A stretch of 34,459 bases of DNA from a virus, in the IMG/VR virus record IMGVR_UViG_3300013130_000020, positions 1 through 34,459 of that record; one strand, 5' to 3'. Below are positions 1 to 34,459 of this stretch, piece after piece. Each line of letters begins with the position of its first letter. The stretch's first letter is position 1. The translations under genes and the position numbers were made by a program. The notes under the pieces are model-generated. The model saw only the letters and a list, made by a program, of their open reading frames with translations. It searched no databases and was not told the DNA's origin.

Positions 1-2
1 AC

Positions 3-278
3 ATGAACTACATTTGTATCACCTTCGGTCCCACACTTGCAGATCCAAACTATTGGTGGAATGATAAAGAACGTTTTAGCACTCAACGAGCAGCAGAACG
101 TTATGGGATTGAAAAGATGCCGATTGCAGGAACTTTCGGTTATGTTGTGATCGAAGAGACTGAAGATAGTTGGCAAGTTGTTGACGAACTGGGAGCACCT
201 GCCAATGCTGTGAGTATTTCATGTGACAGACTTGGCACCTATTCTGTTCAACCAGCACCGAAACTTATCATGGTTTGA
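3..278 (+). CDS. Small protein of unknown function, 91 aa
   Basis: The frame opens with ATG two bases into the window and ends at TGA 276-278. I do not recognise a domain. The product is soluble-looking, with aromatic residues near the N-terminus (YWW at residues 17-19), an acidic middle (EETED) and no membrane segment. It precedes a run of other small genes read in the same direction, typical of the early, host-takeover regions of T4-like cyanophages. The 109-bp gap behind it carries promoter-like sequence, so it may end one transcription unit. The real start could lie upstream of the window, so the N-terminus is uncertain. Confidence 0.6.
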   Translation: MNYICITFGPTLADPNYWWNDKERFSTQRAAERYGIEKMPIAGTFGYVVIEETEDSWQVVDELGAPANAVSISCDRLGTYSVQPAPKLIMV

Positions 279-298
279 GTAGAGAAATCGGATGGGGT

Positions 299-312
299 GT
301 GACAGTCTGCGA
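299..312 (+). promoter_or_regulatory. GTGACAG(T/A)CTGCGA element, copy 1
   Basis: A 14-base word that recurs with one mismatch at 1899-1912. Both copies lie upstream of a promoter-like sequence (about 40 and 56 bases before it) and in front of a small gene. The placement suggests a shared upstream control element, but only two copies are visible here and no known factor can be named. Confidence 0.35.
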
Positions 313-340
313 ACCGTCCACCAAACCGCCCGAACCCCCC

Positions 341-370
341 GATGCCGTGCTATGGTATACACATACCAAA
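341..370 (+). promoter_or_regulatory. Candidate promoter with small inverted repeat before the 388 gene
   Basis: TATGGT (351-356) or the overlapping TATACA could serve as a -10 box; no convincing -35 hexamer sits at 17 bp. TGGTAT (353-358) and ATACCA (363-368) form a 6-bp inverted repeat with a 4-base spacer, which could be an operator half-site pair. The position, 20-35 bases ahead of the ATG at 388, supports a transcription start here. This is a pattern-based call. Confidence 0.35.
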
Positions 371-387
371 CAAAGGGAACCACCCAA

Positions 388-702
388 ATGCGTAAGATCG
401 AACTCCAGATGATCGCTGCCATCAAGAATAACAAGGACTTCAAAGTTGCAAACACTGAAGTCATTTCCTGCACCAATGTTACAGATGTTTATCTGCATGG
501 ACATCTGATTGCTCGCATTGGTGAAACCTGGATCGAATTGTTTGATGGTGGTTGGCAAACCAAAACCACCAAGTCTCGCCTCAATGCTATTCTTTCTGCG
601 TTCGGTATGGATGGCGAGTGTGTGTTTCAGAAGAACTTTCAGTGGTTTGTGAACTACAACGGTTCGCCAATTCCTTTCTTCTCTGGTATGCGTCTTGCAT
701 GA
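388..702 (+). CDS. Conserved-looking small phage protein, 104 aa
   Basis: I chose the ATG at 388 (product begins MRKIELQM) over the upstream in-frame ATG at 292, because 292-387 encodes a low-complexity stretch and overlaps the promoter-like sequence. The protein has a central VYLHGHLIARIGETWIELF segment followed by FDGGWQTKTTKSRLNAI and an aromatic C-terminal half (FQKNFQWFVNYN). From memory, proteins with this DGGWQ-TKSRLNA signature recur in cyanomyovirus genomes without a known function. The stop codon overlaps the next start (ATGA, 699-702), implying translational coupling. No enzyme motif is visible. Confidence 0.75.
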   Translation: MRKIELQMIAAIKNNKDFKVANTEVISCTNVTDVYLHGHLIARIGETWIELFDGGWQTKTTKSRLNAILSAFGMDGECVFQKNFQWFVNYNGSPIPFFSGMRLA

Positions 703-866
703 TTGCACTTCCTAATCCTACAGCATCTCATCACATGTACCAGATCACTTATCAAGTTCCGTACAACAACTGCGAGTGGCGTTATCAATCATTCTCCACA
801 AAAGAAGAAGCACAACGTATGATTGACTTCTACATTTCTTGTGGTAGTCCTGCTAAGTTTGCATGA
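699..866 (+). CDS. Small protein of unknown function, 55 aa
   Basis: Starts with an ATGA overlap on the previous stop codon and ends with another ATGA overlap on the following gene, a strong sign that it is a translated member of a coupled micro-operon. An internal ATG at 735 would give 42 residues (MYQITYQVPYNNCEW) and is a possible alternative start. The C-terminal part, FSTKEEAQRMIDFYISCGSPAKF, looks like an amphipathic helix. There is no recognised domain. Confidence 0.6.
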   Translation: MIALPNPTASHHMYQITYQVPYNNCEWRYQSFSTKEEAQRMIDFYISCGSPAKFA

Positions 867-1042
867 AGTATAAAACATTTATTCTCTATCTGAAAGACAA
901 AGGATGCACATTGCATCGCACATCTGGTAAGCATCATATCTACATCCATCCTAAGATCAACCGTAACATTGTAATCCCCAAACAGAAAGAAGTCTCCCAG
1001 GGCATCATTCACCACACACAAAAACTTCTCCAAGATGTCTAA
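863..1042 (+). CDS. HicA-like (YcfA-type) small RNA-binding or mRNA-interferase protein
   Basis: This 59-residue frame starts on an ATGA overlap and ends at TAA 1040-1042. The layout fits the HicA fold: an N-terminal helix followed by a glycine (KDKGCTLHR, residues 11-19), the GKHHIYIHP segment (22-30) matching the G-S-H-H-x-F-x-H-P signature with the catalytic-type His pair at 24-25, then NIVIPKQKEVSQG and a C-terminal helix. In toxin-antitoxin systems HicA cleaves mRNA and is neutralised by HicB. No HicB-like partner lies next to it: the neighbours are 55 and 51 residues and do not resemble it. It may therefore be an orphan used in host mRNA control, or a non-toxic dsRBD-like relative. Confidence 0.65.
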   Translation: MKYKTFILYLKDKGCTLHRTSGKHHIYIHPKINRNIVIPKQKEVSQGIIHHTQKLLQDV

Positions 1043-1190
1043 TCAAATCCGCATCATTGACAAAGTTGGATTGTTCCCAGAAACCAAAGGTAGAGCACGT
1101 TGGGTAACAGTCAAGACTTATGATCATGCTCAACAAATCATCAATGAGCAAACCAAACTAGGCAACGTTGCAACACTTGTATTCTGGTGA
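1035..1190 (+). CDS. Small protein of unknown function, 51 aa
   Basis: The ATG lies inside the last codons of the HicA-like gene (8-base overlap) and the frame ends at TGA 1188-1190. The sequence MSNQIRIIDKVGLFP... has a beta-strand-like start, a helix-like HAQQIINEQTKLG and a hydrophobic end VATLVFW. It occupies the place where a HicB antitoxin might be expected but has no HicB-like features. Overlapping placement supports translation; the function is unknown. Confidence 0.55.
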   Translation: MSNQIRIIDKVGLFPETKGRARWVTVKTYDHAQQIINEQTKLGNVATLVFW

Positions 1191-1193
1191 ATC

Positions 1194-1331
1194 ATGAACG
1201 AACTTGACTATCAACCAGATTTCGATTATAATGACACCCGATGGGAAGATGACATTCTAACCATCATCAATGAAGAAACAATCGTCGAAAACCTTGACTA
1301 CCAAACCAATGAACTTCTCAAAAGTTTCTGA
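1194..1331 (+). CDS. Acidic small protein of unknown function, 45 aa
   Basis: Starts three bases after the previous stop and ends at TGA 1329-1331. The product is very acidic (PDFDYNDTRWEDDI, NEETIVENLDYQTNE), which is common among phage proteins that mimic nucleic acid or bind host proteins, though nothing more specific can be said. It overlaps the next gene by 23 bases in another frame. Confidence 0.5.
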   Translation: MNELDYQPDFDYNDTRWEDDILTIINEETIVENLDYQTNELLKSF

Positions 1332-1605
1332 TAAGTTTCCCAAAGATTTTGTCGATCATATTGATGACATGCTGACGGATAGCACCTGCAATGGTGAAGT
1401 CGATTTGATTGATGATTTGCTCGATCTTGTCGGTGAACGTCTGGTGAGTTTGTATGACTATTATGAAAACAATCTCAATAGCGTGCGTCACTACCAAAGG
1501 CAAATCATAGAACATAAAGTGAAGTCATCAGTGCAACAGGATAATTATACCGATGTCACTAAGTTTCTGTCTAATGATGACGGTTGCACATTTGATAATT
1601 GTTAG
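1309..1605 (+). CDS. Acidic helical protein of unknown function, 98 aa
   Basis: I take the ATG at 1309 (MNFSKVSDKFPKDF), which overlaps the previous gene by 23 bases; the in-frame ATG at 1270 would overlap it by 62 bases and is less likely. The protein is rich in Asp and Leu (FVDHIDDML, VDLIDDLLDLVGERL) and probably helical. The last 20 residues look disordered. It ends the small-gene run, and the next 404 bases are non-coding. No known family is recognised. Confidence 0.6.
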   Translation: MNFSKVSDKFPKDFVDHIDDMLTDSTCNGEVDLIDDLLDLVGERLVSLYDYYENNLNSVRHYQRQIIEHKVKSSVQQDNYTDVTKFLSNDDGCTFDNC

Positions 1606-1832
1606 TATGTGCAAAGGCGCAATGTATAATAAATGTGAAAAATAATCTAATTAGGTTGTGGAAAAGGTTGTGGAAAACTTTTATATTATCTCTGCAACAC
1701 TTATAGTCTCTGAAACCCTTGTAAATGCCCGCTGCCGTTGTTGTCTAAGCGGTCGCACCATAAGACCCCCGAGACACACCGAGAACCTATAAGATCCACA
1801 GCACACTTATAAGAACTCCCCACCACAAAAGC

Positions 1833-1878
1833 ATAAGTTTTCCACACGTTTTCCCCAGTTTCTTATAAGTTTTCCACA
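1833..1878 (+). repeat. Direct repeat ATAAGTTTTCCACA, two copies 32 bp apart
   Basis: The 14-base word is at 1833-1846 and 1865-1878. The 32-bp spacing is about three helical turns, so a protein bound to both would sit on the same face of the DNA. A near-match (TTTTCCCCA) lies between them at 1849-1857. Confidence 0.8.
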
Positions 1879-1941
1879 GAGCATTTGTGTTACTTTGGGT
1901 GACAGACTGCGATCTCAGTGATACCTGTGGAAAACTTTGTG

Positions 1942-1973
1942 TTTACTTAGTGCAATGACTTCGGCACTATAAT
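1942..1973 (+). promoter_or_regulatory. Sigma-70-like promoter for the 2010 gene
   Basis: A perfect TATAAT -10 box lies at 1968-1973, about 37 bases before the ATG at 2010. A weak -35 (TTTACT, 1942-1947) sits 20 bp upstream, longer than the usual 17 bp. A TTTTCCACA site (1926-1934, minus strand) lies immediately upstream, and a copy of the GTGACAG(T/A)CTGCGA element is at 1899-1912. The host vegetative RNA polymerase would be expected to use it early in infection. Confidence 0.5.
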
Positions 1974-2009
1974 AGACAGTCACTCTACACACCTTCGTTG
2001 ATACTTACA

Positions 2010-2171
2010 ATGTCCGCTTCGTTGATGATCTCTGCACTTCGTTTGGGTAACACTGGCAACGAGATCTTGTCGATCTTGGATGCACTTACATCCGATGAAC
2101 AGTCTACCACATCTGACAGTGTTTGTCAAGTCGCTTATAATGAACCCACAGCAGATGTGATCGATTTCTGA
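2010..2171 (+). CDS. Conserved-looking micro-protein, 53 aa
   Basis: ATG 2010, TGA 2169-2171, with a TATAAT promoter upstream and a terminator-like repeat downstream, so it forms a single-gene unit. The first half, ALRLGNTGNEILSILDAL (residues 9-26), resembles a short helical motif (GNTG-EIL-ILDAI) I associate with small proteins of cyanomyoviruses; the acidic tail ends in DVIDF. The function is unknown. Its independent promoter and terminator suggest strong early expression. Confidence 0.6.
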   Translation: MSASLMISALRLGNTGNEILSILDALTSDEQSTTSDSVCQVAYNEPTADVIDF

Positions 2172-2180
2172 TAGTTATTC

Positions 2181-2231
2181 ACCCCGTTCGTCATTGTCAC
2201 TTATTGGCAGTGTTTGGGCGGGGTTTCTTAT
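2181..2231 (+). terminator. Probable intrinsic terminator
   Basis: ACCCCG (2181-2186) pairs with CGGGGT (2219-2224), followed by TTTCTT. The 32-base loop itself contains a CACT/AGTG inner stem. It lies 10 bases after the stop codon of the 53-residue gene, the right place for a terminator, but the loop is long and the T-tract is interrupted. Confidence 0.5.
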
Positions 2232-2339
2232 ACCTTCGCGGGGCGATGCCTAAAGCTAAAAACGCTAACTACCCTAACCTACAACGAACCAAAAACGCGA
2301 ACGAGATATAAGGATTATAAAAAAATTTTTTGGGTATAA

Positions 2340-2404
2340 AAACCTCATAAGAGTTGCATGATATTTGAAATATTTTTTTAGAAATATAAATTATTATGAG
2401 GTTT
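2340..2404. repeat. 11-bp inverted repeat in AT-rich spacer
   Basis: AAACCTCATAA (2340-2350) and its exact reverse complement (2394-2404) enclose 43 bases that are themselves rich in short palindromes (an ATATT/AATAT pair near 2371-2383). This 2232-2438 spacer also holds an A7T6 run near 2318-2331. No gene is visible. It may fold as a long hairpin in the transcript upstream of the SGNH-like gene, acting as a terminator or processing site. Confidence 0.5.
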
Positions 2405-2438
2405 CCAGTAAATTTCAATTTTTTTAAACATCATAAAT

Positions 2439-2768
2439 ATGAAGATATTCTTTAATGGTTGTTCTTTTACCTGGGGAGATGAACTAGAAAATAATCTTGA
2501 AGAAAGATTTAGTACGCTTGTTGCTAATCATTATCAAGCAGAACATGTTAATATCTCTGACTGTGGACAAAGTAATGATGCGATTGCTCGTACCACAATG
2601 GAATGGTTTGCAGATGGTAATACAACAGACTTAGCAGTTATTCAGTGGACAATTATTTCTAGATTTGAGGGGTATGATGATTCAAAGAAAAAATACATTC
2701 ATATAACAGCTGATAGAAAAAGTAAGTGGGATCATTTTTATAGAAAATATTATTATCGATCAATTTAG
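2439..2768 (+). pseudogene. SGNH-hydrolase-like protein, N-terminal piece (109 aa)
   Basis: The product begins FFNGCSFTWGDEL, the block-I signature of SGNH/GDSL hydrolases with Ser9 as the likely nucleophile. ISDCGQSNDAIARTTMEW follows and looks like the next conserved block with its oxyanion-hole Gly and Asn. Family members normally run to 200 or more residues and end with a D-x-x-H block. Here the frame stops after 109 residues, and a fitting C-terminal block appears at 3348-3551, beyond an HNH endonuclease gene. Such enzymes remove or transfer acyl groups on sugars. I infer a gene split and probably inactivated. A CATAAATA late-promoter-like word (2432-2439) abuts the ATG. A short independent protein remains possible. 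Confidence 0.6.
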
Positions 2769-2916
2769 TAATGATCAATTGGATTAATATTATAATTATT
2801 TTGTATATTTCTAAAATCTGAACTATCAATATTCCATGTATTATAATTATCGTACTTATAAAGCATTTTACAAAAATTTTAAATAGATAATATTGGAACT
2901 TTCCAATAAAAAATAA
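2769..2916 (+). other. Possible decayed middle of the SGNH-like gene
   Basis: A 148-bp stretch without an intact gene. In the frame starting at 2770 it reads as Tyr/Asn-rich peptide broken by stops at 2785-2787, 2812-2814 and 2884-2886. The longest open part encodes YSMYYNYRTYKAFYKNF, which could be a degenerated piece of the interrupted hydrolase. AT-rich DNA yields such strings by chance, so this is weak evidence. Confidence 0.25.
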
Positions 2917-3309
2917 ATGTTACTCTCTTCTCCAGATGAGTATCTTTATCAATTACAAGCGAACAATAAGGCAGACGCAATAAGATTATGGAGAAAAGCG
3001 ATTAAAGAAGCATGGAACGACTGTTGTGCATATTGCGGGCAACATAAAGACCAAATGACGATTGACCATATCATCCCACAATCCTTGGGCGGTACGGATG
3101 AATTAATGAACGTTATTTGTTGTTGTGAAGATTGTAACCGCGACAAGTCTCATACTGAAGTTGAAATTTGGTATTTTCAACAGTATTTTTTTAATCAAGA
3201 GCGTTGGGATAAACTTGAAGATTGGCGAACCCCAAAGACAACAGGTACTAAAAAAAGATATGTGCGAGGTAAAAATGGCGTATCTACTAGAGCAATCATA
3301 CAAAAATAA
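2917..3309 (+). CDS. HNH homing-type endonuclease
   Basis: This 130-residue protein has a clear HNH nuclease core: zinc-type cysteines C37-x2-C40 and C70-x2-C73, the catalytic DHIIP motif at residues 50-54, N65, and NRDK at 74-77. The N-terminal third is helical and charged, and the C-terminus is basic (KKRYVRGKNG), suited to DNA binding. Free-standing HNH genes are common mobile elements in T4-like phages, spreading by cutting alleles that lack them. It sits between two pieces of an SGNH-like gene, which suggests it landed inside that gene. No obvious intron splice structure was identified. Confidence 0.9.
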   Translation: MLLSSPDEYLYQLQANNKADAIRLWRKAIKEAWNDCCAYCGQHKDQMTIDHIIPQSLGGTDELMNVICCCEDCNRDKSHTEVEIWYFQQYFFNQERWDKLEDWRTPKTTGTKKRYVRGKNGVSTRAIIQK

Positions 3310-3315
3310 CCTGCG

Positions 3316-3322
3316 CTAAATA
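3316..3322 (+). promoter_or_regulatory. CTAAATA late-promoter-like motif
   Basis: CTAAATA, resembling the T4-type late promoter TATAAATA used by the gp55-class sigma factor, lies 25 bases before the ATG at 3348, a workable distance for a -10 late promoter. The same word recurs in other intergenic gaps in this window. Confidence 0.35.
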
Positions 3323-3347
3323 AAGTTACGATATTTTTGTAAGATCT

Positions 3348-3551
3348 ATGCACGTCAATATTTTTTCTAATGGTGATATAGCATGGAAATCCTGGTGCCA
3401 AACTAAAGATATTACTGCTACAGTTTACGACAATAGTTTACTCGACACTCAGGACAATAGGCCAGAACATTATCATCACCATCATCCATCAGAACTGGGA
3501 CATGAAATTATTGCAAATTATATCATTGACAATATTAAAGATAGAATTTAA
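3348..3551 (+). pseudogene. SGNH-hydrolase-like protein, C-terminal piece (67 aa)
   Basis: The frame contains HHHHPSELGHEIIANYI (residues 43-59), the C-terminal block V of SGNH hydrolases in which the catalytic His precedes P-S-x-x-G-H-x-x-I-A. The catalytic Asp expected three residues before the His is replaced by His in the HHHH run, so even an assembled enzyme might be altered. Only eight codons precede the ATG before an in-frame stop, so this is not the start of a full enzyme. It matches what the 2439-2768 piece lacks. A CTAAATA motif upstream could let it be expressed as a separate peptide, but I favour a remnant. Confidence 0.6.
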
Positions 3552-3564
3552 CTAATAGATCCTA

Positions 3565-3720
3565 ATGAAGTACAATGTTTATATCGATCAAATGATCGCC
3601 TTTGAAAATTTATCAAAGGAAAACGCAGAGCAACGTGCTAAAGAAATTCAACAGATGATTTTTGCTGGTATTCCAACACAATATACTGCCGAGCAAGTTA
3701 AGGTAATAGAAATAAAATAA
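3565..3720 (+). CDS. Small helical protein of unknown function, 51 aa
   Basis: ATG 3565, stop TAA 3718-3720, sharing one base with the next ATG (TAATG). The product MKYNVYIDQMIAFENL... is a probable helix pair with KENAEQRAKEIQQMI in the middle. Its coupling to the sulfotransferase-like gene suggests co-translation. No family is recognised. Confidence 0.6.
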   Translation: MKYNVYIDQMIAFENLSKENAEQRAKEIQQMIFAGIPTQYTAEQVKVIEIK

Positions 3721-4718
3721 TGAAGAGAACTTTTATACTATTTCTTGGCGTAGGTTGGTGTGGAACAACTTCAGTATATTATACCCTTCAAAAAAATTTA
3801 CAGTATGTGCATGGAGGGTTTAGAAAAGAACATCATCATCTTAAACTATATTATGATCATATCTCAAATCCACTTGCTAAAAAATTTTATACAGAAATTA
3901 ATTACAATTTATTTGTTATGATTTCTCAAAAATTATTATCTGGGCATTATGATGAAGACCCTGTATTATCCAAATTTTCAGAATCTCAATTGTTTTCTTT
4001 TTTAGGAGTTAATACTAGTTTAGAAAATTATTTAAATTATTACTTAACCCTCGATAAGTATTGTGAAGACAAATACTTAGCAGTTGGGGATTTTTCTAAT
4101 ACTAATTCGGATTTGGAACAAAAAGAAATGGAAGAGATCAACTGTTTATTGAGAGATTATTTTGATGTCAAAGTTCTTTGCATTTTTAGAGATCCAATTA
4201 GAAGACTATGGTCAAAAAAATGTGCTTTTAGTTTATCAAATACTAATTCAATGTTTGTACATGACATTAAAAAGTGTGGTAAGCAAGTAATACCACCCTC
4301 CTTTACATTTAAACCTATTGTTGATGTAGTTAGAAATGTACCGTGTTTTGATTATACAGAAAAAGTAAGTATTGCTTATGATGTTTTTGGTAAAGAAAAT
4401 GTCTGCTACTTAATCATGGAAGATTTTTTCAAGGAACAAAGTAATAATTCTGAAGTAAATAAATTAGAAAAATTTTTGAACATTCAAATTCCGTTAGATA
4501 AAATTCATCCCTGTTGTTTTGTTCCTGATCTGGGAATTAATTCTCCTAGGATAAGTAATCTTCCAGATCAATGGTCTAGTGACCATGAAAAATTACCGCC
4601 AGAAATTTATCAAGAATTAAGAAACAGAGAAGATTATGTTCGGTATTATTCTAAATTTGAAAATTTTCATGGCAGTTTGCCTGCTGATTGGGGACATCCG
4701 ATTGACTATGGGTACTAA
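3720..4718 (+). CDS. Sulfotransferase-like protein
   Basis: This 332-residue protein begins with a hydrophobic strand followed by GVGWCGTTSVYYTLQ (residues 10-24), which resembles the 5'-phosphosulfate loop (GxxxxGTT/SxL) of PAPS-dependent sulfotransferases. CIFRDPIRRLWSK (154-166) resembles the 3'-phosphate-binding motif (V-x-R-D/N-P-x-x-R-x-x-S), with Trp-Ser in the right place. The length is normal for the family. Sulfotransferases move sulfate from PAPS to sugar or lipid hydroxyls. A SAM-independent glycan-modifying role fits the neighbours (carbamoyltransferase, glycosyltransferase). The gene is visibly more AT-rich than the carbamoyltransferase gene after it, hinting at separate acquisition. 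The substrate is unknown. Confidence 0.75.
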   Translation: MKRTFILFLGVGWCGTTSVYYTLQKNLQYVHGGFRKEHHHLKLYYDHISNPLAKKFYTEINYNLFVMISQKLLSGHYDEDPVLSKFSESQLFSFLGVNTSLENYLNYYLTLDKYCEDKYLAVGDFSNTNSDLEQKEMEEINCLLRDYFDVKVLCIFRDPIRRLWSKKCAFSLSNTNSMFVHDIKKCGKQVIPPSFTFKPIVDVVRNVPCFDYTEKVSIAYDVFGKENVCYLIMEDFFKEQSNNSEVNKLEKFLNIQIPLDKIHPCCFVPDLGINSPRISNLPDQWSSDHEKLPPEIYQELRNREDYVRYYSKFENFHGSLPADWGHPIDYGY

Positions 4719-4721
4719 ATA
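4715..4721 (+). promoter_or_regulatory. CTAAATA late-promoter-like motif
   Basis: The motif overlaps the TAA stop of the sulfotransferase-like gene and lies 21 bases before the ATG at 4743, so it could start a late transcript covering the micro-protein, carbamoyltransferase and radical SAM genes. Confidence 0.35.
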
Positions 4722-4742
4722 AATTGACTATGAGTTTTTAGC

Positions 4743-4838
4743 ATGAACCCTATTGCGGCATTAATTAGATGGATCAAAGGTGAATATAAGTTATGGAAGC
4801 TCCGCCGCCAAGATCCTTACATCTATGAAGATGATTGA
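4743..4838 (+). CDS. Basic micro-protein, 31 aa
   Basis: ATG 4743, TGA 4836-4838. The product is MNPIAALIRWIKGEYKLW... with a hydrophobic N-terminal helix, a basic middle (KLRRQDP) and an acidic end (YEDD). It could be a small amphipathic, membrane-touching peptide. From memory, similar peptides occur in cyanomyovirus genomes. The stop lies two bases before the carbamoyltransferase ATG at 4841, consistent with coupled translation. Confidence 0.55.
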   Translation: MNPIAALIRWIKGEYKLWKLRRQDPYIYEDD

Positions 4839-4840
4839 TA

Positions 4841-6226
4841 ATGATTGGAATTAGTGAGGGATTTCATGATGCTGCAATATCAGTCATCAATAACGGTAAA
4901 ATCAAATTTGCTGCCCATGCAGAACGTTATTCTAGAGTAAAACATGATAAACATCTAAATCTATCAGTATGTGCAGAAGCATTGCTTCATACTGAAGATG
5001 ATATCGTTGCATTCTATGAACGTCCTTGGTTAAAGCGTACTCGTCAGTTCTTTGCGGGACAGTATAAGAGTGCATTTAAAGAAAGGAATATCTACATCAC
5101 TCCTAATCAGTATTACTCACATCATCTCTCCCATGCTGCTGCAGCATTTCAGACATCGCCATATTCCGATGCTGCATGTGTTGTCGTAGACAGTATTGGA
5201 GAATGGGATACTGCTTCAATCTGGTACGCTCAGATGGTGGAGGGTTGTGCTAAGTATAAGAAAGTGTGGTCTAAGAAGTATCCAAATTCTATTGGATTGT
5301 GGTACTCGGCTTATACGAAATGGGCAGGTTTGAAACCCTTAGACGAAGAATACATCTTTATGGGTATGGCAGCGTTCGGCAAACCCTTATACGTTGAACA
5401 AGCGCGTAACTTGCTCTCTAGAAATAACCACAAGGGCTTTCCCATCTCTCTTGAAGGAAATCCAGAAGACAACTCAAAGAGTGCTGAGATTGTTCTCTAT
5501 GAGGAACTGAGAAAAATTTTCAATAAAGCAAGACATCATAGTAATAATATTTGTTATGGCGGAGGTGTTGCTTTAAATTGTGTAGTGAACACTAAGCTAC
5601 AAAATGAGCACCCGTACATGTGGATTATGCCCAATCCAGGAGATGCTGGAGCTTCCTTAGGGGCAGCTTTGTTATCTTATGGTGGCAAAGTTAATTTTAC
5701 CCCGTATTTGGGTGAAAACATTCAAAAAACGGTTGACGTCAAGCAAATCGTTGACACATTACTGCACAAAGGTATGTGTGGGATTGCAAATGGGCAGGCT
5801 GAGTTTGGACCACGGGCTTTAGGTAATAGAAGTCTTCTAGCGGATCCTAGAACACTCCAGATGAAGGATTTAGTTAATACTGTTAAGAAGAGACAGAAGT
5901 TTCGTCCATTTGCTCCTGCTATTTTAGAGGAGCATTGTCAGGACTATTTCTGTATGCCCGCAAATAGTCGCTATATGTCCTTTGTATACGACTGTAAGCG
6001 TCCTGATTACATCCCAGCATGTGTTTATGTAGATAATACCGCTAGAGTTCAAACAGTTCCTACATGGTCTTCTAGCATCCTTAGAGAAATTCTTGAGTGT
6101 TGGTATGAGCGTACTGGTTGTCCAGCTCTTCTTAATACATCACTAAATATTCGTGGAATCCCTATTGTAAATACTTGGGATGATGCGATACAGTTTTCCA
6201 AGCAATATGATATTGAGGTTTACTAA
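4841..6226 (+). CDS. Carbamoyltransferase (NodU/CmcH/TobZ family)
   Basis: I start at ATG 4841 (MIGISEGFHDAA), not the TTG two codons upstream, because the family begins with an I-G-I-x-x-x-x-H-D-A motif. The 461-residue protein shows the ASKHA-type N-terminal domain (GISEGFHDAAISVI, then HAERYSRVKHDKH), the metal-binding HHLSHAAAAF segment, GGGVALNCVVNTKL around residues 237-250, and the C-terminal YrdC-like signature AEFGPRALGNRSLLADPR near 320-337, followed by FRPFAPAIL. These enzymes use carbamoyl phosphate and ATP to carbamoylate a hydroxyl group on a sugar or antibiotic. Family members are usually about 550-600 residues, so this is a compact form. Its stop shares a base with the radical SAM start (TAATG). 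Confidence 0.9.
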   Translation: MIGISEGFHDAAISVINNGKIKFAAHAERYSRVKHDKHLNLSVCAEALLHTEDDIVAFYERPWLKRTRQFFAGQYKSAFKERNIYITPNQYYSHHLSHAAAAFQTSPYSDAACVVVDSIGEWDTASIWYAQMVEGCAKYKKVWSKKYPNSIGLWYSAYTKWAGLKPLDEEYIFMGMAAFGKPLYVEQARNLLSRNNHKGFPISLEGNPEDNSKSAEIVLYEELRKIFNKARHHSNNICYGGGVALNCVVNTKLQNEHPYMWIMPNPGDAGASLGAALLSYGGKVNFTPYLGENIQKTVDVKQIVDTLLHKGMCGIANGQAEFGPRALGNRSLLADPRTLQMKDLVNTVKKRQKFRPFAPAILEEHCQDYFCMPANSRYMSFVYDCKRPDYIPACVYVDNTARVQTVPTWSSSILREILECWYERTGCPALLNTSLNIRGIPIVNTWDDAIQFSKQYDIEVY

Positions 6227-7458
6227 TGGAAGATAATAAAGTTATTTGCTCATTTCCCTTTTTTAGAATTTATAATAACTTGACAATGCAAGCCTACACT
6301 CCATGTTGTTGGGCAACTATATGGAAAAGCGAAACTAATCCTAGAACCACTTTACCCATAGATCATTTTACAGGTGAAGAATTCAATCGCCTTAGAAGAG
6401 AAATGCTTCAAGGCGAAAAAACAGAGTTTTTAGAAACATACTGCGGCAATTGTTGGAAGCAAGAAGCAGAAGTTAACAATTCTCCTAGAAAAGAATTTCT
6501 ATTCTTTTTAGATCCCCCTGGTACTAGGGGCGATGGAAATTGTCTTTTAGACCTGTTTAATACAGACGGTACTATGAAAGATAATGACGTTAGATTTATA
6601 AGCCTTGCAATTAATATTTATGGAAATTCTTGCAATTTACAATGTTACGAATGTCTTGCAGATAATTCTAGCTCAAGAATTTCGGTAATAAAGAAAATAA
6701 ATGATCCTATCTTTAACAAAAATTTTCATTATAATGAAGAAAGATTAAGCAATGGAACATTAAAACCACTCGAACCAGAACAGGTTAATAGAATTGTTGA
6801 TGAGATTGTATCTTATGGACACAAGATTCATGATATTAATATTGTTGGAGGAGAGCCAATGTTGATGCGGCCAAGTTTTAAATTACTCGATAAATTAATT
6901 GAAACTGGTCATTCTAAAAATATTGGTCTTGCCATAGTTTCAAATATGACATTGATGACAGTAAAAAAAATGAAAAAGTACTTTGATGAATTCATGTTTA
7001 TTGGAATTCAGTGGAGTGTTGATGCAATAAGAGAAAGAAATCATTGGTTAAGATATCCAACAGATTGGGATCTAACAATAGAAAATGTTAAAGAAGTTAA
7101 AGCATATCTAGAAGAAAATAATAAAGGACAGCTTCGAGCAACAGTAACACCAAGTTTGTTTAGCATAACTTCTTTAGAAGAAACATCTAAATGGTTATTT
7201 GAAAATAATTATGAGCAATTGTATACAAATTTTGTACGTGAACCCGAGTTTTTAAGTCCTCAACATCTACCTCAAGAATTAAAAGATGAAATTGGACCAA
7301 AGGTTTTAAAAATATCCAATCAACATTGGGAACAGCTAATGAAAGAACGTAATGAAGATGAGTTTAATGATGCAATTAGATATGCTGATGTGTTAGATAA
7401 AGATAGGGGAACAAACTGGAGAACTGTATTTCCAGAAATAGCAAAATATGCAAATTGA
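6226..7458 (+). CDS. Radical SAM protein with twitch-like N-terminal cysteines
   Basis: The 410-residue protein carries the radical SAM cluster C136-x3-C140-x2-C143 (in YGNSCNLQCYEC) and the SAM-contacting GGEP motif at residues 208-211. The first 80 residues contain CSFPFFRIYNN, PCCW (26-29) and YCGNCW (72-77), a cysteine arrangement like the auxiliary-cluster SPASM/twitch region, here at the N-terminus. Such enzymes modify peptides or sugars through a 5'-deoxyadenosyl radical. Start and stop overlap with the carbamoyltransferase gene suggests a shared pathway. The gene is AT-rich and ends before a late-promoter-like motif. The substrate cannot be read from the sequence. Confidence 0.85.
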   Translation: MEDNKVICSFPFFRIYNNLTMQAYTPCCWATIWKSETNPRTTLPIDHFTGEEFNRLRREMLQGEKTEFLETYCGNCWKQEAEVNNSPRKEFLFFLDPPGTRGDGNCLLDLFNTDGTMKDNDVRFISLAINIYGNSCNLQCYECLADNSSSRISVIKKINDPIFNKNFHYNEERLSNGTLKPLEPEQVNRIVDEIVSYGHKIHDINIVGGEPMLMRPSFKLLDKLIETGHSKNIGLAIVSNMTLMTVKKMKKYFDEFMFIGIQWSVDAIRERNHWLRYPTDWDLTIENVKEVKAYLEENNKGQLRATVTPSLFSITSLEETSKWLFENNYEQLYTNFVREPEFLSPQHLPQELKDEIGPKVLKISNQHWEQLMKERNEDEFNDAIRYADVLDKDRGTNWRTVFPEIAKYAN

Positions 7459-7464
7459 CAGTTT

Positions 7465-7512
7465 CTAAATAATGTGGTATCATAATTTTGGGTGATACCC
7501 GTTTACGTAAAC
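7465..7512. promoter_or_regulatory. CTAAATA motif followed by two adjacent palindromes
   Basis: CTAAATA (7465-7471) is followed by GGTATCA/TGATACC (7476-7482 with 7493-7499; 10-base loop) and directly by the perfect 12-bp palindrome GTTTACGTAAAC (7501-7512). The first could terminate or protect the radical SAM transcript; the second looks like a dimeric protein-binding site. The glycosyltransferase ATG is 20 bases further on. Confidence 0.4.
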
Positions 7513-7532
7513 AAATCAATTGAAGTATATTT

Positions 7533-8294
7533 ATGGCAAAAGGTTTTAAAGTGGTTACAAAACCGCCTACAGCATCTTCTAATAATTCAGATAATTTTAG
7601 CTTAGAAGAAGCAAAGCAAATGATCAAGGACAAAAGTATTGTCTTTTGTCTTCCTGGAAGAGGCGTTTCATATACATATCTCAAAAATTTTGTACAATTA
7701 TGCTTTGATCTTGTACAAAATGGAGCGTCAATTCAAATTTCACAAGACTATTCTTCAATGGTCAACTTTGCCCGTTGTAAGTGTCTTGGTGCCAATGTTC
7801 TTCGTGGACCAAATCAACTTCCTTGGGATGGTAAACTAAAGTATGATTACCAACTTTGGATTGATAGCGACATCGTATTCAATACAGAATCGTTCTACCG
7901 CCTAGTGTGGATAGATAAGGATATTGTTTGTGGTTGGTATGCGACTGAAGATGGCGTAACAACATCGGTTGCACACTGGCTTGAAGAAGATGACTTCAAG
8001 AATAATGGCGGTGTTATGAATCATGAAATGGTTGATGGTATTCAAAAGCGTCGTAAGCCGTTTACTGTCGATTATACTGGGTTTGGTTGGACACTAATCA
8101 AGCATGGTGTATTTGAACATCCAGAGATGACGTATCCTTGGTTTGCTCCTCAAATGCAAGTCTTCGATTCTGGAGAAGTTCAAGATATGTGTGGTGAGGA
8201 TGTTTCGTTCTGTCTAGATGCAATTAAGGCAGGATTTGAAATTTGGTGTGATCCAATCTGTCGAGTAGGACACGAGAAGACACGAGTTATCTAA
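7533..8294 (+). CDS. GT-A-type glycosyltransferase
   Basis: The 253-residue protein shows the metal-binding DxD motif in LWIDSDIVF (D111-S112-D113), preceded by YSSMVNFARCKCLG, and followed by the acceptor-side segment GFGWTLIKHGVF. The C-terminal CGEDVSFCLDAIKAGFEIWCDP (220-241) contains the E-D pair typical of retaining or inverting GT-A enzymes, and a terminal GHEK His may ligate the metal. It transfers a sugar from a nucleotide sugar, probably to a glycan or a structural protein. The first 35 residues are disordered (TKPPTASSNNS). The 74-bp gap before it contains a late-promoter-like motif. The donor and acceptor are unknown. Confidence 0.8.
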   Translation: MAKGFKVVTKPPTASSNNSDNFSLEEAKQMIKDKSIVFCLPGRGVSYTYLKNFVQLCFDLVQNGASIQISQDYSSMVNFARCKCLGANVLRGPNQLPWDGKLKYDYQLWIDSDIVFNTESFYRLVWIDKDIVCGWYATEDGVTTSVAHWLEEDDFKNNGGVMNHEMVDGIQKRRKPFTVDYTGFGWTLIKHGVFEHPEMTYPWFAPQMQVFDSGEVQDMCGEDVSFCLDAIKAGFEIWCDPICRVGHEKTRVI

Positions 8295-8325
8295 TATATA
8301 AGTTAGAATTTGTGTCGGATTACAC

Positions 8326-8490
8326 ATGGAGAAATACGATATATACTGTCAGGGGAGAAAAATCTATTCTTCCGTAACGGAAGAGGATATGTTGGAGATC
8401 ACGCAAGAACTTGCTGATCAATTTTATCAAAATGGTACTCCCCATCCTGACGATATCGTGATAGAATATCTTGGTTACGACATTGAATAA
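8326..8490 (+). CDS. Small acidic protein of unknown function, 54 aa
   Basis: ATG 8326, TAA 8488-8490. The product MEKYDIYCQGRKIYSSVTEED... has an opening beta pair, then a helix (MLEITQELADQFYQNG) and an acidic PHPDDIVIEYLG end. From memory, short proteins of this Y-x-I-Y-x-x-G...L-T-E-E-x-x-x-x-x-x-x-E-L type recur in cyanomyoviruses without a function. It is followed three bases later by a basic micro-protein gene, suggesting a co-expressed pair. Confidence 0.6.
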   Translation: MEKYDIYCQGRKIYSSVTEEDMLEITQELADQFYQNGTPHPDDIVIEYLGYDIE

Positions 8491-8493
8491 ATT

Positions 8494-8637
8494 ATGACAT
8501 TGAAAAAAACTGCATCTGGGGTAAAGATTATCGAATCTCATCCCAAAAATACTCGTCAGGGACGCTCAAAGAACACAAAAATTTCTGCAACAAGTAGGAA
8601 TGGTGTTGGTAAGCGGTACAGAGGTCAAGGAAAATAA
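8494..8637 (+). CDS. Highly basic micro-protein, 47 aa
   Basis: ATG 8494, TAA 8635-8637. The product is dominated by Lys, Arg, Ser, Asn and Gly, with a core RQGRSKNTKISATSRNG (residues 21-37) and a KRYRGQG end. It has no hydrophobic core, so it is probably disordered and nucleic-acid-binding or assembled with an acidic partner; the 54-residue neighbour is acidic. I recall the R-Q-G-x-S-x-N-T-K motif as recurrent in cyanomyoviruses. Confidence 0.6.
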   Translation: MTLKKTASGVKIIESHPKNTRQGRSKNTKISATSRNGVGKRYRGQGK

Positions 8638-8686
8638 TTCATAATCAATAGATTGGTTTGAATTCCACTTCTCATTATTATCGAAG

Positions 8687-8821
8687 ATGGAGTTTACCTA
8701 TACAGACAATAGAATAGATTTATCAACATTACTAATGTCGCTGATGGTAACATCGGCGGTGATAAAGTTGACAGACGCTTCTATAACTATAGATAAATTA
8801 TTGTCAACGTATTCAAAATAA
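8687..8821 (+). CDS. Possible micro-protein, 44 aa
   Basis: ATG 8687, TAA 8819-8821. The product MEFTYTDNRI... is mainly hydrophobic and Thr/Ser-rich (LSTLLMSLMVTSAVIKL at residues 12-28), possibly a membrane-associated helix. It fills the gap between the basic micro-protein and a strong terminator and is the only sizable frame there. No recognised similarity; coding status is uncertain. Confidence 0.4.
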   Translation: MEFTYTDNRIDLSTLLMSLMVTSAVIKLTDASITIDKLLSTYSK

Positions 8822-8830
8822 TTTATAGAT

Positions 8831-8858
8831 AAGACAGGACAAAATCCTGTCTTTTTTT
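8831..8858 (+). terminator. Strong intrinsic terminator
   Basis: AAGACAGGA (8831-8839) pairs perfectly with TCCTGTCTT (8845-8853) around a CAAAA loop, followed by an uninterrupted T7 run (8852-8858). It lies 9 bases after the 44-residue frame. The T-tract touches the ATG of the next gene at 8859, so no ribosome-binding site fits between them. Confidence 0.9.
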
Positions 8859-9491
8859 ATGGCATATCTAAATCACAATTTGCCGACTATAACTTGTTAT
8901 ATTCGTAACGAGTTTTTATATAACCACAAGAAAGGTCACGGAGAAGTGACACTATGTGATGTTCATTCAGTAGCATCTTTGGAGAAACATGTTCCACTAT
9001 TTGAAGCATTTTTAGAAAATGGTGTCAACTGGACAAGAAGACCTATTCATGCATTCTGTTGGAAACCAGATGTTCCTGCTCCAAAATTAGAAGAGTGTAT
9101 GTGGTGGGATTGTTTTTCCCCATATGTTGATGTTCAGATTAGATCTAGACTTGCAAATCTTAGAGCTGAACTTATAAATTATCGAGGAGAAAAAAATGAG
9201 GGTACTTATTTGTTTACTCTTGATTGGTCATGGGAATCAAAATCTACTTTGAATACAAATTTTAGTGAGACCCCAGAACATAAGTGTGCTCATGTATTCA
9301 AAATGGATAATGGAAATTTCTATGCGTATCCTAATAATAAAATCCTTTGGTTTGATGATGCATGGACAAAAAATAGAATTACAAAAAATCCAGGTTATGA
9401 AATAGATTTGACAGAGTACTCTGTGGAAAACCTCAGAAAGATTGAAACTTCAGACGACTTCATGTATGAGACTATGAAAATCTCGGGATAG
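8859..9491 (+). CDS. Conserved-looking phage protein of unknown function, 210 aa
   Basis: Begins MAYLNHNLPTITCYIRNEFL and contains an aromatic, Cys/Trp-rich middle (RPIHAFCWKPDVP, CMWWDCFSPYVDV around residues 62-93) and a C-terminal part with TLDWSW and AHVFKMDNGNFYAYPNNKI. It probably forms a single globular domain and has no signal or membrane segment. I recall similar proteins next to gp25 in cyanomyovirus genomes but know no function. The start abuts the T-tract of a terminator: expression must come from read-through, a leaderless-type start, or a later start. The conserved look of the N-terminus argues for the ATG at 8859. Confidence 0.75.
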   Translation: MAYLNHNLPTITCYIRNEFLYNHKKGHGEVTLCDVHSVASLEKHVPLFEAFLENGVNWTRRPIHAFCWKPDVPAPKLEECMWWDCFSPYVDVQIRSRLANLRAELINYRGEKNEGTYLFTLDWSWESKSTLNTNFSETPEHKCAHVFKMDNGNFYAYPNNKILWFDDAWTKNRITKNPGYEIDLTEYSVENLRKIETSDDFMYETMKISG

Positions 9492-9532
9492 AAACCCCGT
9501 AAAAAGTTCTGATTTTACTCAATTAAGCAATT

Positions 9533-9673
9533 ATGAACTTTGAACAAGAAAAAACTCACAATTTGACTATTCAAAATAAACTTCACGAAAAAATTCGTAA
9601 TGATGAAGATTATGATGACTGGGAATACGGAACAGAACCCAGTTATGGAATCCCTATAAATACGAATAAATAA
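9533..9673 (+). CDS. Small acidic protein of unknown function, 46 aa
   Basis: ATG 9533, TAA 9671-9673. The product MNFEQEKTHNLTIQNKLHEKI... has a charged helix and an acidic, aromatic tail (NDEDYDDWEYGTEPSYG). Its last codons contain the late-promoter-like TATAAATA that likely drives the baseplate operon. No family recognised. Confidence 0.5.
   Translation: MNFEQEKTHNLTIQNKLHEKIRNDEDYDDWEYGTEPSYGIPINTNK
9655..9662 (+). promoter_or_regulatory. T4-type late promoter for the baseplate operon
   Basis: TATAAATA exactly matches the T4 late-promoter core recognised by RNA polymerase carrying the phage late sigma factor. It lies 30 bases before the GTG start of gp25, the right spacing for a late transcript covering gp25 and gp6 onward. 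It is the best match of this motif seen in an intergenic position. Confidence 0.65.
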
Positions 9674-9691
9674 ACGAAGATTGTATAAAAA

Positions 9692-10096
9692 GTGCCTCTT
9701 CAAAAAATTTCTAGGGGTTTCAAAGACATTTCTTTGTCAATGAAGCGTCATCCAGTTACAAATGATATTCTTCCTCTAAAAAATGAGGATGCAATTAAAA
9801 GATCTGTTCAAAATCTGGTAAGAATTCAAATTGGAGAGGTATTTTTTAATAATCTAATTGGAACTAGAATTAGTGGGGCATTATTTGAACTAGCAACTAC
9901 CGATTTTACAGATCCAATAAAGACTGAAATAGAAACTGTTATAACAAATTTTGAACCAAGAGTTAGTTTAAAAAGCGTTGAAGTTGATGCAGATCCTGAT
10001 AATAATGCTTTAGACATCACAATATCTTATGGCATAGTTGGTTTATCAACGCCTACCCAAACGATTACATTCATTTTAGAACCAACTAGACTATAA
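9692..10096 (+). CDS. gp25: Baseplate wedge protein gp25
   Basis: The 134-residue product is the T4 gp25/lysozyme-like wedge protein (T4: 132 aa). It has the typical start PLQKISRGFKDISLSMKRHPVTND, then the LVRIQIGEVFFN segment and FELATTDFTDPIKTEIETVITNFEPRV, which corresponds to the conserved E-P-R-V loop. It joins gp6 and the sheath initiator at the baseplate and is found in all contractile injection systems. GTG is the start codon; no upstream ATG fits. The stop overlaps the gp6 start (TAATG at 10094-10098). Confidence 0.95.
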   Translation: MPLQKISRGFKDISLSMKRHPVTNDILPLKNEDAIKRSVQNLVRIQIGEVFFNNLIGTRISGALFELATTDFTDPIKTEIETVITNFEPRVSLKSVEVDADPDNNALDITISYGIVGLSTPTQTITFILEPTRL

Positions 10097-11976
10097 TGGC
10101 ACTAACACAGTTTACAAATTTAAACTTTGAGGATATAAAAACCTCAATTAAAGATTATTTAAGAGCAAATACTAATTTTACAGACTATGACTTTGAGGGA
10201 TCTAACCTTTCAGTCATTATAAATTTGCTTGCATATAACTCATATATTACCGCTTATAATACAAACATGGTGGTAAATGAGACTTTTATCGATTCTGCCA
10301 CATTACGTGAAAATGTTGTATCTCTAGCACGTAATATTGGATATGTTCCACGTTCAAAACGTGCAGCAAAAGCAACTGTAGACTTCTTTGTTAGTGGAAT
10401 TTCGACAATAACGGATACAATTTCATTTCAACCTGGCATTGTTGCAAATGGAAGTGTTTCTGATGTTAATTTTATCTTTTCTTTACCAGAAAAAGTTACC
10501 ATAGCAGCAAAAAATGGTACTTCTTTTGGTAGTTTAGAAATATATCAAGGTCAATACCTTGAAAATTCTTGGATAGTTAATAATTCTCAACCAAATCAAC
10601 GCTATGTCATTCCAAACGACAGTGTTGATACATCAACTTTAAGGGTAAAGGTAAAAAATACCTTTACAGACACTACTTCTACCGAATATAAGTTAGTAGA
10701 TAACATTCTTGGCATCACTTCTACATCAAATATCTACTTAATACAAGAGACTAGTGATGAAAAATATGAAATTTTATTTGGTGACGATATTTTTGGTAAA
10801 AAATTACAGTCAGGAAATGTAATTACTGCTTCTTATGTCAAGACAAATGGGAAAGACGGCAATGGAGTGTCTGATTTTAGATTTGCAGGAACGATTTTTG
10901 ATGAAAATAATGAAAATATTACCTTATTTAGTGTAGATTTGATTACACAAGTCCCATCTGAGAATGGAGATGAGATAGAACCTGTTGAAAGCGTCAAATA
11001 TTATGCTCCTAGACTATATTCATCACAGCATAGAGCAGTTACTGCAAGTGATTATGAAGCAATTTTACCAACTTTATACCCAAATATTGAAAGTGTGAGT
11101 GCATATGGTGGTGAGGATCTAAATCCACCACAATATGGAAGAGTTTTTATTGCAGCAAAACCTAGGAATGGATCTTTCCTATCAGATTTTACTAAAAAGC
11201 AACTTTTGCAATCGTTAAAAAATTATTCTGTTGCAGGAATTGTTCCTCAATTCCAAGATTTAAAATATCTTTATGTTGAAATTGATAGTTATATCTATTA
11301 TAATGCAAATTTAGTTGGAGACCCAAATAATTTAAAGACTGATGTGGTATCTGCTGTTGCTTCGTATGCAAAAAGCGCAGAAATAAATCAATTTGGCGGA
11401 AGATTTAAGTATAGTAAAATTTGTTCTTTAGTTGATAATGTAAATAATGCAATTACTTCAAACATTACAACTGTAAGAATTAGAAGGAATTTAATTGCCG
11501 CAATAAAAAAACCCGCACAATATGAATTGTGTTTTGATAATGAATTTTACGCAGGTAAACAAAATTATAATATAAAAAGCACTGGATTTAATGTTTCTGG
11601 TATTGAAGGCACCTGCTATTTCTCCGATGAGGTTGTAAATAATTTAAATATTGGAAATCTTTTTCTGTTCCAAACCATATCTGACGATGATATTAATATT
11701 TTGTCAACTAAATTTGGAACAGTCGATTATAGCACTGGTGAAATCCTTATAGATACTGTAAATATTACAGCAACAAGTTTACCAGATAATATTATTGAGG
11801 TTCAAGCAATTCCATCATCAAATGATGTGTTAGCAAGAAAAGAATTATATCTACAATTAGATGTTGCTAAGAGCAATTTCTATATGAAGCAAGATAGTAT
11901 TTCATCAGGTGCTAATACTTCTGGAACTAGATTTGATATTCAATCAAGCTACCAAAATGGCAAGAAAACAAGATAA
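10096..11976 (+). CDS. gp6: Baseplate wedge protein gp6
   Basis: The 626-residue product (T4 gp6: 660 aa) begins MALTQFTNLNFEDIKTSIKDYL and carries the conserved N-terminal block FEGSNLSVIINLLAYNSYITAYNTNMVVNETFIDSATLRENVVSLA (residues 34-79), the baseplate J-like helical core. A YAPRLYSSQHRAVTASDYEAIL block around residue 300 matches the conserved J-family fold used in wedge dimerisation. gp6 forms the inner ring that links wedges during contraction. It is coupled to gp25 and ends 3 bases before the next gene. Confidence 0.93.
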   Translation: MALTQFTNLNFEDIKTSIKDYLRANTNFTDYDFEGSNLSVIINLLAYNSYITAYNTNMVVNETFIDSATLRENVVSLARNIGYVPRSKRAAKATVDFFVSGISTITDTISFQPGIVANGSVSDVNFIFSLPEKVTIAAKNGTSFGSLEIYQGQYLENSWIVNNSQPNQRYVIPNDSVDTSTLRVKVKNTFTDTTSTEYKLVDNILGITSTSNIYLIQETSDEKYEILFGDDIFGKKLQSGNVITASYVKTNGKDGNGVSDFRFAGTIFDENNENITLFSVDLITQVPSENGDEIEPVESVKYYAPRLYSSQHRAVTASDYEAILPTLYPNIESVSAYGGEDLNPPQYGRVFIAAKPRNGSFLSDFTKKQLLQSLKNYSVAGIVPQFQDLKYLYVEIDSYIYYNANLVGDPNNLKTDVVSAVASYAKSAEINQFGGRFKYSKICSLVDNVNNAITSNITTVRIRRNLIAAIKKPAQYELCFDNEFYAGKQNYNIKSTGFNVSGIEGTCYFSDEVVNNLNIGNLFLFQTISDDDINILSTKFGTVDYSTGEILIDTVNITATSLPDNIIEVQAIPSSNDVLARKELYLQLDVAKSNFYMKQDSISSGANTSGTRFDIQSSYQNGKKTR

Positions 11977-11979
11977 CAT

Positions 11980-14900
11980 ATGATAGAAACCTCCCTATCC
12001 AAAGTCAAAATCAATCAAATTGTTCAGAGCCAAGTTCCTGAATATATTGCCGTTGAAAATCCTTATTTTGGCGAATTTCTAAAGCAATATTATTACTCTC
12101 AGGAGTATCAGGGAGGTCCTGTTGATATTGCTGACAATTTAGTTGAATATAAGGGATTAGATTATCTTAATACAAGAAATCTTATTGGATTTACATCACT
12201 AACGTCTTATATCAGCGGTATTGATGAAACCATTTATGTTAAGTCTACAGATGGTTGGCCAGCACAATGGGGTCTGCTAAAAATTAATGATGAGATTATT
12301 ACTTATGCAGGTATTGGGTCAACATCATTTATTGGATGCGTTCGTGGATTTAGTGGAATTGAAAAAAATAGTAAAACAAATCATCCAGAATATCTAACAT
12401 TCAATTCTAGTGGAATTTCAACACATGCAGTAAATGCAAAAGTTGAAAATCTAAGTAATATATTTTTAAATCAATTTTTAAAGAAATTAAAAACTCTAGT
12501 TCTTCCAGGATTTGAAGATAGAGGTTTATATGGTGATTTAAACGAGACTAATTTTATTAGACAAGCAAAAGATTTTTATAAGTCAAAAGGAACTGAAGAA
12601 GCATTTAAAATTCTCTTTAAAGTATTATATGCTCAAGAGGTTGAAATGATTCAACCTCAACAATTTGTTATAAAACCATCGGATGCAGATTATATTAAAA
12701 ATGACGTATTGGTATGTGAAGCAATTAGCGGTAATCCAACAAAAATTGAAGGTCAAACATTATTCCAAGATACTACACCATTACAGACTAGTGGATCTGT
12801 TTATAATGTTGAGAAAGCATTAATTAGTGGTAGTACTTATTATAAGATTTCTATTTCAAAGGGAACTACGATTGGCAAGTTTCTTCAAGTTGGGAAGACC
12901 ATTGTTACAAAAACTTCTGGTGCTGGATCTACAATTATTAATGTAGACAGCACTGTTGGATTTGCTAAGACGGGCGATTTGGGATACGAAAATATTCAAC
13001 TTTCATATACAGACAAAAATTATACTCAGTTTCTTGGAGTTTCTGGTATTACAACCACTGTAGGCATAGGATCTACAGTTTTTGCTGCTGGACTTCAAGT
13101 ATATTCCTATGAAGATGGAAATCTAGATAGTCCAGTTTATCTAAATGTGGTTGGTTCAATTAATAATTTTGTTGGAAATGCATTAAATCAACAAGAAGAA
13201 AGCGATATTAAAGTATCAACTTTAGGTATTGAGCAAAAGGATATTAGGTTTACTTCTTGGATCTATAATACCCCATCAAAATATAATATCGATACAATTA
13301 CTTCATTAGGATCAAATGTATATGAATTTAAATTCTTTGTTAATCATGTTTTATATATTGGCGATACTTTAGAAATTGTAGATGAGGATAATAATACTGT
13401 AATTGGATCTTTGTTACAAATTATTAATAGTAAAGTTGTACAAGTCAATTGTGCTTCTTTAAATTTATCTAAAAAATATTTTATAAGAAGGCAATTAAAG
13501 ACAAATAAAGATTATACTGCAGATGTTCAAAATACATACTCATCTGGAACAGAGGTTTATGTTGCATCAAATAGTCTTCCACACTGGAACATAAATCCTC
13601 AAAAGAGAATTAGATCTTTCACAACATCTGGCATTGTAACAAATACCCAGATTTCGATTACAGATCATCATTTCAATGATGGTGAACTTGTGGTATATAA
13701 ACCATCAAGTACAAATAATTCTGTATCTGGTTTAAGCACTAATCAATCATATTATATCCGTAAAATTGATGATAATACATTATCACTTGCGTATTCACTA
13801 GAGAATGCTCGTAGAGGTCAATTTATTACAATATTTGCATCGAATGATTTATCTGGAGTTACTACACATACATTAACTCCATATAATGTTGGTTTTTCCA
13901 CAATAGGAGCACAAAAATTACTAAGAAAATTTTCAGTTCCCGAGTTTAGTGAGATTAAATCTGAGACTATTCAAGGTGGAGTTGGATTATTTGTTAATGG
14001 TGTAGAAATTTATTCATACAAATCTACCGACAAAGTTTACTATGGTCCAATTCAATCTGTTAGCGTGCTTAACGAGGGATCTAATTTTGATGTAATTAAT
14101 CCTCCAAGACTTTCAGTTTATCAAGATGGACATACTGGGGTAGGTGCATCTGTTGTAGCACATGTAACTGGAACTATAGAAGAAATTCTTGTTGATACTG
14201 AAGGATTAGATTATATTTCTGCACCTAGTGTTTATATTTCTGGTGGGAACGGATCTGCTACTGCAGAAGCAAAAATGAAATTAGTTCCACATCAAGTGGA
14301 CTTTGATAGTACAAGTACTGGAGGTATTGTAGATACTGTTACTGATAAAATTACTTTCCCAGAAGCACATGGATTTAAGCATGGTGAAGAAATCATTTAC
14401 AATACCCGTGAAACAACACCGATCGGTCTTGGAACAACTCCAGGAACATTAATTAATGGTTCGTCTTATTTTGTCATTAAGAATAGCGATTACAGCATTT
14501 CTTTGGCAGAAACAAGGCAAAAAGCACTTGTGGGTATTGCAACTCTCGATATCATTTCCAATGGTGAGGGATTTCATGCCTTTTACACCAAAGAAAGGAG
14601 ATTAAAAGTTGATAAAGTTTATATTATTGAAAATGGTACTTTTTATAATAAAGAAAATATAACAACTCCTACTGGTATCAATTTATATACAGATACTATT
14701 ACAATCAAAAATCACGGATATAATTCTGGCGAAGAATTAAAATATTCAACGACCGAATTAGCAATTGGTGGTTTAAGTACAACTGCAAAATATTATGCTA
14801 TAAAACTTAATAATAATCAATTTAGAGTATCAATCTCTACCAGTCTAACAAATTATGTTGGATTGACTAGTGTTGGTTCTGGATATCATATTTTTAACTA

Positions 14901-17900
14901 TCCACCAATTAATGTTACTTTAAATGGTTCTCAGGGTATTACAACATCTAATGCTACTGCTACACCAATAGTTAGAGGATCAATAACATCAATTCATGTA
15001 AAAGATTCTGGTAGTGATTTTGGATCTACAATTATTAATGATAATTATAGACCAGAAATTAGAGTCATAGAAGGTTCTAATGCTGCATTGAGACCATTTA
15101 TTGTTAATGGAAAATTAGAATCTGTGATTATAAAGAGTGGTGGATCAAATTATTTTAGCATTCCAGATATTATTATTTCTGGTGATGGTGTTGGTGCGAA
15201 AGCAAAAGCAAATGTTCTAAATGGTCAGATCATCAGTATTGACATTATTGATACTGGTATAGGATATACTGAAAGCAATACAACAATTACAGCATCTACT
15301 CCTGGAGAAGGTGCAATATTTTCATCAAACTTAAAAGAATGGACAGTTAATCAAGTTGAAAGATACGCAAAGATTGGTGATGTAAGTTCTGATGATGGTT
15401 TTTATGAAACAATAAGAAGTTCTAAACTTGGAAATCCTTATATTAATTATTATATTCCAAGAAATTTAAGAACTTTCTTAAATGACACTGGTATTCAACA
15501 TTCTCCGATTGTAGGATATGCTTACGATGGAAGTCCTATTTACGGACCGTATGCATATACTAATATCAATGGATCAGGAGCATTAAAATATTTACAACCA
15601 AGTTATGTAAAAATTTCTGGTGCAAGAGTAGATGGTCCAAATATTACACAGTATCCAGCTGGATTTTTTGTAGAAGATTATAGTTATGTTCAAGGAAGTG
15701 GTGATTTAGATGAACATAATGGTCGTTTTGCAATTACTCCAGAATATCCAAATGGTGTATATGCTTATTATACAACATTATCCTCATCAATTATTGGAAA
15801 TAGTGGAAGTCCATTTAATGGAGTAAGACAACCACTATTCCCATATGTAATTGGAAATACTTATAATTTTACTCCAAGCATTTTTAATTACGACTACAAT
15901 TCAAATCAAGATATTGATCCAATTTCACTAAATCTAGTGAGAAATACTGATGCTTATAAAATTAATGATGGATATGAATTTGTTAGTAATAATATTAAGA
16001 ATACCTTTGTACAATCAAAAATTTCTAAAGTAAAATCTGGTTCTATAGAAAAAATTGATGTAGTAGAAAGTGGTATTGAATATAATGTTGGTGATAGAGT
16101 GTTATTTGATAACTCAGATACTTTTGGATTTGGACCTATTGCAAAAGTATCAAAAGTTGTTGGTATTGCAGTAACAAATATAACGTCATCAATTACAACA
16201 TTAAGTAATATTGATTTAGTGTGTAATAATGGATCTGTAACTGCTATCTCAACAGTTCCACATAATTTATCAGCTGGATCTTATGTAAGCATCGTTGGAA
16301 TATCTTCTACGTCGTTTAGTAACTTAACAGGAACATTTAAAATTGATGTGAAGCGTGTAACTTCTGGTCTAGCAACATCTATGCTGGCAACTGGACTTAC
16401 AACTAGTGTTCAAATTATAGATCTTGCATCTAAATTTAATACTAATGATATTATAAAAATTGATAATGAACAATTCCTAGTTATGGGAATTGATAAAGCA
16501 AATAATAAATTAAATTTGCTAAGAAACTATAATGGAACAACTGGTGCTGCACATACAAATCGTTCAGAAATTGTTAGGCTCGAAAAAGAATTTAGTTATG
16601 AACTAGAAAAAGTTGTTTCCCTTTCTACACCAAAGAACGAAACTATCTTTTTTGATGCTTCAACGTCTGTTGGTGTTGGATTATCATATGGAGTTGGAAT
16701 TGGAACAACTATTTCCTATATTGGTGCAGGAAATAGTCAAAAATCTATCTTTATTCCAACTAGAACTATTTTCTTACCAGATAATCCTCTTGTTCATGGT
16801 GAAGAAGTCTTTTATAGTCCTGGAGCAGGAACTTCATTGACGTATTCATTGAATGGAAGTACAACTTCACCAATGCCATCAAAAATGTATGTACAAAAAC
16901 TTACAAAAGATTTGATTGCACTTACAAATGCAAAAACTGGTATTAATTCAGATTTATCAAGAGTTTATTTCAATGGAAATATTGGAATAGGTAATAGTCA
17001 TTTATTTACAACAAGAAAAAATGTTGTAACATGTAACGTTAAGACTGTAGACGTTGTTGTATCAACAGGGTCTTCTCATTTACTAAGACCAGATGATATA
17101 ATTGATTTATCTGTAGTTTCTACTGCTACAAGTTCAATTTCTGCAATTTATAATCCTACAACTAGATTTGTAAGTATCGGATCATCAATTAATCCAAGAT
17201 TGAATGTAGTTTCTGGAGATTACTTGGAATTTGATCTTTCAGATTCAAGTCTCTTAAATACAAAATTAGAATTTTTCTTAGATAAGAATTACACTAAGAA
17301 ATTTGTTGGATCTGGAGTTTCATCTTTAGAAATAACAAATCAACTTGCACCAGGCATTACATCAGCAAAAACGACAGTTCATTTTACTAATGAAGTCCCT
17401 AAAGTTCTATATTACAAATTTACATCAGAACTCCCAACAAAAATTATTGAGACTAATAAAGATATTGAGGACTATTCAAAAATTATTGTAAATGTTAGTA
17501 AATTTACTGGAACACACTCATTAACAACTACTACAAATCAAACATTTACATTTAATATATTTGAAGTTCCTGAAAGGGTAGGATATACTAGTGCTTCCTA
17601 TATTAACTATATTACAAATTCTACCAATGTAAGTGGACCAATTGCAAAAGTAGATATTTCAGATGGTGGTAAAAATTACAAATCTTTACCAAAAGCATCT
17701 GTTGCATCTACCACTGGATCTTCAGCATCTTTAAGGGTATATGGATCCAATATCGGCGCTATTGATGCTGTAAAAATAATAGATTTTGGTTATGATTATT
17801 CATCAGATAAAACTCTTCGTCCACAAGCAGCAGTTCCTCAAGTAATTATTTTAAAAGATAATTATACCGTCAATACAGTAGCGATTACTTCAACAGGTTC

Positions 17901-20178
17901 AAAATATCTTGTTGCTCCAGATTTAATTGTTTATAATAGAAAATCCGATACAATCAACACCCAAGCAAGTATTGTTGCTAAGTTATCTGGAAATAGTGTT
18001 GGATCAGTAAGTATTAATAATCCAGGAGGAAATCTTAAGAGCACTGATAATTACGTCATTGCAATTAATAATACTAATGGTGTTGGAATTATTAGTGCAA
18101 CATATTCTTCTCCAAATGTTACACTAAGACTTCAAACTCCAACAACAGGATTTACAACAAGCAATCCTCTTCCATTCGCTATTGGTGATCAAATATTTGT
18201 AGAGAATATTGGTGTTTCTACTGGAAAGGGATATAATTCTTCGGAATATGAGTATCGCTATTGGACTATCACTGGAATAAATACCGCATTTGGACTATTA
18301 AATCAAGCAACAATTTCATATGCAGTAGACGAAAATCCAGGTATTCATGATGGATTACAGTATGGATCCGTATCTAATGTTAAGGATATTGCTAAGTTCA
18401 GTTTAACTTTGAAGGAAGGACAATTCTATAATGGAGAAGAAGTATATACTAATTCAACTTCTTCAAATGTTATTGCTGGAAATGGACCTGTAACAAATAT
18501 TTTGAGAGTTGATAGTCTTGTCGGTCTTAAAACTGGGGATTTAGTAAAAGGAAGAATTTCAGGTTCTTCTGGAATTATTGAGAGTATGCAAGATTATTCA
18601 GGATCTTTTGATGTTAATTCATCAATATCAAAAGATTTTGGTTGGGAAAAAGATACTGGAAAATTGAATGATTTCTTCCAAAGAATTCATGATAGTGATT
18701 ACTATCAACAATTTGCATATTCATTAAAGAGTAAAGTTGGTATTAGTAGTTGGAGTGAACCTGTTGATAGTCTAGCGCATATTTCAGGATTTAAAAAACA
18801 TTCTGATTTACTCATTCCGTCAGATAGTTTAGCTGGACTTGGTAGTACTAGCGTTTCGGTTGGTGTTGGAACTCAATCTAGTACAATTATATTAGTTGCT
18901 CCAGATACAGTAAAAATGTATTGTAAGCATGATTGGGATCTCGTTTACGAAAAAACAAATAGTGATGCAACAATCAGTGATAAAATTGTTTTCCAATCAA
19001 ATCGTTTTGGGGATGCTTTAATCTGTAAGTCAAATAGAGTTCTTGAAATTGATGATATCAGTCCACAGTTCTATTCAGATCCAGATATAAGTAGAACAAT
19101 AGAACTTGATAGTTTTGATGTTAATCAAGCATCTGCTATCAAATATTATGCACAAGTTGTTCTTGATACATCATTAGGAATTACATTTAATGAAACTCAA
19201 TATACTGAGTTTGTAGTTTCTCATGATGGATCTGTATCATTTAATAATCAATATTCAGATTTGTCTGATGCATTTGACTTGGGAGATTTTAGTACTTCAA
19301 TTTCTGGTACAACAATTTCTGTTCTATTTTCACCATATAACACCACATATGCTTATGATATAACTTTCTATAAAGAAAAAATTGATCCGTCTGTTGGTGT
19401 AGGAACAACATCATTTGGACACATCAAAAAAGTTGGAATTTCTTCTTTTATTGCTTTGTCTGGATCACCAACAGAACAAATTATTCAATCAATCGATGCA
19501 AATGAATTTAAGAGTGGTAGTGTAATTGTTTCTGTAATTGGAATTAATGAGAAAAATATTACTGAGGCATCTTTCCTTGGAATAGGATCAACTTGCCAAT
19601 ATATTGAATTTGGCAAAATGGATAGTGGAGTTGGACTTGGAACATTTATTGCAGATATGACAGCAACAAATACACTTCATCTGAAGTGGTTACCTGCCGC
19701 TGGAGTAGGTGTTACTGTTGCTATGTTATCTACTTTGGTAGGAGTTGCAACTACAGTTCCTGGGGGTATTCCAGGCACATCTCTTGAAGTTGGAGATGCT
19801 TCATTAAACTGCACAAGAACTATTATCGCACCTTCTGCAACACCTTCAGCAGAAAATATTGCTGTTATTTCATCAAATAATTATGTTTCTGTAAAATATA
19901 TGATTGAAGTTTATAACACAACAGATAATGAATATTCGTTCTTCCATGTGGCAGCAAATGTATATGGTGATATTGTCAATTACGTTAGATATAATAACTT
20001 ATCAACATCTGTAGATAATAAACGAGATATTCAGAATATTGATATGACGGTTTCTGGAACAAATGCTCTTTTAAGATTTACTCCAAAAGCAAATAAAACT
20101 TATATTGTTAGAACGTCTGAGATTAGAATTGATAAACCAGATGATGTATCATCTGATGTCGTTATAACCCTTCCATAA
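11980..20178 (+). CDS. Giant baseplate structural protein in the gp7 position, with YHYH-like domain
   Basis: 2732 residues, against 1032 for T4 gp7, whose place between gp6 and gp8 it occupies. Residues 1-250 look like a wedge domain: FGEFLKQYYYSQEYQGG, then FIRQAKDFYKSKGTEEAFKILF and PQQFVIKPSDADY. The rest is beta-rich modular sequence. H-x-x-x-GE modules start near 560, 797, 911 and 1604. Gly/Tyr/Pro modules (for example GLDYISAPSVYISGG) lie near 695, 740, 1008, 1051, 1091, 1890, 1935 and 1970. GIGST/GIGTT signatures are scattered throughout. Residues about 1173-1290 resemble a YHYH domain (VGYAYDGSPIYGPYAY, DLDEHNGRF, PNGVYAYYTT). It likely forms peripheral baseplate or fiber-attachment structures. 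Equivalence to gp7 is inferred from gene order. Confidence 0.8.
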   Translation: MIETSLSKVKINQIVQSQVPEYIAVENPYFGEFLKQYYYSQEYQGGPVDIADNLVEYKGLDYLNTRNLIGFTSLTSYISGIDETIYVKSTDGWPAQWGLLKINDEIITYAGIGSTSFIGCVRGFSGIEKNSKTNHPEYLTFNSSGISTHAVNAKVENLSNIFLNQFLKKLKTLVLPGFEDRGLYGDLNETNFIRQAKDFYKSKGTEEAFKILFKVLYAQEVEMIQPQQFVIKPSDADYIKNDVLVCEAISGNPTKIEGQTLFQDTTPLQTSGSVYNVEKALISGSTYYKISISKGTTIGKFLQVGKTIVTKTSGAGSTIINVDSTVGFAKTGDLGYENIQLSYTDKNYTQFLGVSGITTTVGIGSTVFAAGLQVYSYEDGNLDSPVYLNVVGSINNFVGNALNQQEESDIKVSTLGIEQKDIRFTSWIYNTPSKYNIDTITSLGSNVYEFKFFVNHVLYIGDTLEIVDEDNNTVIGSLLQIINSKVVQVNCASLNLSKKYFIRRQLKTNKDYTADVQNTYSSGTEVYVASNSLPHWNINPQKRIRSFTTSGIVTNTQISITDHHFNDGELVVYKPSSTNNSVSGLSTNQSYYIRKIDDNTLSLAYSLENARRGQFITIFASNDLSGVTTHTLTPYNVGFSTIGAQKLLRKFSVPEFSEIKSETIQGGVGLFVNGVEIYSYKSTDKVYYGPIQSVSVLNEGSNFDVINPPRLSVYQDGHTGVGASVVAHVTGTIEEILVDTEGLDYISAPSVYISGGNGSATAEAKMKLVPHQVDFDSTSTGGIVDTVTDKITFPEAHGFKHGEEIIYNTRETTPIGLGTTPGTLINGSSYFVIKNSDYSISLAETRQKALVGIATLDIISNGEGFHAFYTKERRLKVDKVYIIENGTFYNKENITTPTGINLYTDTITIKNHGYNSGEELKYSTTELAIGGLSTTAKYYAIKLNNNQFRVSISTSLTNYVGLTSVGSGYHIFNYPPINVTLNGSQGITTSNATATPIVRGSITSIHVKDSGSDFGSTIINDNYRPEIRVIEGSNAALRPFIVNGKLESVIIKSGGSNYFSIPDIIISGDGVGAKAKANVLNGQIISIDIIDTGIGYTESNTTITASTPGEGAIFSSNLKEWTVNQVERYAKIGDVSSDDGFYETIRSSKLGNPYINYYIPRNLRTFLNDTGIQHSPIVGYAYDGSPIYGPYAYTNINGSGALKYLQPSYVKISGARVDGPNITQYPAGFFVEDYSYVQGSGDLDEHNGRFAITPEYPNGVYAYYTTLSSSIIGNSGSPFNGVRQPLFPYVIGNTYNFTPSIFNYDYNSNQDIDPISLNLVRNTDAYKINDGYEFVSNNIKNTFVQSKISKVKSGSIEKIDVVESGIEYNVGDRVLFDNSDTFGFGPIAKVSKVVGIAVTNITSSITTLSNIDLVCNNGSVTAISTVPHNLSAGSYVSIVGISSTSFSNLTGTFKIDVKRVTSGLATSMLATGLTTSVQIIDLASKFNTNDIIKIDNEQFLVMGIDKANNKLNLLRNYNGTTGAAHTNRSEIVRLEKEFSYELEKVVSLSTPKNETIFFDASTSVGVGLSYGVGIGTTISYIGAGNSQKSIFIPTRTIFLPDNPLVHGEEVFYSPGAGTSLTYSLNGSTTSPMPSKMYVQKLTKDLIALTNAKTGINSDLSRVYFNGNIGIGNSHLFTTRKNVVTCNVKTVDVVVSTGSSHLLRPDDIIDLSVVSTATSSISAIYNPTTRFVSIGSSINPRLNVVSGDYLEFDLSDSSLLNTKLEFFLDKNYTKKFVGSGVSSLEITNQLAPGITSAKTTVHFTNEVPKVLYYKFTSELPTKIIETNKDIEDYSKIIVNVSKFTGTHSLTTTTNQTFTFNIFEVPERVGYTSASYINYITNSTNVSGPIAKVDISDGGKNYKSLPKASVASTTGSSASLRVYGSNIGAIDAVKIIDFGYDYSSDKTLRPQAAVPQVIILKDNYTVNTVAITSTGSKYLVAPDLIVYNRKSDTINTQASIVAKLSGNSVGSVSINNPGGNLKSTDNYVIAINNTNGVGIISATYSSPNVTLRLQTPTTGFTTSNPLPFAIGDQIFVENIGVSTGKGYNSSEYEYRYWTITGINTAFGLLNQATISYAVDENPGIHDGLQYGSVSNVKDIAKFSLTLKEGQFYNGEEVYTNSTSSNVIAGNGPVTNILRVDSLVGLKTGDLVKGRISGSSGIIESMQDYSGSFDVNSSISKDFGWEKDTGKLNDFFQRIHDSDYYQQFAYSLKSKVGISSWSEPVDSLAHISGFKKHSDLLIPSDSLAGLGSTSVSVGVGTQSSTIILVAPDTVKMYCKHDWDLVYEKTNSDATISDKIVFQSNRFGDALICKSNRVLEIDDISPQFYSDPDISRTIELDSFDVNQASAIKYYAQVVLDTSLGITFNETQYTEFVVSHDGSVSFNNQYSDLSDAFDLGDFSTSISGTTISVLFSPYNTTYAYDITFYKEKIDPSVGVGTTSFGHIKKVGISSFIALSGSPTEQIIQSIDANEFKSGSVIVSVIGINEKNITEASFLGIGSTCQYIEFGKMDSGVGLGTFIADMTATNTLHLKWLPAAGVGVTVAMLSTLVGVATTVPGGIPGTSLEVGDASLNCTRTIIAPSATPSAENIAVISSNNYVSVKYMIEVYNTTDNEYSFFHVAANVYGDIVNYVRYNNLSTSVDNKRDIQNIDMTVSGTNALLRFTPKANKTYIVRTSEIRIDKPDDVSSDVVITLP
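15496..15850 (+). other. YHYH-like domain within the giant structural protein
   Basis: Encodes about residues 1173-1290. It shows the ordered blocks of the YHYH family: a G-Y-A-Y-D-G-x-P-I-Y-G-P core, an L-D-E-H-N-G-R-F block and an E-Y-P-x-G-x-Y-x-Y-x-x-T block. Here the name-giving YHYH reads YAYY, so the His is lost. The family's function is not known to me. Its presence inside a virion protein suggests a folding or ligand-binding module. Confidence 0.65.
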
Positions 20179-20181
20179 ATA
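20174..20181 (+). promoter_or_regulatory. CATAAATA late-promoter-like motif
   Basis: Overlaps the TAA stop of the giant gene (20176-20178) and lies 14 bases before the ATG at 20195. If used as a -10 element, the leader would be only a few bases long. Confidence 0.35.
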
Positions 20182-20194
20182 TTCCAAAAAAGAC

Positions 20195-23100
20195 ATGGGA
20201 TTTGAGTTAGGATCCGTAAATAAGCAGTATAATTCATCAACGGAAACTTTTAGGTATTCGTTTAAATTGACGCATGAAGGCGATCCTATCTTTCATAAAA
20301 TTTTTGATGGATCTAATACATCTTCAGTTTTACTCGGTGCAGATACTTTTGTAATTAACAATCACTTTTTTGTTACAGGTGAACCACTTTATTATAATGC
20401 TGGACCAGGAAATACCGCTATAAGTATTAATCCATCTAGTCCTGGTGTTGGTGGAGCAACTACTTTACCACAAAGAGTATTTGCAATAAAGGTAGCAGAA
20501 AATAAGTTTAAAGTTGCTGCCGCAGCAAGTTTTGCTTATGCTGGAAACGCTATTGATTTAACCTCTGTTGGAATAGGAACAACTCATTCCTTTACAGCAG
20601 AAAAACAGAATAGTAAGTGTATTATCGCTTTAGATAATATTATTCAATCACCAATCTACAAGCGTGTTGGATCTACAGCAATTCTTACTTCTATCAACAA
20701 TAGAATTTTACAAGTATCTGATATTAGTCTTTTTAAGAATTATGATCTAATTCAGATTAATGATGAAATTATGAGAATTCAAGTCATTGGTTTCAATGGC
20801 AATACAAATGAAATGTTGGTCGATAGAATGTGGATGGGAACTTCCGTAGGAAGTCATTCTGTTGGAGATACAATTCAACTTATATTTGGCGATTATAATA
20901 TCATTAAAGATGTAATTACTTTTGCAGATGTCCCATTTGGTGGTATAAAGTACACTGTAGGATTTTCGTCTGAAAATGTAAATTTAATCACCAATAGTTT
21001 TACAGTACTTTCTGATATTTTTGCAACTGGATCTCAAGTTCTTGTAAGAAGTTTAACACCACCATCACCAATATCTCCAAATAATAATTATTTCTTAATT
21101 AAAAATACAGCAAATAATTATTCCTTTGCCACAAATTTAGACAATGCTAACGCTGGAATAGCAATTACATTAACTAATGCTGGAATAGGAACACATAATT
21201 TAGTTTATGTTGATATCATAAATGGAAGTTCTTTCCAAGGTAGATCTTTTATTAAATCAAATTATGATGGTAATATTGTTATCGATGATATTTCACAAAA
21301 TTTTACAGGTATCGCAAAAACATTTACAATAACAAGTTCTGGTGTAAATACAACTGGTATTACGAGTGATTTTGGTGTATTATTAGTCAATAATATTTTC
21401 CAAAAACCAGATATTGATTATTATTTTCTTGGTGGATCATCAACTGGAATAACATCTATACGGTTTAGTGGAAATAGCGATGCACCTGTAGAAGCTTATA
21501 GCACTTCAGATGTAAATGCAAATAAACTCCCAAGAAAAGGTTTAATTGTTTCTTTAGGAAATTCTGAGGGTTATGGATATCAACCACAATATGTCGGAAC
21601 AGGAACCGCAGTGGTCTCTGGATTTGGAACAATCACAGTCTCATTGGGATATTCTGGCAGCGGATACAGAAACGGTCCAACTACTTATAGAGTTTATGTC
21701 AATGGCGGAAATCCTACGACTGGAGCTGCTGGCACGTTCACGGTCTTAGATGGACAAATATCTAATATTTTTATGAATGCTCCAGGTGTGGGATACACTT
21801 GGACAAATATTCCTGCAATTTCTTTTGATGCTCCTATTGCTTATGATGATATTCAATTAATAAGTTCATCAACTGGTATTGGTGCTTCAGCATCTATCTT
21901 TGTAGGAGCTGGATTAAGTATTACATCTTTCCAACTAAACAATATTGGTTATGGATTTACTGTTGGTGAACAATTAAGAATTGCGGGTATTCCAACAGTT
22001 ACAAGTATTGGATCTAGTTTTGTCAATGCAATATTTACTGTTAAGGAAACTAGAGATGATGAATTTGCTGGATGGGTAATTGGAAAGCTTCAGGTTCTTG
22101 ATGATTTTTCTTCAGAGTTTAATGGTTCTAAAACAACATTTACAATAACAGAAAATGGTGTTCCATTAAGTATCGAAAAATCTATTGGATCACCAATAGA
22201 TTTATCTGATGTTTTATTAGTATTCATCAATGATGTTTTGCAAAAACCAGGAGATGCTTACACGTTTGAAGGAGGTACTCAAATAACATTTGCGGAGCCT
22301 CCAGTACCAGAATCATCATTGCAAATATTGTTTTATAGAGGAACTGATGCCGATATTGACACAGATACTGCTCTTGCAACCATTAAAGTAGGAGATGGTG
22401 TAACTATATTAAAAAATCCAAATCAAATTATTCCTGTTGAACAAACAGAAAGAATTGTTAGAGCAATTGTTTCTAGAGATACTATTCAAACAAATAATTA
22501 CAAAGGTAATGGTATCAGTCAATCGACAACACCATTAAGACCTGTAGTTTGGTGTCCGCAACAAGAAGACTTGTTTGTTGACGGTATTAAAGTAAGTAAA
22601 TCTAGAGAAGAATATTCTGCAAAAATTAAACCTGCAGCAAGAATTATTAAATCAGTTACAACAACAGATAGTATCTTCTATGCTGATGGAGGTAGTTTAG
22701 TATTCAGTAAAACGGAAGATCCAAATACTACATCATTTGATATTCAGATTATTGATAGTGATAAGGATAATACTGGATTTGGAACAACATCTTTTATCAA
22801 ACCAATAGAAACTATTTCATCAGTTTCAGTTTCTGGTGATGAAGGAATTATTACTGGAATTGGCACAACAAGTCAAGGTCTACAATTCAATTTTTATATT
22901 CCTTTAAACTCACCACTAAGGGATGCTGCTTTTGGTAATATTGGTGTAACTGGAATTGCAACTGGTGATTATTTTGTAGTTTCCAGATCTAATGTGGGTA
23001 ATGGAATAACTGCTTTATCACAAGATAGATTGTCTATAGTTGGTATCTCAACACAATTTTTAGATGGAATTTATCAAGTAAACCATATTAGTCCAGTTGG

Positions 23101-23332
23101 AACTGGTTTTTCAATGAGAGTTCATGTCAATGTTGAAGCTGAACACGGTTTAAACTTTAGTGGGTTGGGTTCTGGTGGCGGTAATTTCTATGGTGAATAT
23201 AGTTGGGCTAAATTCACATCATCAAGAACGACTGGATTAGCATTCACTTGCAATTCACTTAATGGTCTAACTGGCATTTCAACTGCTCCACAAATTATTA
23301 GAACTACAAAGTTATCTTTAGATTACTCATAA
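20195..23332 (+). CDS. Large virion structural protein, 1045 aa
   Basis: Begins MGFELGSVNKQYNSSTETF. It shares modules with the giant protein before it: a TGEPLYYN-type H/GE-like module near residue 60, another near 285, and a G-Y-G/Gly-rich module near 455-530 (GYQPQYVGTG, SGSGYRNGPTTYRVY, GVGYTWTNIPAISF). It has an internal duplication: DFGVLLVNNIFQKPDIDYYF (near 390) and DVLLVFINDVLQKPGDAY (near 675), each followed by a GG-x-x-x-I-x-F strand, a motif typical of phage fiber and baseplate beta-domains. It lies between the gp7-position gene and gp8, so a peripheral baseplate role is likely. I know no T4 counterpart. Confidence 0.75.
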   Translation: MGFELGSVNKQYNSSTETFRYSFKLTHEGDPIFHKIFDGSNTSSVLLGADTFVINNHFFVTGEPLYYNAGPGNTAISINPSSPGVGGATTLPQRVFAIKVAENKFKVAAAASFAYAGNAIDLTSVGIGTTHSFTAEKQNSKCIIALDNIIQSPIYKRVGSTAILTSINNRILQVSDISLFKNYDLIQINDEIMRIQVIGFNGNTNEMLVDRMWMGTSVGSHSVGDTIQLIFGDYNIIKDVITFADVPFGGIKYTVGFSSENVNLITNSFTVLSDIFATGSQVLVRSLTPPSPISPNNNYFLIKNTANNYSFATNLDNANAGIAITLTNAGIGTHNLVYVDIINGSSFQGRSFIKSNYDGNIVIDDISQNFTGIAKTFTITSSGVNTTGITSDFGVLLVNNIFQKPDIDYYFLGGSSTGITSIRFSGNSDAPVEAYSTSDVNANKLPRKGLIVSLGNSEGYGYQPQYVGTGTAVVSGFGTITVSLGYSGSGYRNGPTTYRVYVNGGNPTTGAAGTFTVLDGQISNIFMNAPGVGYTWTNIPAISFDAPIAYDDIQLISSSTGIGASASIFVGAGLSITSFQLNNIGYGFTVGEQLRIAGIPTVTSIGSSFVNAIFTVKETRDDEFAGWVIGKLQVLDDFSSEFNGSKTTFTITENGVPLSIEKSIGSPIDLSDVLLVFINDVLQKPGDAYTFEGGTQITFAEPPVPESSLQILFYRGTDADIDTDTALATIKVGDGVTILKNPNQIIPVEQTERIVRAIVSRDTIQTNNYKGNGISQSTTPLRPVVWCPQQEDLFVDGIKVSKSREEYSAKIKPAARIIKSVTTTDSIFYADGGSLVFSKTEDPNTTSFDIQIIDSDKDNTGFGTTSFIKPIETISSVSVSGDEGIITGIGTTSQGLQFNFYIPLNSPLRDAAFGNIGVTGIATGDYFVVSRSNVGNGITALSQDRLSIVGISTQFLDGIYQVNHISPVGTGFSMRVHVNVEAEHGLNFSGLGSGGGNFYGEYSWAKFTSSRTTGLAFTCNSLNGLTGISTAPQIIRTTKLSLDYS

Positions 23333-23335
23333 ATA
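23328..23335 (+). promoter_or_regulatory. CATAAATA late-promoter-like motif
   Basis: Overlaps the TAA stop at 23330-23332 and lies 22 bases before the gp8 ATG at 23357, in an A/T-rich 24-bp gap with no obvious Shine-Dalgarno sequence. Confidence 0.4.
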
Positions 23336-23356
23336 AAACAAAAAGTTTATAAAATA

Positions 23357-24895
23357 ATGCCAGCGATCATTACTGATCAGATCAGAATATTGAATGCATC
23401 TAATTTTGTCAGTGGTATTTCAACTGCTGATAACAGCTACTATGTGTTTATTGGTTTACCAAATGCAACGGAAGTAAATGCAGATTGGAATACTAATACT
23501 CCATATCCAGTTGATAGTTTTGATCAATACAGCGATATATACGACACGGTAATTTCTGCCAAAAGGATTACTTCAAGTGATGTATTGAAAGTAATTAAGA
23601 AAATTTCTTGGACATCTGGTACAATTTATGAAATGTACCGCCACGATTATTCTATTAACAGAACTTCTCCACAAACAAATTCTACAAGTTTATATAAAGC
23701 AAACTTTTATGTAATGAACTCTGATTATAGAGTTTATGAGTGTATTTACAATGGTGCATCTCCATCAAACAGTGGTAAAGGAATTATTTCACTTGAGGAA
23801 CCAACACATACGGATCTTCAACCAAGATTAGAAAGTGATGGGTATATTTGGAAGTACTTATTCACTATTAAACCAAGCGATATTGTAAAATTTGATAGCG
23901 TCGAATATATTCCTGTTCCTGCAAACTGGAAAACAAATATAGATACATCAGATGTAAGAAATGCTGCCGTTGATGGTAAGATTGAAGTTGTTGTTATTGA
24001 AAGTAATTCTACTGCATCATACCAATATAGTGGTATAAAAAATAATGTTCCTATCAAAGGTGATGGTAGAGATGGATTAGCATCCGTTACATTCATTGAT
24101 GGTAAACCCACATCAGCAACAGTAACAAATGGTGGAACTGGATATACTTTCGGAACACTAGATCTTGATAGTGTTGTTACTGGATCTGGTGCAAGTTTTT
24201 CAGTAATTATTCCGCCACCAGGAGGACATGGTGCAGATATTGATAAAGAACTTGGTGCTAATAGGGTATTAATTTACTCCAGAATTGAAAATAGTGATAT
24301 AACAAATCCAGATTTCCCAACAGGAAATCAATTTGCACGTATTGGTATTCTTAAAAATCCTCTTGTCAATGGAACTTCAAATATATTGACAGCATCATCT
24401 GCATCTAGTGTATATGGTTTAAGATTAACGGGTGCTGCTACAACAACAATGAGTGTATCCGTTGATGGACAAGTTAGACAAACAGTTGGTGTTGGATCAA
24501 CTGCAGTTGGAAAGATTATTTCATATGACCCAATTACAAAAATCTTAAGATATTGGCAAGATAGAGATCTTGCTACTGATAGTTCAACTGGTTCTAAACC
24601 AACTTATGGATACAGTCTAAATAAGTTTACAAGTTCTCCAGGAACAGGAGGAAGTGTAAATGTAGTTGTAACAACAACTACTGGCACCGAAACTGTAGGC
24701 ATCGAAACAACATTTACTGGAGTTTCTACGTCTGTCAACTCAAGAGATTATTATTTTGGACAAACTTTTAATAACGGTATTGCACAACCAGAAATTAAAA
24801 AATATTCTGGTGAAATAATTTACATTGACAATCGTCCAGAAGTAACAAGAGCCTCAAACCAAAGAGAAGATATTAAAATTGTTTTAGAATTCTGA
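23357..24895 (+). CDS. gp8: Baseplate wedge protein gp8, enlarged
   Basis: The C-terminal end, KYSGEIIYIDNRPEVTRA then REDIKIVLEF, closely parallels T4 gp8 (HSGEMIYMENRPPI then INILFTF). The blocks RVYECIYNG, LESDGYIWKYLF and FARIGILKNPL also have T4 gp8 counterparts in the same order. It is 512 residues against 334 in T4. The extra length lies mainly between about residues 245 and 320, a Gly-rich TNGGTGYTFG module like those in the giant proteins, and between about 340 and 470. gp8 dimerises in the wedge and contacts gp10 and gp7 in T4. It ends 4 bases before the next gene. Confidence 0.87.
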   Translation: MPAIITDQIRILNASNFVSGISTADNSYYVFIGLPNATEVNADWNTNTPYPVDSFDQYSDIYDTVISAKRITSSDVLKVIKKISWTSGTIYEMYRHDYSINRTSPQTNSTSLYKANFYVMNSDYRVYECIYNGASPSNSGKGIISLEEPTHTDLQPRLESDGYIWKYLFTIKPSDIVKFDSVEYIPVPANWKTNIDTSDVRNAAVDGKIEVVVIESNSTASYQYSGIKNNVPIKGDGRDGLASVTFIDGKPTSATVTNGGTGYTFGTLDLDSVVTGSGASFSVIIPPPGGHGADIDKELGANRVLIYSRIENSDITNPDFPTGNQFARIGILKNPLVNGTSNILTASSASSVYGLRLTGAATTTMSVSVDGQVRQTVGVGSTAVGKIISYDPITKILRYWQDRDLATDSSTGSKPTYGYSLNKFTSSPGTGGSVNVVVTTTTGTETVGIETTFTGVSTSVNSRDYYFGQTFNNGIAQPEIKKYSGEIIYIDNRPEVTRASNQREDIKIVLEF

Positions 24896-24899
24896 TCCA

Positions 24900-27800
24900 A
24901 TGCCACAAAACACTAACCTCAACACCAATCCATATTATGATGACTTTGATCAGGCAAAGAATTATAATAGGGTTCTTTTCAAACCTGGCATTCCTATTCA
25001 GGCAAGAGAATTAACAACTTTACAAGCAATTTTCCAAGATCAGGTTGAGAAATTTGGCAGCCATTTCTTTAAAGAGGGATCTGTAGTAATTCCAGGTTCT
25101 ATTGCATATGATGATAGATACTATGCAGTAAAATTAGAACCAACTTTTTTTGGTATCTCAGTTGAAACGTATTATGATAAACTTATTGGATTAACTATTC
25201 AAGGAAAAACTTCTGGTATTACAGCAGTTGTAAAAAAAGTTTTATCTAAAACACAATCTATTGAAGGTGTTACTACTTTATATGTAAAGTATCAAAAATC
25301 ATCGGAACAAGATTATACCACAGATCAGTTTCTTGATGGAGAAAACTTAGTAACACTTTCAGATTTTACATATGGATCCACGACAATTTCAGTTGGATCT
25401 GATTTTGCAACTTGTGTCCTCACAAATGCCACAGCAACAGGATCTTCATTCTCGGTAACCGAAGGTGTATTCTTTGCAAGAGGAGCATTTATTTCAGTAA
25501 GTGATGAAACTCTTATTTTAGATCAATATTCAAATATTCCATCATATAGAGTTGGGTTTTTTGTAAATGAAGAAATCGTAAGTGCTATTAATGATCCAAC
25601 TTTATATGATAATGCTCAGGGTTACTCAAACTATACTGCACCAGGTGCAGATAGATTAAAAATCAGCTTGTCTTTAATCAAAAAAGATTTAGAAGATTAT
25701 CAAGATGAAAATTTTATTGAACTATTCAGAATAAAGAATGGTGAAGTTAAAAAAATTGTTAGTAAAACAGTTTATAGTGAAATTGCAAAAGAATTAGCAA
25801 GAAGGACATACGATGAAAGTGGAGATTATTATGTTAATAAATTTGATATTCAAGCAAAGGAAAGTTTAAACGATAGATATTCAACTTTTGGGGTTTTCTT
25901 TCCAGAAGAAAATACTGATCAGGGTAATCAACCATCAAAAAATTTATTAGAAATACAAGTTGGTCCTGGAAAAGCATACGTTAAAGGATATGAAGTAGAA
26001 ACTCACGGAACAACTTTCTTAGACGTAGAAAGACCAAGAGAAACTACATTGGTTTTAGGTGCTGGAATTCCATTCCAAGCTGGAAATCTTCTAAGAGTAA
26101 ACAACGTTTATGGTGGCGCAAGCGTTGGACTTGCAACAACGGGATATGTAGATCTTCGTAGTCATAGACTTGGATCTATTAAAGCTGCTACTACTGGACA
26201 AAGTATTGGTAGAGCAAGAATATATGACTATAAGTGTACAAACACCGAGTACTCTAATAATGCATCACAGTTTGATTTATACCTATATGATATTCAAACT
26301 GATACCGAAATCACTTTAAATGAAGCATTAACGCTAGTATCTCCTGCACTAATTGAAGGAAAAAATTCTGGAGCTAAAGGATATTTAAGAACTTCTTCTG
26401 GAAATATTCTAACACTACACCAAACATCTGGAAACTTTATTATTGATGAAGCAATTTTTGTAAATGGAATTGAGAATGGTAGAGTAATTACTAAAGTATT
26501 AGAATTTGATCTAACCGACATAAGATCGGTAAGGTCTGAGGTTGGTATTACAACTTTCAGTGCAGACACTGTTTTAGAACCAAAACTTAATTTTGGTGCA
26601 AAACCATTTACTATTACATCTAGTTCTAGCGGTATCTCAACAGTAACTAGTTCTACAAGCGGATGGACTGTAGGAATTAAGACGGGCGATATTGTTTCTT
26701 ACGCTAGAACTGATGTATCTGGTAGTGTTTATAATAGAGTAAAAACTGTTGCACCGACATTACAAAGTTTAACTGTTGAAGCAGTTACAAATGTTTCTGG
26801 TGTTGCAACTGGAACACTACCACCATCTGCAGTCAGTGTTTCTGGTCTTCTAATTGTTGCACCAAAAATCAAAAACGCAAACTCTGGTTTCATGTATGCA
26901 GAGTTTCCTAATAAAAATATTGAAAGTGTAGATTTAACATCTTCTGATATTTTCATTAGGAAGGAATATAGAGATAGAAGTTCATCATCATTAGGATCTT
27001 TAGATCTTCCATCTTTAGCGGGAACTGATTTTGTTTATACACCCTTTGATGAAGAACGGTATTCCGTCTTCTATATGGATGGTACAGTTGAACCATTAAC
27101 ATCAGATCAGTTTCAACTAACAAATGGTGGAAAGGGCGCAACTATTTTTGGTTTATCTAAGACTAGTGAAACGGGAGTAATTGTTGTAACAACACAACAG
27201 AAATCTAAAGTTACATCTAAGAATAAAATTTTAAATCGTGCTGCTTCAATTACAGTATCTGGTTCAAAATATAATTATTCTGGAATTTCAACAGGCATTA
27301 TTGATGGATTAACATTCAATACTGCTTATGGAAAACGTGTTCAAGATAAAGAGATTTCTCTTGACGTTGCAGATGTTGTAAATGTTCATGCAGTATTCCA
27401 ATCATCAACAACTAGTGCTCCTACAGTTCCAAGTTTAGTTCTTTCATCACTGAATGGTCCTAATGCAACAAATCAAGACTTAATTGTTGGTGAGATTTTA
27501 ATTGGTAGTTCTTCAGGTGCATCTGCTATGGTTCTTGGTAAATCAGGAACCAATCAAATTTTTTATATAACAAAAAATAATCAAAGTTTTACTGAAAGTG
27601 AGCAGGTTGTATTCCAAGAAAGTGGAGTAACTGGAAATATATCACAAATTAATTTGGGTGACCAAAATATTTTAGATAACTTTAGTTTTGATACTGGACA
27701 GAGACTTGAGTATTATGATTTTGGTAGATTAATTAGAAAATCTGGATCGCAAGAACCTTCAAAGCAATTAACAATTTACTTCGATCACTTCACTATTAAT

Positions 27801-30800
27801 TCTAGTGATAATGGTGAAATTATTACAACCAATAGTTATCCAGATTATGATATAAATGTTCCAAATTTTAATAATATTAGAAACACTGATATTATTGATT
27901 TTCGACCAAGAGTAGCAAACTATAGTGGATTATTATCTCCGTTTGAATTTTCATCCAGAAACTTTGGCGGATCTGGACAAACTGTTCCTAATGTTATTGT
28001 TTCTGATGAAAATATTGTTTTAGATTATAAGTTTTATACTGGAAGAATTGATAGACTATTCCTCAACCAGGATAGTACGTTTACAATTTCAAAAGGTGTT
28101 TCTTCAGAACGTCCCGTCTTACCAGAAGTAGTTGATGGATCATTTGAACTTGCAACAATTACATATTCGCCATATGTATATAATATGGATACTGATGTAG
28201 CGATTGATTTTAAATCCAATAAGCGTTACACAATGCTTGATATTGGTAAACTTGAGGATAGAATTGCTGGTCTAGAATATTATACAAGCTTGTCTTTACT
28301 TGAAGCAAAAACTTCAAGTTTAGTTATTCAAGATCCAGATACTGGTCTTGACAAGTTCAAATCTGGTTTTGTTGTTGATAATTTTAGTACTTTTGATGTT
28401 GCAGATAAAACACTACCATCAATAAAGTATGATATTAACAACAATCAACTTGTTGCAAGATCATACTACGATAGTGTAGATTTATTAGTCGGATCTGAAT
28501 CTTTGATTGGAACAAGTGGATCTCCAGATCTAAGTGTCGATGTAAGATATGCAAATGATCTTGGGTCTGTAAATATTAAAAAATCTAAAAATATTGTAAC
28601 TTTAAATTATTCTGAAGTAGAGGATTTTAAACAACCGTTTGCAAGTAGAGTAGTAAACATCAATCCATTTGATGTTGTTGCCTGGCGTGGTAGCATGAGT
28701 TTAAATCCATCAAAAGATGTTTGGATTGAAAGAAAATATAAAACAATTGATGGTGGTTTTGGAACTACTGAAGTCATTACATCATCAACAGAAATCCCAA
28801 ACTTAAGATCTCAAAATATTGAATTTAAGGCATTAAGATTAAAACCAGCGACTAAGTTCTTTAGTTTCTTCTCAAGAACAGATATGTCCGATAATAGGTC
28901 ATTAACTGTTCCAAAACTTTTAGAAGTAACTCCAGTTCAAGGATCATTCCAAGTTGGAGAAACTGTTGTTGGAAGAATTCTATCTAACCAGAACACAACA
29001 GCAAATCCAGAAGTTAGATTTAGACTTGCTCAAGCAAACCATAAAGATGGTCCATATAATGCTCCAACAGCAGTTTACACAAACAATCCATATTCAAATG
29101 TTGGACTAACATCATTTTATAGTGATACAACTAAAGTATTGAATATTGATACTTCTTCATTAAATCAAAAATCCGACGAAAGATTTTTTGGATATGTTGC
29201 TCAGGGAATGATACTTGTTGGAGAAACAAGTAATGCCGAAGCAATTGTAGAGGAAGTTCGTTTAATTAGTGACGCAAATGGTGTTTTAATTGCAAGTATT
29301 AATATTCCAAATACAGATCCAAAATTTGTAAATGGCACAAATACTATCGAAGTATCTGCAGAAAAAACTCCGTCTAATGTTGCTGGTGTTGTTATAAGCG
29401 GAGCAAATGCAAACTTCTTCTCGCAAGGAACTTTAGAGACACAGACAACAATTGTTCGTCGTCCGCCACCTGCACCATCAGATCCATTAGCACAATCATT
29501 CTTTGTTGAAGAAGACCCTGGTATTTTCTATACCTCAGTTGATCTTTACTTTGCAACAAAAAGTTCAACAATTCCTGTAGAACTAAGAATAGTAACAGTT
29601 GAAAACGGATCACCTTCAGGAAATATTGTCGAAGGATCTAGTATTATTAAATATCCTAATGAAATTACGACATCATCTAATGCATTATCTCCAACAACAT
29701 TTACATTTGATGCTCCAGTATATCTATCAAAAGGAGAATATGCTTTTGTAATTCTTGCGGATACTGATGCTTACAATGTTTGGATTTCTCGTGTTGGTGA
29801 AGAAGATATTTCAACTATAAATCTACCAGAAATTCAAAAAGTTATCATTAATAAACAACCATCTTTAGGTTCGTTATTTAAATCACAAAATGCATCTACT
29901 TGGGATGCTTCTCAACTTGAAGATTTGAAATACACTGCACGTAAAGCGAAATTTACTACGCAAAAAGCAGCATTTAAATTATACAATCCAGAATTAAGAA
30001 CATTTAATTACAGAAATATTTTAGATCCAAATCCGATTGAAGTATTCTCTAAAAAAGTAACTTTAGGATTATCTTCAGCAATTACATCACCACATGTAGT
30101 TGTTGGTTCAAGAATTCTTCAAGATAATACTACTTCTAGTGGTTATGTTGAAAGTTTACGTGGTGCAGTTGGTTTAGCAAATACTGGATTAAATATTACC
30201 AATGTTGGCGTTGGATATTCTAATGGAACATTTCAAGGAGTAACATTTACAAGACTTACTGGATCTGGAACAGGAGCCACTGGTATTGTAACTGTTAGTG
30301 GTGGATCAATTGAAAGTGTATGTGTTACTGCAAGTGGTCATGGATATACAGTTGGAGATACACTAACTGCTACCCTTGGAAGCAATACCTTGGGTCAGAA
30401 TTTAGTATTTACTGTTGGAATTATTACTGCCATAAACACCCTTGCTTTAACTAATGTAACTGGAACAAACTTTAATAATTCTGATCAAATTCAATATGTA
30501 CCAACTGCAGGTGTTGGTGTTGGCATTGGATCAACCCTGTTTTCAATTGTTCCTTCAACGATTACATCTAATAGTGATCAATATGATGGAACCTACTTCA
30601 AGGTAAATCATAAAGATCATGGAATGCACGCTACTAATAATATTGTTACAATTTCTGGAATTAGTGGTGATACTGTTGCAACTTCAATTCAAGTTGGATA
30701 TGCAGTAAGTTCTATCGATAACATTAGCGTTGCTAGTAGCACTAACTTTAATATGTTTGAAGGTGCTCAAGTTTCTGCAGTAAATCCAGGATTTGCTTTG

Positions 30801-31883
30801 ATCGGTGATGAAATTATTGCTTATACTGGTGTTGGAAATAATATTCTAACAGGAATAACAACAAGAGGTATTGATGGTACAATTCCTAGAACTTATCGTG
30901 TAAACACACCCATTCAAAAATATGAATTTGCTGGCGTTTCTTTAAGAAAAATTAATACAACACATAATCTTATTAATTCTTCTAATACAATTGAAGGTAA
31001 AGTAACTCTCGATTCATATCACATAAGAATTTCAGGATCTTCTGTTTTCAATTCTAATAAAATTGGTGGTGGCTCCAACGCTAAGGCAACAAAGAATATT
31101 CAGTTTGAAAGTATAGTTCCACATATTGATTATACATTGCCAAATGGAACAAATATTAGTGCTCAAGTAAGAACTATATCTGGAACTAGCATTGATGGAA
31201 CTGAACTTTCATTCCAAGATAAAGGATATGAACCAGTATCATTGACCAATGAAACTATCTTTAAAGATCCAAGAATAATTGCCTCTAGACCAAATGAAGA
31301 GACAAAACTTCTTGCTCTTCCTGGTGCTAAATCATTTACATTTGAAATTGAACTAAGTACATCCAATGAAAATATTTCCCCAACAATAAATGCTTTTGAA
31401 AGTTTTATTACTACAAAATCTAATAGAGTAAATAGTCCAATTGATAATTACTCTATAGACAGAAGATCTAATCTTTTAGTAGAAGATCCACATGATCTAT
31501 CTTATCTAACTAAGGTAATTTCATTAGAAACTCCTGCAACATCACTCAAAGTTCTTTTAGACGCTTATAGACCATCCAGTTCAGATATTAGAATTCTATA
31601 CAGATTGTTTAGAGTTGATGGTGCTGAACTTGATAAAGTATTTGAACTATTCCCAGGATATGATAATCTTGATGCTAACCAACAAGTAATCAATATTAAA
31701 AACAATAGTGGAAGATCTGATAGAAATATTTCTGCAAGTTTAGATACTCAATTTTTAGAATATACTTGGACAGCAAATAATTTACCACAATTTAGTGCAT
31801 ATCAAATTAAAGTTGAATGCTCCACTATAAATCAAGCACAATCACCGAGAATTAGAAACTTTAGAGCAATCGCATTAGCATGA
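24900..31883 (+). CDS. DUF4815-type giant virion structural protein
   Basis: 2327 residues, in the place of T4 gp9/gp10. The N-terminus (NPYYDDFDQAKNYNRVLFKP, then GIPIQARELTTLQAIFQDQ and EKFGSHFFKEGSVVIPG, residues 11-68) is the signature I associate with the DUF4815 family of phage structural proteins. The middle contains LEDRIAGLEYYTSLSLLEAK near 1118, probably a coiled-coil helix. Near residue 1527 the DPLAQSFFV block begins a beta domain (SVDLYFATKSSTIPVELRI). A Gly/Ser-rich module (GVGYSNG, GHGYTVGDT) follows near 1770-1830, then a C-terminal beta domain. It probably bridges the baseplate and tail fibers. The stop overlaps the next start (ATGA). Confidence 0.8.
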   Translation: MPQNTNLNTNPYYDDFDQAKNYNRVLFKPGIPIQARELTTLQAIFQDQVEKFGSHFFKEGSVVIPGSIAYDDRYYAVKLEPTFFGISVETYYDKLIGLTIQGKTSGITAVVKKVLSKTQSIEGVTTLYVKYQKSSEQDYTTDQFLDGENLVTLSDFTYGSTTISVGSDFATCVLTNATATGSSFSVTEGVFFARGAFISVSDETLILDQYSNIPSYRVGFFVNEEIVSAINDPTLYDNAQGYSNYTAPGADRLKISLSLIKKDLEDYQDENFIELFRIKNGEVKKIVSKTVYSEIAKELARRTYDESGDYYVNKFDIQAKESLNDRYSTFGVFFPEENTDQGNQPSKNLLEIQVGPGKAYVKGYEVETHGTTFLDVERPRETTLVLGAGIPFQAGNLLRVNNVYGGASVGLATTGYVDLRSHRLGSIKAATTGQSIGRARIYDYKCTNTEYSNNASQFDLYLYDIQTDTEITLNEALTLVSPALIEGKNSGAKGYLRTSSGNILTLHQTSGNFIIDEAIFVNGIENGRVITKVLEFDLTDIRSVRSEVGITTFSADTVLEPKLNFGAKPFTITSSSSGISTVTSSTSGWTVGIKTGDIVSYARTDVSGSVYNRVKTVAPTLQSLTVEAVTNVSGVATGTLPPSAVSVSGLLIVAPKIKNANSGFMYAEFPNKNIESVDLTSSDIFIRKEYRDRSSSSLGSLDLPSLAGTDFVYTPFDEERYSVFYMDGTVEPLTSDQFQLTNGGKGATIFGLSKTSETGVIVVTTQQKSKVTSKNKILNRAASITVSGSKYNYSGISTGIIDGLTFNTAYGKRVQDKEISLDVADVVNVHAVFQSSTTSAPTVPSLVLSSLNGPNATNQDLIVGEILIGSSSGASAMVLGKSGTNQIFYITKNNQSFTESEQVVFQESGVTGNISQINLGDQNILDNFSFDTGQRLEYYDFGRLIRKSGSQEPSKQLTIYFDHFTINSSDNGEIITTNSYPDYDINVPNFNNIRNTDIIDFRPRVANYSGLLSPFEFSSRNFGGSGQTVPNVIVSDENIVLDYKFYTGRIDRLFLNQDSTFTISKGVSSERPVLPEVVDGSFELATITYSPYVYNMDTDVAIDFKSNKRYTMLDIGKLEDRIAGLEYYTSLSLLEAKTSSLVIQDPDTGLDKFKSGFVVDNFSTFDVADKTLPSIKYDINNNQLVARSYYDSVDLLVGSESLIGTSGSPDLSVDVRYANDLGSVNIKKSKNIVTLNYSEVEDFKQPFASRVVNINPFDVVAWRGSMSLNPSKDVWIERKYKTIDGGFGTTEVITSSTEIPNLRSQNIEFKALRLKPATKFFSFFSRTDMSDNRSLTVPKLLEVTPVQGSFQVGETVVGRILSNQNTTANPEVRFRLAQANHKDGPYNAPTAVYTNNPYSNVGLTSFYSDTTKVLNIDTSSLNQKSDERFFGYVAQGMILVGETSNAEAIVEEVRLISDANGVLIASINIPNTDPKFVNGTNTIEVSAEKTPSNVAGVVISGANANFFSQGTLETQTTIVRRPPPAPSDPLAQSFFVEEDPGIFYTSVDLYFATKSSTIPVELRIVTVENGSPSGNIVEGSSIIKYPNEITTSSNALSPTTFTFDAPVYLSKGEYAFVILADTDAYNVWISRVGEEDISTINLPEIQKVIINKQPSLGSLFKSQNASTWDASQLEDLKYTARKAKFTTQKAAFKLYNPELRTFNYRNILDPNPIEVFSKKVTLGLSSAITSPHVVVGSRILQDNTTSSGYVESLRGAVGLANTGLNITNVGVGYSNGTFQGVTFTRLTGSGTGATGIVTVSGGSIESVCVTASGHGYTVGDTLTATLGSNTLGQNLVFTVGIITAINTLALTNVTGTNFNNSDQIQYVPTAGVGVGIGSTLFSIVPSTITSNSDQYDGTYFKVNHKDHGMHATNNIVTISGISGDTVATSIQVGYAVSSIDNISVASSTNFNMFEGAQVSAVNPGFALIGDEIIAYTGVGNNILTGITTRGIDGTIPRTYRVNTPIQKYEFAGVSLRKINTTHNLINSSNTIEGKVTLDSYHIRISGSSVFNSNKIGGGSNAKATKNIQFESIVPHIDYTLPNGTNISAQVRTISGTSIDGTELSFQDKGYEPVSLTNETIFKDPRIIASRPNEETKLLALPGAKSFTFEIELSTSNENISPTINAFESFITTKSNRVNSPIDNYSIDRRSNLLVEDPHDLSYLTKVISLETPATSLKVLLDAYRPSSSDIRILYRLFRVDGAELDKVFELFPGYDNLDANQQVINIKNNSGRSDRNISASLDTQFLEYTWTANNLPQFSAYQIKVECSTINQAQSPRIRNFRAIALA

Positions 31884-32074
31884 TGAAAAAAGCAAAAGTA
31901 GAAGATCATTCAAATCTTGAAAGAGATTTGCACACACAAGCAATCATAAACACAGATATGGTTGCTTATGAGAAGTATATCAACGAAAAAAATACTCGAT
32001 TGAGATATGAAAGTGAACTTAGAGAACTAAGATCCGAAATTGAGGTTTTGAAATCTCTTCTACTCAATAAATAA
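31880..32074 (+). CDS. Small coiled-coil protein, 64 aa
   Basis: Starts on an ATGA overlap with the giant gene (ATGATG, so the second ATG at 31883 is an alternative). The product has a basic start (KKAKVEDHSNLERDL), then AIINTDMVAYEKYI and a heptad-like helix RYESELRELRSEIEVLKSLL at the C-terminus. I recall proteins of the ED-H-x-N-L-x-R-D...A-I-I-N-T-D pattern near structural genes in cyanophages and T4-like phages. It may be a chaperone or a minor virion component. Confidence 0.7.
   Translation: MMKKAKVEDHSNLERDLHTQAIINTDMVAYEKYINEKNTRLRYESELRELRSEIEVLKSLLLNK
32066..32073 (+). promoter_or_regulatory. AATAAATA late-promoter-like motif
   Basis: Overlaps the end of the coiled-coil gene and lies 21 bases before the ATG at 32095. 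An AGGAG (32090-32094) abuts that ATG with no spacing, closer than a normal Shine-Dalgarno. Confidence 0.35.
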
Positions 32075-32094
32075 CTATAGTACGTAAATAGGAG

Positions 32095-32436
32095 ATGGCA
32101 GTTCCAGCAGTAAATCTTGTCATAGAACAAGGCACTGATTTTACTAGGACCTTTTCATTAAAAAGATCTGATGGATCTCCATTGAATTTGACTAATTATA
32201 ACTTTGATGCAAAAATGAGGAAGTGGAGTGGATCTGCTGGATACATCAGTTTTGCAACAACTTATAATGCAAATCCATCTGCAGGAAAGTTGACAATTTC
32301 ATTGCAAAATTCTCAAACTGGAATTATAACTGCAGGTAGATATAATTATGATATTTTAATTATCAATAGTGCTTTGAATAATGTTACAACAAAAGTTATC
32401 ACTGGTCAAATCACTGTAAACGGAACAGTATCCTAA
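32095..32436 (+). CDS. Small beta-sandwich virion protein, 113 aa
   Basis: The product MAVPAVNLVIEQGTDFTRTF... resembles N-terminal domains of phage receptor-binding proteins of the BppU type: an EQGTDF-x-x-x-F strand, a DGSPLNLTNYNFDAKMRK strand pair, then GKLTISLQNSQTGIITAGRYNYDILI and a final strand VITGQITVNGTVS. It likely forms an all-beta module attached to a baseplate or fiber. The next gene starts 2 bases after its stop, so they are co-translated. Confidence 0.65.
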   Translation: MAVPAVNLVIEQGTDFTRTFSLKRSDGSPLNLTNYNFDAKMRKWSGSAGYISFATTYNANPSAGKLTISLQNSQTGIITAGRYNYDILIINSALNNVTTKVITGQITVNGTVS

Positions 32437-32437
32437 C

Positions 32438-32776
32438 ATGGCAGAAGATATTGTAGTATCAATTTCTGACAGTACAGCAGATACTGAAATAGGTGTAGGT
32501 GTTATTCAAGTAACTACTCAAGTACAAGACGTGGCAAATCTATCAGATATTCTAGACGTAGATACATCTAATTTGGATGGATCGACAAACAAGTATGTAA
32601 TGATTTTTGATGCTGTTAGGAAAAAATATGTATTTGTAAATCCAGACGCTGTTCTAGATGCTTCTGTTGGAATTGCTACAGATGATCCAACACCAGTAGG
32701 AATGACAACAACAACTATAAATTACTTAGATGATGTCTTAGACAATAAAATTGATCTTGATGCTGGAGAATGGTAA
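32438..32776 (+). CDS. Small structural protein of unknown function, 112 aa
   Basis: Acidic and rich in Val, Thr and Asp (MAEDIVVSISDSTADTEIGVGVIQV). A segment KYVMIFDAVRKKYVFVNPDAVLDASVGIA resembles a strand-rich repeat seen in fiber and baseplate proteins that encode data such as F-D-x-x-x-x-K-Y-x-F-V-x-P. It precedes a fiber gene and probably belongs to the same assembly. The exact role is unknown. Confidence 0.6.
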   Translation: MAEDIVVSISDSTADTEIGVGVIQVTTQVQDVANLSDILDVDTSNLDGSTNKYVMIFDAVRKKYVFVNPDAVLDASVGIATDDPTPVGMTTTTINYLDDVLDNKIDLDAGEW

Positions 32777-32779
32777 TTT

Positions 32780-32786
32780 CTAAATA
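32780..32786 (+). promoter_or_regulatory. CTAAATA late-promoter-like motif
   Basis: Lies 4 bases after the previous stop codon and 33 bases before the fiber ATG at 32820, good spacing for a late promoter. Confidence 0.4.
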
Positions 32787-32819
32787 GTTGAGACTGTAAA
32801 AAATATTCTTTTTATAACT

Positions 32820-34459
32820 ATGTCAGCTCCAGTAATTCAGTTCAAAAGAGGTCTGTTTAGTAATTTACCTGGTCTAAGGGCAGGTGAACCAGGTTTTACT
32901 ACAGACAAATACGATCTTTACGTTGGTGTCAATAGCACATCAGAAGGAAATAAATTTTTCGGTTCTCACCGTTATTGGACAAAAGAAACTTCAACAACAG
33001 GTTCTGGCGTAAACCTTGTTGAAGGCACTAATAATGGCGAAAATGCGATTACTCTAAAAGCTCCTGCTGCACTTGAGAACAGTTATACAATTACTTTCCC
33101 AAGTGCAATCGTAAATAATGGATATCTAAAAGTTGCAAGTGACGGAACTTTATCTTGGGATGCTCAAGTTGATTCCGAAAATATCGTAGTAACTGGTATT
33201 GCAACTATTGCTCAACTAAAGGCAACTACAGCGACTGTAGGTGCTGGTCTAACGGTATCTGGTGATGCTGATCTAAATGGCAATTTAGACGTAGACGGAT
33301 TTACCGAACTTGACGCAGTAAATATTTCAGAGACCTTAAGTGTTACTGGAGTATCAACCTTCACGGGTAACATTGACGCTAATGGTAACCTAGACGTAGA
33401 CGGATTTACCGAACTAGATGCAGTAAACATTTCCGAAACCCTAAGCGTTACTGGAGTATCAACCTTTACAGGCAATATCGATGCTAATGGAGATCTTGAT
33501 GTTGACGGTTTCACTGAACTTGATGCTGTAAATATTTCAGAAACTCTTAGTGTAACAGGTGTTTCAACCTTCACGGGTAACATTGACGCTAATGGTAACC
33601 TAGACGTAGACGGATTTACCGAACTTGACGCAGTAAATATTTCAGAAACTCTTAGTGTAACAGGTGTTTCCACATTTACTGGAGCAATTGATGCTAATGG
33701 CGGTGCTAACATTTCTGGTAGTGCTACGATTGATCAAGTATCAGTTACTGGTGTTGTAACTGCATCATCATTTGTTGGTGAAGGATCGAATGTTACTAAC
33801 TTGACATATAATAATATTGTTGGAGTTCAAACTGCAGTTCGTTCTGAATTTTCTGCAACTTCTTCAGATTTTGGTAGATTAACTTATAATTCATCTACTG
33901 GGGTATTCGACGTTGCTGGTATTACAACTTCCGAAATCAGAAATCAATTTTCTGCAGGGACTGGTGTTAGCATCACCAGTGGTCAGGTAAGCATCGGTCA
34001 ACCAGTTGCAACAACTGATAATGTTACATTCAACGATATTAGATCAACTGGAATTGTAACTGCAACTTCATTTGCAACAGGTGCTTCTGGTGCTGCTATT
34101 GGTATTAATACCAATACAATCTCTGGTCCTGCTACAATTACTATTGACCCTGCTGCTGTAGGAGACAATACTGGTTTAGTTGTTATTAAAGGCGATTTAC
34201 AAATTGATGGTACGACAACTACCATCAATTCAACCACTGTATCAGTTGACGATCTCAATATTCTTCTTGCTGATGGTGCAGTTAATGATGCTGCTGCTAA
34301 CGGTGGTGGAATTACTGTTCAATCTGGAGAAGGAAATAAAACTTTCCAATTTGAAGCAAGTGGTGACAATTTTGGTTCATCAGAAAATATGAACCTTGCC
34401 TCGGGCAAAGTTTATAAGATTAATAATACTGAAGTTCTTTCTTCAAATACTTTAGGTTC
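32820..34459 (+). CDS. Fiber-type protein, N-terminal 546 residues (runs off the window)
   Basis: Open from ATG 32820 to the window end with no stop. The N-terminus VIQFKRGLFSNLPGLRAGEPGFTTDKYDLYVG is the attachment-type domain seen in many phage fibers (a K-R-G...L...G-E-x-G-x-x-T-D...L-Y-V-G pattern, as in major tropism determinant N-termini). SYTITFPSA follows, then four 35-residue repeats (residues 158-297) of the form VDGFTELDAVNISETLSV. After those come TGVVTASSFVGEGSNVTNL-type and GDLQIDGTTTTINSTTV-type segments characteristic of phage fibers. It probably forms a trimeric fiber shaft; the receptor-binding tip would lie beyond the window. It occupies the region of T4 gp11/gp12, but the identity is inferred. 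Confidence 0.8.
   Translation, partial: MSAPVIQFKRGLFSNLPGLRAGEPGFTTDKYDLYVGVNSTSEGNKFFGSHRYWTKETSTTGSGVNLVEGTNNGENAITLKAPAALENSYTITFPSAIVNNGYLKVASDGTLSWDAQVDSENIVVTGIATIAQLKATTATVGAGLTVSGDADLNGNLDVDGFTELDAVNISETLSVTGVSTFTGNIDANGNLDVDGFTELDAVNISETLSVTGVSTFTGNIDANGDLDVDGFTELDAVNISETLSVTGVSTFTGNIDANGNLDVDGFTELDAVNISETLSVTGVSTFTGAIDANGGANISGSATIDQVSVTGVVTASSFVGEGSNVTNLTYNNIVGVQTAVRSEFSATSSDFGRLTYNSSTGVFDVAGITTSEIRNQFSAGTGVSITSGQVSIGQPVATTDNVTFNDIRSTGIVTATSFATGASGAAIGINTNTISGPATITIDPAAVGDNTGLVVIKGDLQIDGTTTTINSTTVSVDDLNILLADGAVNDAAANGGGITVQSGEGNKTFQFEASGDNFGSSENMNLASGKVYKINNTEVLSSNTLG
33291..33710 (+). repeat. Four 105-bp tandem repeats in the fiber gene
   Basis: Units start at 33291, 33396, 33501 and 33606. 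Each encodes about 35 residues (VDGFTELDAVNISETLSV followed by TGVSTFTGNIDANGNLD). The protein repeats are nearly identical, with one Asn-to-Asp change and a diverged end in the last unit. The DNA differs at many synonymous positions. Units 1 and 3 share an identical 3' half, units 1 and 4 share an identical 5' start, and units 3 and 4 share the middle, so the copies look shuffled. Confidence 0.95.

Follow-up and report, generated by a model that had tools for sequence, protein, structure and literature searches.

The locus in the window

The window is a 34.5-kb IMG/VR virus record from a T4-like cyanophage (34,459 nucleotides, analysed over its whole length) and is probably a fragment of the phage genome. 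It carries markers of the Kyanoviridae, i.e., a Kyano_Gp96 Pfam match at 292-702 and genes of the gp25 and gp6 families, and a conserved intergenic element, core I (see below), lies upstream of gp25/gp6 as it does in the isolates, which places the phage in that family. An HNH endonuclease gene (2917-3309) was found just right of core I. Cargo genes at 4835-9491, ahead of gp25, encode a Nol-like carbamoyltransferase, a radical SAM protein and a ferredoxin-family protein (PHROGs), and two very long ORFs, 11980-20178 (2732 aa) and 24900-31883 (2327 aa), lie past the baseplate genes.

No credible gene was present at 1606-2009: the ORF on the left stops at 1605, and 2010 is the start of the next likely gene, whose 53-aa product (GNTGNEILSILD) had no match in Pfam (Table 1). 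Five exact matches to TTTTCCACA occur within 278 bp of this span; all except that at 1657 have an AAG extension to AAGTTTTCCACA, and the two direct copies at 1838 and 1870 are 32 bp apart. The sequence-only reading of this DNA had described five exact boxes, four of them extended, in a gene-free span, and this description was confirmed. The whole window held seven copies of TTTTCCACA, compared with a mean of 0.83 and a maximum of 4 in 100 dinucleotide shuffles. A search of the cluster region in Rfam matched no RNA family, and the folding of a 411-nt region was unremarkable (z -1.5).

Table 1 Features at and around the box cluster, in window positions
Feature	Position	Strand	Basis or remark
AT-rich repeat block, unwinding-element-like, diverged copy	1627..1656	+	PWM 13.9 at -113 from block II
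DnaA box (predicted) TTTTCCACA	1657..1665	-	Exact match; kept in most close relatives
DnaA box (predicted) AAGTTTTCCACA	1669..1677	-	Exact match; 12 bp from the 1657 box
Block II, consensus GTGATCTTAGCGAGCATTATAACACRAA	1740..1769	+	PWM 23.1, null maximum 7.1; leftward promoter weak here
DnaA box (predicted) AAGTTTTCCACA	1838..1846	+	Exact match; invariant in alignment A1
Degenerate DnaA box TTTTCCCCA	1849..1857	+	One mismatch; 11 bp from the 1838 box; alignment A1
DnaA box (predicted) AAGTTTTCCACA	1870..1878	+	Exact match; invariant in alignment A1
DnaA box (predicted) AAGTTTTCCACA	1926..1934	-	Exact match; upstream of TATAAT; invariant in alignment A1
-10 hexamer TATAAT, likely rightward early promoter	1968..1973	+	Sequence reading
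Small conserved gene, 53 aa (GNTGNEILSILD)	2010..2171	+	82 relatives among viral contigs
Core I, single-copy conserved intergenic element (CTAACTACCCTAACCTACAACGAACC...AAAAAAATTTTTT)	2251..2331	+	Sequence conservation
AT-rich stretch right of core I	2340..2440	.	Among the record's least stable duplex

Alignment A1, made of six sequences (the window and five related contigs), showed that most boxes and their spacing were unchanged, while the intervening sequence and the flanks had diverged. One box of the relatives was missing from the window, and the middle box, degenerate there, was perfect in two of the contigs (L598 and L104). DNA similarity searches of phage records with the cluster gave mostly chance-level matches, because the boxes are conserved and the flanks are not.

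The word TTTTCCACA is a documented DnaA box of several cyanobacteria (PMC4674748), as the sequence-only reading had proposed, and the oriCs of marine Synechococcus share the related word GTTTTCCAC. Comparison of the long regions upstream of dnaN (oriC) of 17 cyanobacterial genomes, mostly of the WH7803 genus, revealed GTTTTCCAC as the sole 9-mer common to all of them. The clustered phage boxes match the host consensus, and the one-mismatch word TTTTCCCCA was found in the WH7803 oriC. DnaA was encoded in the four host genomes tested (Synechococcus WH7803 and others), and the WH7803 protein presented the Pfam domain-IV helix-turn-helix containing GGKDHTTV. Against a DnaA-based origin, dnaA is reportedly dispensable in Synechocystis, and Prochlorococcus reportedly has no DnaA box near dnaA (PMC4674748).

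The spacing of the boxes followed the helical repeat. Same-strand boxes were separated by 11-13, 20-23 or 31-33 bp, and opposite-strand neighbours mainly by 13-14, 22-25 or 31-35 bp. The same-strand phase at 10.5 bp had a Rayleigh p of ~1e-7 for 29 pairs, some of them from related loci, and a p of 0.003 for a conservative set of 15 hand-thinned pairs. These same-strand spacings suggest that the boxes lie on one helical face, in an arrangement suited to cooperative binding.

Recurrence of the cluster across Kyanoviridae

A blastn search with sequence immediately right of the cluster detected core I in 44 phage records, nearly all from cyanophages, and its exact core CCTAACCTACAACGAACC was present in at least 119 IMG/VR stretches, of which two (L036 and L073) have it in other sequence contexts and are chance matches. 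Core I is built from an A-tract and CCTAACCTACA, which does not vary, then a right half that differs by lineage (ACGAACC, AAGGTTCC or GAGGTGACA, among others), with an A/T run downstream. With its left half invariant, at least four alternative right halves replace one another by lineage, one of which is the palindrome-like AACCTACAAAGGTT. Each of the seven records tested for the core I word contained one copy of it, and the element lies between a small-gene region and the gp25-gp6 region. To its right in the window, 60-bp nearest-neighbour windows beginning near 2340 and 2380 were within the least stable 2.9% and 0.7% of the record, respectively. The role of core I may be a different one, e.g., as a promoter for the downstream genes.

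The core I scan and both box-pair scans described here are samples of viral contigs, not censuses. In an unbiased count of 9-mers repeated at least three times upstream of core I, TGTGGAAAA ranked first, far above unrelated words. Among the matches listed, 94 non-redundant regions upstream of core I (137 kb) held 111 boxes, compared with an average of 1.8 and a maximum of 12 for 200 permuted words; a box pair within 60 bp occurred in 30 of these 94 loci, the permuted words giving 0.015 such loci on average and 2 at most. The small gene right of the cluster served as an independent anchor: 36 boxes were counted around it (permuted-word mean 0.4, maximum 6), with a box pair in 9 of 51 loci. A blind scan of viral contigs for box pairs agreed with these results, since cyanomyophage-like contigs made up 54 of the 115 among the matches listed and 16 of the 120 listed for the reversed-word control (odds ratio 5.8, p = 1.5e-8).

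Whole genomes showed the same restriction to one place. A box pair within 60 bp was present in 8 of 14 (S-ShM2, S-SM1, Syn19, S-SM2, P-TIM68, S-H35, S-PM2 and DSL-LC02), solely at this position, where chance would give 0.067 of 10 genomes; no such pair was found in P-RSM1, Bellamy, P-SSM2, S-SSM7, Sf-FS3 and S-SCSM2R. The eight positive genomes had 20 boxes in ~4 kb of this region and 20 across the other 1.45 Mb, i.e., a density ~360 times higher when 500 bp per genome is assumed. The cluster thus recurs at one fixed genomic place across the Kyanoviridae (T4-like cyanophages). Equal density of the word elsewhere, or lack of the cluster in relatives, would have spoken against the sequence-only reading; neither was observed.

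Box pairs were missing from about two thirds of the upstream regions among the matches listed, which kept core I and often block II (see below). Degenerate boxes were essentially lacking in these box-free lineages (0.15 per locus), so the absence of boxes is real. With many lineages lacking boxes, DnaA is therefore not essential family-wide, and its use, if real, looks optional.

The AT block, block II and promoter-like sites

The boxes are part of a larger conserved non-coding module that also comprises an AT block, block II and core I. The AT block and block II were first spotted by eye in the aligned regions and then tested with weight matrices, which were seeded from the loci they score and so are not independent; null values came from shuffled sequence. 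Among the core I matches listed, block II (GTGATCTTAGCGAGCATTATAACAC) exceeded a score of 15 in 67 of the 118 regions (maximum of the null, 7.1). Well-scoring copies always had a single orientation, and core I mostly followed 0.4-1.9 kb downstream. The AT block, with consensus TTAWAAATGGTWTTAWAAAYATAT..GTGT, was recognized in most of the listed loci with block II, always on the plus strand where well scored, nearly always on the left side of block II and in most block II loci 60-200 bp from it; the window copy, at 13.9, is a weaker match (null 99th percentile 10.6, maximum 14.9). The boxes followed the same geometry: 111 of 135 (82%, among the core I matches listed) fell within -230 to +200 bp of block II, most of them on its left beside the AT block, so that an AT-rich element adjoins the boxes in most block II loci.

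The AT block and block II were also present in the box-free genomes S-SSM7, Bellamy, Sf-FS3 and S-SCSM2R. Diverged forms of both were readable by eye in S-PM2 and S-H35, and S-SM1 had a version of block II. Other repeats were seen at some loci. In two members of a box-free lineage (L033 and L129), several direct repeats of ~35 bp, TATAAAAGGCTCTGATGTTCGTGCTTATGATCT, lie left of block II in the slot of the boxes, for which they are possibly a replacement module; a tandem-repeat search on L129 returned nothing, though short exact repeats are present. Close to the AT block, box-free Sf-FS3 (L008) and two other box-free loci (L050 and L122) have the inverted repeat CCTTCGGATA...TATCTCCGAAGG. Hairpins were considered as stand-ins for the boxes in such lineages, but the signal was weak and the idea was set aside. 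At two loci (L016 and L098) the interval from the boxes to core I contained many TTTGCTACATWTAAGG-like repeats.

The hexamers on the minus strand of block II look sigma-70-type. Among the core I matches listed, a TAnnnT was accompanied by a -35 hexamer with at most one mismatch from TTGACA in 31 of 53 loci (58%; 2.6% in shuffles), and the spacing was 17 bp in 27 of the 31. The predicted leftward promoter faces the boxes and the AT block in most loci; the window and its closest relatives have weak hexamers. We looked for a gene that it would drive and found no conserved leftward ORF. On the right of block II, sigma-70-like sites oriented rightward were predicted in 40 of the 53 loci (null 3.9; among the core I matches listed). 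An isolated DnaA box lies inside the spacer of a sigma-70-like promoter in one locus ~600 bp upstream of core I (L045, TTGACAGTTTTCCACAGAAGTATTATAAT), in a second (L053) and in relatives, and possibly puts an early promoter under DnaA control.

These sites agree with a reading in which DnaA is a transcription factor that activates or represses a divergent early promoter region: rightward sites are frequent, leftward ones stand in block II, and a box lies within the promoter spacer of the L045 group and another, that at 1926 in the window, upstream of TATAAT. As an account of the cluster it is nevertheless unlikely, given that no conserved leftward gene was found, that most boxes are left of block II, close to the AT block and at a distance from the rightward promoter, and that regulation would need no AT block in conserved order. 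Transcriptional control by DnaA is compatible with origin function, and several functions may coexist.

Proposed origin function and comparison with known systems

We observed directly the boxes, their conservation and phasing, their consistent co-occurrence with block II, core I and the AT block, and the lack of box pairs elsewhere in the genomes; from this arrangement we infer that DnaA binds the boxes, that the promoters are active, that the duplex opens and that the region works as an origin. On balance we favor the interpretation that the cluster serves a conserved Kyanoviridae replication origin region as its module for binding host DnaA, which seems moderately probable. Host DnaA would bind the helically phased boxes and help to open the adjoining AT-rich repeat. 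In many lineages the leftward sigma-70 promoter in block II would fire a non-coding transcript toward this repeat, and the transcript could melt the duplex or serve as primer for the leading strand, like the R-loops at T4 oriF and oriG. The phage replisome would then take over, with recombination-dependent replication later.

The sequence-only reading had proposed a phage replication origin here and had named GC skew as a check. The proposal held as far as the cluster is far from chance and sits at a conserved locus; the skew presented no genome-wide switch at the site. In 10 whole genomes it was positive through the site, with a local dip in some only, and it stayed positive almost throughout genomes whose annotated genes mostly occupy one strand. 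A skew change within the window was accordingly discarded as origin evidence, the whole genomes showing no such switch.

Two further explanations invoke a protein bound at the boxes, and a third invokes none. The cluster could be a datA-like decoy that titrates or senses host DnaA and so arrests or times host replication, with no phage origin. Phage copy number climbs during infection, which would favor titration, and perfect boxes are more numerous in the phage cluster than in the oriC of marine Synechococcus. In E. coli, DnaA titration by plasmid-borne boxes is established (PMC5835720). We nonetheless consider a decoy improbable: it needs no fixed place, and the boxes keep to the vicinity of block II and the AT block; the 2-7 boxes per cluster would, moreover, be few for titration at the start of infection. 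It is very unlikely that another host or phage protein binds TGTGGAAAA and that the likeness to a DnaA box is coincidental: some lineages have the module and lack TGTGGAAAA, as this would allow, but the 9-mer is the published cyanobacterial DnaA box (PMC4674748) and holds eight of the nine bases of GTTTTCCAC, common to all 17 oriC upstream regions. Chance or compositional clustering is refuted, to near certainty, by the conservation of the boxes across genera and by the shuffle, permuted-word and whole-genome counts.

Returning to the origin interpretation, many relatives keep the module of AT block, block II and core I without boxes. We therefore propose, tentatively, a modular hybrid origin of the Kyanoviridae, with a family-wide, T4-like promoter-plus-unwinding core, a host-DnaA module in many lineages and maybe other repeats in the DnaA-free ones. 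In the open-access literature we found no description of a replication origin of a T4-like cyanophage, nor any connection of these phages with host DnaA. With a candidate that is mapped and conserved and whose elements are defined, the origin question can be tested directly in the culturable S-PM2, Syn19 and S-ShM2, and the pattern of presence and absence of boxes offers natural controls inside one virus family. If the interpretation is true, a T4-like phage couples the start of its replication to the host initiator, and infection might in this way be linked to the host cell cycle.

P1-type phage and plasmid origins contain host DnaA boxes and are thus likewise origins of mobile replicons with host DnaA sites. 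They differ from the present case in that no Rep gene or iterons were identified beside most copies of the cluster, and in that the phage is large and T4-like. The lytic Pseudomonas phage vB_PseuGesM_254 has a putative origin with predicted DnaA boxes and AT repeats, which is an Ori-Finder prediction on a single genome, from another host and phage group, for which we saw no comparative support (PMC11512268). Cyanobacterial oriCs (Synechococcus elongatus, Anabaena, Cyanothece) likewise have a gene-free cluster of TTTTCCACA, usually beside dnaN (PMC4674748), and that of marine Synechococcus has the box core GTTTTCCAC in common with the phage cluster. The latter, in contrast, belongs to a lytic phage genome, is not beside dnaN and is accompanied by the phage elements block II and core I; its boxes are more often perfect than those of the marine Synechococcus oriC, and many phage relatives have none. 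T4 itself is not known to use DnaA. A review of T4 initiation leaves DnaA unmentioned and describes oriF and oriG as two-part origins, in which a promoter is joined by an A+T-rich unwinding element where an R-loop is held (PMC3016281). The cyanophage module, likewise of a T4-like phage, seems in many lineages to have these two parts, a predicted promoter facing an AT-rich element ~60-200 bp away, which would give a non-coding transcript, plus the boxes. The R-loop is known for T4 oriF and oriG, whereas the cyanophage module is known from its sequence; the T4 promoter is a MotA middle-mode promoter, and that of the cyanophages looks sigma-70-like, with DnaA boxes added.
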